Below are positions 1 to 64,000 of a stretch of 64,000 nt of DNA, piece by piece. The stretch is taken from positions 1 to 64,000 of the forward strand of contig JAFPBO010000014.1 of assembly GCA_017390475.1 (NCBI GenBank), written 5' to 3'. The stretch's first letter is position 1. Each line of letters opens with the position of its first letter. The stretch comes from Loktanella sp. (GTDB lineage: Bacteria > Pseudomonadota > Alphaproteobacteria > Rhodobacterales > Rhodobacteraceae). The position numbers and the translations under genes were made by a program. The notes under the pieces are model-generated. The model was not told the origin of the DNA. It saw nothing but the letters and a program-made list of their open reading frames with translations, and made no database searches.

Positions 1-2
1 CC

Positions 3-41
3 CAGGCCGAAAACTTCGAAACCATCACCACAGACGAATGA
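3..41 (+). CDS. Possible C-terminal tail of a truncated gene
   Basis: A frame open from the window edge reads QAENFETITTDE and stops at 39-41. It sits 30 bases before the 23-bp repeat block, so it may be the tail of a transposase-associated gene. Twelve residues do not allow identification, and it could be chance. Confidence 0.2.
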   Translation, partial: QAENFETITTDE

Positions 42-71
42 CAGCAACGCAGTGACCAGCCGCCGACCAAG

Positions 72-141
72 TGTCCGGGACTTACCGAAACGGCTGTCCG
101 CGACTTAGTGAAATCGCTGTCCGGTATTTCCGAAATCCGCA
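72..141. repeat. Three tandem 23-bp imperfect repeats, possible IS21-type end
   Basis: Copies begin at 72, 95 and 118, each starting TGTCCG and followed by a dA/T-rich CTTA/TTTC..GAAA core. The third copy ends in a terminal CA at 140-141. Multiple terminal repeats with TG...CA ends are typical of IS21-family elements, so this may be the right end of an insertion sequence whose genes lie to the left. That identity is inferred from memory of the family; the tandem repeat itself is directly visible. Confidence 0.4.
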
Positions 142-365
142 GACGCTCCATCAAGCAAAACCATTTGACCAAAACCAGTCAACTCGAAGAGCTTCCGAAG
201 GCTCGCCAGAGCCGAAGGAAGTCATGATATTATCCATGATGTTTTGATAGCTGAACCCTTCGGGTGTGTCGTCGGCTTCGCCTCCTCCACTGCTTCTGGT
301 TTTTTCATTTTAGGGGTCCCATAGCGGTAAGAGGGAGGAGAGGGTTTATCCCGATCCGACTATAA

Positions 366-477
366 TATATTCCAAGATTAAATCCGTTAACGGTCAATCC
401 ACCAGAGGTTCCATCAGTCATCCATCATTGAACCAGCAGTCAGGTCTCTATACTATATTCCAAGATTAAATCCGTTA
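366..477. repeat. 24-bp direct repeat, two copies 88 bp apart
   Basis: Identical copies at 366-389 and 454-477 begin TATATTCCAAGATTAA and end ATCCGTTA. The flanking bases are also similar (CTATA.. before each copy). They lie in the non-coding leader of the island and could be duplicated promoter or operator sequence, or a remnant of a duplication. Confidence 0.8.
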
Positions 478-694
478 GCCGTTGCGAAAATGAAAACGCG
501 TTGTCGAGATTTTGACATATTTTCTGCAATCATACTCCTTAGGTTGATCACAGCTACACCAGCCCGAACGATAGACTGGAAACTGCCGTTATCCCGAACA
601 AAAGTCCGTGTAGGGCCGATTTCCAAAACTTTGGACCTATTTGCGGGAAATGCGATTTATTTTCATCGTTCGACCGATTTTCGGGAACTCGGTG

Positions 695-702
695 TATAAA
701 TA
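695..702 (+). promoter_or_regulatory. TATAAATA motif upstream of the first island gene
   Basis: This is an exact TATAAATA, 64 bases before the ATG at 767, with no good -35 hexamer 15-19 bp upstream. The same octamer precedes two other island genes. TATAAATA is the consensus of T4-type phage late promoters; its use here is inference. Confidence 0.4.
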
Positions 703-766
703 CAAACATATTGAATGGCAATCGCGAGTCTCAATCCCTCCATTGCCACTAGTCACAAGGAAAGAG

Positions 767-1567
767 ATGACCAGCCTTACACCTATTTATACACCCGCGC
801 ACCGCACCTGCAAAAATGTTGGCTGTGACGCGCCTGTCGTTGGACGCGCAGACAAAATATTCTGTTCGCCGAAGTGCAAAAACGCCGCGACCAATGCCAA
901 ACATAATCCCAAGAAGCAACGAACCCATGATAAGGTCTGCAAAGCTTGTGGGACGCATTTCACCTCGACAGATAGCCGTGTCGTCACCTGTTCTGAAAAG
1001 TGCAAGATTTCACTCGCCAAAGCTGCCACCGATCTGGCGTACAAGTACCTTCAGTCGAAACGCAAAGCATACGTGTTCGCAACTTCAGATGCAGCCCGCC
1101 AGAAGGTCGTGGAAGACATACTGGCTGACCGAAAATCTGGTCCACGAAAAGTTGTGGCAAAACAGGCGCTGCACCTGTCCAAGGACATTTTCAGTTATCG
1201 AAGCCTCATGGATCGACCCTCCGACATTAAGAAGCCCGGCAAGAACTGGCACAAGAAAAAGAACCTCGTTTGCGTGAAGTATGATCCTGACCAAGGCCGA
1301 CTGACCGCTGGTGTGTATTTCTGGACATGCAAGGACGCCGAAATCCGATGCGGTCGATACATGACAGAAACGAAGGCGAGTGAGTTCGCCGAAACGGTCA
1401 ACAGGATACTTGGGTACGACGACGACAGAACAGTTCTGTTCTGTCGTGAATCCATCATCGAACACAACCTGGCTGAAGCAACTCGATATCTGAACTTGCT
1501 GGTTCATGACGTCGATGTATTCGCCATCGCAAATAGAGAAATCATTGAACGGGCAGACATATTTTAA
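767..1567 (+). CDS. Zinc-ribbon protein of unknown function
   Basis: A 266-residue protein starting at the ATG preceded by AAGGAAAG. The reading frame is open further upstream, but no good ribosome site supports a longer form. The N-terminal quarter has two CxxxC/CxxC...C-x2/3-C clusters (CKNVGCDAPV...CSPKC, then CKACGTHF...CSEKC), which look like two treble-clef or zinc-ribbon fingers and suggest nucleic-acid binding. The remainder is basic and then mixed. The C-terminus ends in DVDVFAIANREIIERADIF, which resembles the end of the next small protein (DEDVFTIANRHL). I do not recognise the family. It heads the rightward cargo genes and lies downstream of a TATAAATA motif. Confidence 0.65.
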   Translation: MTSLTPIYTPAHRTCKNVGCDAPVVGRADKIFCSPKCKNAATNAKHNPKKQRTHDKVCKACGTHFTSTDSRVVTCSEKCKISLAKAATDLAYKYLQSKRKAYVFATSDAARQKVVEDILADRKSGPRKVVAKQALHLSKDIFSYRSLMDRPSDIKKPGKNWHKKKNLVCVKYDPDQGRLTAGVYFWTCKDAEIRCGRYMTETKASEFAETVNRILGYDDDRTVLFCRESIIEHNLAEATRYLNLLVHDVDVFAIANREIIERADIF

Positions 1568-1576
1568 GGAGAGCAA

Positions 1577-1819
1577 ATGAGAACTGAAATTATCGACAAG
1601 CCCTACACAGTCATTATCTACGACCGCCAAATGACTGACGGAACAACGAAGAGGCGCGCAGGAACCTTCAAAGAAATCGAGCCAAATATCTTTGAACAGG
1701 TCAACACGGCGTCCGACCCGATTATCAACGGCAAGCCAGTCATGTTCTATGAATATGATGACGATGAGGATGTTTTCACCATAGCCAATCGGCATCTGCG
1801 ATGCGTCGGTGAAATTTGA
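1577..1819 (+). CDS. Small acidic hypothetical protein
   Basis: An 80-residue protein with a strong ribosome site (AAGGAGAG) only 9 bases after the preceding stop, so it is co-transcribed with the zinc-ribbon gene. The N-terminal half is beta-rich in character (YTVIIYDRQ..). The C-terminal part is acidic (YEYDDDEDVFTIANRHL) and shares the string DVF-x-IANR with the C-terminus of the preceding protein. No known family is recognised. Confidence 0.6.
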   Translation: MRTEIIDKPYTVIIYDRQMTDGTTKRRAGTFKEIEPNIFEQVNTASDPIINGKPVMFYEYDDDEDVFTIANRHLRCVGEI

Positions 1820-1824
1820 AGATT

Positions 1825-1832
1825 TATAAATA
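1825..1832 (+). promoter_or_regulatory. TATAAATA motif upstream of the 1863-2308 gene pair
   Basis: An exact TATAAATA lies 30 bases before the ATG at 1863, in the short gap after the stop at 1819. It is the second of three copies in the island, all on the plus strand and all before a gene. It may be a phage-type late promoter. Confidence 0.4.
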
Positions 1833-1862
1833 GATGCATACAACGCGAAAGGAAGACCGAAA

Positions 1863-2030
1863 ATGAACGAACTACAGAGCACTCTCGACCAACTGTCAAA
1901 ACATGATCTGAAGTCCCAAGTGACAGGTTTCCGTCACGAGGCGGCTGGCCCAACAATGGAAATGCGTGAACTCGTTGAGCACATCAAAAGTCTGAAGAAA
2001 CAGATAGCACTACGGGAGCAACAGGAATGA
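1863..2030 (+). CDS. Small helical hypothetical protein (55 aa)
   Basis: A short frame starting MNELQSTLDQLSKHD and ending KKQIALREQQE, preceded by the ribosome site AAAGGAAG. It is charged and predicted largely helical, with a C-terminal amphipathic stretch. Its stop codon overlaps the next start as ATGA at 2027-2030, a sign of translational coupling that supports both genes. Function unknown. Confidence 0.6.
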   Translation: MNELQSTLDQLSKHDLKSQVTGFRHEAAGPTMEMRELVEHIKSLKKQIALREQQE

Positions 2031-2308
2031 AAAAAAGATCACCACTCTCCCCCGAACACAAAGCCAAGATATCCGCAGCACTGAAAGGTCGTGTTGCGCC
2101 CAATCGTGGTGTTTCACCCTCCGAGGAAACGAAGGCAAGAATGTCGGCTTCTCGCAAGGGCGTACCAAAGACTGAGGAACAGAAGGCAAAAATGTCGGCA
2201 GCAAAGAAGGGCAAGCCAAAGTCCGCTGCACATCGTGAGGCAATGACGATTGCACAACAGAAGCGACACGCAGCCGAGAAGCTTTCACTGCACCAACCGA
2301 CCGATTGA
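2027..2308 (+). CDS. Stand-alone NUMOD3-type DNA-binding repeat protein
   Basis: A 93-residue, very basic protein built of repeated helix modules: SPEHKAKISAALKGR, SEETKARMSASRKG, TEEQKAKMSAAKKG and SAAHREAMTIAQQ. These match the NUMOD3 pattern (S-x-E-x-K-x-K-[IM]-S-x-x-x-K-G). That module is normally attached to GIY-YIG or HNH homing endonucleases and contacts DNA along the minor groove. Here no nuclease domain is fused and none follows in frame. It is coupled to the upstream 55-aa gene by an ATGA overlap. It may act as a DNA-binding accessory or be a degenerate homing-endonuclease remnant. Confidence 0.7.
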   Translation: MKKRSPLSPEHKAKISAALKGRVAPNRGVSPSEETKARMSASRKGVPKTEEQKAKMSAAKKGKPKSAAHREAMTIAQQKRHAAEKLSLHQPTD

Positions 2309-2368
2309 CTCACTAATCAAGCCATTTAGAGAACAAAACAAGAACGATATAGAAAAGGAACGAACGAA

Positions 2369-2734
2369 ATGACAAGACTGACAAACAACCTGATCCAGAT
2401 GCTTTCAACAGCAGCCATCGTGGCCCTGCTAGTGGCAGGCAAGGCAGACGCAAACGAAGGATGGGCAAACGTGGAACCCTTCCCGACAGACCAAGAGATG
2501 TATGTCGCGTGTGGTGACACTCCCAAGCGAATCATGCCTGCCATTGATAAAGTAGTGAACGAGCCAGAGGTTCAGGAAATGCTGGCGTCAGATAACCTGC
2601 TTTCCCCCGACGTAGTAGGAGTAGGAATCGCCCTATCCATCATTAGCATAGGCAACGACGCCGGAATCACTGACCGCTGTGAGGCCATCGCTAACTTCGA
2701 GGTACGCCTGCTTAAAGATAGTTTCTTTGATTGA
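2369..2734 (+). CDS. Predicted secreted small protein
   Basis: A 121-residue protein with a ribosome site AAAGGAACG and a clear Sec signal. The hydrophobic core TAAIVALLVAGKADA ends at a likely AxA cleavage site before NEGWANVEPF. The mature part (about 90 aa) has two cysteines (YVACGD, TDRCEA) that could form a disulfide, and a hydrophobic middle (VVGVGIALSIISIG). No family recognised. A periplasmic cargo protein is unusual beside the otherwise DNA-related genes of the island. Confidence 0.6.
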   Translation: MTRLTNNLIQMLSTAAIVALLVAGKADANEGWANVEPFPTDQEMYVACGDTPKRIMPAIDKVVNEPEVQEMLASDNLLSPDVVGVGIALSIISIGNDAGITDRCEAIANFEVRLLKDSFFD

Positions 2735-2894
2735 AGCATTGTTTTTAAGGTGATGTTAAGCAGTTGCAAAGTTAAATGCTATTTTTTGCTTTCATTTGCA
2801 AATTAGCACTTGTAAAAGCAAATCTTATCATGCATAACAACAACATCGGAACACAACGCGCCGACAAAATTAAACATGATAAGGAAAACAGAAT

Positions 2895-3113
2895 ATGAAC
2901 ATTTTTACAAATCATCAAATCAAACTTCAAGAATTTGATACCCAAATTGCGGAAGCCAAATCAGAAATGGTTACAATCTACAATGACATTGCAAAGAAAG
3001 AGCAGTACATTCGAGATCGACAGGCAGATATTAGGACGCTTGAAAAATCTGTGCGTTCGCTGAAATGTCAGCGAGGCTGGGAAGTAGATCGAGAACGTTA
3101 TCATCTTACATGA
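2895..3113 (+). CDS. Small coiled-coil protein
   Basis: A 72-residue protein with ribosome site AAGGAAA. Residues 8-58 show heptad-like spacing of hydrophobics (IKLQEFDTQIAEAKSEM, then IAKKEQYIRDRQADIRTL), indicating a coiled coil. It is followed after 58 bases by an intrinsic terminator, so it is the last gene of its transcription unit. Function unknown; it may be structural or an interaction partner of a phage-like protein. Confidence 0.55.
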   Translation: MNIFTNHQIKLQEFDTQIAEAKSEMVTIYNDIAKKEQYIRDRQADIRTLEKSVRSLKCQRGWEVDRERYHLT

Positions 3114-3171
3114 AGAACAGACAGGAGAAGCTGCGCAAGTCAGACATTCGTTAAAACTACAAGACTCAAAC

Positions 3172-3195
3172 GGGACTGCTTCGGCGGTCCCTTTT
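3172..3195 (+). terminator. Rho-independent terminator with UUCG tetraloop
   Basis: GGGACTGC-TTCG-GCGGTCCC forms an 8-bp stem (one G-T pair) closed by the extra-stable C(UUCG)G loop and followed by TTTT. It ends the first island transcription unit. Confidence 0.85.
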
Positions 3196-3305
3196 CATTT
3201 AAGTCCATTGTTCCACTATCTTGTAGAATCCAGAACAAATGGCCACCCCTCGCCCTTGCTATGAAAAAAGAGTCTCCGTCCAAACCGTCCGGAAAGTTGC
3301 TGTTT

Positions 3306-3313
3306 TATAAATA
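3306..3313 (+). promoter_or_regulatory. TATAAATA motif upstream of the HNH gene
   Basis: This is the third exact TATAAATA of the island, 60 bases before the ATG at 3374 and just after a terminator, so it is well placed as the promoter of the HNH unit. No clear -35 hexamer is visible. Confidence 0.4.
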
Positions 3314-3373
3314 ACTTCGGCCAAACAAACAATCACCGGTCGAAAATATTGAACAGAACAGAACGGAGAACAA

Positions 3374-3874
3374 ATGAACAAGGAAACTACGCTGTATGGC
3401 TTCACCTACGAGCAGCTTTCAAGAAAATTTAAGTACGACCCACTAACTGGTGCTCTTTACGGCAAGACTGGTCGAAGAATTACGGCACAGGATTTAAACG
3501 GCTACATCAAGGTGATGATGCCACGCGCCGATAAGTCCCAGCATCAAATATACGGACATCGCCTTGCATGGTTTCTACACCATGGCTGGATTGACCCTGA
3601 CTTACATAGCGATCACATCAATGGCGATCCTAGTGACAACAGAATTAAGAATCTGAGACTGATTCCACAGGACGTGAACAACCGAAACAGCAAGATGAAT
3701 AAGAGAAACAAACTTGGTGTTCCCAATGTCTGCTCGTCTCCAAACGGCAAGTATAGGGTTCATGTGAAAGGTCACACTTACGGTTACTTTGACGAACTTG
3801 AACACGCTGACATCGTAGCTTCAGAAATGCGCCGCATCCTTGGCTTCCACCCAAACCACGGGCGAGCTGCGTAA
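3374..3874 (+). CDS. HNH homing-endonuclease-like protein with AP2-type C-terminus
   Basis: A 166-residue protein starting after CGGAGAA. Residues 10-35 (YEQLSRKFKYDPLTGALYGKTGR) match the N-terminal strand region of phage HNH_3 proteins. The core HRLAWFLHHGWIDP...DHINGDPSDNRIKNLR, followed by N..NNRNSK, carries the HNH metal and catalytic residues. Residues 118-160 (GVPNVCSSPNGKYRVHVKGHTYGYFDELEHADIV..) fit an AP2-like DNA-binding domain. Such free-standing endonucleases are common in T4-type and other large phages and promote their own spread by cutting empty sites. All key residues appear intact. It is followed at once by two short paralogous genes. Confidence 0.85.
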   Translation: MNKETTLYGFTYEQLSRKFKYDPLTGALYGKTGRRITAQDLNGYIKVMMPRADKSQHQIYGHRLAWFLHHGWIDPDLHSDHINGDPSDNRIKNLRLIPQDVNNRNSKMNKRNKLGVPNVCSSPNGKYRVHVKGHTYGYFDELEHADIVASEMRRILGFHPNHGRAA

Positions 3875-3875
3875 C

Positions 3876-4106
3876 ATGAACAAGTCACACATAGCATACT
3901 TAGAACACCTGATCGACAATCCCGAAATTGCACGGGCTGATATTGTCGCCCGTCACGTTGCCCAACACGGCACTGTAGGCGATGACTTCAGTGAATTTAT
4001 GGAAATGCTGCCATCAACGGATGCCCTGCGGGAGTATCTGTCGATGCTGCTAGACGATCCCGACATGTTTGAGACTGACATCGTAGTTCAAGGGATATGC
4101 CCATGA
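3876..4106 (+). CDS. Small acidic protein with one and a half YLxxLLDDP repeats
   Basis: A 76-residue protein starting MNKSHIAYLEHL, one base after the HNH stop; a longer start inside the HNH gene is less likely. Residues 8-45 (YLEHLIDNPEIARADIV...DDFSEFMEML) and 52-76 (YLSMLLDDPDMFETDIV) are two copies of one module, the second truncated. The next gene encodes a third copy. Acidic, probably helical and cytoplasmic. No family recognised; the small acidic character fits phage inhibitors or DNA mimics, but nothing proves this. Confidence 0.6.
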   Translation: MNKSHIAYLEHLIDNPEIARADIVARHVAQHGTVGDDFSEFMEMLPSTDALREYLSMLLDDPDMFETDIVVQGICP

Positions 4107-4252
4107 ACGATGAACAGAAAGGATATCTGGAAATGTTGCTGGATGACCCGACCTTAGACAAAGCTGATGTCTATCTGTCCTTCGAGATCCGCTACGGCAT
4201 GTGCGATGATCAGTTCGATGAATATTTCGATATTGTTTCGACAAATATGTGA
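4103..4252 (+). CDS. Tiny acidic paralogue of the preceding protein (49 aa)
   Basis: It starts in an ATGA overlap with the preceding gene and reads MNDEQKGYLEMLLDDPTLDKADVY...YGMCDDQFDEYFDIVSTNM. It aligns along its length with residues 4-46 of the preceding protein (YLExLlDdP, aDi/aDv, YG/HG, DDxFxE). The coupling and the similarity together support it as a real gene arising by local duplication. Function unknown. Confidence 0.6.
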   Translation: MNDEQKGYLEMLLDDPTLDKADVYLSFEIRYGMCDDQFDEYFDIVSTNM

Positions 4253-4295
4253 TCAAATTCCGATTACTGCGTAACACATTTTCGTTGAAGAGTGC

Positions 4296-4353
4296 CGCGT
4301 TACATGGCACACATATGTTGTGAAGACATGTGCAGTAGTAGCCATGTAACGCG
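4296..4353. repeat. 13-bp perfect inverted repeat with nested hairpin
   Basis: CGCGTTACATGGC at 4296-4308 is answered by GCCATGTAACGCG at 4341-4353. The 32-base spacer contains CACAT...ATGTG, which can form an inner stem. It lies in the 331-bp gap between the last rightward cargo gene and the recombinase. There is no T-run, so it is not a simple terminator; it could be a protein-binding site or a structured RNA. Confidence 0.7.
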
Positions 4354-4378
4354 CCACCCTTCATTTGGTGGTACCAGA

Positions 4379-4410
4379 GGCCAGATATTGTTATAGCAAT
4401 ATCTGGCCTT
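4379..4410. terminator. 12-bp perfect hairpin between convergent island genes
   Basis: GGCCAGATATTG and CAATATCTGGCC with a 6-base loop form a strong stem followed by TT-CTCGTT on the plus strand. It is placed between the rightward cargo genes and the leftward recombinase and could stop transcription from both sides, though the T-tract is poor. The remaining 170 bases to the recombinase stop show no gene. Confidence 0.55.
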
Positions 4411-4583
4411 CTCGTTATCGTGCAACTAGGGGGTGGCGGTCAACTGTATTCTAAGGCACTACATGTTGTGGTTCCGAACTTGTTAACTTCATTTTCACAC
4501 AACCTAAGACTTATCCCCACAGCAGCCCACGCATACCCATAGATTTCCGCAGTTACCCCTACACTTGTCCCCACTTTGCCTAA

Positions 4584-6338
4584 TCAATCACGTTTGCGTG
4601 ATTTCATTGCTGCTAGTCGCTCACTGACACTGAGATACGTCTTGTTCTCATAAGGCTGCACCACTCGGACACTGCCCGACTTAAACTTGATCACAAAGTA
4701 CCGCTCGCTCTCGATGTAAGCCCTTTTGCCATGTGGTTTCGAGAAATAGGTTTCCATTTTGTCTTGTGACATTTTGCCAAGCGAAGTCAGTAGCCTGCTA
4801 CTCAACACGTCAGGGACTTCCCATGGGAATAACTCGAAGTCGTTGTAGACTGTGATCACCTCAATGGTTCGCTTGAGCAGGGCGTTCATGGCATACCGAA
4901 TTTCTTTCAGTTGCTCTGCATCACCAGTTTCTTGGATAGCTTCGTAAGCTGCCAGAAAATCCGCCTGTTCAGTATCCACATCCGCGCGTGAATTTTGGGC
5001 AATGGCGATTTCAAGGTCGGAAATTGCCTGTTGGTGCTCTTCGATGTTTGCCTGAAGGACATTGCTGCGTGCAATCAAGCTTGTAAGGAGGTGTTGAGGA
5101 AGGTCGGCATTTTCAAATTGAGATAGCAAGGCGTTATAAGCAGACTGATCTTTTACCAGTTGTTCAACCTTTGCTGCTTTCTGGCCTGCTAAGTTTTCCT
5201 GTTCAGCTTTACCATCCGAAACCAACTCAGAGAATTTCACTTCCCGCACAAACTGAATGAAAGCATCTTCAAACTCGTTGTAACGCCAAGAAGGTGCGAA
5301 GCAGCCCTTGTTCGCAACTGAGTGATTGCACCTAAGGTATTTGAAGCCCTTTGGTGGAGTTCCTTTGTTTTTCAGGCCGATAGTCGCGCCGCAGGTTCCA
5401 CACTTTACGATGGTAGTAAACAGATTGCTGAATGTGTCGCCCTTCCTACCGCTGCCTCTTATGTTGCGATCCAGTCTGCGTGACTGTGCAAGGCGAAACG
5501 TGTTTTCTGTGACAACTGCCGGATAGTAATCCTCAATCACATTACCCGCTGCGACCTTGCTTCCGTCCAGCGTCTCTTGAGGCTGAAACCTTCCGAACGT
5601 TGCCGTGTTGCTAAGGATTTTATTTATGTAACTGTGGTTCCAGTGTTCGGCATTCGAGATAGGTGGATACTTTTTCAGATCGGCATTGAGGTGTCTGGTG
5701 ATACTGTACAGCCCCATCCCGTTAATACTCAGATCAAAAATTTGGCGAACGAGCTTGGCCTTTTCCTCGTCGATCAAAATTTCAGTTTTGTCTTCGTTCA
5801 GGTAGAGCCAAGAAGGCACCGTTGACGTCAGTTTTAGGTTCAGAATGTTGTCACGTTTTCGTTGCCAAGCGGCTTTGATCCGTCTGCTTTTAATCACGGA
5901 TTCTTCGTTGGCGCGTAGCATGATCCCCAGACTGGTAAACAATTGACCGACATTCTGGCTCACACTGTCAGCAGTGTAGTGCTGTTCGTCCGTCAGGGTG
6001 ACAATGCCGACACCCTTGTTCAGGATGCTGGTGAATTGAGCAAAGGCCGACAGCACATTGTCTCGGCTCAAGCGGTCAAGGCTCTCAACAAGCAGCACTG
6101 ATCCTGTCGGAACCTTGCCTTCATTGATGGCGTCAATGAAGATGCCAAGTGCACCTTCCTTGCTGTTCTTGCCCTTGAAGGCCGACACACCAATGTCGCT
6201 CATGGTTTCGATAAGGTTGTAGCCCTCACGTTCGGCATATGCCTTACTTGCATCTAGCTGACGCCTAATCCCGTCGCCGAACTTTTGCTTCTCAGTCGAT
6301 ATGCGTAAGTAGCTGTAAGCATTTATGATTTCCGTCAT
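4584..6338 (-). CDS. Large serine recombinase (integrase) of the element
   Basis: A 584-residue protein with ribosome site AAAGGA before ATG. The N-terminal resolvase domain starts NAYSYLRISTEKQ, with the nucleophile at Ser14, and includes ESLDRLSRD with the expected arginines. A recombinase domain follows (about 160-290: WLYLNEDKTEILIDEEKAKLVRQIF...). Next come a zinc ribbon (CGTCG...RCNHSVANKGC) and a coiled-coil arm (about 370-450: QKAAKVEQLVKDQ..), as in phage integrases of the phiC31/TP901 type. The gene ends about 60 bp from the junction with comM and reads away from it, the normal position of an integrase beside its att site. It most likely catalysed this insertion. No directionality factor could be identified. 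Confidence 0.93.
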   Translation of the reverse strand: MTEIINAYSYLRISTEKQKFGDGIRRQLDASKAYAEREGYNLIETMSDIGVSAFKGKNSKEGALGIFIDAINEGKVPTGSVLLVESLDRLSRDNVLSAFAQFTSILNKGVGIVTLTDEQHYTADSVSQNVGQLFTSLGIMLRANEESVIKSRRIKAAWQRKRDNILNLKLTSTVPSWLYLNEDKTEILIDEEKAKLVRQIFDLSINGMGLYSITRHLNADLKKYPPISNAEHWNHSYINKILSNTATFGRFQPQETLDGSKVAAGNVIEDYYPAVVTENTFRLAQSRRLDRNIRGSGRKGDTFSNLFTTIVKCGTCGATIGLKNKGTPPKGFKYLRCNHSVANKGCFAPSWRYNEFEDAFIQFVREVKFSELVSDGKAEQENLAGQKAAKVEQLVKDQSAYNALLSQFENADLPQHLLTSLIARSNVLQANIEEHQQAISDLEIAIAQNSRADVDTEQADFLAAYEAIQETGDAEQLKEIRYAMNALLKRTIEVITVYNDFELFPWEVPDVLSSRLLTSLGKMSQDKMETYFSKPHGKRAYIESERYFVIKFKSGSVRVVQPYENKTYLSVSERLAAMKSRKRD

Positions 6339-7821
6339 GCACTGGTCCTTTTGTGATAGAGATGACTATATTGGTGGTTTTACAATAGTAAACCCTATCA
6401 CCATCGTCGGCCTGCCCGACAAAGCTGTTTCCGAGGCGCGCGAAAGGGTGCGCGCGGCGCTGACCGCTATGGCCATCGCGCTGCCGTCGAAACGGATCAC
6501 AGTGAACCTGTCACCCGCCGATCTGCCCAAGGAAGGGTCGCATTTCGACCTGCCCATCGCGCTGGCGCTCTTGGCAGCGCTCGACATCATCCCGCGCGAA
6601 GAGGCGGCACAGGTCGTGGCCTTGGGGGAATTGTCGCTGGACGGGTCCTTGGTGCCGGTTGTTGGCGCCTTGCCCGCCGCGATGACGGCAGCGAGCGAAG
6701 GGCGGATGCTGCTCTGCCCGCAGGCCTGCGGGGCAGAGGCGGCCTGGGTCGGGGCGGCCAATGTCATCGCACCCCGTTCTCTGGCCGCGATGGTGCGGCA
6801 TTTCACCGGGCAGAGCGTGATCGCACCATCCGAGCCGGGTGAGACGCAGAGGGCGACCCACAGCCGCGATTTTGCCGAAGTGAAAGGGCAGGAACGCGCC
6901 AAACGCGCGCTGGAGATTGCCGCCGCCGGGCGGCACCACCTGCTGCTGGTCGGCGCACCGGGGTCGGGCAAATCGATGCTGGCGGCGCGGATCGGAGGAA
7001 TATTGCCGCCTTTGTCGCCCGCCGAGGCGCTCGAAACCTCGATGATCCATTCGCTGGCAGGATTGCTGGATGATGGCGGGATCAGCCGCGAAAGGCCGTT
7101 TCGCGAACCGCATCACACCGCCTCGATGCCCGCCATCGTCGGTGGCGGGCGCAGCGCGAAACCGGGCGAGATTTCCTTGGCGCATAATGGCGTGTTGTTC
7201 ATGGATGAATTTCCCGAATTCCCGCGCAATGTGCTGGAAACCCTGCGCCAGCCGATTGAAACCGGCGAAGTCGTGGTCGCCCGCGCCAATGCCCATGTGC
7301 GCTATCCTTGCCGGTTCATGCTGGTGGCTGCCGCGAATCCCTGCAAATGCGGCTATCTGACGGATGCATCCCGCGCCTGCACCCGCGCGCCGATCTGTGG
7401 TGAGGATTATATGGGTCGGATTTCCGGGCCTTTGATGGATCGTTTCGATCTACGGGTCGAGGTGCCGCCGGTCGCGTTTCAGGACCTTGATCTGCCGCAA
7501 TCGGGCGACAGTTCTGCGGTGATCGCGGCACGGGTCGGGGCAGCGCGGGCGCGGCAGGCGGTGCGATTCGCGGATCATCCGGGGGCGCGGGTGAATGCCG
7601 ATGCCGAGGGCGCTCTGCTGGAACAGATTGCGACACCCGATGCGGAAGGGCGGGCATTGCTGTTGCGTGTGGCGGAAAAATTCGGGCTTTCGGCGCGCGG
7701 CTATCACCGGATTTTGCGGGTGGCGCGCACGATTGCGGATCTGGAAGGATCGGATGAGGTCTGCCGGGCGCATGTGGCCGAGGCTGTGGGGTATCGGCTG
7801 GCCATGGCGAAGGAGGTGTAG
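6325..7821 (+). CDS. comM: ComM/YifB Mg-chelatase-like AAA+ ATPase, 5' end replaced by the element
   Basis: ComM is a hexameric helicase that promotes branch migration during natural transformation. The conserved part runs from about 6400: a ChlI-like N-domain (DKAVSEARERVRAAL), Walker A GAPGSGKSMLAAR, Walker B region GVLFMDEFPEF, sensor and C-terminal regions (NPCKCGY, RISGPLMDRFDLRVEV, RGYHRILRVARTIADL). The usual first 30 or so residues are absent. The open frame runs back into island DNA to an ATG at 6325 that lies antisense inside the recombinase gene and encodes an unrelated MISVMHWSFCDRDD leader. The native promoter and start were therefore separated by the insertion, and the gene is probably inactive while the element is present. 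Confidence 0.9.
   Translation: MISVMHWSFCDRDDYIGGFTIVNPITIVGLPDKAVSEARERVRAALTAMAIALPSKRITVNLSPADLPKEGSHFDLPIALALLAALDIIPREEAAQVVALGELSLDGSLVPVVGALPAAMTAASEGRMLLCPQACGAEAAWVGAANVIAPRSLAAMVRHFTGQSVIAPSEPGETQRATHSRDFAEVKGQERAKRALEIAAAGRHHLLLVGAPGSGKSMLAARIGGILPPLSPAEALETSMIHSLAGLLDDGGISRERPFREPHHTASMPAIVGGGRSAKPGEISLAHNGVLFMDEFPEFPRNVLETLRQPIETGEVVVARANAHVRYPCRFMLVAAANPCKCGYLTDASRACTRAPICGEDYMGRISGPLMDRFDLRVEVPPVAFQDLDLPQSGDSSAVIAARVGAARARQAVRFADHPGARVNADAEGALLEQIATPDAEGRALLLRVAEKFGLSARGYHRILRVARTIADLEGSDEVCRAHVAEAVGYRLAMAKEV
6355..6402. other. Probable right attachment junction (element/comM)
   Basis: Recombinase upstream DNA changes here to comM coding sequence. Homology to ComM starts at about 6400 (TIVGLPDKA). 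A dyad is visible around 6385: GGTGGTTTTAC-AATA-GTAAACCCTATCACC, with outer GATAG/CTATC arms. This fits the 40-50 bp dyads used by large serine integrases. The exact crossover dinucleotide cannot be fixed without the left end or an empty site. Confidence 0.55.
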
Positions 7822-7829
7822 ACAGTGGT

Positions 7830-7848
7830 CCCGTTCCTGCGGAACGGG
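7830..7848 (+). terminator. Hairpin downstream of comM
   Basis: CCCGTTCC-TGC-GGAACGGG is a perfect 8-bp stem 9 bases after the comM stop. No T-run follows directly; the 33-bp repeat with ATACTTTTA follows within 20 bases. It probably assists 3'-end formation between the convergent comM and gshB. Confidence 0.5.
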
Positions 7849-7850
7849 AT

Positions 7851-7883
7851 GCCTCCGGCGGGGATACTTTTACTCTGAAGATG
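7851..7883 (+). repeat. Copy 1 of the 33-bp GCCTCCGGCGGGGATATTT repeat
   Basis: GCCTCCGGCGGGGATA is followed by CTTTTA and CTCTGAAGATG. It lies after comM in the orientation of comM. Its last 14 bp overlap the 3' end of the convergent gshB and encode its final residues. See the copies at 15768, 37527 and 41782. Confidence 0.75.
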
Positions 7884-8829
7884 ATGGGGCGCTGCGCTTT
7901 GCTTCGATCGCTTGCCAGATTTTTTCGGCGATATTGACCCCGTCAAACCGTTCGAGTTCCTGAATACCCGTAGGCGAGGTCACGTTGATTTCGGTAAGCC
8001 AATCGCCGATCACGTCGATGCCGACGAAAACCTGCCCCTTTTCGCGCAACAGCGGCCCGATCCGGGCGCAGATTTCGCGGTCGCGGTCAGTCAGTGCCAC
8101 CTTTTCCGGGCGGCCGCCGACATGCATGTTGGAGCGGGTTTCGCCCTTGGCAGGCACCCGGTTGATCGCGCCGACAGGTTCGCCATCGACCAGAATCACC
8201 CGTTTATCGCCTTTGGCCACCGCAGGCAGGAATTGCTGCATGATCAGCGGTTCGCGGTTGATGCCGGAAAACAGCTCATGCAGCGACGCCAGATTGCCGT
8301 CACCCTGCGTCAGTTTGAACACGCCAGCGCCGCCATTGCCGTAAAGCGGTTTCAGGATCACATCGCCGTGTGCGGCGCGGAAAGCGCGCAAGGTTTCCAG
8401 ATCGCGGGCGATCATGGTCGGCGGCGTCAGGTCGGGGAAATTCAGCACCAGCAGTTTTTCAGGGTAATTGCGTACCCAGAACGGGTCATTGACCACCAAA
8501 GTATCCGGGTGGATCATGTCGAGGATATGCGTCGTTGTGATATAGCCCATATCAAAAGGCGGGTCCTGACGCAGCCACACCACATCCATCTGGCGCAGAT
8601 CGAGTTCAGTCGCCGCGCCCAAAGTGAAATGATCCCCCTTGACCCGCTGCACCTGCAAAGGCCAGCCGCGCGCGACAACCCGGCCCCGGTCATAGGCCAA
8701 TTTATCGGGCGTGTAATAAAACAATTCATGCCCGCGCGCCTGCGCCTCTTCCGCGATGCGGAAAGTGCTGTCGGCATCAATGTTGATCGGCCCGATCGGG
8801 TCCATCTGGAACGCAATTTTCAACGCCAT
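7870..8829 (-). CDS. gshB: Glutathione synthetase
   Basis: A 319-residue ATP-grasp ligase that joins gamma-glutamylcysteine and glycine, about the length of E. coli GshB (316). The start [18 protein letters not shown] is chosen because AAAGAGG lies just upstream and the family begins here; the open frame extends 31 codons further without support. Visible landmarks are [27 protein letters not shown], the ATP-grasp loop [14 protein letters not shown], and the metal/ATP end [16 protein letters not shown]. It is followed 67 bp upstream by yraN and rsmI in the same direction, probably one minus-strand unit. Confidence 0.95.
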
Positions 8830-8896
8830 GGGGCAACCTCTTTCATCGCAGTTGCTTGCTTCATGCCGCAGCGCGGCTGCCAGCGCAATGGGGCGG

Positions 8897-9253
8897 TCAG
8901 GCTTCCATGAAGGCGTTTTCAATCACGCTGACGCCACCGCGCCCATCCACCAGTGCCAGATCAAAGCGCATATCGGTTAATTGCCCCTTTGGTTCACCAG
9001 CCAGATATTCCGATGCGCTGGCGCAAAGCCGGTCCATCTGCCGCCGCCCCAACCGAAGGGCAGCCTGCGCGAAACTGGCGCTTTTCTTGACCTCGACAAA
9101 GACCAAAGTTTCACCGTCGCGCATGATCAGATCGATTTCACCGGCTTTGCCGCGCCAGCGCCGGGCCGCGACCTGATGCGCACGGGCGGCGTAGTCGCGC
9201 GCAACGATATCTTCGGCGGCAAGGCCCGCGTGATAGCTGGTCAGCCCCTTCAT
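8897..9253 (-). CDS. yraN: YraN family (UPF0102) nuclease-fold protein
   Basis: 118 residues with the restriction-endonuclease-like signature G-EIDLI...LVFVEVK (residues 38-58), the E..D...ExK core. The family is small, cytoplasmic and of uncertain role, usually next to rsmI. Its start overlaps the rsmI stop by 4 nt, so it is translationally coupled. Slightly shorter than usual at the N-terminus, but the core is complete. Confidence 0.9.
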
Positions 9254-10110
9254 GTGTCATCCCCCAGACCAAGGGCGATCTGATAGACCTGCCGCCGGGG
9301 CAGGCCTAGCGCACCGGCCACAACGGTGGCTGCATCTTTCACACGCATGGTTTTCATGGCTTCTTTCAACGCCTCTGTCACATCCAGATCAGCCACATCG
9401 GTGGCACCTGCCCGCCCGACCAGCACGACCAATTCACCTTTGACATTGCGGTCTGCGTAGACCTGCGTCACATCCGTCAGAGTGCCGCGGGTGATTTCCT
9501 CAAACCGTTTGGTCAATTCGCGACAGACCACAACTTGCCTGTCGCCCCCCAATGTATCGCGCAAGGAGATTAACATTTCCTCTACGCGTTTGGGACTCTC
9601 ATAAAAAATCAAAGTAAACGGCGTATCGCGCAGGGCGGCGATTTCGGTTTCGCGCTGTTGCTTTGCAGCGGGCAGGAATCCGATGAAGGCAAAACGATCG
9701 GTGGGCAGGCCCGACACGGTCAGTGCGGCCAGCACAGCAGAGGCCCCGGGCGCCGTGGTCACCGTCACCCCTGCCGCTATCGCCGCTCGCCCCAGTTCAT
9801 AGCCCGGATCGGCGACCAGCGGCGTGCCGGCCTCGGACACATAGGCCACGGATTTACCGGCAAGCATATCCGCGACCAGCCGGTCCACCGCGCCTTCGCC
9901 GCTGTGATCGTGGAACGCCACCACCTTGCGCCCGTTCAGCGGCACACCGTGGATTTCCATCAATTTGCGTGCCGTGCGCGTATCCTCTGCCGCGATCAGA
10001 TCGGCCGAGGCGAGGATATCCAGCGCGCGCAGCGTGATGTCGCGCGCCGAGCCGATTGGCGTCGCGACAAAATACAGACCGGCAGAGAGTGGCTTGCTGA
10101 GATGATTCAT
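9250..10110 (-). CDS. rsmI: 16S rRNA 2'-O-methyltransferase RsmI (C1402)
   Basis: 286 residues. The SPOUT-unrelated tetrapyrrole-methylase fold is recognisable from LYFVATPIGSARDITLRAL, AEDTRTARKLM, VAYVSEAGTPLVADPGYELGR and the GASAVLAALTVSGLPTDRFAFIGFLP segment. It methylates C1402 of 16S rRNA with SAM, fine-tuning decoding. It is divergent from the LpoA-like gene (106 bp between starts). The rsmI-yraN-lpoA neighbourhood is conserved widely in proteobacteria, which supports all three calls. Confidence 0.96.
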   Translation of the reverse strand: MNHLSKPLSAGLYFVATPIGSARDITLRALDILASADLIAAEDTRTARKLMEIHGVPLNGRKVVAFHDHSGEGAVDRLVADMLAGKSVAYVSEAGTPLVADPGYELGRAAIAAGVTVTTAPGASAVLAALTVSGLPTDRFAFIGFLPAAKQQRETEIAALRDTPFTLIFYESPKRVEEMLISLRDTLGGDRQVVVCRELTKRFEEITRGTLTDVTQVYADRNVKGELVVLVGRAGATDVADLDVTEALKEAMKTMRVKDAATVVAGALGLPRRQVYQIALGLGDDT

Positions 10111-10216
10111 GGCTGGACCCGCGCCCCCCCTTCTTTATGATACACTTCAAATCGCGCAAGGCTTGCCGGGTCGCCAGACCGGGGCAACCTGTGCATCAAT
10201 CGAGAGGAATACCATA

Positions 10217-11401
10217 ATGTTCGCCCGTTTCACCCAGGCCTGCAAGCCGGTTCATCGCCTTTTTGTGTTTTTGTCAATCGGCTGGCTTGCAGCCTGTACG
10301 CCGCCAATGGACCCGGTGCCGCGCGGCGCATCTGTGGTCGACAGTTCGGGCGCGGTCCAGGTGGCTTTGCTGGTGCCCGGCGGGTCCGGTGAAGGTAGCG
10401 ATGATTTTCTGGCGCGCAATTTCGAGAATGCGGCGCGCATGGCCATCGCCGATCTGAACGGGCCAGAGATCACGCTGCAGGTCTATAATACCGGCGGTGA
10501 TCCGGCGCAGGCCGCCAGCATGGCGCGCCGTGCCGTCGATGAAGGCGCGCAGATCATTCTGGGCCCGCTGTTTGCCGAAGCAGCCAATGCCGTTGGCGTT
10601 GCCGTGGCCGGTGACAATGTAAATGTGCTGGCGTTTTCCAACAATACCAGCATTGCAGGCGGCAATGTGTTCATTCTGGGCCAGACCTTTGACAATACCG
10701 CGCAGCGGCTGGTGCAATATGCCAGCAGGCAGGGGATCAACCGTTTCATGATCGCCCATGCGCAGGATATCGGTGGCGAGATGGGCCGTGATGCGATTGC
10801 CGCAGCCGTGCGCCAGAACGGATCGCAACTGGTCGCGACCGAAGGCTATCCTTTGTCGCAGGCAGGCATTTTTTCGTCCACGCAGCGGCTGGTCGGCACC
10901 GCGCGGTCCAGTAGTGCACAGGCGATCTTTACCACGGCCGGAGCCAATGCCGATCTGCCGATCGTCGCAACCGGGCTGGCCGATGCCGGGCTCGATGTGG
11001 CCGAAACCCGGCTGATCGGGCTGACCCGCTGGGACAGCGTGCCGCAATTGCTGTCTTTGCCCGGTGTGCAGGGCGGTCTTTTTGCCCTGCCGGATCAGGG
11101 GCCTGCGACTCTGTTCCAGACCCGCTATACTGCCACCTATGGGTCGCAGCCGCATCCTTTGGCCGGGCTGGCCTATGACGGGATAGCCGCGATTGGCGCT
11201 CTGATGTCGGCCGGTGGTGACAATGTCGCCCTGTCGCGATCGGCGCTGACCACCAGCCAGGGGTTCCGCGGCACATCCGGTGTGTTCCGGCTGTTGCCAA
11301 ACGGACGCAATGAGCGTGGTCTGGCGGTTGCAACCATCCAACAGAATCAGGTCGTGATCCTTGAACAAGCCCCTAGAAGTTTCGGCGCCGCCGGGCTCTG
11401 A
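10217..11401 (+). CDS. Penicillin-binding protein activator, LpoA-like lipoprotein
   Basis: 394 residues; start chosen at ATG after GAGAGGA. A lipoprotein signal (FVFLSIGWLAAC, Cys after LAA) predicts outer-membrane anchoring. The mature part is a type 1 periplasmic-binding fold: VALLVPGGSGEG, ARNFENAARMAIADL, GPLFAEAANAVGVAVAG, LAFSNN, ..PLAGLAYDGIAAIGAL. LpoA-type proteins stimulate class A penicillin-binding proteins. The N-terminal TPR domain of the E. coli protein is absent, as is common in alphaproteobacteria. An alternative is an amino-acid-binding ABC receptor, but the lipobox and the rsmI/yraN neighbours favour LpoA. The 3' end overlaps the proposed glnD start. Confidence 0.8.
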   Translation: MFARFTQACKPVHRLFVFLSIGWLAACTPPMDPVPRGASVVDSSGAVQVALLVPGGSGEGSDDFLARNFENAARMAIADLNGPEITLQVYNTGGDPAQAASMARRAVDEGAQIILGPLFAEAANAVGVAVAGDNVNVLAFSNNTSIAGGNVFILGQTFDNTAQRLVQYASRQGINRFMIAHAQDIGGEMGRDAIAAAVRQNGSQLVATEGYPLSQAGIFSSTQRLVGTARSSSAQAIFTTAGANADLPIVATGLADAGLDVAETRLIGLTRWDSVPQLLSLPGVQGGLFALPDQGPATLFQTRYTATYGSQPHPLAGLAYDGIAAIGALMSAGGDNVALSRSALTTSQGFRGTSGVFRLLPNGRNERGLAVATIQQNQVVILEQAPRSFGAAGL

Positions 11402-14174
11402 GCCCGTCCGCAGCCGCCATGTCGAAGCGCCGGACGGGTTGATCTGTCCGGCGTCGGTCATTTTTGACAAAGCAGCTGTGCTGGCGCGGATCGCAGATGA
11501 AACCGCTGGCGTCACGTCTGAAAAAGATGTGCGCGCTATTGCCGTGCGCATTCTGGCCGAGGCGCGGCAGGCCGGACTGGCCGAGATCAGCACCTCTTTT
11601 GTGATGCAGCCCTTTGCCTCGCGGCCGACAACGCGGTCCTATTCCTGGCTGACGGATCAGATCGTGACCATCATTCTGGACGTCGCCACCACCCATCTGC
11701 ACCCGGCTCCGAACCCGACAGAGGCGGAAAAACTGTCGCTGATCGCTGTCGGCGGCTATGGTCGCGGCGAAATGGCGCCGCATTCCGATGTCGATCTGCT
11801 GTTCCTGACCCCCTACAAGATCACGCCCTGGGCCGAAAATGTGATCGAATCCATGCTGTATATGCTGTGGGATCTGAAGCTGAAGATCGGTCATGCCAGC
11901 CGCACTGTGAAAGACTGCGTGCGTCTGGCGCGCGAGGATTACACGATCCGCACATCGCTGGTGGAATACCGCTATCTGGCCGGGGACAAGGCGCTGGCCG
12001 ATACTTTGGGCGACCGGCTCTGGACCGAATTGTTCAAATCGACTGCCGGTGATTTCATCGAGGCCAAGCTGGCCGAACGCAGCGAACGCCACCGCAAACA
12101 GGGCGGCCAGCGCTATATGGTCGAACCCAATGTCAAGGAAGGCAAAGGCGGGCTGCGCGACCTGCAATCTTTGTTCTGGATGAGCAAATATGTCAACGGC
12201 GTCAAGGATGCCGCCGAATTGGTCGGGCTTGGCGTCTTTACCCAGGACGAGTTCGAGACCTTTGTGAAAGCCGAGGATTTCCTGTGGGCGGTACGCTGTC
12301 ATCTGCATCTCATCGCCGGGCGAGCCGTGGATCAGCTGACCTTTGACATGCAGGTCGAGGTCGCCTCGGCTATGGGGTTCACCGATCACGGCGGACGGCG
12401 CGCAGTCGAACATTTCATGCAATCCTATTTCCGCGAAGCCACGCGGGTGGGCGAGCTGACCCGGATTTTCCTGACCGCGCTAGAGGCGACACATACCAAG
12501 CCCGAACCGATGCTGGTGCGTCTGATGGCCCGGCGCAAACGGGCCAAGCCGCCCTATACGATCAAGCAGAACAGGCTGACCGTCGCCGATGAAAAGGCAT
12601 TCTTTGCCGACAAGCTGAACATGATCCGCATCTTTGAAGAGGCATTGCGCACCGGTACCCTGCTGCACCCGGACGCCATGCGGCTGATCGCGTCGCATTT
12701 GCATGTGGTCGATGACGAATTGCGCCAGGACCGCGAGGCAAGCCGGATTTTTCTGGATATGATGCTGAAACACGGCAACCCCGAACGCGGTTTGCGGCGG
12801 ATGAACGAATTGGGAATGCTGGCCGCCTTCATGCCCGAATTCGCACCCATCGTGGCGATGATGCAGTTCAATATGTATCACCACTACACGGTGGACGAAC
12901 ATACGATCCAATGCATCAGCAATCTGGCGCAGATCGAACGCGGCGAACTGGTCGAGGAATTACCTGTTGCCAGCGGCATTCTGAAACGCGGCATCAACCG
13001 CAAGGTGCTGTATGTCGCGCTGCTGCTGCATGATATCGGCAAGGGCCGGCCAGAGGATCATGCGATCCTTGGTGCGCAGATCGCCCGCAAGGTCTGCCCC
13101 CGGCTGGGACTGAACAAGAAGGAATCCGAAACCGTCGAATGGCTGATCCGCTATCACCTGCTGATGTCGGATGTGGCGCAGAAACGCGATATATCCGAAC
13201 CCCGCACCGTGCGTGGCTTTGCCAATGCGGTCAAATCGGTGGAACGGCTGGACCTTCTGACCGTGCTGACCGTCTGCGATATCCGCGGCGTCGGCCCCGG
13301 CACATGGAACAACTGGAAAGCGGTGCTGATCCGCAACCTGTACAAAGCGACCAAAGCCGCGCTTGAAACCGGTCTGGAAGACCTCAACCGCGAAAGCCGC
13401 GAGACCGAAGCAAAACGCGCCCTGCGCGCTGCGCTGGAAACATGGGATGCCAAGCAGCTGAAAACCGAGGTGGGCCGCCATTACGGCCCCTATTGGCAGG
13501 GCCTGCCCAATACCGCCCATGTCATCTTTGCCAACCTTTTGCGCGATATCGACGATACTGAAATCTGCATCGACCTGATGCTTGACGCCGACCGTGACGC
13601 CACCCGCGCCTGTTTCGCGATGGTCGATCATCCGGGTCTGTTCAGCCGGATGACCGGGGCGCTGGCACTGGTCGGAGCCAATATCGTGGATGCGCGCAGC
13701 TATACCTCCAAGGATGGCTATGCCACGGCGGTGTTCTGGGTGCAGGATGACGATGGTAATCCTTATGAAGAAAGCCGCTTGCAGCGTCTGCGCCAGATGA
13801 TCAGCCGCACCCTTCGCGGCGAGGTTGTGGCGCGTGAGGCACTCAAAGATAAAGACAAGATCAAGAAACGCGAACGCGCCTTCCGGGTCGATACCAAGAT
13901 CACCTTCGATAACGAAGGATCAGAGATCTACACGATCATCGAGGTCGATACCCGCGACCGGCCCGGCCTGCTTTACGATCTGACCCGCACCCTGGCCAAT
14001 GCACATGTCTATATTGCCTCTGCCGTGATTGCGACCTATGGCGAACAGGTGGTGGATACATTCTATGTCAAGGATATGGTCGGGTTGAAATATTATTCAG
14101 AAGCCAAGCGCCAGAGCCTCGAACGCAAATTGCGCGAAGCGATTGCGCAGGGTGCGAAACGGGCGATTTCGTAA
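11361..14174 (+). CDS. glnD: Bifunctional uridylyltransferase/uridylyl-removing enzyme
   Basis: Sensor enzyme of nitrogen status that uridylylates PII and removes UMP. About 937 residues. The nucleotidyltransferase motif is GGYGRGEMAPHSDVDLLFL, followed by a GlnD-specific helical domain, an HD hydrolase domain with LLLHDIGKGRPEDH, and two C-terminal ACT domains (ACFAMVDHPGLFSRMTGAL and IEVDTRDRPGLLYDLTRTL). No ATG lies near the family start. The given start is TTG, overlapping the previous gene by 41 nt; a second in-frame TTG just before ICPASVIFDKA is an alternative. The N-terminal 25 residues are therefore uncertain. Confidence 0.95.
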   Translation: MNKPLEVSAPPGSEPVRSRHVEAPDGLICPASVIFDKAAVLARIADETAGVTSEKDVRAIAVRILAEARQAGLAEISTSFVMQPFASRPTTRSYSWLTDQIVTIILDVATTHLHPAPNPTEAEKLSLIAVGGYGRGEMAPHSDVDLLFLTPYKITPWAENVIESMLYMLWDLKLKIGHASRTVKDCVRLAREDYTIRTSLVEYRYLAGDKALADTLGDRLWTELFKSTAGDFIEAKLAERSERHRKQGGQRYMVEPNVKEGKGGLRDLQSLFWMSKYVNGVKDAAELVGLGVFTQDEFETFVKAEDFLWAVRCHLHLIAGRAVDQLTFDMQVEVASAMGFTDHGGRRAVEHFMQSYFREATRVGELTRIFLTALEATHTKPEPMLVRLMARRKRAKPPYTIKQNRLTVADEKAFFADKLNMIRIFEEALRTGTLLHPDAMRLIASHLHVVDDELRQDREASRIFLDMMLKHGNPERGLRRMNELGMLAAFMPEFAPIVAMMQFNMYHHYTVDEHTIQCISNLAQIERGELVEELPVASGILKRGINRKVLYVALLLHDIGKGRPEDHAILGAQIARKVCPRLGLNKKESETVEWLIRYHLLMSDVAQKRDISEPRTVRGFANAVKSVERLDLLTVLTVCDIRGVGPGTWNNWKAVLIRNLYKATKAALETGLEDLNRESRETEAKRALRAALETWDAKQLKTEVGRHYGPYWQGLPNTAHVIFANLLRDIDDTEICIDLMLDADRDATRACFAMVDHPGLFSRMTGALALVGANIVDARSYTSKDGYATAVFWVQDDDGNPYEESRLQRLRQMISRTLRGEVVAREALKDKDKIKKRERAFRVDTKITFDNEGSEIYTIIEVDTRDRPGLLYDLTRTLANAHVYIASAVIATYGEQVVDTFYVKDMVGLKYYSEAKRQSLERKLREAIAQGAKRAIS

Positions 14175-14197
14175 TGCCCGCCCGGCGGATGTGCTGA

Positions 14198-15760
14198 ATG
14201 AAACAAGTCCGTCTGATGTCCGGCTTTTTCACAGTCGGCCTGTGGACCCTGCTCAGCCGTGTGGCAGGGTTCGTGCGCGACATCTTCATCGCGGCCTATC
14301 TGGGCACCGGCCCGGTGGCCGATGCGTTTCTGGCGGCTTTTTCTTTGCCCAACCTGTTCCGCCGGTTCTTTGCCGAGGGCGCATTCAACATGGCCTTCGT
14401 GCCGATGTTTTCCAAAAAGCTGGAGGCGAGCGACGGCCCACAGGAATTCGCGCAGGATGCCTTTCTGGCGATGTCGGTGATCCTGTCGGTCTTTACGGTG
14501 ATCGGCATTATCGCGATGCCTGCGCTGGTCGCGGCGATGGTCAGCGGGTTTATCGGCACCGAAAGATTTGATCTGGCAGTCTATTACGGGCGGATCACCT
14601 TTCCCTATATCCTGTTCATCTCGCTGACCGCTTTGCTGTCGGGCGTGTTGAATGCCACCGGCCGCTTTACCGCGGCCGCCGCCGCGCCGGTGATCCTGAA
14701 TATGGGTTTCGTGGGCGCGATCCTGATTGTGGCGGCCACCGGCAGCGCACCTGCGATCACGCAACCGGAACGGATGGCGTTCTGGCTTTCCGTGGTGGTG
14801 CCGCTGACCGGGATCGGGCAATTGGCGCTGGTCTGGTGGGCGGCAAGCCGCGCCGGTTTTACCCTGCGGATCGGCAAACCCCGGATGACGCCCGCGTTGA
14901 AGCGGCTGGCGATAATCGCCGCCCCGGCCGCCCTGGCCGGAGGTGTGGTGCAGATCAACCTGTTGGTGGGCCGCCAGGTCGCGAGCTATTTCGAAGGGGC
15001 TTATTCGTGGCTGAACTATGCTGATCGTCTTTACCAACTGCCGCTTGGCGTGGTCGGTATCGCCATTGGCGTGGTGCTGCTGCCTGACCTGTCGCGGCGG
15101 TTGCGCGCGAATGATCTGACCGGCGGCAAGGATGCGTTCAACCGCGCCTGCGAAGTCTCGCTCGCCCTGACGATCCCTGCCGCCGTGGCACTGATGGTGA
15201 TTGCCGTGCCTCTTGTCAGCGTATTGTTTGAACGCGGCGCATTCGCGGCAAGCGATACTGCGGCCACAGCCTTTGCCGTGGCGGTCTATGGGCTGGGCCT
15301 GCCTGCCTTTGTGATGCAAAAGACCCTGCAACCGCTGTTTTTCGCGCGCGAAGACACCAAGCGCCCATTTTACTATGCCCTTGTCGCGCTGGTGCTGAAT
15401 GCGGCGCTGGCGGTGGGTCTGTCACCCTTCATCGGCTATATTGCTGCGGCCTATGGCACCAGCCTGACGGCTTGGGCGATGGTCTGGCTGTTGTGGCGCG
15501 GCAGCCGCGATATGGGCGATGCCGCGAATTTCGACGCGCGGTTCAAATCGCGCCTGCCGCGGATCATCGCCGCCGCCGCCGCGATGGGGGCAATCCTTGC
15601 CGCCCTCACTTATGTCATGGCCCCGCTCTTCGCGGTCCCGACATGGCGTTATCTGGCACTGCTCGTGCTGATCCTTGCAGGCATCATCAGCTATTTCGGC
15701 ATAGGCCAGTTGATCGGTGCTTTCCGTTTTGGTGAATTCCGCCGCGCGATGAAACGCTAG
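14198..15760 (+). CDS. murJ: Lipid II flippase MurJ
   Basis: 520 residues, polytopic (about 14 membrane segments) of the MVF/MOP fold. The start region MSGFFTVGLWTLLSRVAGFVRDI and the motif DAFLAAFSLPNLFRRFFAEGAFNMAFVPMF, with the conserved arginines, are diagnostic. It moves lipid II across the inner membrane in peptidoglycan synthesis. It follows glnD by 23 bp, the usual glnD-murJ order in Rhodobacterales. It ends convergent to the rhomboid-like gene with a 33-bp repeat between. Confidence 0.96.
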   Translation: MKQVRLMSGFFTVGLWTLLSRVAGFVRDIFIAAYLGTGPVADAFLAAFSLPNLFRRFFAEGAFNMAFVPMFSKKLEASDGPQEFAQDAFLAMSVILSVFTVIGIIAMPALVAAMVSGFIGTERFDLAVYYGRITFPYILFISLTALLSGVLNATGRFTAAAAAPVILNMGFVGAILIVAATGSAPAITQPERMAFWLSVVVPLTGIGQLALVWWAASRAGFTLRIGKPRMTPALKRLAIIAAPAALAGGVVQINLLVGRQVASYFEGAYSWLNYADRLYQLPLGVVGIAIGVVLLPDLSRRLRANDLTGGKDAFNRACEVSLALTIPAAVALMVIAVPLVSVLFERGAFAASDTAATAFAVAVYGLGLPAFVMQKTLQPLFFAREDTKRPFYYALVALVLNAALAVGLSPFIGYIAAAYGTSLTAWAMVWLLWRGSRDMGDAANFDARFKSRLPRIIAAAAAMGAILAALTYVMAPLFAVPTWRYLALLVLILAGIISYFGIGQLIGAFRFGEFRRAMKR

Positions 15761-15767
15761 GCGCGCC

Positions 15768-15800
15768 CATCTTCCGAGCTCAAATATCCCCGCCGGAGGC
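15768..15800 (-). repeat. Copy 2 of the 33-bp repeat
   Basis: On the plus strand it reads CATCTTCCGAGC..AAATATCCCCGCCGGAGGC. It sits between the convergent murJ and rhomboid-like genes, immediately downstream of the latter on its own strand, so that the GCCTCCGGCGGGG-ATATTT order follows that gene's stop. Confidence 0.85.
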
Positions 15801-15811
15801 CTGAAAGTTCT

Positions 15812-16489
15812 TCAGGACCGCTCTCGCAACCTTTGCAACAGCAAGGCCCAGCCACCCGGTGCAAGGGGGATCGCCAGCCCGAAACCTGCCGCGAAGCCCG
15901 ACAATTCCGCGATCCACGATGACCCCGCGCCAAAGATCAGCCCGAACAGCAATTGCAGCGCCAGCAGAAAGCCGATCAGCTGAAACGCCCGCAACTGGTT
16001 CTCGCCCGCCTGCCCCAGCCGCAGCCAGAGCACATAGGTATAGGCCCCGATCAGCCCGTAAACCGGGGTGAAGCCACCCAACAGGGGCGCATTGCCTTCG
16101 ACCAGCAGCCCATAAACCACGGCCCCGGCGATTGCGGTCAGCAGATAGATCGCCAGCACCTTCAGCCCGCCGAAATATTCGGTGGTGAACTTGCCCAAAG
16201 CCAGCGTCAGTGCCGCGCAGAACGCCGCCCCGACGATTTCGGTATTGATGAAAGGATAAGTCACAAACCGCCACAGGATATCGGGCGCGAAATCCCGCTG
16301 CACCAGCACCCGTTCCAGCACGGCGGGGGAATAGCCGAACATGCCGATCCCTTCCATCCGCCAGCCGACACCGCGCGGCCCACCCAGAAGCCCGGCATTG
16401 GCCAGTTGGAACACAGCCTCTGCCCCGATGATCAGCAGGGCGAGGCCGATGACAACAGGCGACAGATCATTGATCGGTTTCTCGGACAC
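15812..16489 (-). CDS. Rhomboid-fold membrane protein, catalytic residues replaced
   Basis: 225 residues with six hydrophobic segments in rhomboid order. The place of the catalytic G-x-S-G in TM4 reads [13 protein letters not shown], so the serine position is Phe. In TM6 the catalytic His of A-H-x-x-G-F-x-x-G is Glu ([11 protein letters not shown]). The rest of the fold ([31 protein letters not shown]) is retained and the frame is intact. It is therefore likely a rhomboid pseudoprotease, comparable in concept to iRhoms or derlins, rather than a protease. Function unknown. A longer upstream start is not supported. Confidence 0.75.
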
Positions 16490-16592
16490 GGGCTTATCCC
16501 TTGCAGCAGTTGAAGTTGACGGGTCTGTCTGGCATGGGTATGCGACGCGTTACCTGAAATCCAGCCCCCGCAAATCAACCCGGACGATGATC

Positions 16593-17609
16593 ATGACCCA
16601 GACAAGTTTTACCCCACGTGTGTTTTCCGGGATCAAACCCTCTGGCGGCTTGCAGCTGGGCAATTATCTGGGCGCGATCAAACGCTTTGTCGGCATGCAG
16701 GGCTCGATGGAAACGATCTATTGCGTCGTCGACATGCATGCAATCACCGTCTGGCAGGACCCCAAGGATCTGGCCAATGGCACGCGCGAGGTTGCGGCGG
16801 GCTATCTGGCCGCGGGCCTTGATCCTGCGAAATCCATTCTGTTCAATCAAAGCCGGGTGTCGGCCCATGCCGAATTGGCATGGATCTTCAACTGCGTCGC
16901 GCGCGTCGGCTGGATGAACCGGATGACCCAGTTCAAGGACAAGGCCGGGTCGAATGCGGAAAAGGCATCGCTGGGCCTTTATGCCTATCCGTCGCTGATG
17001 GCGGCGGACATCCTGCTTTATCATGCCACCCAGGTCCCGGTGGGCGAGGATCAGAAACAGCATGTCGAACTGACCCGCGATATCGCGGCCAAGTTTAACC
17101 ATGATTACGGCGTCAATTTCTTTCCGATGACCGAACCCGTGATCGACGGGCCAGCCACGCGGGTCATGAACCTGCGCGACGGTACCAAGAAAATGTCGAA
17201 GTCCGGCGAAAGCGATATGGAACGGATCAACATGCTGGATGATGCCGACACCATTGCGAAGAAATTCAAGAAGGCCAAGACTGATCCAGAACCTTTGCCC
17301 GAAACGGTCGAAGGTCTGGCGACCCGTCCCGAGGCCCGCAATCTGGTCGAGATTTATGCCGCCCTTGACGATACCACGCCAGAGGCGGTGATCGCGCAAT
17401 ATCCCGGCGCGGGCTGGGGCACGTTCAAACCGGCGCTGGCCGATCTGGCGGTGGCGAAACTCGCGCCAATCTCAACTGATATGGCCCGTTTCATGGCCGA
17501 CCCGGCAGAGATTGACCGGATTCTGTCGCAAGGCGCTGAAAAGGCCCGCGCGATTGCCACACCAATCCTGCAAAAGACCTATGATATCGTCGGTCTGCTG
17601 CGCGACTGA
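16593..17609 (+). CDS. trpS: Tryptophanyl-tRNA synthetase
   Basis: 338 residues, class Ic synthetase. The HIGH-equivalent is [14 protein letters not shown] and the KMSKS motif is [30 protein letters not shown] is the TrpRS-specific segment. The start [13 protein letters not shown] is chosen from family length; an ATG two codons earlier is possible, and neither has a strong Shine-Dalgarno. The gene is divergent from the rhomboid-like gene by 103 bp. Confidence 0.96.
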
Positions 17610-17702
17610 TCTGCAAAGGCGCACATCGCTTGCGTGACAATGCCGGATAGCGGCGGGGGCATTTGATGTTACCTTATCAGCATTGCTGAAAGGAATATCA
17701 TC

Positions 17703-18191
17703 ATGTCTGCCCCTGCTGCCACCCGTATCGGCCACGTGCATCTGCGCGTCTCTGACCTTGACCGCGCCATTGCGTTTTACGGTGATGTGCTGGGGTTTCA
17801 TGTCACCCAAGGCTATGGCTCTGGTGCCGCTTTTCTGGCGGCGGGCGATTATCACCACCATATCGGGCTGAACACTTGGGAAAGCCTTGGGGCCACGCCG
17901 CCGCCTGCCGGGCATACCGGGCTGTATCATACCGCGATCCTGTATCCTGACCGCGCATCGCTTGGTGCCGTGATCGCGCGGGTGCTGGACGCGGGCATCG
18001 TGCTGGATGGTGCGGCGGATCATGGCGTCAGCGAGGCTGTCTATCTGCGCGATCCAGATCAGAACGGGGTCGAGCTTTACGTCGATAAACCGATGGCCGA
18101 TTGGCCGCGCGATGCCGATGGGCAATTGCAGATGGTGAATACAAGACTGGATGTGCAGGCTTTGCTTAACCTAGCGGCAACATCGTCATAA
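17703..18191 (+). CDS. VOC/glyoxalase family protein, CatE-like
   Basis: 162 residues with ribosome site AAAGGA. One vicinal-oxygen-chelate module pair is seen: IGHVHLRVSDLDRAIAFYGDVLGF, then GLYHTAILYPDRASLGAVI, and DPDQNGVELYVDKP near the end. The His in GHVHL, the His in LYHTA and the Glu in GVELY are the usual metal ligands. Similar to catechol 2,3-dioxygenase-like proteins of unknown substrate. Single gene with no pathway neighbours, so the substrate cannot be inferred. Confidence 0.85.
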   Translation: MSAPAATRIGHVHLRVSDLDRAIAFYGDVLGFHVTQGYGSGAAFLAAGDYHHHIGLNTWESLGATPPPAGHTGLYHTAILYPDRASLGAVIARVLDAGIVLDGAADHGVSEAVYLRDPDQNGVELYVDKPMADWPRDADGQLQMVNTRLDVQALLNLAATSS

Positions 18192-18256
18192 AACTGAATC
18201 CAGCCGATGCGACGCTCGGCCTGCGCTGCATAGATTCGCTCTGCTCCGCCCCGGCT

Positions 18257-18325
18257 GGGTGCCATCCCGCCCCCCTTGGCACCCCGGTCTTGCAGGCACC
18301 CGGCGTTTCCCCGGCGCTGGGTGCC
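18257..18325. other. Pair of GC-rich hairpins built from GGGTGCC/GGCACCC
   Basis: Arms GGGTGCC (18257), GGCACCC (18278), GGCACCC (18295) and GGGTGCC (18319) can form two adjacent hairpins or one long nested structure. It lies in the 204-bp gap between the VOC and universal-stress genes, about 70 bp before the latter's ribosome site. No T-run follows. It may be a 5'-UTR structure or an mRNA-end stabiliser. Confidence 0.45.
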
Positions 18326-18395
18326 ACGCAATCTGATCCCCGTTGCCAGCGTGATCTGCTTGCTGCACTATGCCCCCGAACAGGAGAGAGTGATC

Positions 18396-18851
18396 ATGCG
18401 CAAGTTTCTGGTCGTGCTGGATGACAGCCGCGAATGTCTGAACGCAATGCGGTTTGCCGCCATGCGTGCAGCGAAATCCGGCGGTGGTGTGGCGATCTTG
18501 TCGGTGATCCCGCCGGATGAGTTCAACCATTGGATCGGCGTCGGTGAAATCATGCGCGCCGAAGCCCGCGAACGGATCGAGGTCCATTTCGAGGTTTTTG
18601 CCAAATGGATGCGCGACAAGCAGGATGTGAACCCCGAACTGATCATCCGCGAAGGCGAACCCTTGGATGAAATCATCGCCCATATCACCGAAAACCCCGA
18701 TATCGGCGTGCTGGTGCTGGGTGCTGGCACCGATAACAAAGGCCCCGGCCCGCTGGTCACCCAGCTAAGCCGCCAGGCAGGCAGCCTGCCAGTACCGATC
18801 ACCATCGTGCCGGGCGATCTGTCCAAGGAACGGCTGGAATCAATCACTTAA
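18396..18851 (+). CDS. Universal stress protein (UspA family)
   Basis: 151 residues; start MRKFLVVLDDSRECLNAM after AGGAGAG. Alpha/beta Usp fold with FLVVLDDS strand 1, GEPLDEIIAHITENPDIGVLVLGAG for the ATP-binding region and PVPITIVPG at the last strand. The G-x2-G-x9-G-[ST] loop is degenerate, so ATP binding is uncertain. It probably acts in stress adaptation; no partner gene is indicated. Confidence 0.9.
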   Translation: MRKFLVVLDDSRECLNAMRFAAMRAAKSGGGVAILSVIPPDEFNHWIGVGEIMRAEARERIEVHFEVFAKWMRDKQDVNPELIIREGEPLDEIIAHITENPDIGVLVLGAGTDNKGPGPLVTQLSRQAGSLPVPITIVPGDLSKERLESIT

Positions 18852-18868
18852 TTTAGAACCGTTCTAAA
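18852..18868. promoter_or_regulatory. Irr-type iron control element (ICE box)
   Basis: TTTAGAACCGTTCTAAA is a perfect palindrome around a 3-base centre, matching the alphaproteobacterial Irr/ICE consensus (TTTAGAA-N3-TTCTAAA). It ends 3 bp before the -35 hexamer of the Fe-S scaffold gene. This placement fits control by Irr according to iron or haem status. Confidence 0.75.
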
Positions 18869-18871
18869 ACC

Positions 18872-18900
18872 TTGACAGGCGGGGTCAGGATGGGCATATA
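18872..18900 (+). promoter_or_regulatory. Sigma-70 promoter of the Nfu-type gene
   Basis: TTGACA at 18872-18877, 17-bp spacer, CATATA at 18895-18900 (or TATATA two bases later). The start codon is at 18928, giving a short leader. Confidence 0.7.
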
Positions 18901-18927
18901 TAAAGCCTGACAAAAAAGGTCCGCGCC

Positions 18928-19491
18928 ATGTTTATCCAAACCGAATCGACCCCGAATCCCGCGACGCTGAAATTCCTGCCCGGCCAGAACGTGTTGGAGG
19001 TTGGCACCGCCGATTTCCCAAGCGTTGAAGCGGCGGAAAATTCACCGCTGGCCAAGCGTATTTTCGCGACTGGCGGCGTGTCGGGCGTGTTCTTTGGCAT
19101 CGACTTTGTGACGGTGACCAAGGCGGATGACGTCGAATGGGACCATATCAAACCCGGCATTCTGGGCGCGATCATGGAACATTATCAATCCGGCCAGTCA
19201 GTCATGGCGGAAGACCATAAACCCGTCAGCGGCCATGCCGAACATAGCGGCGAAGATGCGGATATCGTGGGTCAGATCAAGGAATTGCTCGACACCCGCG
19301 TCCGTCCTGCCGTCGCACAGGATGGTGGCGACATCACCTTCCACGGCTTTGATCGTGGCATCGTCTATCTGCATATGCAGGGCGCTTGTGCCGGTTGCCC
19401 ATCATCCACGCTGACGCTGAAAATGGGCATCGAGAATCTGCTGCGCCATTACATCCCCGAAGTGGTCGAGGTGCGGCCTGTTGCCGCCTGA
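18928..19491 (+). CDS. NifU-family Fe-S cluster carrier (Nfu type)
   Basis: 187 residues. N-terminal Nfu_N domain (MFIQTESTPNPATLKFLPG...VEAAENSPLAKRIF) and C-terminal NifU-like domain (LLDTRVRPAVAQDGGDITFHGFD...GACAGCPSSTLTLKMGIE) with the CxxC that binds a 4Fe-4S cluster between two subunits. It delivers clusters to apoproteins, for example aconitase- or SdhB-type enzymes. It lies behind an Irr box and a good promoter, and overlaps tsaB by 11 nt. Confidence 0.95.
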   Translation: MFIQTESTPNPATLKFLPGQNVLEVGTADFPSVEAAENSPLAKRIFATGGVSGVFFGIDFVTVTKADDVEWDHIKPGILGAIMEHYQSGQSVMAEDHKPVSGHAEHSGEDADIVGQIKELLDTRVRPAVAQDGGDITFHGFDRGIVYLHMQGACAGCPSSTLTLKMGIENLLRHYIPEVVEVRPVAA

Positions 19492-20140
19492 GACGAAACT
19501 GATCGCATTTGACACATCGGCGGCGCATTGCGCCGCCGCTTTGCTGTTGGGCGAGAGGGTCGTGACCCGCGTGGATGACATGGCCAAGGGTCAGGCCGAA
19601 CATCTACTGCCGATGGTGGAAGAGATGTTGGCGGCAGAGGGTCTGGTGTGGCGCGATCTTGACGGGATCGGCGTCGGCACCGGGCCGGGCAATTTCACCG
19701 GTATTCGCATTTCTGTCAGCGCCGCGCGCGGGTTGGCCTTGGGGTTGGGCAAGCCCGCGGCGGGCGTGTCGCTGCTGGAGGCGCAGGCGTTCGGGCTGGA
19801 TGGCATCGTGGTGTCCTGCCTCGATGCGCGGCGGGATATGGTCTATGTGCAGGTCTTTGGAGGGGGTGAAGGCACGCCTCCTGCCTTATGCGCGCTGAAT
19901 CAAGACGAAATGCCATTGCTTCCCGCCCGTGCAGAGCCGCGTGTTGTGGGGCCATTGGCTGAACGGATCGGTGCATTGACAGGCTGGCAACCAGTCAAAA
20001 GCACGGGTCCCGATATCGCCGCCATCGCGCGGATTGCCGCGCGGCGGCTTCATTCGGTAACAACCCGCCCCACGCCGCTTTACATTCGCACCGCCGATGC
20101 CGCACCCGCACGCGATGCTGCGCCGGTCATCCTGCCATGA
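19481..20140 (+). CDS. tsaB: tRNA threonylcarbamoyladenosine biosynthesis protein TsaB
   Basis: 219 residues, ASKHA-fold partner of TsaD in t6A37 synthesis. The markers are LIAFDTSAAHCAAALL, QAEHLLPMVEEML and GVGTGPGNFTGIRISVSAARGLA. The start is a TTG overlapping the previous gene; the family normally begins a few residues before the LIAFDTS strand, so the start is plausible but not certain. It is coupled to rimI by an ATGA overlap. Confidence 0.93.
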   Translation: MPPETKLIAFDTSAAHCAAALLLGERVVTRVDDMAKGQAEHLLPMVEEMLAAEGLVWRDLDGIGVGTGPGNFTGIRISVSAARGLALGLGKPAAGVSLLEAQAFGLDGIVVSCLDARRDMVYVQVFGGGEGTPPALCALNQDEMPLLPARAEPRVVGPLAERIGALTGWQPVKSTGPDIAAIARIAARRLHSVTTRPTPLYIRTADAAPARDAAPVILP

Positions 20141-20556
20141 CGCCAGAGGCGATGGCGGATATCCATGCACAGGCGTTTTCTACCACGCGGGCATGGTCCG
20201 TGGCGGAATTCCGCGATCTGATCGCGCAGCCCGGCACGGTCATCGCAGGCGACGACCGTGCCTTTGCCCTGCTACGCGTGACATTGGACGAGGCCGAAGT
20301 GCTGACCATCGCCACGGCCCCGGCACATCGCCGCAAAGGTCTGGCGCGCAGTGTGCTGTCAAAAGCAGAGCAGACGGCACAGGCCAAAGGCGCGACAGCG
20401 GTATTTTTGGAAGTGGCCGAGGATAATGCCGCAGCCCGCGCGCTTTACGCGCAGGCGGGTTATACGCAGATCGGTCGCCGTCCGGGTTATTATCTGCCCA
20501 AAGATGCAGCACCTGTGGCGGCGTTGGTTCTGCGCAAGGCACTCACGCGCAGTTAA
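20137..20556 (+). CDS. rimI: GNAT acetyltransferase, RimI-like
   Basis: 139 residues with the acetyl-CoA loop APAHRRKGLARSVL (R/Q-x-x-G-x-G/A) and the C-terminal VAEDNAAARALYAQAGYTQIGRRPGYY typical of RimI. It probably acetylates the N-terminus of ribosomal protein S18 or other proteins. The tsaB-rimI pair is common and supports the name. Confidence 0.9.
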   Translation: MTPEAMADIHAQAFSTTRAWSVAEFRDLIAQPGTVIAGDDRAFALLRVTLDEAEVLTIATAPAHRRKGLARSVLSKAEQTAQAKGATAVFLEVAEDNAAARALYAQAGYTQIGRRPGYYLPKDAAPVAALVLRKALTRS

Positions 20557-20604
20557 CCCGGCGTCAGGGCAAATTGTGATGATCAATCCCTCGCCACTTG
20601 CTTA

Positions 20605-20618
20605 TTTTTGCGCAAAAA
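20605..20618. promoter_or_regulatory. 14-bp perfect palindrome upstream of the nucleoside operon
   Basis: TTTTTGCGCAAAAA lies 124 bp before the BMP-protein start. Possible promoter elements (TTGATC and TATCTT) follow within 40 bases with a long spacer. It may be an operator for the uptake operon; no adjacent regulator gene is present. Confidence 0.35.
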
Positions 20619-20741
20619 CCTGTTGATCTTCTGTCCCGGAAAAGGCCTTATCTTGCGATGGTCCGGCAACGACCGGCTCGGTTTTCAACAAAGGCATTTC
20701 GCGGACAATTCCGCCTTTGCACAACGACTTGGGAGACGACA

Positions 20742-21737
20742 ATGACCCTTATCCATAAACTTCTTGGCGCTTCGGCAGCCCTGGCCTTGACGGCAGGTGC
20801 GGCTGCTGCAGATCCTGCGATCCTGTTCGATCTGGGTGGCAAATTTGACAAATCCTTCAACGAAAGCGCCTATAACGGCGCAGAGCGTTGGGCGACAGAA
20901 ACCGGCGGCAGCTATGCCGAGGTGGAAATCCAGTCCGATGCGCAGCGCGAACAGGCCATCCGTCGCTTTGCCGAATCCGGCGCGAATCCCATCGTGATGG
21001 CGGGCTTTTCCTGGGCCACACCGCTGGAACGGGTCGCGGCGGATTACCCTGAAACAAGCTTTACCATCATCGACAGCGTCGTCGATGCGCCCAATATCCG
21101 TTCGGTGATCTTCAACGAACATGAAGGGTCCTATCTGGTCGGCATGCTGGCTGCGATGGCATCCGAGACCGGCACAGTGTCGTTTGTCGGCGGCATGGAT
21201 ATCCCACTGATCCGTAAATTCGGCTGTGGCTTTGCCCAAGGTGTTCTGGCTGCGAACCCCGATGCTACCGTGATCGCCAACATGACAGGCACGACGCCTG
21301 CGGCATGGAATGATCCGGTGCGCGGGTCTGAACTGACAATGGCGCAGATCAGCCAAGGCTCTGACGTTGTCTTCGCTGCGGCTGGTGGCACCGGCGTCGG
21401 CGTGTTGCAGACTGCGGCTGACAACGACATCCTGTCGATCGGCGTCGATGCCAACCAGAACTTCATGCATCCCGGTCAGGTCCTGACCTCCATGCTGAAA
21501 CGCGTCGATAATGCGGTCTATGATGCGTTCATGGCTGGGACAGATCTGGAAACCGGTATCAACGTCATGGGCGTTGGTGATGACGGCGTCGGCTATGCGC
21601 TGGATGAATTCAACGAAGAGCTGATCACCGCCGAAATGCGCGAAGCGGTCGATGCCGCTGCCGCTGAAATCGCCGCTGGCACTTTGGCCGTGCATGATTA
21701 TTCATCCGATGAGACCTGCCCGGTTCTGAGCTTCTAA
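20742..21737 (+). CDS. BMP-family ABC transporter substrate-binding protein (nucleoside type)
   Basis: 331 residues; the start at 20742 is chosen for the ribosome site GGGAG and the Sec signal (ASAALALTAGAAAA, then DPAILFDLGG). The mature protein follows the PnrA/BMP pattern: GKFDKSFNESAYNGAERW, GSYLVGMLAAMASETGTVSFVGGMDIPLIRKF, GVGVLQTAADNDILSIGVDANQ. These proteins bind purine nucleosides. It is the first gene of a five-gene run (binding protein, ATPase, two permeases, PNP) and is separated from the ATPase by a terminator-like hairpin, so it is probably expressed in excess. Confidence 0.93.
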   Translation: MTLIHKLLGASAALALTAGAAAADPAILFDLGGKFDKSFNESAYNGAERWATETGGSYAEVEIQSDAQREQAIRRFAESGANPIVMAGFSWATPLERVAADYPETSFTIIDSVVDAPNIRSVIFNEHEGSYLVGMLAAMASETGTVSFVGGMDIPLIRKFGCGFAQGVLAANPDATVIANMTGTTPAAWNDPVRGSELTMAQISQGSDVVFAAAGGTGVGVLQTAADNDILSIGVDANQNFMHPGQVLTSMLKRVDNAVYDAFMAGTDLETGINVMGVGDDGVGYALDEFNEELITAEMREAVDAAAAEIAAGTLAVHDYSSDETCPVLSF

Positions 21738-21764
21738 ACCAGACCGACAGGCCAAAACACTATG

Positions 21765-21794
21765 GGCCGCGCCGATTTATCCGCGCGGCCTTTT
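21765..21794 (+). terminator. Intrinsic hairpin after the BMP gene (partial terminator)
   Basis: GGCCGCGC and GCGCGGCC form an 8-bp GC stem followed by TTTT, 21 bp before the ATPase start. It is expected to let only part of transcription continue, which sets a higher level of binding protein, as in many ABC operons. Confidence 0.8.
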
Positions 21795-21814
21795 GCATAA
21801 ATGACAGGTGCCGC

Positions 21815-23419
21815 ATGACCGCCACAGCCCCCGCTATTGAACTTGTAGGGATTTCCAAGGCCTTTGGCCCGGTGCAGGCCAATAAGGATATTTCCATCCG
21901 CGTCATGCCCGGCACGATCCACGGGATCATCGGCGAAAACGGGGCGGGCAAATCGACACTGATGTCGATCCTTTATGGATTTTACAAAGCCGATAAGGGC
22001 GAGATTTTTATTGGCGGCAAAAAGACCAACATCACCGATTCGCAGGCCGCGATTGCCGCAGGGATCGGCATGGTGTTCCAGCATTTCAAACTGGTGGAAA
22101 ATTTCACCGTCCTGGAAAATATCGTTCTGGGTGCAGAGGATAGCGGGCTGCTGCGCCCATCCCTCGCCCGCGCGCGGCGCGAATTGAAGGCGCTGGCAGA
22201 AGAATACGAACTCAACGTCGATCCTGATGCAGTGATCGAGGAAGTGGGCGTCGGCATGCAGCAGCGTGTCGAAATCCTCAAGGCGCTGTATCGCCGTGCC
22301 GATATCCTGATTTTGGACGAACCGACCGGCGTGCTGACCCCGGCAGAGGCGGATCACCTGTTCCGCATTCTGGAAAACCTGCGCCGCGAAGGCAAAACCA
22401 TCATACTGATCACCCATAAACTGCGTGAAATCATGGAGATCACTGATACCGTCAGCGTGATGCGACGTGGCGAAATGACCGCGACGGTCAAGACCGCCGA
22501 CACCAGCCCGCCAGAACTGGCAGAGCTGATGGTGGGCCGCAAGGTGCTGCTGCGCGTGGATAAAACGACGCCTGTGATCGGGCGCAAAATCCTTGAAATA
22601 CGCAATCTGAACGTCACCGATGACAAGGGCGTCCACCGGGTCAAGGATGTCAGCTTTGACATTCACGCCGGCGAAATTCTGGGGCTGGCCGGCGTTGCAG
22701 GCAACGGTCAGTCCGAATTGCTGGAAGTATTGGGCGGCTATAAAAAGGCCAGCGGCACCGTGTTGATGAACGGGGTCGAGATTGATCTGACCGGCGTGCG
22801 GTCAAACGGGCAAAGCAGGCGCGCCGATGGCATTGCCCATGTCCCCGAAGACCGGCAGCGCGAAGGGCTGATCATGGATTTCCACGCCTGGGAAAACACC
22901 GCCTTTGGCTATCACCACGACCCGCGCTATCAGCGGTCAAAGCTATTCATGGATAATCAGGCGATCCTGAAAGATACGGCCGAGAAAATGGCCCGTTTCG
23001 ACGTCCGCCCGCCAGATCCCCGATTGCCTGCGAAAAGCTTTTCCGGCGGAAACCAGCAGAAAATCGTCCTCGCCCGCGAGATCGAGCGCAACCCCGACCT
23101 GCTGCTGATCGGACAGCCTACCCGCGGCGTCGATATCGGTGCCATTGAGTTTATTCACCAGCAGATCGTTGCGCTCCGGGATCAGGGCAAGGCAATTTTG
23201 CTGGTTTCGGTCGAATTGGAAGAAATCCTGTCCCTTTCCGACCGGATCGCAGTTATGTTTGACGGCAAAATAATGGACGAGCGAATGCCACAGGACACCG
23301 ATGAGAAAGAATTGGGGCTATTGATGGCAGGCATGACCTCTGCCCCCGAAGGCGACCTGTTCGAGGCTGTTGCCGAAAATCTCGCCTATGCCGGTGGCGA
23401 CGCAGGCAAGGGAGTCTGA
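21815..23419 (+). CDS. ABC transporter ATP-binding protein, double-domain nucleoside/sugar type
   Basis: 534 residues with two ABC domains in tandem. The first has Walker A GENGAGKSTLM, Q-loop FQHFKLVENFTV, signature VGMQQRVEILKAL and Walker B ILILDEPT. The second has the degenerate Walker A GVAGNGQSELLE, which lacks the Lys, a normal signature SFSGGNQQKIVLARE and Walker B LLLIGQPTRGVD. This asymmetry is typical of the YufO/NupA group. It energises the two permeases that follow (2-bp gap to the first). Confidence 0.95.
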   Translation: MTATAPAIELVGISKAFGPVQANKDISIRVMPGTIHGIIGENGAGKSTLMSILYGFYKADKGEIFIGGKKTNITDSQAAIAAGIGMVFQHFKLVENFTVLENIVLGAEDSGLLRPSLARARRELKALAEEYELNVDPDAVIEEVGVGMQQRVEILKALYRRADILILDEPTGVLTPAEADHLFRILENLRREGKTIILITHKLREIMEITDTVSVMRRGEMTATVKTADTSPPELAELMVGRKVLLRVDKTTPVIGRKILEIRNLNVTDDKGVHRVKDVSFDIHAGEILGLAGVAGNGQSELLEVLGGYKKASGTVLMNGVEIDLTGVRSNGQSRRADGIAHVPEDRQREGLIMDFHAWENTAFGYHHDPRYQRSKLFMDNQAILKDTAEKMARFDVRPPDPRLPAKSFSGGNQQKIVLAREIERNPDLLLIGQPTRGVDIGAIEFIHQQIVALRDQGKAILLVSVELEEILSLSDRIAVMFDGKIMDERMPQDTDEKELGLLMAGMTSAPEGDLFEAVAENLAYAGGDAGKGV

Positions 23420-23421
23420 TC

Positions 23422-24516
23422 ATGGAAACCATGCCAAAATGGGCCGACGTCATCCTGATCCCGCTGATTTCCGTTATTCTGGCGGCGGTTTTGTCGGCGC
23501 TGGTGATCCTGGCAATCGGTGAAAACCCGTGGTCAGCCTTGAAACTGATGGTCGAGGGGGCGCTGGGGTCTACCTATGGCTGGGGCTACACGCTGTATTA
23601 CGCGACCAATTTCATCTTTACCGGTCTGGCGGTGTCGATGGCGTTTCAGGCCCGCCTATTCAATATCGGCGGCGAAGGTCAGGCGGTTCTGGGCGGCCTC
23701 GGGGTCGCTTTGGCCTGCCTTTACATCCCTTGGCCACATTGGACGCTGGCCTTGCTGGGCGCCAGCCTGATGGCGGCGGCTTTTGGTGCGGCATGGGCGG
23801 CAATCCCGGCCTATCTGCAGGCCAAACGCGGCAGCCACATCGTGATCACCACAATCATGTTCAATTTCATCGCTGCGGCCTTGCTCAATTACCTGCTGAT
23901 CGGGCCGCTGAAAGTGCCGGGATCGATGGAACCCGCCACCGCGACCTTCCCTGCTGCCACGCATCTGCCGTCGTTTCAGGATATGTTCAATTTCGGCGGC
24001 ACGACGTTTTTCCGTGGTGCCCCGGCCAATATCACCTTTTTTGTCGGCGTCGCGGCCTGTATCGCCATCTGGGCGCTGATCTGGCGCACGCGTCTGGGCT
24101 ATGAAATGCGGTCCTACGGCCAATCCGAGGCTGCGGCGAAATATGCAGGCATCAGCCCGACCAAGATCATCATGATCACCATGCTGATTTCCGGCGGGCT
24201 GGCTGGCATGATGGCCATCAACAATGTCCAGGGAGAGGCTGAACGGCTGGTCCTGAACGCTGTCGAAGGCGCGGGTTTCATCGGTATCGCCGTCGCCTTG
24301 ATGGGGCGCAGTCATCCTTTCGGGGTATTGCTGGCAGCATTGCTGTTCGGGTTCCTGTATCAGGGCGGCGCGGAACTGGCGCTGTGGACGTCGATCCCGC
24401 GTGAGTTGATTATCGTTATTCAGGCTTTGGTGATCCTGTTCACCGGCGCACTCGACAACATGGTCCGCATGCCGCTGGAGCGGCTGTTCCTGACGATAAA
24501 ACGTGCAAAGCAATGA
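23422..24516 (+). CDS. ABC transporter permease, first subunit
   Basis: 364 residues, about 8-9 membrane segments, BPD_transp_2 family. Recognisable segments are MAFQARLFNIGGEGQAVLGGLG, the coupling EAA-like region SEAAAKYAGISPTKIIM, and GIAVALMGRSHPFGVLLAALLFGFLYQGG. It forms the nucleoside channel with the next permease. It starts 2 bp after the ATPase stop. Confidence 0.94.
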   Translation: METMPKWADVILIPLISVILAAVLSALVILAIGENPWSALKLMVEGALGSTYGWGYTLYYATNFIFTGLAVSMAFQARLFNIGGEGQAVLGGLGVALACLYIPWPHWTLALLGASLMAAAFGAAWAAIPAYLQAKRGSHIVITTIMFNFIAAALLNYLLIGPLKVPGSMEPATATFPAATHLPSFQDMFNFGGTTFFRGAPANITFFVGVAACIAIWALIWRTRLGYEMRSYGQSEAAAKYAGISPTKIIMITMLISGGLAGMMAINNVQGEAERLVLNAVEGAGFIGIAVALMGRSHPFGVLLAALLFGFLYQGGAELALWTSIPRELIIVIQALVILFTGALDNMVRMPLERLFLTIKRAKQ

Positions 24517-24557
24517 ATGATTCCTCGGTCCCCCTTTTGATGGAGCCTGTTGCCTAA

Positions 24558-25526
24558 ATGGATTTCGCCACCCTTTTGCAGATGTTGGACGCGACCCTGC
24601 GTCTGGCGACACCGCTGTTGCTCGCCTGTCTGGCAGGACTGTTTTCAGAACGCGCCGGTATTTTCGACATCGGGCTTGAAGGCAAGATGCTGGCCGCCGC
24701 CTTTATGTCGGCGGCGATTGCGGCGGTCACCGGCGACGTCTGGCTCGGCCTTCTTGCCGGGATCGGCGCATCGCTGGTTTTGTCCGCGGTGCATGGCCTG
24801 GCCTCGATCACCTTTCGCGGCAATCAGTTGATATCGGGGGTCGCGATCAATTTTCTGGCTGCGGGTCTGACGGTCGTCGTCGCGCAAAGCTGGTTCCGGC
24901 AAGGCGGGCGCACTCCGCAATTGTCTGGCGATGCGCGATTCAATCCGATCACCCTGCCCTTTGCGGAAACGCTGCGCGAGGTGCCTGTCCTTGGGCCGAT
25001 TTATTATGAATTGATTTCCGGCCATACGATCCTTGTCTATGTCGCGCTTGCGATGGTGCCGCTGACATGGTGGGTCCTGTACCGTACCCGGTTCGGTCTG
25101 CGCCTGCGGGCTGTTGGCGAAAATCCGGCGGCAGTGGATACGGCTGGCGTGTCAGTGGTGGCGCTGCGCTTTGCCGCTGTGGGCATCTGTGGCGTGCTCT
25201 GCGGTATTGCAGGCGCTTATCTCGCCACTGCGCTGCAAGCCAGTTTCGTCAAGGACATGAGCGCGGGGCGCGGCTATATCGCCCTTGCCGCGCTGATTTT
25301 CGCCAAATGGCGGCCATGGTATGCGCTTTATGCCTGCCTGCTGTTCGGTTTCCTGCAAGCCCTGTCGCTGCGCCCCGATATCATCACCAATGTGATCGGG
25401 TTCCGCGTGAACGGGCAATTGCTGGATGTGCTTCCCTTTATTCTGACCGTGATCATCCTTGCTGGCTTTGTTGGCAAGGCGATCCCCCCACGCGCAGGCG
25501 GCCAACCCTATGTCAAAGAACGCTGA
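24558..25526 (+). CDS. ABC transporter permease, second subunit
   Basis: 322 residues, about 8 membrane segments. Conserved motifs are LLACLAGLFSERAGIFDIGLEGKML, ENPAAVDTAGVSV for the coupling helix and SAGRGYIALAALIFAKWRP. It pairs with the preceding permease; the gene order ATPase-permease-permease is standard for this family. Its end overlaps the PNP start by 17 nt. Confidence 0.94.
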   Translation: MDFATLLQMLDATLRLATPLLLACLAGLFSERAGIFDIGLEGKMLAAAFMSAAIAAVTGDVWLGLLAGIGASLVLSAVHGLASITFRGNQLISGVAINFLAAGLTVVVAQSWFRQGGRTPQLSGDARFNPITLPFAETLREVPVLGPIYYELISGHTILVYVALAMVPLTWWVLYRTRFGLRLRAVGENPAAVDTAGVSVVALRFAAVGICGVLCGIAGAYLATALQASFVKDMSAGRGYIALAALIFAKWRPWYALYACLLFGFLQALSLRPDIITNVIGFRVNGQLLDVLPFILTVIILAGFVGKAIPPRAGGQPYVKER

Positions 25527-26316
25527 AACCCTTTCCACGCAGATCAAGGCCATCGCGGGCGATGCCCCGGTACGGCTGGGCCTGATCCTTGGTTCCGGTC
25601 TGGGCCATATCGCCGATGCAGTGGATGGGGTGAAGATCCCCTATTCCGATCTGCCCGGTTTCCCGCATGCCGGTGTGTCGGGGCATAACCCGAACCTTGT
25701 GATCGGTGATCTGGAAGGCGTGCGTGTCGCCGTGTTCGGTGGCCGCGCGCATTATTACGAACAGGGTCGCCCCGACGTGATGCGCTTGCCGCTGGAGGTG
25801 CTTTGCGCGCTTGGCGGTCAAGCGGTGATCGCGACCAATGCCGCAGGGTCAATGCGGGCGGATATGCCGACTGGGTCGATCATGTGCCTGTCGGATCACA
25901 TCAACTTTTCCGGGCTGAACCCGTTGATCGGCGAAGCCACGGACAAGCGATTTGTCCCGATGAAAGACGCCTATGACCCCGCGATCCGCGTCGGCCTGCG
26001 TGCCGCCGCCGACAGCACCGGGACCGAGATGGCCGATGGCATCTATGCATGGTATTCCGGCCCGTCCTTTGAAACGCCCGCTGAAATCCGCGCCATCGCG
26101 ATGCTGGGCGCCGATGCCGTCGGCATGTCGACCGTGCCAGAGGTGATCCTCGCCCGGTTCCTCGGCCTGAAAGCCGCCGCGATTTCGACCATCACCAATA
26201 TGGCAGCAGGGTTAAGTGACGAGGCGATCAGCCACGAACATACCAAAGCAATGGCCCCCATCGGTGCGGCGAAACTGGAAAAAGTGCTGCGCGCCTATCT
26301 GCGCGGTCTGGCTTAG
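25510..26316 (+). CDS. Purine-nucleoside phosphorylase, trimeric (PNP I) type
   Basis: 268 residues; start MSKNAETLSTQIKA, inside the permease 3' end, chosen by family length. Phosphate and purine site motifs are GSGLGHIADAV, GFPHAGVSGHNP, GGRAHYYEQGRPDVMRLPL, NAAGSMRADMPTGS, YAWYSGPSFETPAEIRA, GADAVGMSTVPEVILAR and ITNMAAG. It cleaves imported inosine/guanosine-type nucleosides to base and ribose-1-phosphate. Its place at the end of the nucleoside ABC operon fits uptake followed by phosphorolysis. A second, unrelated-fold PNP (DeoD) lies at 35983. Confidence 0.93.
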   Translation: MSKNAETLSTQIKAIAGDAPVRLGLILGSGLGHIADAVDGVKIPYSDLPGFPHAGVSGHNPNLVIGDLEGVRVAVFGGRAHYYEQGRPDVMRLPLEVLCALGGQAVIATNAAGSMRADMPTGSIMCLSDHINFSGLNPLIGEATDKRFVPMKDAYDPAIRVGLRAAADSTGTEMADGIYAWYSGPSFETPAEIRAIAMLGADAVGMSTVPEVILARFLGLKAAAISTITNMAAGLSDEAISHEHTKAMAPIGAAKLEKVLRAYLRGLA

Positions 26317-26335
26317 GGCCAGTTTCAACGCAGCA

Positions 26336-26386
26336 TTGACGCCCCGTGGCGGAAATGCTGCGATAGCAGCCTGGCGGGGCCGTCAA
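26336..26386 (+). other. Stable two-tier stem-loop between the PNP and TauE genes
   Basis: An outer stem TTGACGCCCCG/CGGGGCCGTCAA (one bulge) encloses an inner hairpin GCTGC-GATA-GCAGC. It lies 20 bp after the PNP stop and 65 bp before the transporter gene, with no T-run. It may be a processing or termination signal, or a structured leader. Confidence 0.5.
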
Positions 26387-26450
26387 GGTTTGACACTGAC
26401 GCGGATAAGGTGCTTTGTGCCTGCACTGGCCCCAAGTCCCGGACCGTTCA

Positions 26451-27365
26451 ATGATCATTTACCTGCCCATCGCCGAGGTGTCGGTCAATGCCTTCCTTTT
26501 GCTGGGCTTGGGCGGCATGGTCGGCGTGTTGTCAGGCATGTTCGGCGTCGGCGGCGGGTTTCTGATCACGCCTTTGCTGTTCTTTATCGGCATCCCGCCT
26601 GCAGTGGCCGTGGCGACCAGCACCAATCAGATCGTGGCCTCTTCCATTTCCGGCGTGCTCGCGCATTTCAAACGCAAGACTGTCGATCTGGTGATGGGCG
26701 GCGTGCTGATGGCGGGCGGCTTGATCGGATCGGCGATTGGTGTCGTGATCTTCAACTACCTGCGCGCCCAAGGTCAGGTCGATCTGCTGGTTCAGCTTTG
26801 CTATGTGATCTTTCTGGGTGCCATCGGCGCGCTGATGTTCGTCGAAAGCCTGCGCGCGATCAGACGCGCCAGCAAACCGGGTGCGGTGCCCGTCCGGCGC
26901 AAGCATAATTGGGTCCATGCGCTGCCCTTCAAGATCAAATTCCGGGTGTCGGGGCTTTATATCTCGGTCATTCCGCCAATCATGGTGGGGATGGTCGTGG
27001 GGATATTGGCCGCGATCATGGGGGTTGGCGGCGGGTTCATCATGGTGCCCGCGATGATCTATATCCTTGGGATGCCGACCAAAGTGGTGATCGGCACATC
27101 CTTGTTGCAGGTGATCTTTGTCGCGGGTTTTACCACGATGCTGCATGCCACGACCAACCAGACGGTTGACGTGCTCTTGGCGGTTCTGTTGCTGATCGGC
27201 GGCGTGATCGGCGCACAGGTCGGCACAAGGATCGGGCTGAAGATGAAGGCAGAACAATTGCGCATCCTGCTGGCCATGCTGGTGCTGCTGGTCTGCGGCA
27301 AGCTGGCCTTTGATCTGCTGGTGATGCCATCCGAACTCTATTCGCTTGGCGTGAGGGGCGCATGA
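26451..27365 (+). CDS. TauE/SafE family (TSUP) anion exporter
   Basis: 304 residues, about 8 membrane segments in two repeats: MFGVGGGFLITPLLFFIGIPPAVAVATS, then IMGVGGGFIMVPAMIYILGMPTKVVIGTS. These duplicated G-V-GGGF motifs define the TSUP family, which transports sulfite, sulfoacetate or related anions. The following gene, overlapping by 4 nt, is TIGR02186, a known companion. Substrate not determined. Confidence 0.92.
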   Translation: MIIYLPIAEVSVNAFLLLGLGGMVGVLSGMFGVGGGFLITPLLFFIGIPPAVAVATSTNQIVASSISGVLAHFKRKTVDLVMGGVLMAGGLIGSAIGVVIFNYLRAQGQVDLLVQLCYVIFLGAIGALMFVESLRAIRRASKPGAVPVRRKHNWVHALPFKIKFRVSGLYISVIPPIMVGMVVGILAAIMGVGGGFIMVPAMIYILGMPTKVVIGTSLLQVIFVAGFTTMLHATTNQTVDVLLAVLLLIGGVIGAQVGTRIGLKMKAEQLRILLAMLVLLVCGKLAFDLLVMPSELYSLGVRGA

Positions 27366-28114
27366 TGCTGCGTCTGATCGCCTTGCTGATGTTGCTCGCC
27401 CTGCCCGCCAAGGCCGAAGAAATCGTGCTGGGCCTCAGCCGCGATGCCGTGGCGATCACGGTAACCTTTCAAGGCTCTGACATCATTGTCTTTGGCGCGG
27501 TCAGCCGCAACGCCCCTGCCCCACAGGACAGTGAACTGGGTGTCATCGTCACGATTGCCGGACCGGACGAGCCTGTCACCGTCCGGCGCAAGGCCCGCCG
27601 CATGGGCATCTGGGTCAATACCGATGCCGTCGATGTCAGCGCCGCGCCGTCCTTTTATGCCGTCGCCACCACCGCGCCGATCACCGAAATCCTGCGCGAT
27701 GTCGAAGACCTGCGCAACCGCATCACAATCCCCCGGGCGATCCGGGCAGTCGGTGCCACTGTCCCCGACAGCGCCGCCTTTACCGAGGCGCTGATCAGGA
27801 TCAAAACCGATCAGAACCTCTATCAAATGCTCGAAGGGGCGGTGCAGCTGGATCAGGACACTTTGTTCCGCAGCGCGATTTCCCTGCCCGCGACCCTGAC
27901 CGAGGGCGATTACACCGCCCATATCTACCTGACCCGCGACGGGGTGGTCATTGACGATTACCTGACCACGATCCCGGTCAGCAAGGTCGGGCTGGAACGC
28001 TGGCTTTACAACCTCGCGCATACCCAGGCCTTTCTCTATGGCCTGATGTCACTGGCGATTGCTGCGGGCGCAGGCTGGCTGGCCTCTGCCGTCTTTGGCA
28101 TGCTGCGCCGTTAA
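27362..28114 (+). CDS. TIGR02186 family (Alph_Pro_TM) membrane-anchored protein
   Basis: 250 residues: signal peptide (LIALLMLLALPAKAEE), a periplasmic beta-rich body (EEIVLGLSRDAVAITVTFQGSDIIVFGAV) and one C-terminal membrane helix (LMSLAIAAGAGWLASAVFGML). The family is restricted mainly to alphaproteobacteria and travels with TauE/SafE exporters. Coupled to the exporter by an ATGA overlap; a periplasmic accessory role is inferred. Its 3' end overlaps the convergent SDR gene by 4 nt. Confidence 0.9.
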   Translation: MMLRLIALLMLLALPAKAEEIVLGLSRDAVAITVTFQGSDIIVFGAVSRNAPAPQDSELGVIVTIAGPDEPVTVRRKARRMGIWVNTDAVDVSAAPSFYAVATTAPITEILRDVEDLRNRITIPRAIRAVGATVPDSAAFTEALIRIKTDQNLYQMLEGAVQLDQDTLFRSAISLPATLTEGDYTAHIYLTRDGVVIDDYLTTIPVSKVGLERWLYNLAHTQAFLYGLMSLAIAAGAGWLASAVFGMLRR

Positions 28115-28821
28115 CCGCGCCCGATATGCGGCATCTTGGATGCCATCACCATCATGCTTTGCACATTCGCCTCTGGCGGCAGCGACGCCATGTGGAACAC
28201 GGCACGGGCCACATCATCGACCGCCATAGTGGGCAAAGGCGGCAGGCCTTCAGCGGCGCGTTTCAGTTCCAAGCCCTGCACCAATTCGGTGCGTGCATTG
28301 CCGATGTCGATCTGCCCGCAGGCGATGTCAAAGGCGCGCCCGTCGAGTGTCAGGGTCTTGGTCAGGCCGGTCACGCCATGTTTGGTGGTGGTATAACAAA
28401 TCGACCCTTCACGCGGCGTATGCGCGGAAATCGACCCGTTATTGATGATCCGCCCACCCATCGGCGTCTGATGCCGCATCTGGCGGAACGCCGCGCGGGC
28501 GCAAAGGAACATGCCGGTCAGGTTCACATCCAGCACCGCGCGCCAGTCATCCAGCGCGATCTCGTCAATGGTGGTCTGGGGGCCGAACATGCCGGCATTG
28601 TTGAACAGCACATCCAGATGGCCGAAACTGGTAAAGGCTGCATCGACAGCGCGTTCATCGGTCACATCGCAGGGCAAAGGCACAGCATTGGGATGCGCCA
28701 TTTCGGCCAGAACCTCTGGCCGCCGCGCGATCAACCCGACGCGCCAGCCATTATCCAGAAAATGCAGCGCTGTCGCCCGCCCGATCCCGGCGCTGGCACC
28801 TGTGATGATGATGGTTTTCAT
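28111..28821 (-). CDS. Short-chain dehydrogenase/reductase
   Basis: 236 residues, Rossmann fold with TGASAGIG at the N-terminus, NNAG at the expected place, catalytic Ser in NNGSISAHTP and YxxxK as YTTTK. NADP/NAD-dependent oxidoreductase of unknown substrate. Coupled to the helicase gene upstream by a 4-nt overlap, which is functionally unexplained. Confidence 0.92.
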   Translation of the reverse strand: MKTIIITGASAGIGRATALHFLDNGWRVGLIARRPEVLAEMAHPNAVPLPCDVTDERAVDAAFTSFGHLDVLFNNAGMFGPQTTIDEIALDDWRAVLDVNLTGMFLCARAAFRQMRHQTPMGGRIINNGSISAHTPREGSICYTTTKHGVTGLTKTLTLDGRAFDIACGQIDIGNARTELVQGLELKRAAEGLPPLPTMAVDDVARAVFHMASLPPEANVQSMMVMASKMPHIGRG

Positions 28822-30344
28822 AATTCCTCCGCTTTCAGTTCCAATGTGGATACCGGCACCTCCAGATCATCCACACCCAGCGCCAATTCCGGCCGCGCCA
28901 GCCGGTTGCGCACGACCCAGCGCAATTGCGTCTCCGCCCGCGTGATCGCCACATAGGCCAGGCGTTTCCACAAAGGCTGGCCCGCCTCCATCCGCCCCAT
29001 GCGGCTGGCGATTTCGATATCGGGGGCAAAGACCTGCACTGTATCCCATTGCGACCCCTGCGCCTTGTGGATGGTGACAGCCGCGCCATGCAGGAACGTC
29101 GCCCCCATCCGCGCGGCGAAGGGGATAAAGGGTTCGGCGTCACCTTCGAGTTCGATCTTGACGATACTGGCCGCAGAAATGCGCGGGTCTTCCGCCCCGA
29201 TCACATGCAACCGCGAAAAGCCGGGTTTCTTGCCGGGGCCGAGATAGATGACCTGCGCGCCTTTGATTAGCCCCCGCGCCTCCAGATCCAGCCGTTTCTT
29301 GCGATGTTTCAATGGCAATTCGATGCCGTCACAGATCAGCGGCTCGCCCGGCAACAGCGCATCGACGGGCGCATTGAAGGCAGAGCGAAACGCATGGATC
29401 AGCTTGATCCGGGTCGCATTACGCCAGACCAGACAGGGGGAGCGGGCCATCAGATCCGCCTCCACCCGTTGCGCCATGACGACACGCTCGTCGCGCGCGG
29501 CGGCTTCGGCCACCAGCCGTTCAAAGGCATAAAAGTCGATCATCGGATCGGCCAAAGCATGGGCCAGATCAAGGATCGGGTTATCCGCATCCTGCCGGTG
29601 AATCCGGCTCAGCGTCAGGACACGGGATTTGGGCAGGGTTTCAAACACCATCCCGCCGCTCGATTGCACGGGGGGCAATTGCGCGGGATCGCCAAACAAC
29701 AGCAAGGTCGGAAAAATCTCTTTCAGATCATCGAATTGCTTGGCATCCAGCATCGAGCTCTCATCGACAAAGCCGATATCCAGCGGCTCTTCGCGGCGTT
29801 TCCAGCCAGTGATGAAATCGCTGCCGCGCAGCCCCGCCGCCGCCAGCGCCGCAGGCACAGAGGTGTTAATCTGATATGAAGCCCAGGCGCGGTCCAATGC
29901 GATTTCGGTCAGACCTTCAATCTCTGGCCGCTCACCCTGCCCGGCCAGCCATTCGGCGATCCTTTCATATTCAGGATCATAGACAGGGGTATAGAGAATC
30001 CGGTGGATAGTGGTCGCAGGCACACCACGATTGCGCAACACGCTGGCGGCCTTGTTCGTCGGTGCCAGAATCGCCAAAGTGCGCCGGTCCTTGCGCTTGC
30101 GCCCCTCCCAATCGCCGGAGATGATATCGACACCCGCCTCGGCCAGCGCCTTGTAAAGCGCGGCCAGCAACATGGTCTTGCCCGACCCGGCCTTGCCGAT
30201 CACCGCCAGCACGGAGGACGCATCGCTTTGCGGTGGTTGCAGCAGGCTGTCGTCCAGATCGACACCGGCCTGCCGCAGGGCGGTTGCGACATTATCCCAG
30301 GCCTCGGCCTGATCTTCGGAAAAGGTGATCACGGGTGCATTCAT
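28818..30344 (-). CDS. RecD-like ATP-dependent DNA helicase
   Basis: 508 residues, SF1 helicase. Motif I GKAGSGKTMLL, motif Ia APTNKAASVLR, motif II VDESSMLD, motif III FGDPAQLPPV, a UvrD_C_2 region with GAAVTIHKAQGSQWDTV (motif V) and LAYVAITRAETQL (motif VI). It lacks the N-terminal RecBCD-specific part, so it is a stand-alone RecD2/Dda-type enzyme. Coupled with the SDR gene downstream. Confidence 0.93.
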   Translation of the reverse strand: MNAPVITFSEDQAEAWDNVATALRQAGVDLDDSLLQPPQSDASSVLAVIGKAGSGKTMLLAALYKALAEAGVDIISGDWEGRKRKDRRTLAILAPTNKAASVLRNRGVPATTIHRILYTPVYDPEYERIAEWLAGQGERPEIEGLTEIALDRAWASYQINTSVPAALAAAGLRGSDFITGWKRREEPLDIGFVDESSMLDAKQFDDLKEIFPTLLLFGDPAQLPPVQSSGGMVFETLPKSRVLTLSRIHRQDADNPILDLAHALADPMIDFYAFERLVAEAAARDERVVMAQRVEADLMARSPCLVWRNATRIKLIHAFRSAFNAPVDALLPGEPLICDGIELPLKHRKKRLDLEARGLIKGAQVIYLGPGKKPGFSRLHVIGAEDPRISAASIVKIELEGDAEPFIPFAARMGATFLHGAAVTIHKAQGSQWDTVQVFAPDIEIASRMGRMEAGQPLWKRLAYVAITRAETQLRWVVRNRLARPELALGVDDLEVPVSTLELKAEEL

Positions 30345-30408
30345 GACGGCGACATTATCCGCGCCCGCCCCGCGTCACCACCGCCTTATCATCCATCGCA
30401 GCGAAAAT

Positions 30409-30461
30409 CTTCCCCGCGGGGAAGGTTCACTCGCTTTGTACAAAATACTCCCGCCGGAGGC
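30409..30461. repeat. CTTCCCCGCGGGGAAG palindrome plus a partial copy of the 33-bp repeat
   Basis: The 16-bp palindrome at 30409-30424 is the same unit as three copies near 45,000. At 30438-30461, minus strand, GCCTCCGGCGGGAGTATTTTG matches the first half of the 33-bp repeat; it lacks the CTCGGAAGATG half. Both lie between the helicase start and the ccr stop, downstream of ccr on its strand. Confidence 0.75.
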
Positions 30462-30512
30462 TCGGCCCTCTCACGCGCCACCGCCCGGTGGCGATGGCGC
30501 GCTTGGCTGATC

Positions 30513-31808
30513 TCAGCGCCCCTCCCGTGACGCTTCGATTGTGTCGGCAAAGGTGCGCAGACCTGTCACCGGGGCCTGCACCAACACGGCCATATTGCCG
30601 GGTTTGTGTTCGTTGCGGCGCATCTTGGTATGGGCCAGCGGAATTTCCGACCAGGCGAAACATTCCGACATGCAAGGGTCCAAGCGGCGTTCGACCATCA
30701 GGTTATTGGCCGCGCTTGCCTGTTTGAGATGGGCAAAGTGGCTGCCCTGCAACCGTTTCTGATGCATCCACATATAACGCACGTCAAAGGTGCAGTTGAA
30801 CCCGGTGGTGCCCGCGCAGATCACGACCATGCCGCCCTTTTTGCAGACCAAGGATGACACCGGGAACGTCGCCTCGCCCGGATGTTCGAACACCATATCG
30901 ACGTTCTTGCCTTTGCCGGTGATGTCCCAGATCGCCTTGCCGAAACGGCGGGCCTCTTTCAGCCAGGTGTTGTATTCGGCGGTGTTCACCTTGGGCAGTT
31001 GCCCCCAGCAGGAAAAATCATTGCGGTTGATGACGCCCTTGGCCCCCAGCGACATCACAAACTCACGCTTGCTTTCGTCGCTGATCACCCCAATCGCATT
31101 GGCACCCGCCGTGTTGATCAACTGGATCGCATAGGACCCCAGACCGCCCGAAGCACCCCAGACCAGCACGTTCTGGCCGGGTTTCAGATCATGCGGTTCA
31201 TGACCGAACAGCATCCGATACGCCGTAGCCAGCGTCAGCGTATAGCAGGCACTTTCCTCCCATGTCAGATGCTGCGGGCGCGGCATCAATTGCTGCGCCT
31301 GCACGCGGGTGAATTGCGCGAAAGACCCATCCGGCGTCTCATAGCCCCAAATCCGCTGGCTGGGGGAATACATCGGGTCGCCGCCGTTGCACTCCTCATC
31401 ATCGCCATCGTCTTGGTTGCAATGGATCACGACCTCATCGCCGACTTTCCAGCGTTTGACCTTATCACCCGCAGCCCAGACGATGCCCGCCGCGTCGGAC
31501 CCGGCGATGTGATAAGGCGCGCCATGGCCATCAAAGGGGCTGATCGGTTCGCCCAGACCGGCCCAGACGCCGTTGTAATTCACACCGGCTGCCATAACGA
31601 GGACCAGCACCTCGCCTGAATCAATCGCGGGGGTTTCCACGACCTCTAGCTGGAACGCCTTTTCAGGTTCGCCATGCCGTTCCCGCCGGATCGTCCAGGC
31701 ATGCATCTGTCCGGGCACATGGCCCAAGGGCGGCATTTCACCCATCGCATAAAGGTCTTTACGCTCGGCCGCATAGGCGGCTTCACCAGTCGTCAGATCA
31801 AGGGCCAT
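30513..31808 (-). CDS. ccrA: Crotonyl-CoA carboxylase/reductase
   Basis: 431 residues. Medium-chain dehydrogenase fold that reductively carboxylates crotonyl-CoA to ethylmalonyl-CoA, the key step of the ethylmalonyl-CoA pathway. Landmarks are VNYNGVWAGLGEPISPFDGHG, AGSDAAGIVWAAGDKV, HCNQDDGDDEECNGGDPMYSPSQRIWGYETPDGSFAQF, GASGGLGSYAIQLI and FEHPGEATFPVS. The start MALDLTTGEAA is chosen from GGAG six bases upstream and the known length of about 430. ecm lies 1.6 kb away on the other strand, as expected for this pathway. Confidence 0.96.
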   Translation of the reverse strand: MALDLTTGEAAYAAERKDLYAMGEMPPLGHVPGQMHAWTIRRERHGEPEKAFQLEVVETPAIDSGEVLVLVMAAGVNYNGVWAGLGEPISPFDGHGAPYHIAGSDAAGIVWAAGDKVKRWKVGDEVVIHCNQDDGDDEECNGGDPMYSPSQRIWGYETPDGSFAQFTRVQAQQLMPRPQHLTWEESACYTLTLATAYRMLFGHEPHDLKPGQNVLVWGASGGLGSYAIQLINTAGANAIGVISDESKREFVMSLGAKGVINRNDFSCWGQLPKVNTAEYNTWLKEARRFGKAIWDITGKGKNVDMVFEHPGEATFPVSSLVCKKGGMVVICAGTTGFNCTFDVRYMWMHQKRLQGSHFAHLKQASAANNLMVERRLDPCMSECFAWSEIPLAHTKMRRNEHKPGNMAVLVQAPVTGLRTFADTIEASREGR

Positions 31809-31884
31809 ATCCATCTCCATCGCGATCAATACGTTGTGCCGCAGTGCAGAATCACTGCGTTCTTCGGATTGATACGAAGCACCT

Positions 31885-31900
31885 CGCAACATTGCAACAC
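31885..31900 (-). promoter_or_regulatory. Tandem TGTTGCRA repeat upstream of ccr
   Basis: On the minus strand TGTTGCAA is followed directly by TGTTGCGA, ending about 77 bp before the ccr start. Between it and the gene is a small hairpin (GCAGTG...CACTGC, 31842-31859). It may be an operator for the ccr promoter; the binding factor is unknown. Confidence 0.3.
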
Positions 31901-31922
31901 CAGAAGATAGTTTTTTGTAATT

Positions 31923-33320
31923 TTATGTCTGCTGCGTCGCAGAAACGGGCGATGGCAGCGCGATTGTGTCGAAATGATGGGCAATCGAATTGGCGTAATA
32001 CGTCAGAATTGGGGTACCGAGGTCAGTCACAGTGACTGTATCACCCTGACAGGTGATCAGGCGGCGCGCCTCCAGCCGGGCCAGCACATCAGGGACCAGC
32101 GTGCCAGCCGGGCGGCGCGGGCGTGGCACCTGTCTGGCCTGCAAAAGCTGCATCGACTGCGCGACGGCGGCGATCAGCGCCTCTTTTGACATCGGACCAG
32201 ATGCCAGCAAATGCCGGGCGACCAGCGGCACGCCGGTTACGGGCGTCACATCGGCGATGCGCTGCATCAGGGTCTGGGCAACCGTCTCGGTCAGATCATC
32301 CGTCTCGGTGACGGCGAATTTCGACAATTCCAGCGGTTCACCGAAACTGACCGACGCCGTGCCATAGCCCTTGAACCGCCCCGTCAGCCGTAGCCAGAGA
32401 TGATGGCCCAACCGGCGCAGCAACCGCCCCAGCGGCGGACGGAACCGGCGGGTGCCGGCATTGGCGGCGGCGATCAGGATCGTGTCTTCCAGCACGCGGT
32501 CATAATTCAGCGCGACGGGAACAAAGATCACCTCGCGCGCTTTGGGGTCAAAATCCTCGATGATGTAATTCAGCAAACCCGTGCGCGGCGCAGCCAGCTT
32601 TCCATCCAGCGTCAGCCCGCCTTCGGGGAACACGGCCTGTGTCACGCCCCCGCGCGTCGCCATCTGCACATAGCGCGACAGAACCCGACGATAAAGCGCG
32701 CCACGCGATTGCCGCCTTATGAAATAGGCCCCCATCGCGCGAATGATCGGCGACAAAGGCCAGATCCGTGCCCATTCGCCCACCGCATAGGACAAAGCCC
32801 CGGCATTAGCGGCCAGATAGGTCACCAGCACATAATCCATGTTGCTGCGATGATTGATCACAAAGACAACGGCGGCATCGGGATCAATCTCTGCCATGCG
32901 TCTACGGTCCAGCGTGCCAAGCTGAATACGGTAAAGCGATTTCGACAGCCAGCGCGCCAGCCGGATGCCGATGCTGAAATAGGCGGTCGCGGAAAATGAC
33001 GGCACGATTTCGCGGGCATAATGGCGGGCTTTTTCAAAGGCCACGTTTTCCGGTACGTTGTTGCGGCGCGCGTGATCCACAATCGCCTGTGTCACCTGCG
33101 GGTCGTAGATCAGCCGCTGGATCATGTCATAGCGCCGGGCCAGCTTGAACGGCTCGATCGGGCGTTGCAGGTTCTTGTTGACCTGTGCGATCACCCGCTC
33201 TGCCCGTTTGCGGAAAAACCAGCGCACCGATGGAAACAGGAAATGCGACGCGAAGGTCACCCCGGCAAACAGGACAATCAGAACAAAAGCCCAGACCGGC
33301 ATGGATATGGTTTGCGTCAT
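31923..33320 (-). CDS. PlsB-like glycerol-3-phosphate/lysophospholipid acyltransferase
   Basis: 465 residues. One N-terminal membrane segment (MPVWAFVLIVLFAGVTFASHFLF), then an acyltransferase domain with VINHRSNMDYVL (HX4D), GAYFIRRQSRGALYRRVL, VFPEGGLTLDGKL and VIFVPVALNYDRVLED. The order matches PlsB rather than PlsC. The start MTQTISMPVWAF lacks a strong ribosome site; an ATG eight codons upstream is possible. It is sandwiched between ccr and ecm; why lipid synthesis sits in this pathway cluster is not obvious. Confidence 0.85.
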   Translation of the reverse strand: MTQTISMPVWAFVLIVLFAGVTFASHFLFPSVRWFFRKRAERVIAQVNKNLQRPIEPFKLARRYDMIQRLIYDPQVTQAIVDHARRNNVPENVAFEKARHYAREIVPSFSATAYFSIGIRLARWLSKSLYRIQLGTLDRRRMAEIDPDAAVVFVINHRSNMDYVLVTYLAANAGALSYAVGEWARIWPLSPIIRAMGAYFIRRQSRGALYRRVLSRYVQMATRGGVTQAVFPEGGLTLDGKLAAPRTGLLNYIIEDFDPKAREVIFVPVALNYDRVLEDTILIAAANAGTRRFRPPLGRLLRRLGHHLWLRLTGRFKGYGTASVSFGEPLELSKFAVTETDDLTETVAQTLMQRIADVTPVTGVPLVARHLLASGPMSKEALIAAVAQSMQLLQARQVPRPRRPAGTLVPDVLARLEARRLITCQGDTVTVTDLGTPILTYYANSIAHHFDTIALPSPVSATQQT

Positions 33321-33380
33321 GGCGCGAAAGTGACAGGGTTCCATGCCAAGGTAAATCCCGTCATGCCGCGATGCAGCGAA

Positions 33381-33408
33381 TTGACAGCGCCACAAAATGT
33401 CCGATAAA
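33381..33408 (+). promoter_or_regulatory. Sigma-70 promoter of ecm
   Basis: TTGACA at 33381-33386, 16-bp spacer, GATAAA at 33403-33408, in the divergent region between the acyltransferase and ecm genes. The ecm ribosome site CAGGAG is at 33444. Confidence 0.6.
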
Positions 33409-33457
33409 TACATTTTAGCGTAATTAAATTGCGCGGACTGATTCAGGAGCCTTGTTC

Positions 33458-35425
33458 ATGTCGCAGATGCAAAAAGACCGTCCCTGGCTGTTCCGCACCT
33501 ATGCGGGCCATTCGACCGCTGCCGCGTCCAACGCGCTGTATCGCGGGAATCTGGCGAAAGGACAGACCGGCCTGTCCGTGGCTTTCGATCTGCCGACGCA
33601 GACCGGCTATGACAGCGACCATATTCTGGCCAAAGGCGAGGTTGGCAAGGTGGGTGTGCCCGTTGCGCATCTGGGCGATATGCGGATGCTGTTTGATGAT
33701 ATTCCGCTGGATCAGATGAACACCTCGATGACGATCAATGCGACCGCCCCTTGGTTGCTGGCGCTTTACATCGCCGTCGCCGAAGAACAGGGTGCCGATA
33801 TCACCGCCCTGCAAGGCACGGTACAGAATGACATCATCAAGGAATATCTGTCGCGCGGCACCTATATCTGCCCGCCGGAACCCAGCTTGCGGATGATCAC
33901 CGATGTTGCGGCCTATACCCGCGAACATCTGCCGAAATGGAACCCGATGAACGTCTGCTCCTATCACCTGCAAGAGGCGGGTGCGACGCCTGAGGAAGAA
34001 CTGGCCTTTGCCCTGGCAACTGCAACGGCGGTGCTGGATGATCTGCGCGGCAAAGTACCGGATGAACATTTCCCGGAAATGGTCGGGCGGATTTCGTTTT
34101 TCGTGAATGCGGGTATCCGGTTCGTTACCGAATTGTGCAAGATGCGCGCCTTTGTAGTACTTTGGGACGAAATCTGTACAAAACGCTATGGCGTCGAGGA
34201 TTCCAAATACCGCCGGTTCCGTTATGGCGTGCAGGTTAATTCATTGGGACTGACAGAACAGCAACCGGAAAACAACGTTTACCGCATCCTGCTGGAAACT
34301 TTGGCCGTGACCCTGTCGAAAAATGCCCGCGCCCGCGCCGTGCAATTGCCCGCCTGGAACGAGGCTCTGGGTCTGCCCCGGCCATGGGATCAGCAATGGT
34401 CATTGCGGATGCAGCAGATTCTCGCCTATGAAACCGACCTTCTGGAATTCGATGATCTGTTTGACGGTAATCCGGCAATTGACAGAAAAGTGAATGAACT
34501 GACAGAAGGCGCGCGCGCCGAGCTGGCGCAGATTGACGGTATGGGCGGGGCGGTGAATGCCATCGGCTATATGAAATCACGATTAGTTGAAAGTAACGCC
34601 AACCGGATCGCCGGGATTGAAAGCGGGTCCACCACAGTTGTCGGTGTGAATAAATGGCAAGCTGGCGAACCCTCGCCACTGACGGCCGGTGACGACGCGA
34701 TCATGATCGCCGACCCAGAGGCCGAGGCCGATCAGTTGCAGCGCCTTGCCGCATGGAAGGCAGCGCGCGACCACAACGCTGTCCGTGATGCGCTGGCCGC
34801 CCTGCGCGATGCGGCGCAAGGCGACACCAATATCATGATCCCGTCGATTGCCTGCGCGCGGGCGGGTGTCACCACCGGCGAATGGGCCGATGTGATCCGC
34901 GCCGTTTTCGGCCAATACCGTGCGCCCACAGGGGTTAGCGCCAATCCGTCGAACCGGACCGAAGGGCTGGATGACCTGCGTGAGCAGGTTAATCAGGTCA
35001 GCACGATACTGGGACGCAGGCTGAAATTCCTGGTCGGCAAGCCCGGTCTGGACGGCCATTCCAACGGCGCCGAACAGATCGCCGCGCGCGCCCGCGATTG
35101 CGGTATGGATATTGCCTATGACGGGATCCGGCTGACCCCGGATGAAATTATCGCTTCGGCGCGTGATCATGGGGCGCATGTGATCGGGCTGTCGATCCTG
35201 TCAGGATCGCATGTGCCATTGGTCCGCGAGGTGATGACAAAACTGCAAGCGGCGGGGCTGGGTTACATTCCCGTCGTGGCGGGCGGCATTATCCCCGAGG
35301 ATGACGCGATCGCCTTGCGCGCGATGGGTGTCGCAAAAGTCTACACCCCGAAAGATTTCGAATTGAATAAAATTATGGCGGATATCGTTACGTTGGTTGA
35401 TCCACGGTCAGCAGCGGCGGAATAG
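33458..35425 (+). CDS. ecm: Ethylmalonyl-CoA mutase
   Basis: 655 residues; the ATG at 33458 follows CAGGAG. B12-dependent mutase that converts ethylmalonyl-CoA to methylsuccinyl-CoA. The catalytic domain is marked by RTYAGHSTAAASNALYRGNLAKGQTGLSVAFDLPTQTGYDSDH. The C-terminal B12 domain has DGHSNG (D-x-H-x-x-G) and GLSILSGSHVPL. Ecm is favoured over methylmalonyl-CoA mutase by the adjacent ccr and by the presence of mch and mcl-type genes in the window. Confidence 0.93.
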   Translation: MSQMQKDRPWLFRTYAGHSTAAASNALYRGNLAKGQTGLSVAFDLPTQTGYDSDHILAKGEVGKVGVPVAHLGDMRMLFDDIPLDQMNTSMTINATAPWLLALYIAVAEEQGADITALQGTVQNDIIKEYLSRGTYICPPEPSLRMITDVAAYTREHLPKWNPMNVCSYHLQEAGATPEEELAFALATATAVLDDLRGKVPDEHFPEMVGRISFFVNAGIRFVTELCKMRAFVVLWDEICTKRYGVEDSKYRRFRYGVQVNSLGLTEQQPENNVYRILLETLAVTLSKNARARAVQLPAWNEALGLPRPWDQQWSLRMQQILAYETDLLEFDDLFDGNPAIDRKVNELTEGARAELAQIDGMGGAVNAIGYMKSRLVESNANRIAGIESGSTTVVGVNKWQAGEPSPLTAGDDAIMIADPEAEADQLQRLAAWKAARDHNAVRDALAALRDAAQGDTNIMIPSIACARAGVTTGEWADVIRAVFGQYRAPTGVSANPSNRTEGLDDLREQVNQVSTILGRRLKFLVGKPGLDGHSNGAEQIAARARDCGMDIAYDGIRLTPDEIIASARDHGAHVIGLSILSGSHVPLVREVMTKLQAAGLGYIPVVAGGIIPEDDAIALRAMGVAKVYTPKDFELNKIMADIVTLVDPRSAAAE

Positions 35426-35517
35426 GCATGTCTTTTTAGTTATATCCGCATGGATTGCATTTCCTTTCAATTAGCATATCCTTATGTGAACGTAATCGAG
35501 AACACATAACGGATAAA

Positions 35518-35853
35518 ATGATGACAAAAGATCTTTCTGCGATGACCCGCGCGGAACTAGAGAAACTGAAGCTCCAGGTAGAGAAAGCATTGGTTGAAGT
35601 GGCCGAAAAAGACAGAAAAGCCGCGTTGGCTGCCGCTGAAAAAGCAGCCTCGGATCACGGTTTCTCGTTGGCCGAACTGACTGGCGCAGCAAATACCGGG
35701 CGCAAAGGCAAATCAGGCCCGAAATCCGCAGCACCGGCGAAATACCGCAACCCCGCTGATCCAGCACAGACCTGGACCGGCAAAGGCCGCCAACCGCAAT
35801 GGTTCAAGAGCGCTTTGGCAGATGGCACTTCGCCCGAAGCCATGGAAATCTGA
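35518..35853 (+). CDS. H-NS family (HvrA-type) nucleoid protein
   Basis: 111 residues. An N-terminal oligomerisation coiled coil (ELEKLKLQVEKALVEVAEKDRKAALAAAEKAA) leads to the C-terminal DNA-binding motif KYRNPADPAQTWTGKGRQPQWF, which is the H-NS signature. Two ATGs (35518 and 35521) are adjacent. In Rhodobacterales such proteins bind curved DNA and act as global regulators. It is AT-richer upstream and not coupled to its neighbours. Confidence 0.93.
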   Translation: MMTKDLSAMTRAELEKLKLQVEKALVEVAEKDRKAALAAAEKAASDHGFSLAELTGAANTGRKGKSGPKSAAPAKYRNPADPAQTWTGKGRQPQWFKSALADGTSPEAMEI

Positions 35854-35982
35854 CAATCAGGCGGGACAGGGTCTGCGCCCTTTCCCGCCTTCCCTCCGGG
35901 CACGCGATGTCCGGCATTGACAGCCAAGCAAGATCGCTGTTCGCCGAAACGCTGTAGCATCTGCCAAACACAAGAGATGCAC

Positions 35983-36687
35983 ATGACAGTTCACATCGGC
36001 GCGGCAAAAGACGATATCGCCCCCACAGTCCTGATGCCCGGCGATCCCTATCGCGCGAAATGGGCGGCAGAGACTTTTCTCGACACTCCCCGCTGTATCA
36101 ACCAGGTGCGCGGCATGCTGGGTTTCACCGGCACATGGCAAGGCCATCCGGTGACGATCCAAGGGTCCGGCATGGGGATGCCATCACTGTCGATCTACGC
36201 CAATGAGCTGATCCGCGATTATGACGCCCAGACACTGATCCGGATCGGGTCCTGCGGCGGGATGCAGGATCATGTCAGCATCCGCGATGTCATTCTGGCG
36301 ATGTCGACGACGACATTATCCACGCCGTCCAGCGGGATCTTCAAAGACCTGAATTTCGCCCCCACGCCTGATTTTGGCCTGCTGATGGCCGCCTATCAGG
36401 CGGCGCAGGCGAAAGGCACGAAAACCCATGTCGGCGGCATTTATTCGTCAGATGTGTTTTATGACGAACGGCCCGACCTGAACGAACAGATGATGCGTCA
36501 CGGCATTCTGGGGGTCGAGATGGAGGCAGCAGAGCTTTATATCCTCGCCGCCCGCTACAAACGCCGCGCGCTGGCGGTGCTGACCGTCAGCGACCATCTG
36601 ATCACGCATGAGGCATTGCCAGCAGAGGATCGTGAACGCAGTTTCGGCGATATGGTGGAAATTGCCTTGCAGGCCGCCTTTTCCTAG
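35983..36687 (+). CDS. deoD: Purine-nucleoside phosphorylase, hexameric DeoD type
   Basis: 234 residues; start [22 protein letters not shown] with GAG at proper spacing (an ATG two codons earlier is a worse fit). Motifs [54 protein letters not shown] and VSDHL are typical of DeoD. It phosphorolyses adenosine, inosine and guanosine. Its last 4 nt overlap the convergent DUF1989 gene. Confidence 0.95.
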
Positions 36688-37529
36688 CGCCCGTGCGTCC
36701 GATCATAAGCATTGACCGCAGGCGGCGTCCAACCATCCAGATCGCTTGGCTGCGGTGCCAACACCTCCATCAGCAGCGGATAGCAGGCGGCGGTGTCGGA
36801 CGAATGTTCCGCGCTGCAATCACCACCCGGACAGGCGCTGAGCACCGCCAGCAGGTCGATCTCGGCAAAGAGGTCAAGGTGATCGCCGGGGCGCACCGGG
36901 CTCGCCTTCATGAAATACTGGCCGGTGTCGCGGGTGAACCCGGTACACATGAAGACATTCAGCACATCATGCACATGGCGTTCGGCGTCATGCAAAGGCA
37001 AATCTGCGGCATCCGCCAAAGCGCGGGTCAGGTTGGAATGGCAGCAATGGTGGTAATCCACGCCCGATAACAGCCGCCCGGTATAAGGATCGCAGCGCGT
37101 GCCGATCACATCATGGACCGAGCCGCCGAATTCATCGATCCCGTACCAACCCAGAGTATCCGCCACCACGGTGGCCATCGGACGCAGATAGGGAAAGGAC
37201 GACCACAACCGGTCACCAGTGGTGACATGCGTGCCATGCAAGGCGCGGGTCTTGCCGGAATAGAACCGCTCATCCAGATTATCGGCAGCAAACAGGTTCA
37301 GATCGCCGACCTGCGGCCCGTCCACCGATGAAATCCGCAACACATGGCCCGCGGGCACCCGGATCGACGCCGCCTCACGCGGTGGAACCATGACCTGCCC
37401 CGCCACTTGCGCACCAGAGGCAGCGCGCTGCAACAGCGCCATATCAGGCTGCGGCAGGGTTTCGACCGGATAGCAGATCACGGGCTTCACCGCCCGGCGG
37501 GCCTCGGCATCATCAGGTATCTTGTTCAT
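36684..37529 (-). CDS. DUF1989 / urea-carboxylase-associated family protein
   Basis: 281 residues. The family pattern is present: [62 protein letters not shown], and the Cys/His-rich end [21 protein letters not shown]. Relatives accompany urea-carboxylase or guanidine-type metabolism genes, but none is nearby here, so the substrate is unknown. Its ATG coincides with the final ATG of repeat copy 4, so the start codon lies within the repeat; no good ribosome site precedes it. Confidence 0.85.
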
Positions 37530-37559
37530 CTTCCGAGCCTAAATATCCCCGCCGGAGGC
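37527..37559 (-). repeat. Copy 4 of the 33-bp repeat
   Basis: CATCTTCCGAGC..AAATATCCCCGCCGGAGGC on the plus strand, between sdhB and the DUF1989 gene, 14 bp beyond the sdhB stop on its own strand. The last three bases of the unit are the ATG of the DUF1989 gene. Confidence 0.85.
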
Positions 37560-37572
37560 TTAAAAGTTCTTT

Positions 37573-38352
37573 TTAAACCACGCGTTCGACCATCATGCCC
37601 TTGATATTGGCTATAGCCTTGGCCGGGTTCAAACCTTTGGGGCAGGTCTTGGCGCAGTTCATGATCGTGTGGCAACGATACAGCTTGAACGGATCTTCCA
37701 GATCATCCAACCGCTCTCCCGTGGCTTCGTCCCGGCTGTCGACGATCCAGCGATAGGCATGCAGCAAGGCGGCTGGGCCCAGATACCGGTCACCATTCCA
37801 CCAATAGGATGGGCAGGAGGTCGAACAGCAGGCGCACATCACGCATTCATAAAGCCCATCGAGCTTTTTGCGGTCGTCGATCGACTGTTTCCATTCCTTG
37901 GCAGGCTCGTTCGACTTCGTCTCCAACCAGGGCATGATGCTGGCGTGCTGGGCATAGAAATGGGTCAGATCGGGGATCAGATCCTTGATCACCGGCATAT
38001 GGGGCAAGGGGTAGATCTTGATATCGCCCTTGATCTCATCCATGCCATAGATACAGGCCAGCGTGTTGATCCCGTCGATATTCATCGCACAGGACCCGCA
38101 GATGCCTTCACGGCAGGACCGGCGAAAGGTCAGGGTCGGATCAATCTCGTTCTTGATCTTGATCAGCGCGTCCAGCACCATCGGACCGCAATTATCCATA
38201 TCCAGAAAATAGGTATCCAGCTGTGGGTTTTTGCCGTCTTCGGGGTTCCAGCGGTAAATCTGGACCTTGCGCAGATTGGTGGCACCTTCGGGTTTTGGCC
38301 AGGTCTTGCCCGTTGTCATGCGGGAATTTTTTGGCAGTGTCAGTTGTACCAT
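37573..38352 (-). CDS. sdhB: Succinate dehydrogenase iron-sulfur subunit
   Basis: 259 residues. The 2Fe-2S ligands are in [15 protein letters not shown] with a later Cys; the 4Fe-4S and 3Fe-4S ligands are in [16 protein letters not shown] and [17 protein letters not shown]. It passes electrons from FAD to ubiquinone. It is the last gene of sdhCDA-x-x-sdhB, with a 41-bp gap after the second small lipoprotein gene. Confidence 0.97.
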
Positions 38353-38393
38353 TTGCTATATTCCTTCAATCACAGGCACCCGGCCCGCATTTT

Positions 38394-38675
38394 TCATCTT
38401 AGCCGCGCAGGGCGGATCGGCATTTCGCCGGTCAGCCGGAACACGCAACTGTCATAGACTTCCAGCGGATCACGGCCACGGATCGCATCGGAACTGATCC
38501 CGATGCTGCCGCTGGCAAATGGCCCGCTGTTGCTGTTCGCCCCCAGGGTCAGGCCGACTTCCGGGCCCTGCGCCGCCCGGGCGCGTTCCTCGCAGCGGTC
38601 CGCCGCCCGTTCGGCAGGGACAGGACCACAGGCCGTCACGCCGACAGCCGCCAGCAGGACCATCGGGCGGATCAT
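38394..38675 (-). CDS. Small lipoprotein of the sdh operon (second)
   Basis: 93 residues with a lipoprotein-like signal (MVLLAAVGVTAC, Cys16). The mature part (PVPAERAADRCEERARAA..GLTLGANSNSG..) has two further cysteines and a C-terminal DSCVFRLTG. Its start overlaps the previous lipoprotein gene by 4 nt. Family not recognised. The operon position between sdhA and sdhB suggests a role tied to expression or assembly of complex II, or simple hitch-hiking; this is inference. Confidence 0.75.
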   Translation of the reverse strand: MIRPMVLLAAVGVTACGPVPAERAADRCEERARAAQGPEVGLTLGANSNSGPFASGSIGISSDAIRGRDPLEVYDSCVFRLTGEMPIRPARLR

Positions 38676-39010
38676 CCGAACGTCCCCAGCAGATTTCCCA
38701 TGCCAAAGGCCTGATCAGCCAGACAAGCAGCCGTCTGCGGCCGCTGCGCGATATTCAGCACCAGATCGGTGGTCGCCGGTGTCGCCCCCATCATCGAGGC
38801 CTGCGCGATCTGCAAGATCTCTTGCCCGCTGGCATTATCGATCACGCAATCAGTGACCGGGCGCGCATCCACGCCGGGCAATTGCTGCGCGATGACGTCA
38901 TTGACCACCAGTTTCGCAGAATTGCGGGCGATCATATCGGTTTCTTGGGTCAGACCGGCACAACCAGCCAGACCTGCCACCATAGCCGTCATGATCACCG
39001 CAGCCCGCAT
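38672..39010 (-). CDS. Small lipoprotein of the sdh operon (first)
   Basis: 112 residues with a clear lipobox (IMTAMVAGLAGC, Cys17). The mature region (LTQETDMIARNSAKLVVNDVIAQQLPGVDARPVTDCVIDNAS..) contains two more cysteines that may pair. The sdhA stop and this ATG overlap as TGATG, so translation is coupled to sdhA. No known domain recognised. Confidence 0.78.
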   Translation of the reverse strand: MRAAVIMTAMVAGLAGCAGLTQETDMIARNSAKLVVNDVIAQQLPGVDARPVTDCVIDNASGQEILQIAQASMMGATPATTDLVLNIAQRPQTAACLADQAFGMGNLLGTFG

Positions 39011-40815
39011 CAGAACGTCCGTACTTTCGGCTTGATCCGCTCTTCCGAGATACCGCCTTCGGCCTCGGTCGTCAGCGCCTTGGTGATCACCGGACGATAG
39101 CTGAGCGTGGTTTTCGCGCCGTCAACATGGGCCAGCGTATGCACCCGCCAGTTGGCGTCATCGCGGTCAGGATAATCCTCATGTGCATGGGCGCCCCGGC
39201 TTTCCTTGCGCGCTTCGGCACCGACGATGGTCGCCAGGGCATTGGGCATCAGATTGTCCAGTTCCAGCGTTTCCATCAGGTCGGAATTCCAGACCAGGCT
39301 GCGGTCAGTGACTTTCAGGTCATCCATCTTGCCCGCAATCGCGGTCATCTGCGCGACACCTTCAGCCAAGGTTTTGTCGGTGCGGAACACTGCGGCATCG
39401 GCCTGCATCGCCTTTTGCATTTCCAGCCGCAGTTCGGCTGTGCCGACATTGCCGCTGGCATGCCGCAGCCGGTCGAACCGGTCAAAGCTGGCCGTGATAG
39501 ATGTCTTGTTCAGCACCGGATTGGCAGCCTTGCGGTCCACCACCTGCCCGGCGCGGATCGCAGCAGCGCGACCAAAGACCACCAGATCGATAAGGCTGTT
39601 CGACCCCAGACGGTTCGCCCCATGGACCGACGCGCAACCAGCCTCGCCCACAGCCATCAGACCAGGGACGATTGCAGTTGGATTCTCGCCCGTCGGGTTC
39701 AGCACTTCGCCGTGATAATTGGTCGGGATACCGCCCATGTTATAATGCACCGTCGGCAGGACCGGGATCGGCTCCTTGGTCACATCGACACCGGCGAAAA
39801 TCTTGGCGCTTTCGGAAATACCCGGCAGACGTTCGGCCAAAGCCTCTTTCGGAAGGTGGTTGAGGTTCAGGTGGATATGGTCGCTGTTCGCCCCCACACC
39901 GCGACCTTCACGGATTTCCATCGTCATGCAGCGGCTGACATAATCGCGCGGTGCCAGGTCTTTGTAATTCGGCGCATAGCGTTCCATGAACCGCTCGCCT
40001 TCGGAATTGGTCAGATAGCCGCCTTCGCCACGCGCGCCTTCGGTGATCAGGCAGCCTGCGCCATAGATCCCGGTCGGGTGGAATTGCACGAATTCCATAT
40101 CCTGCAAGGGTAGACCCTGCCGCGCGACCATACCGCCGCCGTCACCGGTGCAGGTATGGGCCGATGTGGCGCTGAAATAGGCACGCCCGTAACCGCCGGT
40201 GGCAAGCACGACCATTTTCGCGTTGAAGACATGCATGGTGCCATCGTCAAGCTTCCAGGCGATGACACCCTGACAGATGCCATCATCGGACATGATCAGA
40301 TCAAGCGCGAAATATTCGATATAGAATTCGGCCTTCTGCTTCAGCGACTGACCATAAAGCGTGTGCAGGATCGCATGGCCGGTCCGGTCTGCGGCGGCAC
40401 AGGTCCGCTGGACGGCAGGGCCTTCGCCGAATTCGGTGGTATGGCCGCCAAAGGGACGCTGATAGATCTTGCCTTCTTCGGTGCGCGAAAACGGCACACC
40501 GTAATGTTCCAGCTCATAGACCGCCTTGGGCGCTTCGCGGGCAAGATATTCCATCGCATCAGTGTCACCAAGCCAGTCTGACCCTTTGACAGTATCATAC
40601 ATATGCCATTGCCAGCTGTCGGGGCCCATATTGCCAAGGCTGGCGGCGATCCCGCCCTGCGCGGCAACAGTGTGCGACCGGGTCGGGAACACCTTGGTGA
40701 TACAGGCGGTACGCAGGCCCTGTTCGGCCAGCCCGAGCGTGGCGCGCAGACCCGCGCCGCCTGCCCCTACGACAATCGCGTCATAGGTATGTGTCTCGTA
40801 TTCATAAGCGGCCAT
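39010..40815 (-). CDS. sdhA: Succinate dehydrogenase flavoprotein subunit
   Basis: 601 residues. FAD-binding start [22 protein letters not shown]; the covalent-FAD histidine is His48 in [11 protein letters not shown]. Substrate motifs are [33 protein letters not shown] and [20 protein letters not shown], with [11 protein letters not shown]-type sequence at the end. Oxidises succinate to fumarate in complex II. 21 bp downstream of sdhD. Confidence 0.98.
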
Positions 40816-40836
40816 CTGGTATTGCTCCGAAAATAT

Positions 40837-41208
40837 TTACAATGCGATGCGGATGATTGCGAAAACCGCAAAAGCCGCCGCTGCGTAAGACAGACAAATC
40901 ATGCCGATGATCGCGGCCCTGCCTGCCAGACCATGAACATAATCCTCGATCAGGGTTTGCACACCCAGCCGAAAGTGGAAAAAGCCGACCAGCATGGTCA
41001 GAATGGCGACGACAGCGGGAAATGGCCGTTGGTAATAGGCGACCACCTCTTCATAGGGTGCGCCCAGAATAAAGCCGAAGGTGAACACGAAAAACGGGAT
41101 CAGCACCAGCAAAGCCACCGAAGTGACCATCATCTGCCAATGGTGATGGGTGCCCTGCTTGGCAGAGCCCATGCCCATGGCGCGTTTGCGATCTGTCAGA
41201 AATGCCAT
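40837..41208 (-). CDS. sdhD: Succinate dehydrogenase membrane anchor subunit
   Basis: 123 residues with three membrane helices (about 28-50, 64-83, 95-120). The segment FFHFRLGVQTLIEDYVHG is the usual haem/quinone-side motif of SdhD. 12 bp after sdhC. Confidence 0.93.
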   Translation of the reverse strand: MAFLTDRKRAMGMGSAKQGTHHHWQMMVTSVALLVLIPFFVFTFGFILGAPYEEVVAYYQRPFPAVVAILTMLVGFFHFRLGVQTLIEDYVHGLAGRAAIIGMICLSYAAAAFAVFAIIRIAL

Positions 41209-41220
41209 ATCCGATACTCC

Positions 41221-41604
41221 TTACAGCACAATCACGGTGAAAATCGTCAGGATCACTGACAGCACGACCATCATCTGGCCGGCCATCTCGGATTTATCGA
41301 CATCCAGCATGCGGCCGGAATCCCAGACCAGATGACGCAGACCGCCCAATGTGTGATACCACAGCGCCCAGATCGACCCGAACATGACCAGCTTGCCAAA
41401 CCAGCTTCTGATGACGCCATCGGCGATGGCAAAAGCCTCTGGCCCGCTTGCGGCGGCGACGAACCACCACACGATCAAAAGTGCGGCAACGATCAGCGCA
41501 TTGCCGGTGATCCGCACGAGGATGGAGGTGATCGAGGTCCATTGTGGGCGATAAATCGAAAGATGCGGCGAAAGCGGGCGATTGCCCCGGTTCACGTCGG
41601 CCAT
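41221..41604 (-). CDS. sdhC: Succinate dehydrogenase cytochrome b556 subunit
   Basis: 127 residues; the start MADVNRGNRPLSPHLSIYRP follows AAGGGAAG, and the open frame upstream is not used. Three membrane helices. SPHLSIYR-x-Q is the SdhC N-terminal motif, and LWYHTLGGLRHLVWD carries the haem-ligand His84 region and the second His91. It is the first gene of the sdh operon and lies downstream of two GTGATCAC palindromes. Confidence 0.95.
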   Translation of the reverse strand: MADVNRGNRPLSPHLSIYRPQWTSITSILVRITGNALIVAALLIVWWFVAAASGPEAFAIADGVIRSWFGKLVMFGSIWALWYHTLGGLRHLVWDSGRMLDVDKSEMAGQMMVVLSVILTIFTVIVL

Positions 41605-41743
41605 ATTGCTTCCCTTCAGTGGCTTGATGCTGTCCGGCTCGACAGCGCCTTGGCTTCCTACTTGCACCATTCCACCGCCAGAGTCACGCGCGGCACAAGG
41701 GTTTTTCCGCGTGAATATGCCGCGCCCGGCCAGTTTTTTCCAT

Positions 41744-41776
41744 TTGTGATCACGATTTTTTCAGCTGTGATCACAC
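41744..41776. promoter_or_regulatory. Double GTGATCAC operator upstream of sdhC
   Basis: TTGTGATCACGA at 41744-41755 and CTGTGATCACAC at 41765-41776, with centres exactly 21 bp (two helical turns) apart, about 140-170 bp before sdhC. A possible sdhC promoter on the minus strand (TGGAAA at 41742-41737, CATATT at 41719-41714) abuts the first site. The same paired arrangement is upstream of sucC and a single site is at the GntR-family gene. FCD-type GntR proteins typically bind short palindromes of this kind. Confidence 0.75.
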
Positions 41777-41781
41777 CCCCG

Positions 41782-41814
41782 CATCTTCCGAGCAAAAATA
41801 TCCCCGCCGGAGGC
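41782..41814 (-). repeat. Copy 5 of the 33-bp repeat
   Basis: CATCTTCCGAGCA..AAATATCCCCGCCGGAGGC on the plus strand, between mch and the sdhC operator, 20 bp past the mch stop on its strand. Confidence 0.85.
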
Positions 41815-41834
41815 TTGGCATCGCCCCAGCGATG

Positions 41835-42860
41835 TCAAACCGGCATCAAAGCCCAGTAATCAAGGTCGAGCAGCACATCAGGATCATATTTTCCATCCGC
41901 CCCGCGCAAGACACCCGCCTGCCCTTTCGTCGCGACCAGCCGCAAACGGATCGCACCGACACCGGGTGCGGCTGTTTCAGCAATCTCCAGCACCTCGGAC
42001 CAGGCCCGCACCGTATCCCCCGCAAAACAGGGGTTCGCATGCGCGCCGCCATTCAGCGCCACGATCATCTGCGCATTGGCCAGACCATTGAAGGACAAGG
42101 CCCGCGCCAGCGAAATCACATGCCCGCCATAGATCAGCCTTTTGCCATCATCCCGGTTGGTTGCATCGAAATGCACCTTGGCGGTATTCTGCCACAGACG
42201 GGTGGCCAGCATATGCTCGGCTTCTTCAATCGTGACACCATCGACATGGTCGATCACCTCGCCCACCGCATAATCGCGCAAGCGATGCGGTTCACCCGCC
42301 AGCGCGAAATCATAATTGGTGAAATCCAACCCCTGCGGCACGACCAGATCCGACGCCAGCACCACAGCGTCAAGTTCCGGTATCACCGCCCGTGGCGCGG
42401 GTCCCGACCCGCGCTTACGCACCATGACCCAGCGGACATAGGTCAACAACACCTCGCCATGCTGGTTGCGCCCGGTGGTGCGGACCCAGACCACGCCCGA
42501 TGTGCCGTTGGAGTTCTCCTTGATCCCGATCACCTCTGACGTGGCGGTGATCGTATCGCCGGGCCAAAGCGGGGTGATCCAGCGCCCTTCGGCATAGCCA
42601 AGGTTCGCCACGGCATTCAGCGATACATCCGGCACGGTCTTGCCAAAGACAGTGTGAAACGTCACCAGATCATCCAGCGGGCTGAACGGCAAACCGCAGG
42701 ATTGCGCGAATTGGTCAGAGGAATGCAGCGCATGCCGCGCGGGATAAAGCGCGTGATACAGCACCCGCTCCCCACCCGCCACCGTGCGCGGCACCGCATG
42801 TGTGATCACATCACCAACGCCGTAATCCTCGAAAAACCGGCCAGCATTGGTTTTCGTCAT
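41835..42860 (-). CDS. mch: Mesaconyl-CoA hydratase (beta-methylmalyl-CoA dehydratase)
   Basis: 341 residues, double hot-dog MaoC-type protein. The first half starts RFFEDYGVGDVITHAVPRTV and contains QFAQSCGLPFSPLDDLVTFHTVFGKTVPDVSLNAVANLGYAEGRW; the second half has HDF-like YGGHVISLARALSFNGLANA. It interconverts mesaconyl-CoA and beta-methylmalyl-CoA in the ethylmalonyl-CoA pathway. Length and fusion match the Rhodobacter enzyme. It is coupled to the DUF1737 gene by a 4-nt overlap, in the nnrU/mcl2-like run. Confidence 0.92.
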   Translation of the reverse strand: MTKTNAGRFFEDYGVGDVITHAVPRTVAGGERVLYHALYPARHALHSSDQFAQSCGLPFSPLDDLVTFHTVFGKTVPDVSLNAVANLGYAEGRWITPLWPGDTITATSEVIGIKENSNGTSGVVWVRTTGRNQHGEVLLTYVRWVMVRKRGSGPAPRAVIPELDAVVLASDLVVPQGLDFTNYDFALAGEPHRLRDYAVGEVIDHVDGVTIEEAEHMLATRLWQNTAKVHFDATNRDDGKRLIYGGHVISLARALSFNGLANAQMIVALNGGAHANPCFAGDTVRAWSEVLEIAETAAPGVGAIRLRLVATKGQAGVLRGADGKYDPDVLLDLDYWALMPV

Positions 42861-43060
42861 TGCTGGCCCAGTTTCATCTCGGGCGAATAGGGGGTGTCAA
42901 TCTCCTTGGTCACGGCCTGCCCGCAGCGCATCACGCCATTGGCCTGATCAAAGGCATAGGTCGGGCTGCCATAAAGCTCCCAGCCTTTCGACAAAGCGTC
43001 GGACACTTTGTGGCAAAAGGCGGATGTGTCGTCTTCAGTCAGTAAACGGTAGATTTTCAT
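42857..43060 (-). CDS. DUF1737 small protein
   Basis: 67 residues, MKIYRLLTEDDTSAFCHKVSDALSKGWELYGSPTYAF. The DUF1737 pattern (L..D..FC..V...L..GW.L.G.P...) is clear. Small cytoplasmic protein of unknown role. Overlaps the mch start by 4 nt and follows nnrU by 4 bases. Confidence 0.85.
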   Translation of the reverse strand: MKIYRLLTEDDTSAFCHKVSDALSKGWELYGSPTYAFDQANGVMRCGQAVTKEIDTPYSPEMKLGQQ

Positions 43061-43064
43061 CGGA

Positions 43065-43613
43065 TTATCCAAACGGGTTATAGCCAAGCCAGCTGTGAAT
43101 GAGCGCAATGATCACAAAGACCACGACAGTCGCCACAACAGCGGTCACTTCTTTCTTCATCGGCACCACGGGTGGCGGCGTCCAGTCGCGGTTGGCGCGG
43201 TTGATCAGGATCACCTCGACCACGGCCCATGCCAGCAGACCGCCGAACAACACGAAAGACGGCACATCGCCATTGACCAGCAGATGCGCCAATGCCCAGA
43301 CTTTCACGGCAGTCAATTGCGGATGGCGGATTGTGCGGGTGATCCGCGTCTTCGCGCCGCTGGCGGCATAAAGATAGACCGCAAAGATCATCAGCAGATT
43401 GTTGATCCCCGTCATCGCCGGGCTGCGACCCCAGAACACCGCCCCTTCCGCCGCGCGATAGCCAATGACCATCAGCACGATCCCCAGCACCGCACCAACA
43501 GCGACGATGATCTTGCCCTTGTCGCCCATCTGGGCGCGGCTGTCAGGCGCCAGGCGTTTCCAGAAATGCACGGCGGACCACAGAAACAGACCCAGAATAA
43601 GAATGAACATCAA
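43065..43613 (-). CDS. NnrU family membrane protein
   Basis: 182 residues, five or six hydrophobic helices: ILILGLFLWSAVHFWKRL, HPQLTAVKVWALAHLLVNGDVPSFVLFGGLLAWAVVEVI. The R-HPQL-x-W-A-x-AHLL-NGD motif is NnrU/isoprenylcysteine-methyltransferase-like. Originally linked to nitrite/NO metabolism, but no denitrification gene is present here. Overlaps the mcl2-like gene by 4 nt. Confidence 0.88.
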   Translation of the reverse strand: MMFILILGLFLWSAVHFWKRLAPDSRAQMGDKGKIIVAVGAVLGIVLMVIGYRAAEGAVFWGRSPAMTGINNLLMIFAVYLYAASGAKTRITRTIRHPQLTAVKVWALAHLLVNGDVPSFVLFGGLLAWAVVEVILINRANRDWTPPPVVPMKKEVTAVVATVVVFVIIALIHSWLGYNPFG

Positions 43614-44449
43614 CTCTCCAATGCGGCGATGGCGGCGGCTTTGGCCAAGGTCGCCTGTGCGGTGACAATATGCAAGTTCTCAACGATCTTGCCATCGACA
43701 ACGGCCACGCCTTGCCCTGCGGCTTGCGCCTCTTCAAACGCCGCGATCTGGCGGCGCGCCAGCGCGATGTCATCCTCGGTCGGGCCAAAGGCGGCATTGG
43801 TGATCGCGATCTGCGCCGGATGGATCAGCGTCTTGCCGTCAAAGCCCAGATCGCGGCCTTCGGCACATTCGGCGCGCAGCCCGTCCTCATCCTGAAACGC
43901 ATTATAGACACCATCCAGCGCCACGATCCCCGCCGCTTTGGCGGCCAGCAGACACATTTGCAAAGCCATCATCAATGCCGGACGCCCCCGCGACTTGATA
44001 TCCTTGGCCAGATCATTGGTGCCCATCACGAAGCCCGCAATGCGCGGATGCGCGGCGATTTGGCTTGCATTCAGCACGCCCTGCGGGGTTTCCATCATCG
44101 CCCAGATCGGCAGGTCAGGGACCAGAGCGGCCAAAGCATCGACATCCGCCGTGCTGTTGACCTTTGGCAACAGAATCGCATCGCAATCCATCGCCGCGAC
44201 AGCGGCGGCATCGGCCTTGCCCCACTCCGTCTCCAGCCCGTTGATCCGCACGATCCGCTGACGCGGGCCATAGCCGCCGCCTGCCAAAGCAGCGAAAAGC
44301 GTATCACGCGCGGCAATCTTGGCATCGGGGGTGACGGCATCTTCCAGATCGAACAGAATCACATCAACAGGCAGGCCGCGCGCCTTGTCCAACGCCCGAT
44401 CCTTGGAACCGGGAATATAAAGCGCAGAGCGGGTGGGACGGTCATGCAT
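43610..44449 (-). CDS. mcl2: CitE-like malyl-CoA lyase/thioesterase family enzyme, probably (3S)-malyl-CoA thioesterase
   Basis: 279 residues; start MHDRPTRSALYIPGSKDRALDKA after GAGG. The CitE family TIM-barrel motifs are LPVDVILFDLEDAVTPDAK, RINGLETEWGKAD, ILLPKVN, WAMMETPQGVLNA, FVMGTNDLAKDI and FDGKTLIHPAQI. In Rhodobacter the ethylmalonyl-CoA pathway uses Mcl1 (about 318 aa, lyase) and Mcl2 (shorter, thioesterase). The length here, and the neighbourhood of mch, sdh and mdh, favour Mcl2. A lyase function is possible. Confidence 0.78.
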   Translation of the reverse strand: MHDRPTRSALYIPGSKDRALDKARGLPVDVILFDLEDAVTPDAKIAARDTLFAALAGGGYGPRQRIVRINGLETEWGKADAAAVAAMDCDAILLPKVNSTADVDALAALVPDLPIWAMMETPQGVLNASQIAAHPRIAGFVMGTNDLAKDIKSRGRPALMMALQMCLLAAKAAGIVALDGVYNAFQDEDGLRAECAEGRDLGFDGKTLIHPAQIAITNAAFGPTEDDIALARRQIAAFEEAQAAGQGVAVVDGKIVENLHIVTAQATLAKAAAIAALES

Positions 44450-44623
44450 CGAATCTACCTCGCAATAATCTTGCGCGAACATGGGCAGAAACTTGTCGAT
44501 GATTCAACCCCGATCTTGCCGCAATGCAGCACGAAAACCCCGGCGTGGCTTTAACTTTTCCTCAATCTTTGTGGTGTAGATTGGCCCAAAGTCATCAAAA
44601 CCCGCAATGAACGAGGCTTAGAA

Positions 44624-44932
44624 ATGATCAATCACGTCCCTTACGTGTTCCTCGGCATCGCGGCGATGTTCTGGGTCACGCCCCCGGCGCAAGCCGCCAC
44701 TTGCGCCGATCATGGCGTCATCGTGCAGCGACTGGCGGCGATTTATGGCGAAACCCGGCAATCCGCCGCGCGCGACCCTGCCGGCACCATGGTCGAGGTT
44801 TTTGCCGCCAAAGATACCGGCAGCTGGACGATAACGGTAACAGGGCAGGACGCACGGACCTGTCTTGTCGCGGCGGGGCAGGCATTCAACTGGCGCAAGA
44901 CATGGCAGTCCGCGCTGCAAGAACAGGCCTGA
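44624..44932 (+). CDS. Small secreted hypothetical protein
   Basis: 102 residues with a Sec signal (YVFLGIAAMFWVTPPAQAA, cleavage near AQA-ATC). The mature part, about 80 residues, has two cysteines (ATCADHG, RTCLVA) and ends FNWRKTWQSALQEQA. It is a conserved-looking periplasmic protein without a recognised family. Divergent from the mcl2-like gene. Confidence 0.7.
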   Translation: MINHVPYVFLGIAAMFWVTPPAQAATCADHGVIVQRLAAIYGETRQSAARDPAGTMVEVFAAKDTGSWTITVTGQDARTCLVAAGQAFNWRKTWQSALQEQA

Positions 44933-45005
44933 AAATGTGGCGCGACCAGACAGGTATGGGCCACCGCGCACCCCACGCCGATATTCCCGACAAAGCAGAC
45001 AAAAC

Positions 45006-45114
45006 CTTCCCCGCGGGGAAGATCACGCAGCTTGACCGGCGTGGCGGGATACCCGGCAGGATCGACCTTCCCCATGGGAAAGGTCACGAAAACCTTCCCC
45101 GCGGGGAAGGTTTT
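45006..45114. repeat. Cluster of three CCTTCCCCGCGGGGAAGG-type palindromes
   Basis: Copies lie at 45006-45021, 45067-45082 (a CCCATGGG variant) and 45094-45109. The last one extends to a perfect 26-bp palindrome (45089-45114) flanked by AAAA and TTTT. The 293-bp gap between the small secreted protein and the convergent transporter holds no gene. The last copy is well suited as a two-way terminator; a fourth genomic copy is at 30409. Confidence 0.8.
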
Positions 45115-45225
45115 GGATGACGCCTGTCTTCGCCGGCGGCCGACAGGACAGTGACACCAAGGCAGGCAAAATACACTACAGTTCGCCATTGGCAGATCAC
45201 TGGACCTGGACGATCTGAAATGGTT

Positions 45226-45981
45226 TCAGGCCACGGCAACCCAGATCAACCGCAGGCCTGTCGCCACCAGCAACACATAGGTCAATGCGAAAAAGGCGCG
45301 TTCAGGCACCAGCCGATGCGCTTTGACACCAATATAGGCCCCAAGCAGCGCGAAAGGGGCCAGCACCGCGCTGGCCTTCAGCGTTTCGAGCGAGAAAATC
45401 CCCAGATAGGCATAAGGCACCACTTTCATCCAGTTGACCGCCCAGAAAGTTAGGACAGTCGTCGCCTGAAACGCCGTTTTGCTCAGCCCTTGGGACAGCA
45501 GAAAAATCGCCGTCGGCGGCCCGCCCGCATGGCTGACAAAACTGGTGAACCCGCCAACAAGCCCTGCCGCCCAGGCAAAGGGGCGCGAAAACGGCATCTG
45601 CCGCACCGAAAGCCAGCCCAGACTGCGCGCCAGCTGAAACGCCACAAAGGCCAGACAGATCACGCCGATCAGCAGGCGGAACACATCGGCATCGACCAAC
45701 GTATAAAGCACCGCGCCGATGATACAGCCCGGCACCGCACCCTGCATCATCCCCTTGGCCGATGGCCAGTGCCATTGTTTCCAGAACGGGCGCAGGGTCG
45801 CCGCATCGACCAGCATGAACAATGGCAGAATGATCCCCAGCGCCAGGCCCGGCGGGACCACCAGCGCCAGAATCGCCCCGGCGACAAAGGCCGCACCAGA
45901 GCCGAATCCCCCCTTAGAGATGCCGCCAAACATGATCGCAGGCACGCCTACAGCAAAGAAAACCCAGTCGAATACAATCAC
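45226..45981 (-). CDS. TSUP (TauE/SafE) family transporter
   Basis: 251 residues, about 7-8 membrane helices. FGGISKGGFGSGAAFVAGAILALVVPPGLALGIILPLFM and GLVGGFTSFVSHAGGPPTAIFLLSQGLSKTAFQAT are the duplicated TSUP motifs. Anion substrate unknown. It is divergent from mdh; not related closely in sequence to the exporter at 26451. Confidence 0.9.
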   Translation of the reverse strand: MIVFDWVFFAVGVPAIMFGGISKGGFGSGAAFVAGAILALVVPPGLALGIILPLFMLVDAATLRPFWKQWHWPSAKGMMQGAVPGCIIGAVLYTLVDADVFRLLIGVICLAFVAFQLARSLGWLSVRQMPFSRPFAWAAGLVGGFTSFVSHAGGPPTAIFLLSQGLSKTAFQATTVLTFWAVNWMKVVPYAYLGIFSLETLKASAVLAPFALLGAYIGVKAHRLVPERAFFALTYVLLVATGLRLIWVAVA

Positions 45982-46004
45982 CTGTCAGCCCCAAATGCCT
46001 TTTG

Positions 46005-47101
<1,097 letters not shown>

Positions 47102-48097
47102 TCAGCCACCAAGTCTATTGAGGGGGTCGCCACTGGCGGCCCCTTTTTCATGCCTGCCCGTCGCCGCATCAAGACCAGCGCAGGACAGATCGACCGCACC
47201 GAACAGATCCGCGATCATCGGCGCAGGATCGAAGGGCGCATGTAGCAGCAGGCCCTCGCGCGTCAGAATCCGGGCCAGATCCGGCGTCAGCCGTTTCACC
47301 CTGTCATGCACGGCCATCCCACCCTGCGGATCAGCCAGGATCGCATCGATCTGGGCCTGCCGGTGCGGCGATGGTGCCATCCCGCCGTGATGGGCGATCA
47401 TCTCTGCCCGTAGCCGCAATTTACGCAGCCAATGTTGCGGTGTGAGTCCGTCGAAATGGAGCAGCTCTACCCCGGCGATCAATGTTGTCTCGAGGGCATG
47501 TTTCGCCTTCGGCCGGTGGATCGAAATTTCCAGATCGCGGCCGGTGCGGGTGAAGGCTTTGCCATGGGCATGCCCGGCCAGACCGCCGCGTGTCAGCGCG
47601 TAATCGGGGCCGAACAAGGCCTGCCCGGCTTTGGCATCGCCCGTGAAAGGGCGGCGGAAAGCGCCATCAAAGATCGACAAGGCGCGCATGTCGGGCAGAT
47701 AGACCCGCTCGGCCACCGGCACGATGGCGCAATCCATCGCCGAGGTCATGGCGGCCAATGCGGCAGACACCCCGCCCGGCACCCAGAGATATTCATCCGC
47801 ATCGCAATGCAGCAACCAATCCGCCGTGCAGGCGCGATAGGCTTGGGTCGCGTTGTGAACCTGCCGGACCTCGTGTTTGGCCGGGCGGCGGCCCTGCCAA
47901 TGCGCGCCATCACAACGGATCACCTGCACGTTTGCGATGGTTTGCAGCGCTGACGCAGCCGGATCATCGGGCCGGTCAAAGTATAACATCACCTGCGCCG
48001 CGCCCAGATGCAGGTGCCAGGCGACAAAGGCCTGCACCAGTGCAAGCGGTTCGTCCACGGTTGCCACAACAGCCCAACTGGGTGCATCGATGCTCAT
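47102..48097 (-). CDS. Glycosyltransferase family 2-like protein
   Basis: 331 residues. WAVVATVDEPLALVQAFVAWHLHLGAAQVMLYFDRPDD and the metal-binding LLHCDADEYLWVP (D-x-D) match the Glyco_tranf_2_4 group of alphaproteobacteria. Substrate unknown; such genes often act on exopolysaccharide or surface glycan. It is inserted between mdh and sucC on the opposite strand and stops exactly at the mdh stop. Confidence 0.85.
   Translation of the reverse strand: MSIDAPSWAVVATVDEPLALVQAFVAWHLHLGAAQVMLYFDRPDDPAASALQTIANVQVIRCDGAHWQGRRPAKHEVRQVHNATQAYRACTADWLLHCDADEYLWVPGGVSAALAAMTSAMDCAIVPVAERVYLPDMRALSIFDGAFRRPFTGDAKAGQALFGPDYALTRGGLAGHAHGKAFTRTGRDLEISIHRPKAKHALETTLIAGVELLHFDGLTPQHWLRKLRLRAEMIAHHGGMAPSPHRQAQIDAILADPQGGMAVHDRVKRLTPDLARILTREGLLLHAPFDPAPMIADLFGAVDLSCAGLDAATGRHEKGAASGDPLNRLGG
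47123..47148 (+). terminator. Intrinsic terminator of mdh, inside the convergent gene
   Basis: GGGGTCGCC-ACT-GGCGGCCCC, a 9-bp stem (one G-T pair), followed by TTTTT, 21 bp after the mdh stop. It lies within the last codons of the convergent glycosyltransferase gene. Confidence 0.85.
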
Positions 48098-48170
48098 CCT
48101 GTGCTGATATCATTGCCGCGAATCTTTGCAAACGGCGGAAATTTGCCTGCTGCGATGCGTTTTTTGATTT

Positions 48171-48201
48171 TGTGATCACACGTTTTGAACAAGTGATCAC
48201 A
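48171..48201. promoter_or_regulatory. Double GTGATCAC operator upstream of sucC
   Basis: TGTGATCACA (48171-48180) and AAGTGATCACAA (48191-48202), with centres 21 bp apart, exactly the spacing seen upstream of sdhC. About 60 bp downstream is TATGAT (48256-48261) as a likely -10 with a poor -35, fitting an activated promoter. The nearest divergent gene (glycosyltransferase, start 48097) shares the region. Confidence 0.75.
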
Positions 48202-48299
48202 AATGTCGGATAATCCGCGTGTGGTTGAATTTTCAGTTAGAATTGCCAAGTTTTCTATGATCTAGACTGCTGCAACCGAAGTCAAATTGGACATGCCTT

Positions 48300-49493
48300 A
48301 TGAATATCCACGAATACCAGGCCAAAGCATTGCTGCGCAGCTACGGCGCGCCCGTTTCCGACGGTCGCCCCGTCACCCGCGCAGAAGACGCAAAAACCGC
48401 TGCCGGTGAACTTGACGGACCGCTTTGGGTGGTCAAGGCGCAGATCCACGCCGGTGGCCGTGGCAAAGGCAAATTCAAAGAAGCCGATGCTGGCGAAGCA
48501 GGTGGCGTGCGCCTGTGCCGGTCGGTCGAAGAAGCCGCGCAAGAGGCCAAAAAGATGCTGGGCCGCACCTTGGTCACACATCAAACCGGTCCTGCAGGCA
48601 AACAGGTCAACCGTATCTATATCGAAGACGGGTCCGGGATCGAGACCGAACTGTATCTCGCCCTGTTGGTGGATCGCCAGACCAGCCGCATCAGTTTTGT
48701 CGTCTCGACCGAAGGTGGGATGGATATCGAAGAGGTCGCTGCCTCGACCCCCGAAAAAATCCTGTCGTTCAGCGTTGATCCGGCAACGGGTTATCAGCCG
48801 TTCCATGGCCGTCGTGTTGCCTTTACGCTGGGTCTGACCGGCGGGCAGGTGAAACAATGCGTCACCCTGATGGGCCAGCTTTACAAAGCCTTCACCGAAA
48901 AAGACATGGAGATGCTGGAAATCAACCCGCTGATCGTGACCGACAAGGGCGATCTGAAGGTGCTGGATGCCAAAGTATCCTTCGACGGCAATGCGATGTA
49001 TCGCCAGCCCGACATCGCCACCCTGCGTGATGAGACCGAGGAAGATTCCAAGGAACTCGCCGCCAGCAAATACGACCTGAACTATATCGCGCTCGACGGT
49101 GAAATCGGCTGCATGGTGAACGGTGCGGGCCTTGCCATGGCGACGATGGATATCATCAAGCTTTACGGGGCCGAGCCTGCCAACTTCCTTGACGTGGGCG
49201 GTGGCGCGACCAAGGAAAAAGTGACCGAGGCGTTCAAGATCATCACATCTGACCCCAATGTCAAAGGCATCCTTGTCAACATCTTCGGCGGCATCATGCG
49301 CTGCGATGTCATCGCCGAAGGCGTGATCGCTGCGGTGAAAGAGGTCGGTCTGAAAGTGCCGCTGGTCGTGCGTCTGGAAGGCACCAATGTCGAGAAAGGC
49401 AAGGAAATCATCCGTAATTCCGGCCTTGATGTGATCGCTGCCGATGACCTGAAAGATGGCGCGCAGAAGATCGTGAAAGCCGTCAAAGGTTAA
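48300..49493 (+). CDS. sucC: Succinyl-CoA synthetase beta subunit
   Basis: 397 residues; start [25 protein letters not shown]-grasp and CoA-ligase segments: [77 protein letters not shown] and [13 protein letters not shown]. Forms the a2b2 or ab enzyme with SucD and makes NTP while converting succinyl-CoA to succinate. No strong ribosome site is seen. First gene of the suc operon. Confidence 0.98.
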
Positions 49494-49500
49494 ACCGTAG

Positions 49501-49518
49501 GGCGGGGTTCACCCCGCC
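49501..49518 (+). other. Intercistronic hairpin between sucC and sucD
   Basis: GGCGGGGTTCACCCCGCC is a perfect 7-bp stem without a T-run in the 57-bp gap. It may protect or process the mRNA. Confidence 0.6.
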
Positions 49519-49550
49519 GCACCCCCCAGATTTCCCAAGGAGCCACCAAT

Positions 49551-50432
49551 ATGGCCATTCTCGTTAACGAAAATACCCGCGTGATCTGCCAGGGCCTGAC
49601 CGGTTCGCAGGGCACGTTCCATTCCGAACAAGCCATCGCCTATGGCACCAAGATGGTCGGCGGCGTGACCCCCGGCAAAGGCGGCAGCACCCATCTGGAC
49701 CTGCCGGTCTTCAACTCGGTCCATGAAGCCAAGCACGTGACTGAGGCCAATGCGAGCGTGATCTATGTCCCGCCCCCCTTCGCCGCTGACAGCATCATGG
49801 AGGCGATTGACGCCGAGATGGAACTGATCATCTGCATCACCGAAGGCATCCCGGTGCTGGACATGATGCGCGTCAAGCGCGCGCTGGAAGGGTCCAAATC
49901 CCGCCTGATCGGGCCAAACTGCCCCGGTGTCATCACGCCTGACGCCTGCAAGATCGGCATCATGCCCGGCCATATCCACCGTCGCGGGTCGGTCGGTGTT
50001 GTGTCGCGGTCCGGCACGCTGACCTATGAAGCCGTGAAACAGACATCCGATTCCGGTCTGGGCCAGTCCACGGCTGTCGGCATCGGCGGCGATCCGATCA
50101 AAGGGTCCGAGCATATCGATATTCTTGAGATGTTCCTTGCTGATGATGAGACTCATTCGATCATCATGATCGGTGAAATCGGCGGGTCTGCCGAAGAAGA
50201 AGCAGCGCAATTCCTTGCGGATGAGCGTAAAAAGGGCCGTTGGAAACCAACCGCTGGTTTCATCGCGGGTCGCACCGCCCCTCCCGGCCGTCGTATGGGC
50301 CATGCCGGTGCCATTGTGGCAGGCGGCAAAGGCGATGCGGAAAGCAAGATTGAAGCGATGAAATCCGCCGGTATCATCGTGGCCGATAGCCCAGCGACTT
50401 TGGGCGAAGCGGTCTTGAAGGCCATCGGGTAA
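49551..50432 (+). CDS. sucD: Succinyl-CoA synthetase alpha subunit
   Basis: 293 residues after AAGGAG. CoA-binding [63 protein letters not shown] and the phospho-His site RRMGHAGAI. Partner of SucC. Confidence 0.98.
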
Positions 50433-50433
50433 A

Positions 50434-50480
50434 TCGGGGTTCCCCCCGACACCCATTTGCGGCGGGGGCCAGCCCCCGCC
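50434..50480 (+). other. Two intercistronic hairpins between sucD and sucA
   Basis: TCGGGG-TTCC-CCCCGA at 50434-50449 and GGCGGGGGC-CA-GCCCCCGCC at 50461-50480, then GGACGATATTTAAC, which loosely resembles the 33-bp repeat family. These could reduce read-through or protect the upstream sucCD message from 3' decay. Confidence 0.6.
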
Positions 50481-50508
50481 GGACGATATTTAACAAAGGT
50501 CCCCAGCC

Positions 50509-53469
50509 ATGCACGACCATTCCCCCAACGATGTGTTCCACGCTTCCAGCTTTTTGCAGGGGCATAACGCGGCCTATGTGGAACAGCTTTACGCGCGCTA
50601 TGCCGATAATCCCGGGGCGGTCGACGAAAGCTGGCAGGCGTTTTTCCGCAGCCTTGGCGATACAGCCGCCGATGCGCAGGCAGAGGCTGCTGGCCCAAGC
50701 TGGGCGCGCCGCGACTGGCCACCGGTGCCGAATGATGATCTGACCGCCGCACTCGACGGGCAATGGCCTGCGGAACCTGCTGCGGCTGCCGATAAGATCA
50801 AGGCGAAAGCCGCTGAAAAAGGCGTCGGCCTGTCCGAAGAACAGGTGCGCGGTGCTGTGCTGGATTCCCTGCGCGCCTTGATGATCATCCGCGCCTACCG
50901 GATTCGCGGCCATCTGATCGCTGATCTGGACCCACTCGGCATGCGCGAAACCGTGCCGCACCCGGAACTGGACCCGGCCAATTATGGCTTTACCGCCAAG
51001 GATATGGACCGTCCGATTTTCATCGACAACGTGCTGGGTCTGGAAGTCGCGACCATGGCCGAGATCATGGCCATCGTGCAGCGCACCTATTGCGGCACTT
51101 TTGCGCTGCAATATATGCACATCTCCAACCCGGAAGAGGCCGGTTGGCTGAAAGAGCGGATCGAAGGCTACGGCAAGGAGATCAGCTTTACCCAGAACGG
51201 GCGCAAGGCGATCCTGAACTCTCTGGTGCAGGCTGAGGGTTTTGAGAAATTTCTCCACGTCAAATATATGGGGACCAAGCGGTTTGGTCTTGATGGCGGC
51301 GAAAGCCTGATCCCCGCGATGGAACAGATCATCAAACGTGGTGGCCAGTTGGGGATGGAAGATATCGTCATCGGTATGCCACACCGGGGCCGTCTGTCCG
51401 TGCTCGCCAATGTGATGCAGAAACCTTATCGCGCGATTTTCAATGAATTTCAGGGCGGATCGTTCAAGCCAGAGGATGTCGATGGCTCGGGCGATGTGAA
51501 ATACCACCTCGGTGCCTCGAATGACCGCAGCTTTGACGACAACACGGTTCACTTGTCCTTGACCGCCAACCCCAGCCATTTGGAGGCTGTGAACCCGGTC
51601 GTCTTGGGCAAGGTCCGCGCTAAACAGGACCAGAAGAAAGACACCGACAAGACCAAGGTCATGGCGATTCTGCTGCACGGCGATGCCGCATTCGCAGGGC
51701 AAGGCGTGGTTGCCGAAGGTTTCGGCCTGTCCGGTCTGCGCGGGCACCGCACCGGCGGCACCATGCATATCGTCGTGAACAACCAGATCGGTTTCACAAC
51801 CGCCCCGCATTTCAGCCGGTCCAGCCCCTATCCCACCGATATCGCGCTGATGGTCGAAGCGCCGATTTTCCACGTGAATGGCGACGATCCAGAGGCTGTG
51901 GTCCATGCGGCCCGTGTCGCGACCGAATTCCGCCAGAAGTTCCACAAAGATGTGGTGCTGGACATCATCTGCTACCGCCGCTTTGGTCACAACGAAGGCG
52001 ATGAGCCGATGTTCACCAACCCGGTGATGTACAATAAGATCAAGAAGCAAAAGACCACGCTGACGCTGTATACTGAACGTCTGGTCAAGGACGGTCTGAT
52101 CCCCGAAGGCGAGATCGAGGATATGAAAGCCGCGTTTCAGGCCCATCTGAACGAGGAATTCGAGGCCGGCAAAAACTATAAACCCAACAAGGCCGATTGG
52201 CTGGACGGGCGCTGGTCACACCTCGACCGGATGAAGGAAAAGAAATACCAGCGCGGCAAGACAGCGATTTCCGAAGGCGATTTCCTTGCCATCGGCAAGG
52301 CGCTGACGACTGTGCCGGATAATTTCCCGACCCATAAGACCATCGACCGTCTGCGCGACGCCAAGGCGCAGATGTTCGAAAACGGCACCGGCATCGACTG
52401 GGCCACGGGCGAGGCGCTGGCGTTTGGGTCCTTGCTGCTGGAAGGCTACCCTGTCCGCCTGTCCGGTCAGGACAGCACGCGCGGCACGTTCAGCCAGCGG
52501 CATTCGGCCATTATCAATCAGGAAAACGAAGACCGCTATTACCCGCTGAACAATATCCGCGAAGGTCAGGCCAAATACGAAGCCATCGATTCGATGCTGT
52601 CGGAATATGCGGTCCTTGGGTTCGAATATGGCTATTCGCTGGCCGAACCCAATGCGCTGACCCTGTGGGAGGCGCAGTTCGGCGATTTCGCCAATGGTGC
52701 GCAGATCATGTTCGATCAGTTCATTTCGTCGGGCGAAAGCAAATGGTTGCGGATGTCCGGCCTCGTCTGTCTGCTGCCACATGGCTATGAAGGGCAAGGG
52801 CCGGAACATTCCAGCGCGCGTCTGGAACGGTTCCTGACCATGTGTGGCGGTGACAATTGGATCGTCGCCAATTGCACCACGCCTGCGAACTATTTCCACC
52901 TGCTGCGCCGCCAGTTGCACCGCAGCTATCGCAAGCCGCTGATCCTGATGACCCCGAAATCCTTGCTGCGGCACAAACTGGCCGTGTCGAAGAAAGAAGA
53001 ATTCACCACCGGGTCCAGTTTCCACCGCGTTTTGTGGGATGATGCACAATACGGCAATTCCGAAACCAAACTGGCAGCGGATGACAAGATCAAGCGCGTC
53101 GTGATGTGTTCGGGCAAGGTCTATTACGACCTGATCGAAGAACGCGATGCGCGTGGGATCGATGATGTCTATATCCTGCGGTTTGAACAATTCTATCCTT
53201 TCCCCGCCCAATCGGCGATGAAGGAGCTTGAACGGTTCAAAGGCGCGGAAATGGTCTGGTGTCAGGAAGAACCCAAGAACCAGGGTGCCTGGGCCTTTAT
53301 GGAACCGAACCTGGAATGGGTGCTGACCCGGATCAAGGCCAAGCACAGCCGCCCGGTCTATGCTGGCCGCGCCGCCGCTGCCAGCCCGGCCACGGGTCTG
53401 GCCAGCAAGCACAAAGCAGAACAAGAAGCGCTGGTAAATGACACGCTGACCATCAAAGGAACAAAGTAA
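50509..53469 (+). CDS. sucA: 2-oxoglutarate dehydrogenase E1 component
   Basis: 986 residues. N-terminal [29 protein letters not shown], then a thiamine-diphosphate enzyme with [37 protein letters not shown] (ThDP/Mg motif), GHNEGDEP and [19 protein letters not shown]. Decarboxylates 2-oxoglutarate and transfers the succinyl group to SucB. Its stop overlaps the sucB start. Confidence 0.98.
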
Positions 53470-54686
53470 TGACCACCGAAGTCCGCGTCCCCACACTTGG
53501 CGAATCCGTGACCGAGGCGACGATCGCCACATGGTTCAAGAAACCCGGCGATGCCGTGGCCGTCGATGAAATGCTCTGTGAGCTGGAAACCGATAAGGTG
53601 ACGGTCGAAGTGCCAAGCCCTGTGGCTGGTGTGCTGTCCGAAATCGTTGCTGCTGAAGGTGACACTGTCGGCGTTGACGCGCTGCTGGCGCAGATTGCCG
53701 AAGGCGACACTGCCGCAGCGCCAAAGGCCGAGGCACCGAAAGCCGAAAGCAAGCCCGACGCTGCCGCCACCCAGACCGATGCTGGCCCGGAAGAGACCAA
53801 GCCGCGCGATCCGGAAGACGCGCCATCGGCCAAGAAACTGATGGCCGAAAACGACCTGTCTGACGTCAAAGGCTCCGGCAAGGATGGCCGCGTGATGAAA
53901 GAGGATGTGCTGAAAGCACTGACCGCGAAATCCGACGCCCCTGCCCCGGCGGCCACGCCACGCGCGCCGGTCGCCGCCAGCGATGAAGCCCGTGAAGAGC
54001 GCGTCAAGATGACCCGCCTGCGCCAGACCATCGCCAAGCGGTTGAAAGACAGCCAGAACACCGCCGCCATGCTGACTACCTATAACGAGGTCGATATGAC
54101 CGAGGTGATGGCACTGCGCGACGCCTATAAGGACCTGTTCGTCAAGAAACATGGCGTAAAACTGGGCTTCATGTCGTTTTTCACCAAGGCCTGTATCCAT
54201 GCCCTGAACGAAGTGCCCGAAGTGAACGCCGAAATCGACGGCACTGATGTGGTCTATAAAAACTACGTCCATATGGGCATCGCCGCTGGTACGCCCACCG
54301 GTCTTGTCGTGCCGGTGATCCGTGATGCGGACCAGATGAGCTTTGCCGAGATCGAAAAGGCCATCGCCGCGATGGGTGCCAAGGCGCGCGACGGTAAATT
54401 GTCGATGGCGGAAATGCAGGGCGGCACCTTCACCATTTCCAACGGTGGCGTTTATGGCTCGCTGATGTCCTCGCCCATCCTGAACCCGCCGCAATCGGGT
54501 ATCCTTGGCATGCACAAGATCCAGGATCGTCCGATGGCGATTGACGGTCAGGTGGTGATCCGCCCGATGATGTATCTGGCGCTGTCCTATGACCACCGGA
54601 TCGTGGACGGCAAGGGTGCTGTGACCTTCCTTGTGCGCGTGAAAGAAGCGCTGGAAGATCCGCGCCGGTTGTTGATGGATTTGTAG
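53469..54686 (+). CDS. sucB: 2-oxoglutarate dehydrogenase E2 component
   Basis: 405 residues. Lipoyl domain with lipoylated Lys43 in [14 protein letters not shown], an Ala/Pro/Glu-rich linker, peripheral-subunit-binding domain ([31 protein letters not shown]) and catalytic domain ending [16 protein letters not shown]. Dihydrolipoyl succinyltransferase. Confidence 0.98.
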
Positions 54687-54688
54687 TC

Positions 54689-55117
54689 TTGCGAGGAACC
54701 CTGTCGAAATTTTTGCAAATACTAGCTTATGTTGCATCTTTCGTAGGGTTCCTTGCCGTCGCTTGGGCTTTTTTTCCCAACACAGATATCGGGAAAATTG
54801 TGGGCTACTTTGTAGATGGGGAAGACGAATTGGTTTCAATTAAGACAGAGGGCGATATGACAGTTTACGACTGTAGGAGCACTTTGCCGCCATTCACGTT
54901 ACCAAGTGACTTTGTACTTACCCAACAAGAAGCTAGAACGCTCTGTGATTGTGTTTGGGAGGGGCTTTCGAGTGAATCAAAGGATTTCATTAGAACCCGG
55001 CTGTATCCTCGAACACCAGACCCAACCGAGGCAGAAATGCAGGTATATGGTGCCGATTTAGGGCTTCAGCTCAAACGATGTGATGCGATACAATTCAACT
55101 TTGAATTTCGAGGCTAG
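54689..55117 (+). CDS. Orphan membrane-anchored protein between sucB and MAPEG/lpd
   Basis: 142 residues from a TTG start 2 bp after the sucB stop; no ATG or good ribosome site. N-terminal membrane helix (ILAYVASFVGFLAVAWAFF), then a soluble part with DGEDELVSIKTEGDMTVYDCRSTLPPF and LCDCVWEGLSSESKDF. Four cysteines. Base composition and codon use are AT-richer than sucB and lpd, which suggests later insertion into a conserved operon. Not recognised. Confidence 0.6.
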   Translation: MRGTLSKFLQILAYVASFVGFLAVAWAFFPNTDIGKIVGYFVDGEDELVSIKTEGDMTVYDCRSTLPPFTLPSDFVLTQQEARTLCDCVWEGLSSESKDFIRTRLYPRTPDPTEAEMQVYGADLGLQLKRCDAIQFNFEFRG

Positions 55118-55120
55118 AGC

Positions 55121-55531
55121 ATGACCCCCGAACTCACCGTCCTCGCCCTCGCCGGTTTGCTCCAAGGGGTGCAATTCCTCCTGATGGCGATCCCGGCGAA
55201 CCTCGAACTTGGTCCCGGTAAAACCGCCAGCCCGCGTGATCCGGGCCGTCTGGGCAAGCCGCTGATCGAGCAGGTCAGCGTCAAAACCGGCCGCCTGTTC
55301 CGCGCGCTAAATAACCATTTTGAAGGTTTAATACTATTCACGCTGGCCGTTGTCGTCGTTACGCTCGGCGATAAGGCGACGGGTCTGTCTGCGGCCTGCG
55401 CCTGGACCTATCTTGGCGCGCGGGTGCTTTACATCCCCGCCTATTATTTCGGCCTGACCCCCTGGCGGTCGGTGATCTGGATGGTCGGCTTTGCTGCCAC
55501 CATGCTGATGATCATCTCGGCCCTGTTCTGA
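55121..55531 (+). CDS. MAPEG family protein
   Basis: 136 residues, four hydrophobic helices, with the MAPEG region [25 protein letters not shown] (membrane eicosanoid/glutathione-metabolism family) and [14 protein letters not shown] before it. Bacterial members have unknown substrates. It starts 3 bp after the preceding stop and precedes lpd by 19 bp. Confidence 0.88.
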
Positions 55532-55550
55532 AGTCTCAAGGAGTTATCCC

Positions 55551-56939
55551 ATGTCCAGCTATGATGTCATCTTTATCGGCGCAGGCCCCGGCGGCTATGT
55601 CGGCGCGATCCGCGCGGCGCAACTGGGCCTCAAGGTCGGCTGCGTCGAAGGCCGCGAAACGCTGGGCGGCACTTGCCTGAACGTCGGCTGCATCCCGTCC
55701 AAGGCGATGCTGCATGCGACCCATATGCTGCATGAGGCGGAACATAACTTTGCCACGATGGGCCTGAAGGGCAAAGCGCCGAGCGTCGATTGGAAGCAGA
55801 TGCTGTCCTATAAGGATGACACGATTGCGCAGAACACCGGCGGGATCGAGTTTTTGTTCGAGAAGAACAAGGTCGATTGGATCAAAGGCTGGGCGACCAT
55901 TCCCGAGGCGGGCAAGGTCAAGGTCGGCGATGATGTGCATGAGGCGAAACATATCGTCATCGCCAGCGGGTCGCAGGCCGCCAGCCTGCCGGGTGTCGAG
56001 GTCGATGAGAAAACTGTCGTGACCTCCACCGGCGCGCTGGAACTGGGCAAGATCCCGAAAACCATGGTCGTGATCGGCGCAGGCGTGATCGGGCTGGAAC
56101 TTGGGTCGGTCTATGCCCGTCTGGGTGCCGATGTGTCGGTGATCGAATATCTGGACGCGATCACCCCCGGCATGGATGCCGAGGTTGCACGGCAATTCCA
56201 GAAGATGCTGACCAAGCAGGGGCTGAAATTCACCCTTGGGGCGGCGGTGCAGGGTGTGACGGTCAAAGGTGGCAAGGCCACCGTGACCTATAAGCTGCGC
56301 AAGGATGACAGCGAGGAAACGATCACCGCCGACACTGTCTTGGTCGCGACAGGCCGCAAACCCTATACCGAAGGTCTGGGGCTGAAGGAACTGGGTGTCG
56401 AGATGACCGAGCGTGGCCAGATCAAGACCGACAGCAAATATGCAACCAATGTGCCGGGCATCTATGCCATCGGCGACACGATCGCGGGTCCGATGCTGGC
56501 GCATAAGGCCGAAGATGAAGGCATGGCGGTCGCCGAAGGCATCGCCGGGCAGCATCCTCATGTGAATTACAACGTCATCCCCGGTGTGATCTACACCCAC
56601 CCCGAGGTCGCCAATGTCGGCGCGACCGAGGAAATGCTGAAAGAAGAAGGCCGCGCCTATAAGGTCGGCAAATTCCCCTTCATGGGCAATGCGCGGGCCA
56701 AGGCGAATTTTTCGGGTGAAGGTTTCGTGAAAATCCTTGCCGACAAGGAAACCGACCGGATATTGGGCGCGCATATCATCGGGCCGATGGCGGGCGATCT
56801 GATCCATGAAATCTGCGTCGCGATGGAATTCGGCGCCGCAGCAGAGGATCTGGCCCGCACCTGCCACGCCCACCCGACCTATTCCGAGGCAGTGCGCGAA
56901 GCAGCGCTTGCTTGTGGTGACGGCGCGATCCACGCCTGA
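55551..56939 (+). CDS. lpdA: Dihydrolipoyl dehydrogenase (E3)
   Basis: 462 residues. FAD site [17 protein letters not shown], redox disulfide [13 protein letters not shown] (Cys42, Cys47), NAD site [19 protein letters not shown], and the C-terminal [10 protein letters not shown] catalytic His-Glu. Reoxidises lipoamide of the 2-oxoglutarate complex. Ends at a strong terminator. Confidence 0.98.
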
Positions 56940-56962
56940 GCCGATATCGGATTATCTTGACC

Positions 56963-56995
56963 AAAGGCGGCGATCCCGAAAGGATCGCCGCCTTT
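56963..56995 (+). terminator. Intrinsic terminator of the suc-lpd operon
   Basis: AAAGGCGGCGATCC and GGATCGCCGCCTTT form a 14-bp perfect stem with a 5-base loop, ending in TTTT. Confidence 0.95.
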
Positions 56996-57086
56996 TGTAC
57001 GGTTATTCCCGCCTCAAATCACAGACGACCATAACCCCGCCACAATCTATGTCTTTACGTTACGTCACGATTCGTTAAGGGCCAGC

Positions 57087-57584
57087 GTGAATGATGAACA
57101 GGCTGTTGATCGCGGCATTGCTTTGGTGATCCGGCGGGTCAAATCCCTTGTCCGGCGCGGCAGCGCGCCGCTGCGCAAGAAAGCGGCGACACGGACCTTG
57201 TCCGCGATGTGCCATGCCGGCAAATGCGATGGTGTGGTCACCGCAGCAGAGGCGGGCCTGATCCGTGATGCTGCACAACGACTGACGGGCTGGACCTTTG
57301 CCGCATCGGACATCCTGCAGCTTTCGGATCGGATCACCACCAACCTGACGGCGCATGATTTCATCGCATTCAGACATGGGCTGCGCGACCACGAGAAAGA
57401 CGTCATGATGGGCAGCGTGTTGAGGATCGCTATCAGACATGGCCGGATTTCGCAGGCGATATATGAATTTATCACCGGTTTGGCCTATGGCATCGGGATG
57501 CCCGGCCCGGATGTCCGCCACGCGCTGGATCTGGCGATTGCGGATCTGGACCGGCGGGTTAGCTGCGATCAGGTCAGCCTTTGA
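57087..57584 (+). CDS. TerB-like helical protein
   Basis: 165 residues. The segment LSAMCHAGKCDGVVTAAEAGLIRDAAQRL resembles the TerB helical core, with the acidic pair and D-G-x-V-x-x-x-E pattern. It may be a tellurite-resistance-like or DUF533-type protein. It is convergent with the GntR gene and overlaps its 3' end by 11 nt. Function uncertain. Confidence 0.55.
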   Translation: MNDEQAVDRGIALVIRRVKSLVRRGSAPLRKKAATRTLSAMCHAGKCDGVVTAAEAGLIRDAAQRLTGWTFAASDILQLSDRITTNLTAHDFIAFRHGLRDHEKDVMMGSVLRIAIRHGRISQAIYEFITGLAYGIGMPGPDVRHALDLAIADLDRRVSCDQVSL

Positions 57585-58224
57585 GCATCCGCAACCCTTG
57601 CGTGACATCGGTGCGGATCGCCAGCCGCAGGCCGGGTTCGTCGCCGGCCTTTAGCGCACCGAGAATCAGCTTGTGATGATAAGGCGGGTCCTTGCGGTTC
57701 AATCGCCCGTAAAGCGCGCGCATCGTGGGGCCAAGTTGCAGCCAGACCGTTTCGGTCATCGCCAGCATGGCAGGGGCCTGCGCGCGCAGGTAAAGCATGC
57801 GGTGAAATTCAAGGTTCATGCGGATATAGCCAGAGGCATCATGGCGCGCGACCATCTGGCTGACGCCTTGGTTGATGGCTTCCAGCCGGTCGATCAGAGC
57901 AAAGTGGGCACGCGGCAAAGCGCGCGAGGCCAGTTCTGGTTCCAGCAACGCGCGTAACGTCGCCAATTCCTCGATCCGTTCATTGGTCAGCGCGGGGGTG
58001 GAGACGCGGCCAGAGGACGACAGAAACAATGCGCCTTCCGCGACCAGCCTGCGCACAGCCTCGCGCGCGGGGGTCATGGAGACGGCGTAAGTCTTGCCGA
58101 TGCCGCGCAGCGTCAATGCCTCGCCTGGGCCGATTTCGCCATGCATGATCTGCGTGCGCAAGGCCCGGTAGACCCGTTCATGGGCAGAGGTGGTTGAATC
58201 GACGGGGCGGGGCTGGATCAGCAT
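57574..58224 (-). CDS. GntR family transcriptional regulator, FCD type
   Basis: 216 residues from ATG 58224. N-terminal winged helix (HERVYRALRTQIMHGEIGPGEALTLRGIGKTYAVSMTPAREAVRRLVAEGAL) and C-terminal FCD effector domain (ALLEPELASRAL, YIRMNLEFHRMLYLRAQAPAMLAM, HHKLILGALKAGDEPGLRLAI), with Asp/His metal ligands partly kept. A GTGATCAC palindrome lies 10-17 bp upstream of its ATG, with no clear Shine-Dalgarno, so the message may be leaderless. The same palindrome pairs precede sdhC and sucC, so this is the best candidate for their regulator. I recall a GntR-type regulator AkgR described in Rhodobacter as controlling TCA genes; identity not verified here. Confidence 0.88.
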   Translation of the reverse strand: MLIQPRPVDSTTSAHERVYRALRTQIMHGEIGPGEALTLRGIGKTYAVSMTPAREAVRRLVAEGALFLSSSGRVSTPALTNERIEELATLRALLEPELASRALPRAHFALIDRLEAINQGVSQMVARHDASGYIRMNLEFHRMLYLRAQAPAMLAMTETVWLQLGPTMRALYGRLNRKDPPYHHKLILGALKAGDEPGLRLAIRTDVTQGLRMLKG

Positions 58225-58233
58225 GGATGATAT

Positions 58234-58241
58234 GTGATCAC
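58234..58241. promoter_or_regulatory. Single GTGATCAC palindrome at the GntR-family gene start
   Basis: TATGTGATCACAAAC in the 31-bp gap between the GntR start and the divergent-side YgjP-type gene end, centred 13 bp upstream of the ATG. Placement over the expected promoter fits autorepression. Unlike the sdhC and sucC operators it is single. Confidence 0.65.
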
Positions 58242-58255
58242 AAACAGCGCCTTGG

Positions 58256-58945
58256 TCAATCGTCGAAACGCAGCCGGTGCAGGGTTTCACCGTGATCGCG
58301 CAACCATTTGCGATGCACAGCGTAGTCGGGACATAGATGGGCGACGATATTCCAGAAGGCGGGCGCATGATTCATTTCGCGCAGATGCGCCACCTCATGG
58401 GCTGCGACGTAATCCAGTACCGCAGGCGGGGCCATGATCAGCCGCCAGGAATACATCAGCACGCCTTTGCTGGAACAGGACCCCCAGCGCGACCGTGTGT
58501 CCCTGATCGACAATCTGGCATAGCTGACGCCCAGCGTCGCTGCATGCCGGTCTGACGCCTCGGCCAGCGCGTCCCGCGCCATCGCCCGCAGCCGGGCCCG
58601 GATGGCGGCACAGGCATTGCGATTGGCAGGCACCTCGATCCGGTCGTCCAGCAGCCGGACCCGCAGCCCCGCCCCCTGCACCACCGTCAGTGCCCTGCCC
58701 TGCACCGGCACGACACTGCCAATGCCGATCTGTTCGGCGGGAACCATCTGCCCCAGATGCCCGCGCAGCCAGCTTTCCTTTTCGCGCAGAAAGGCGATTC
58801 CCTCGCGTTCGGGGGCGTTGACCGGCATTGTCAGGGTCACGCGCCCGTCCAGCCGCGAGATCCGCAGCGACAGACGCCGCGCCTGGGCCGATTTGCGCAA
58901 TGTCACATCAATCGGGGGGTTGCCATGCAGCGTGTGACGGCCCAT
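58256..58945 (-). CDS. YgjP-type (DUF45) zinc metallopeptidase
   Basis: 229 residues. The zinc motif is DYVAAHEVAHLREMNHAPAFW (HExxH plus a later His). TRSRWGSCSSKGVLMYSWRLIMAP is the family region just before it. A protease of the SprT/YgjP group with unknown substrate. Confidence 0.92.
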   Translation of the reverse strand: MGRHTLHGNPPIDVTLRKSAQARRLSLRISRLDGRVTLTMPVNAPEREGIAFLREKESWLRGHLGQMVPAEQIGIGSVVPVQGRALTVVQGAGLRVRLLDDRIEVPANRNACAAIRARLRAMARDALAEASDRHAATLGVSYARLSIRDTRSRWGSCSSKGVLMYSWRLIMAPPAVLDYVAAHEVAHLREMNHAPAFWNIVAHLCPDYAVHRKWLRDHGETLHRLRFDD

Positions 58946-59055
58946 ATCCAGCTTTCTGTAATCGCCTGCGCCAAAGCCTTTGACACCTCGTGTTGCTTAT
59001 GGCAGTTGGCAGCGATCCCCCGCAAGGGGCGACCAAGTTTTTGAAGGGATAGCCT

Positions 59056-59382
59056 ATGCCTAAGGAAGAATGGGGCACAAAGCGCCTTTGCCCCGAAACC
59101 GGCAAACGCTTTTACGACCTGAACGCGACACCGATCATCAGCCCGTACACGGGCAAAGAGGTGGCAATCGACACATCCAAGACCCGCACCATGGTCGCGG
59201 ATGCCGAAGATCTGCAATCCAAGAAAATACGTGACACCGATGAAGATGATGATCTGATCCTCGACGATGAAGAGGACGAAGATGTCGATCTGGGCGATGA
59301 CGTGCTGGAAGATGACGACGACGAAGACACAGTGTCTTTCGACGATCTGGGCGATGTCGCCGCCAAAACCGACGACGATTAA
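59056..59382 (+). CDS. TIGR02300 family (FYDLN) acidic protein
   Basis: 108 residues. N-terminal KEEWGTKRLCPETGKRFYDLNATPI, with the FYDLN motif of TIGR02300, then a strongly acidic tail (DEDDDLILDDEEDEDVDLGDD...). Alphaproteobacterial protein of unknown function. Convergent gap to YgjP contains its promoter region. Confidence 0.93.
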   Translation: MPKEEWGTKRLCPETGKRFYDLNATPIISPYTGKEVAIDTSKTRTMVADAEDLQSKKIRDTDEDDDLILDDEEDEDVDLGDDVLEDDDDEDTVSFDDLGDVAAKTDDD

Positions 59383-59463
59383 AACCTGACATCCGGGCGC
59401 GATTAGCACTTGATCTCGCCCGGTCTGCTGCATAGACAGCAACTCGCAACGCAGGTTGCACGT

Positions 59464-59539
<76 letters not shown>

Positions 59540-59690
59540 AAATTAATGAACATCCCATATTTCCGCCGCTCTCGATATGCAGTTTGCGCATGCCGGTTCA
59601 GCCTCGCTGATGCCGCTTTCGGCAAAGATTGCATTGGATGTCGCAAAGCAATATTGACGCGATGTTTTGGACGGTGACGACGGAACGGGT

Positions 59691-60248
59691 ATGCCAAGGA
59701 TATATTTGATCGGCGCATCTTGTTCGGGCGTCTCGACGCTGGGCGGCATGCTGGCCGAGCAGAATGGCGTTCCGCTACTGGACGTTGACGATTTCTATTG
59801 GATGCCGACCGATCCGCCGTTTACCACCAAACGTCCGCCGGAAGACAGGGTCCGCCTGATCAAGACCCGGCAAGCCGAAACCGAAAGCTGGGTCTTGTCG
59901 GGATCCTTTCTTGGCTGGGGCGATACGCTGATCGAGACTGTCGATCTGATTGCCTTTCTTTACACCCCGACGACCACGCGGCTAAAGCGGCTCGACCGGC
60001 GCGAGGCACAGCGTCACGGCGATCGCATCCTGCCGGGCGGGGACATGCACAAAGCGCATCTGGCATTCCGCGACTGGGCATCGCGATATGACGATCCTGC
60101 GTTCACTGGCCGCAGTCTTGTGCAGCACGAAACTTGGCTGATGGCACAATCGGCGCCGGTCCTGCGGCTTGACGGTGAACAAGATACGGAGGCTTTGGCG
60201 CAAGCAACCCTCAGCGCGCTTCGTGCTGCCGGAACTGGCCGCAGCTGA
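59691..60248 (+). CDS. P-loop kinase-like protein with altered Walker A
   Basis: 185 residues; the ATG at 59691 is preferred over an upstream TTG. Starts MPRIYLIGASCSGVSTLGGMLAEQNGVPLLDVDDFYWMPTDPPF. This matches the adenylate/topology-modulation kinase group, but the P-loop reads GASCSGVST where GxxGxGKS/T or GxxGSGTTT is expected, so the catalytic Lys/Thr position is Val. It lies just after tRNA-Ala. Nucleotide binding may be weakened or lost. Confidence 0.65.
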   Translation: MPRIYLIGASCSGVSTLGGMLAEQNGVPLLDVDDFYWMPTDPPFTTKRPPEDRVRLIKTRQAETESWVLSGSFLGWGDTLIETVDLIAFLYTPTTTRLKRLDRREAQRHGDRILPGGDMHKAHLAFRDWASRYDDPAFTGRSLVQHETWLMAQSAPVLRLDGEQDTEALAQATLSALRAAGTGRS

Positions 60249-60289
60249 AGGATCACAGCGCCGGCTGTCCGGCCCAGCGTCAGACCGCC

Positions 60290-60424
60290 TTAGCCGCTGT
60301 TCCGATGACGGACCGCACAGGCCAGTTCAGCGCGCGACCAGTCAAGGAACCGCTTGGCGCGCAGCTTGCGTGCTGACCATTGCGCAGCGGCAAACCAATA
60401 GGGCACGCCGGCCGCCGCAGCCCG
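60290..60424 (-). other. Coding-like frame without a start, possible gene remnant
   Basis: A minus-strand frame (VRAAAAGVPYWFAAAQWSARKL...DWSRAELACAVRHRNSG) with typical coding composition ends at 60290. It has no ATG and starts inside the transporter gene end, so it may be a truncated remnant or chance. The remaining bases of the gap show no other feature. Confidence 0.2.
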
Positions 60425-60432
60425 GACATATT

Positions 60433-61314
60433 CTATAGCAACCCATTCGGCAGTGGCTGTTCATTCGCCGTATTGATCCGCCGGAACCAGATCGTCACCG
60501 CCGCAGAGGTCAGCACGATGAACAGCGAATATAGTGCTGGCACGGCCATGATCCCCTGCGCCTCTGTCCCGGAAAAGGTGAAGGCGATGATCGCAATGGC
60601 CAGCGGCCCGTTCTGGATACCCGTTTCCAGCGCCACGGTGCGCGCATTGCGCGGATGCAGCCGCAACAGTTTCGCAAAGCCATAGCCGATGGCGAAACCG
60701 AACAGGCCCAGCGTGATCGAGGCGAAATAGGTGCCCCATGATGTCGCCAGCAGGAATTCCCAATTGCGCGGAATCCACGACACGATCAGGAACACGATAA
60801 ATATCAGCGCCAACAAGGACCCAAAGAATTCGGTCACTGCGCCCACATTGGCGTTGAATTTGCGCAAAACCATCCCGATGGCGACCGGCACCAGCAGCAG
60901 GATCAGCGTCACGATGATATTCTCGCGCGGGATATCGAGGTCGAGCGCGCCTGCATAGACCAGCAGCACAATGGGAATCAGGATCACCCCGAACACGGTA
61001 GAGGTCACTGTCATCAGCACCGAGAGCGCCAGATTGCCTTTAGAGAAATAGGTAAAGATATTCGACGTCGTCCCGCCCGGCATACAGGCCATGATCAGAA
61101 TACCGATCTTGATCGGGTCAGACACTGGCAGGGTCGTGGCCAATACAAAGCCGATCAGCGGCATGAAACCGAATTGAGAGATCACCCCGACGCCCAGACC
61201 ATAGGGCCGTTTCAATGCCAGCACAAAATCGCGCGGGGTCAGCGATGCACCCATCCCCAGCATGATCACGAAAATCATCAGCGCCAGAATGGCCTGTTCC
61301 AATGGTCCGACCAT
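60433..61314 (-). CDS. Bile acid:sodium symporter-like (SBF/BASS) transporter
   Basis: 293 residues, about 9-10 membrane helices. GLGVGVISQFGFMPLIGFVLATTL, IMACMPGGTTSNIFTYFSKGNLALSVLMTVTSTV and ALETGIQNGPLAIAI are the BASS family sodium-site motifs. Substrate unknown (organic anion). Spaced 30 bp from fadD, same strand. Confidence 0.9.
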   Translation of the reverse strand: MVGPLEQAILALMIFVIMLGMGASLTPRDFVLALKRPYGLGVGVISQFGFMPLIGFVLATTLPVSDPIKIGILIMACMPGGTTSNIFTYFSKGNLALSVLMTVTSTVFGVILIPIVLLVYAGALDLDIPRENIIVTLILLLVPVAIGMVLRKFNANVGAVTEFFGSLLALIFIVFLIVSWIPRNWEFLLATSWGTYFASITLGLFGFAIGYGFAKLLRLHPRNARTVALETGIQNGPLAIAIIAFTFSGTEAQGIMAVPALYSLFIVLTSAAVTIWFRRINTANEQPLPNGLL

Positions 61315-61344
61315 GTTATGCCCCTGCCTTTACAGAATATTGCA

Positions 61345-63057
61345 TCATGCCGCCTTTGCCTGTTCTTCGGCCCGCAGATCCTTGCGCAGGATCTTGCCCA
61401 CATTTGATTTTGGCAGTTCGTCGCGAAATTCCACGAATTTTGGGACTTTGTAGCCGGTCAGATGATCCTTGCAGTAGGTGCGCAGCGCCTCTTTGGTCAG
61501 ACCAGCCTCGCGGGCGACGATATAGGCTTTCACCGCCTCGCCCGCGGCACCATCAGGCACACCGATGACAGCGACTTCCTGCACGTCGGGATGAGCGGCG
61601 ATGACATCCTCGATCTCGTTGGGATAGACGTTGAAACCGGAGACAAGGATCATATCCTTCTTGCGGTCCACGATGCGGAAATAGCCGTCGGGTTCCATCA
61701 CCCCGATATCACCGGTCAGCAGCCAGCCATTCTGGATCGTCTTGGCCGTCTCTTCAGGTTTGCGCCAATAGCCTAGCATGATCTGCGGGCCTTTGGCGAT
61801 CAGCTCGCCGGCCTCGCCTTGCGGGACATCCGCGCCATCCTCATCCACGCAGCGCAGATCGGTCGAGGGCAGCGGTATGCCGATAGCCCCGTGGCGCACC
61901 TTGCCGAATGGGTTGAAGGTCAGCACCGGCGAGGATTCGGTCAGGCCGTAGCCTTCTAACACGGGTTTGCCTGTGACCTCTTCCCATCGTTCAGCGACAA
62001 CCTTTTGCAAGGCCATCCCACCGGCAGAGGCGAATTTCAGGTGTTTGGGCGGGGTATCCAGAAACCACATTTCATTGTTCAGCCCGTTGAACAGGGTGTT
62101 CACACCGCTGAGCCATGTGACTTTGTAATTCTCAAAGGCACGTTTGAGGTTCGTCAACGGGCGCGGATTCGGGATCAGGATGTTGCGCGCGCCGATGGAA
62201 TAGAACCCCAGAAAATTCACCGTGAAGGCAAAGATATGATACAGCGGCAGGGCAGTCAGCGCGACCTCTTTGCCCTTTTCCAGATTGGTGATCATCGACA
62301 TGGTCTGCGACATGTTCATCAGGATATTTGCGTGTGACAGCATCGCCCCCTTGGACACGCCCGTCGTGCCGCCGGTATATTGCAGGCAGGCGACATCGTC
62401 GGGCTGGATCGTCCGGCGATACGCCTCGATCGCGTTGTGCAGGCTGTCATGTTTGGCGCGGCCTTTCGCGATCGCATCTGGCAGCCGGATATGCGGGACA
62501 GTGATTGGCAGAACTGTCTTATCCCAATGTTTCTGCACCAGCCCGACAATCATCCGTGGCAGGGATGGCAGAAATTCCGCGACTTTGGTGACAATGACAT
62601 GTTTGACCGGATAGGTCTTTACCGCCTCGGCCAGTTTATCGGCGAACATATCCACGACGACCACGGCGGCGGGTTCGGCATCGGCAAATTGCCTGGCCAT
62701 CTCTTCGGCGGTGTAGAGCGGGTTGACGTTGACCAGCACGCAACCTGCCTTGAACACCGCCATGGCAGCCACTGGATAGGCCAGGCAATTGGGCACCTGT
62801 ACGGCAACCCTGTCACCTGCCTGCAATCCGGCGATATCGCGCAGATAGACGGCCAGTGCACCCGACATTTCATCCGCCTGCCGGAAAGTCAGTGTGCCAT
62901 TCATGCCGTTGGGCAGAACCGTCGTGAAGGCTGGCAAATCACCATAGACCGCAGCAGTCGATGTGATGAAATCCCCCAAGGACCGGTGCGACATGTCATT
63001 GATCGTTGTTGGTACCGACTGGCCATAAATGGCCGTCCATGGACGGTCTTCTCCCAC
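61345..63057 (-). CDS. fadD: Long-chain fatty-acid--CoA ligase
   Basis: 570 residues; start is GTG at 63057 with a near-perfect GGGAGGAAG just upstream, while the frame extending to 63105 has no such support. AMP-binding motifs: CLQYTGGTTGVSKGAML, ASAGGMALQ, EGYGLTESSPVL, LTGDIGVMEPDGYFRIVDRKKDMILVSGFNVYPNEIED and the C-terminal lysine in PKSNVGKILRKDL. Activates fatty acids to acyl-CoA. It is probably co-transcribed with the SBF-type transporter. Confidence 0.95.
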   Translation of the reverse strand: MGEDRPWTAIYGQSVPTTINDMSHRSLGDFITSTAAVYGDLPAFTTVLPNGMNGTLTFRQADEMSGALAVYLRDIAGLQAGDRVAVQVPNCLAYPVAAMAVFKAGCVLVNVNPLYTAEEMARQFADAEPAAVVVVDMFADKLAEAVKTYPVKHVIVTKVAEFLPSLPRMIVGLVQKHWDKTVLPITVPHIRLPDAIAKGRAKHDSLHNAIEAYRRTIQPDDVACLQYTGGTTGVSKGAMLSHANILMNMSQTMSMITNLEKGKEVALTALPLYHIFAFTVNFLGFYSIGARNILIPNPRPLTNLKRAFENYKVTWLSGVNTLFNGLNNEMWFLDTPPKHLKFASAGGMALQKVVAERWEEVTGKPVLEGYGLTESSPVLTFNPFGKVRHGAIGIPLPSTDLRCVDEDGADVPQGEAGELIAKGPQIMLGYWRKPEETAKTIQNGWLLTGDIGVMEPDGYFRIVDRKKDMILVSGFNVYPNEIEDVIAAHPDVQEVAVIGVPDGAAGEAVKAYIVAREAGLTKEALRTYCKDHLTGYKVPKFVEFRDELPKSNVGKILRKDLRAEEQAKAA

Positions 63058-63521
63058 AATGCTTCCTCCCAAAAGCCGTTTGGAAGAGCCTAACCGGAAT
63101 ATCACCTTTGTGAAGCCAATGATTGCGACACGACGTTACGTCGTGAACCCGGCCGATCATCCCCGCCAAGAATGTGCGTTTGCCGCACCCTATGGGCCGC
63201 AATTGCCCAGGCTGGGAACCCGGATTGGTTTTTTCAGCAATGCCGCTAGTCAAGGTAATCAGGGCGACGCTGCTTTTGGTATGATTCTGGACGATGCCAC
63301 CGCCTTGGCAGGACCGGACACCAACTATCGCCTGATCCGGTGACAGGGCTTGCGGCAATGACTGTATGATCTTTGGGCCGGCAGCGGATTTTGATGCGCA
63401 GGGTGGCCTGCCAATCGCGATGGCATATCCGGCCGTTGCGATCTGGTTGTCACCCGCAGCAACCAATCCGTTGGATCCGATGCCAGAGGCTTCGTCACGG
63501 TGATCCGCGTTTAGCGCAGCC
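63058..63521. other. 464-bp gap; no gene supported
   Basis: The 104-codon plus-strand frame from 63029 overlaps the fadD start and has no ribosome site. Its C-terminal part (RIGFFSNAASQGNQGDAAFGMILDD) and a later piece in the same frame (GRCDLVVTRSNQSVGSDARG, after three in-frame stops) look coding-like, so a decayed gene is possible. No promoter or terminator stands out. Confidence 0.3.
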
Positions 63522-64000
63522 CTATTCCGCCGGAGCGGTCAGTGCCGTACCCGGCAAATGCCGCTTGGCGCGTTTTTCGACCAGCATCAGCATCGCCGGG
63601 GTCACCAGCAAGGTCAGCACCGTGGCAAAGACCAGCCCGCCTGCGATGGCGCTGGACAATTCTGTCCACCACTGGGTTGACGGGGCACCATAGACAATCT
63701 CGCGCGTGAAAAAGTTGATGTTCAGCCCGATCACCATCGGCATCAGCCCCAGCGCGGTCGTCACCGAGGTCAGCACCACCGGGCGCAGTCGCTGCGCCCC
63801 AGTGCGCAAGGCAGCCTCCAGCGCGGATTGCCCTGCGGCGCGCAATTCGTTGTAGGTATCGATCAGCACGATATTGTTGTTGACCACGATCCCGGCCAGC
63901 GCGATTACCCCGATCCCACCCATGACCACGCCAAAGGGTCTGCCGGTGATCATCAGCCCCAGCAACACGCCCGCGATGGAAAAGACGATGGCCGACATCA
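63522..64000 (-). CDS. RND family efflux permease, C-terminal part (partial)
   Basis: Last 158 or so residues of an AcrB/MexB or HAE-type RND transporter, cut by the window edge. GVIALAGIVVNNNIVLIDTYNELRAAGQSALEAALRTGAQRLRPVVLTSVTTALGLMP is the classic TM10-TM11 segment, followed by the last membrane helix (GGLVFATVLTLLVTPAMLML). Start and substrate domain lie beyond 64000. Confidence 0.9.
   Translation of the reverse strand, partial: MSAIVFSIAGVLLGLMITGRPFGVVMGGIGVIALAGIVVNNNIVLIDTYNELRAAGQSALEAALRTGAQRLRPVVLTSVTTALGLMPMVIGLNINFFTREIVYGAPSTQWWTELSSAIAGGLVFATVLTLLVTPAMLMLVEKRAKRHLPGTALTAPAE

Follow-up and report, generated by a model that had tools for sequence, protein, structure and literature searches.

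The AkgR system of Rhodobacter sphaeroides and related regulators

The closest described system is that of Rhodobacter sphaeroides, in which the GntR regulator RSP_0981 is predicted to act on suc, sdh, and kgd (PMC4344238, available portions), and GTGATCAC is listed among the sites of AkgR, termed a transcriptional activator, in the available portions of PMC6365646. Both accord with the AkgR that an earlier note on the DNA analyzed here had named. The same portions of PMC6365646 propose PS417_07240 of Pseudomonas simiae, a GntR-like protein 32% identical to AkgR, as a binder of GTGATCAC at −47 to −40 from the start codon; deoxyribonate oxidation is the proposed role, and one palindrome is described. 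In R. sphaeroides, sdh and mdh are also predicted targets of the LacI-family protein RSP_1663, through a GTT-N6-8-AAC inverted repeat (PMC4344238, available portions); this protein shares sdh as a predicted target with the regulator studied here but differs in protein family and motif. In the accessible parts of PMC11323563 (on CceR), PMC4419725, PMC7471390, and PMC8557541, AkgR occurs only among the references, and GTGATCAC is absent from the accessible part of PMC4494728. A literature search on paired FCD operators returned no match. We take AkgR to be RSP_0981, and RSP_1663 to be CceR.

The window is a 64,000-nucleotide stretch of a Loktanella sp. contig (JAFPBO010000014.1), and we propose, with a probability of roughly 0.88, that its sdh-suc region represents the AkgR regulon in a member of the Rhodobacterales, with activation by paired dimers and feedback on the regulator's own gene. 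The features are as follows.

37573..38352, minus strand: sdhB (Pfam Fer2_3 and Fer4)
39010..40815, minus strand: sdhA (Pfam FAD_binding_2 and Succ_DH_flav_C)
40837..41208, minus strand: sdhD (Pfam Sdh_cyt)
41221..41604, minus strand: sdhC, first gene of sdhCDAB (Pfam Sdh_cyt; start from the conserved N-terminus)
41682..41687, minus strand: GTGACT, −35-like, putative sdhC promoter element with the nearer operator 58 nt away
41746..41774, unstranded: predicted paired operators GTGATCAC-N13-GTGATCAC upstream of sdhC, also in other family genomes
48172..48200, unstranded: predicted paired operators GTGATCAC-N13-GTGATCAC ahead of sucC, whose ATG is 99 nt further on
48300..49493, plus strand: sucC (Pfam ATP-grasp_2 and Ligase_CoA)
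49551..50432, plus strand: sucD (Pfam CoA_binding and Ligase_CoA)
50509..53469, plus strand: sucA, 2-oxoglutarate dehydrogenase E1 (Pfam E1_dh and OxoGdeHyase_C)
53469..54686, plus strand: sucB, E2 (Pfam 2-oxoacid_dh)
55551..56939, plus strand: lpd, E3 (Pfam Pyr_redox_2 and Pyr_redox_dim)
57574..58224, minus strand: akgR orthologue, GntR/FCD transcription factor, 216 aa (Pfam GntR and FCD)
58234..58241, unstranded: predicted single GTGATCAC operator, preceding the akgR start codon by 9 bp
58255..58259, minus strand: TTGAC box, putatively −35-like, ahead of the operator by 13 nt and of the ATG by 35 nt
58256..58945, minus strand: YgjP-like metallopeptidase (Pfam YgjP-like), upstream neighbour of akgR

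Predicted operators and promoter geometry at sdhC and sucC

The five noncoding copies of GTGATCAC lie where the earlier note had placed them (41746, 41767, 48172, 48193, and 58234), and the 21-bp distance that it gave for the sdhC and sucC pairs is exact in both. The window holds 10 copies, compared with a mean of 1.02 and a maximum of 4 in 100 shuffles; the other five (4852, 23842, 30325, 39083, and 42802) are all in long open frames, read V-I-T, and were set aside as operators, being accounted for by chance or codon usage. The site at 42801 was taken as mesaconyl-CoA hydratase coding sequence with V-I-T codons. Further along the strand that carries sucCD, sucAB and lpd (the kgd genes) follow, and they have no separate GTGATCAC site in the window. 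In the whole genome (4.13 Mb) there are 193 copies, and the genome-wide scan for 21-bp pairs that had been suggested finds only the two at sdhC and sucC, against a chance expectation of 0.009 if positions are uniform. An extended form, TGTGATCACA, occurs six times in the genome, four of them between 41766 and 58242 (at sdhC, sucC, the GntR gene, and within the mesaconyl-CoA hydratase coding sequence). The other two were rejected as TCA targets: one (L129) is inside a metallophosphoesterase-like frame and the other (L130) just past a cobalamin-type methyltransferase frame, both named by eye.

The earlier note had also pointed to a degenerate copy near mdh, which reads GTGATCTG at 46007, with two mismatches. 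As a sign that mdh is a target, this copy was rejected: it is not conserved upstream of mdh elsewhere, and among 14 other upstream regions only L029 has a site with at most one mismatch (15 rows make 14 distinct regions, L074 and L076 being one gene, and those of L022, L034, and L038 are shorter than 200 nt). The proposed TCA regulon is supported for sdh and suc, through conserved pairs that track the regulator; the mdh site is not supported.

We infer that the GntR/FCD protein (57574-58224) binds GTGATCAC as a dimer, with TTGTGATCACAAA as the extended form. At sdhCDAB and sucCD-sucAB-lpd, two dimers 21 bp apart, or two helical turns, would occupy one DNA face upstream of the promoter and would serve as activators of the TCA-cycle genes for the succinyl-CoA/succinate steps. 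Both the set of targets and the "activator" label are carried over by analogy from the available portions of the R. sphaeroides papers. In 32 promoters the pair precedes the start codon by 96 to 191 nt. A GTGAC(A/T) element is found at +58/+59 in 12 of 15 sdhC promoters (the window and the R. sphaeroides-like genome G051 included), at +48 in one, and is absent from two; T is present at +48 in 19 of 24 sucC promoters, although the sucC promoter of the window is without it, and by eye the −10 boxes look weak.

The best-surviving alternative is that AkgR on the paired sites represses sdh and suc until an effector relieves it, as is the case for many GntR/FCD proteins. Most known FCD-type GntR proteins are repressors, but the pairs lie at the distances from the start codons given above and about 58 nt upstream of the conserved sdhC element, which they do not cover. 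The naming of AkgR as a transcriptional activator (PMC6365646, available portions) also argues against repression, which we regard as improbable, if the most credible of the rivals.

The regulator and the pair across genomes

The window GntR protein has GntR (3e-13) and FCD (9e-18) Pfam domains and is 77% identical to its orthologue in G051. We presume G051 to be R. sphaeroides-like because a PufM query matched it with 302 residues at 100% identity. Like the window, G051 carries 21-bp pairs at sucC and sdhC, but it differs in the location of akgR, which follows lpd in the window and is ∼0.75 kb beyond sdhB in G051; the latter position fits RSP_0981 near sdh (RSP_0974-6), which makes that locus tag a candidate for the G051 gene. 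The nearest named relative of the G051 regulator is that of Cereibacter ovatus (94%), and no record named C. sphaeroides is among the 80 named loci nearest the G051 protein. In all 30 loci, that of the window included, a YgjP-like gene is found close to the orthologue. Recognition-helix residues S49, M50, T51, P52, and R54 are identical in 110 or 111 of 111 sequences, including the window protein, and N137, H141, H184, and D206 are invariant in all 111. The ligands of the metal-binding FCD subgroup are D/N, H, H, and H; with ligands mapped by eye in these 111 sequences the full set is lacking, as the last is Asp where His is usual. The best sequence match among solved structures is the distant McbR of Escherichia coli (PDB 4p9f; E = 4.6e-18), whose role presumably differs.

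The exact 21-bp pair is present in 249 of 295 family genomes, whereas spacings of 22 to 42 (21 spacings pooled) give a pair in 35 of the 295 and a reversed-pattern control gives none. Among the 265 genomes whose orthologue match is strong (E below 1e-60, a cut set after viewing the list), 242 have the pair, compared with 7 of the 30 that lack such a match (Fisher p = 9e-16, relatedness ignored). Several of the exception genomes, taking together these 7 and the 23 with the regulator and no exact pair, are incomplete assemblies; the best near-pairs from 22 of the 23 include four one-mismatch pairs at sdhC or sucC, and the other 18 are located elsewhere. Co-occurrence across the 295 genomes supports a connection of the GntR gene with the site. 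All 44 family pairs checked have sdhC, sucC, sucA, or fumC downstream (in one relative, L036, the pair is directly before sucA), and a spread to non-TCA genes, which the earlier note had raised against its own proposal, is not seen among them. Thirty loci with spacings other than 21 were fetched (for spacings below 21 the scan covered G051 alone), and four are at sdhC or sucC (L094, L099, L100, and L106). Three of these also carry a 21-bp pair and only L100 (22 bp) replaces one, and a second spacing class was dropped.

Outside the family the pair is found in 2 of 380 genomes, once inside a long open frame and once flanked by genes for a TonB-dependent receptor and a GntR/FCD protein, the latter 29% identical to the window regulator. 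This second pair, the tracking of the pair with window-type GntR proteins, and the site at the GntR gene itself all speak against another factor binding GTGATCAC with the nearby GntR gene as a bystander, which we consider very unlikely. The genome does have 11 further GntR-type matches at E up to 1, the best-scoring 28% identical to the window regulator and one partial match 32% identical, and RSP_1663 is a predicted regulator of sdh and mdh, but its predicted motif is not GTGATCAC (PMC4344238, available portions). A chance or composition effect around GATC, for which the abundance of single copies and the V-I-T codons might speak, runs against the excess of exact pairs over expectation, is already refuted by their conserved place and spacing, and has a negligible likelihood.

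The regulator's own site

AkgR, as we read the locus, may also act on its own gene. The single site is between the TTGAC −35-like box and the akgR start codon, where a bound dimer would block the promoter and therefore exert negative feedback; one protein would then be both activator, from the paired sites, and self-repressor. The site before akgR in the window would fit the earlier suggestion of autoregulation, but the putative own-gene operator is restricted by lineage. It precedes 22 of 29 other close orthologues (as TTGAC-N13-GTGATCAC in 19 of the 29 loci, with N12 in one more) but just 16 of the 80 named loci closest to the G051 protein, and G051 akgR, in contrast to that of the window, has no GTGATCAC upstream. 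Ruegeria marina (L210) is one of the strains that carry the own-gene site. The fuller model, of a phase-locked double-dimer activator whose operators, across most of the family, keep one helical phase to the promoter (∼48 or 59 nt), together with lineage-specific self-repression from a single operator in an apparently leaderless promoter, we hold to be evenly balanced between right and wrong.

The regulon itself is already known from R. sphaeroides; the fixed pairing and the regulator's own site are less familiar. The R. sphaeroides prediction becomes a rule for most of the family, in which operator pairs at a fixed 21 bp mark the AkgR TCA operons, a simple, testable operator for central carbon control in the family. 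The feedback loop is predicted and seemingly absent in the model species; if true, own-gene feedback would operate in the window's part of the family, be rare around R. sphaeroides, and have been missed by the model organism.

Putative operator pairs in the window and the genome

The genes concerned are as follows.

Leftward from 41604, - strand: sdhCDAB
46139-47101: mdh
48300 to 56939, rightward, + strand: sucC, sucD, sucA, sucB, and lpd
57574-58224, - strand: regulator, a GntR/FCD protein of 216 aa

There are 10 copies of the putative operator GTGATCAC in the window, versus a shuffle mean of 1.02 and a shuffle maximum of 4. The five copies named in the earlier note are all present and, as it stated, are the only ones outside coding sequence; the remaining five lie within long open frames, as Val-Ile-Thr. 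The whole genome (4.13 Mb) has 193 copies, and scanning it for two exact copies 21 bp apart, the check proposed for the paired arrangement, yields only the pairs at 41746-41774 and 48172-48200, with 0.009 expected by chance from 193 sites. Allowing up to three mismatches, the pair pattern occurs at 104 places genome-wide (the two exact ones included) versus 2 for the reversed pattern, and the one single-mismatch pair among the 104 is, by eye, inside a coding frame. The extended ten-letter form TGTGATCACA has six copies in 4.13 Mb, four of them within the sdh-suc-regulator cluster. The degenerate copy proposed near mdh, GTGATCTG at 46007-46014, is not conserved in relatives and is not retained as a site.

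The regulator has no close paralog in its own genome, the next match by score being 28% identical. Its FCD ligand positions, mapped by eye as N137, H141, H184, and D206, are invariant in 111 sequences, the last being Asp where His is usual, and its effector site may be unusual. We note that a long frame at 4587-6365 (- strand), far from the cluster, has an N-terminus resembling, by eye, that of a serine recombinase, and is possibly a mobile-element gene.

Pairs and regulator across the family

Among 295 Rhodobacteraceae genomes, approximately one per genus, 249 carry at least one exact 21-bp pair; spacings of 22 to 42 bp, all together, are found in 35, three of which (G135, G191, and G285) are counted through triple arrays at 21+21 bp. 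The triple operator of G285 (L094:1501-1550) is upstream of sucC. Neighboring genes were examined at 44 loci with an exact pair in the family. Of these, 39 (the window's two, 30 from the family pair search, two of the comparison genome G051, and five from the class-wide search) are at sdhC (17), sucC (20), sucA (one, L036), and fumC (one, L032, by Pfam), and five further pairs, in loci fetched for other reasons, are at sucC (L094) and sdhC (L099, L106, L143, and L194). The fumC pair (L032:1501-1529, in genome G042) is a third exact pair, and fumC is a TCA gene absent from the window's set. In the 2.6-Mb family member G265 (loci L222, L223, and L224), GTGATCAC is abundant and irregularly spaced, with eight close pairs at 22 to 42 bp, two exact 21-bp pairs, and some clusters of three to five copies.

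A strong regulator ortholog (E below 1e-60, a cut set after the list was seen) is present in 265 of the 295 genomes, and by hand count the pair accompanies it in 242 of these 265 versus 7 of the 30 genomes lacking it (Fisher p = 9e-16, kinship ignored). Three of the seven exceptions (G096, G264, and G273) are assemblies 73 to 77% complete, a fourth (G033) is 74% complete and has a weaker regulator match (E = 9.5e-56), and the other three (G019, G114, and G256) range from 91 to 100% in completeness. The 23 genomes with the regulator and without an exact pair were re-searched at up to two mismatches, and one locus each was read for 22; these include one-mismatch pairs at sdhC (L110 and L125) and sucC (L117 and L124), the remaining 18 near-pair loci (one per genome) being at neither gene.

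Elsewhere in the class Alphaproteobacteria the exact pair is found in 2 of 380 non-family genomes; the search also held five family genomes, four of them with the pair. One non-family pair (L136) is inside a long open frame. The other (L135:992-1020, in genome G440 of another family) is an exact GTGATCAC-N13-GTGATCAC with a TonB-dependent receptor gene on one side and a GntR/FCD gene on the other, whose protein is 29% identical to the window regulator. This is an independent hint that the GntR/FCD class of protein reads a GTGATCAC operator, and suggests that the paired operator accompanies other GntR proteins as well.

The site at the regulator's own gene

Shortly upstream of the regulator, GTGATCAC is present in the window and 22 of the 29 other closest orthologs, with TTGAC 13 nt before it in 19 of the 29 and 12 nt before it in one. 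Only 16 of the 80 named loci nearest the G051 protein (the 80 best listed) have the own-gene site, 12 with N13 and four with N15, both sets being similarity-ranked and non-random and at least two of the 80 (L212 and L219) seemingly coming from genomes of the first set too; G051 lacks an own-gene GTGATCAC site. The recognition-helix core is identical in all 111 pooled sequences, so this difference would reflect the site having been lost or gained and not a shift in binding specificity.

At many loci the TTGAC match is partly the stop codon of an upstream YgjP-like gene; the box is kept where that gene stops elsewhere (L062, L063, L065, and L066). The position of this lone operator, after a -35-like box and before the start codon, points to possible autorepression. 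The window's TTGAC begins 35 nt 5' of the regulator ATG, and inspection by eye shows no ribosome site before that ATG, so the regulator mRNA may be leaderless.

Promoter architecture and the probable AkgR regulon

In a flank alignment of 32 pairs (17 sucC and 15 sdhC, the window and G051 included), T precedes the pair in 28, AAA follows it (in 30, 25, and 23), and the spacer center is mostly A+T (62 to 78% at seven middle positions). GTGAC(A/T) lies 58 or 59 nt past the near operator in 12 of the 15 sdhC promoters and 48 nt past it in one, and is absent from two; the distance to the ATG, unlike that to GTGAC(A/T), is variable (107 to 191 nt). Of 24 sucC promoters, 19 have T at +48 and 17 have T at +47. 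Their operator-to-ATG gaps form two groups, 106-113 nt (18 promoters) and 95-101 nt (five), plus a single one of 134 nt; the window's belongs to the shorter-gap group (99 nt) and has neither T. From this architecture, the pairs would activate from upstream with helical phasing.

We take AkgR to be RSP_0981 of Rhodobacter sphaeroides and G051 to be R. sphaeroides-like, its PufM showing 100% identity across 302 residues with a PufM query sequence. The nearest named relative of the G051 regulator among the matches listed is that of Cereibacter ovatus (94%), and C. sphaeroides does not appear by name among its best 80 named relatives. This regulator is 77% identical to the window's and is encoded ∼0.75 kb beyond sdhB; exact pairs are located at both sucC and sdhC in G051, as in the window. 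A passage in PMC4344238 gives succinyl-CoA synthetase, succinate dehydrogenase, and 2-oxoglutarate dehydrogenase as predicted targets of the GntR regulator RSP_0981. With these targets and the G051 ortholog, its place near sdhB, and its pairs, the window most likely carries the AkgR regulon of another family member. The shared operator that the earlier note described at sdh, suc, and the GntR gene is real and well conserved and was well assigned there, its core being already published for a relative; added here are the strict family-wide 21-bp pairing, its phasing, and an own-gene site restricted to a lineage.
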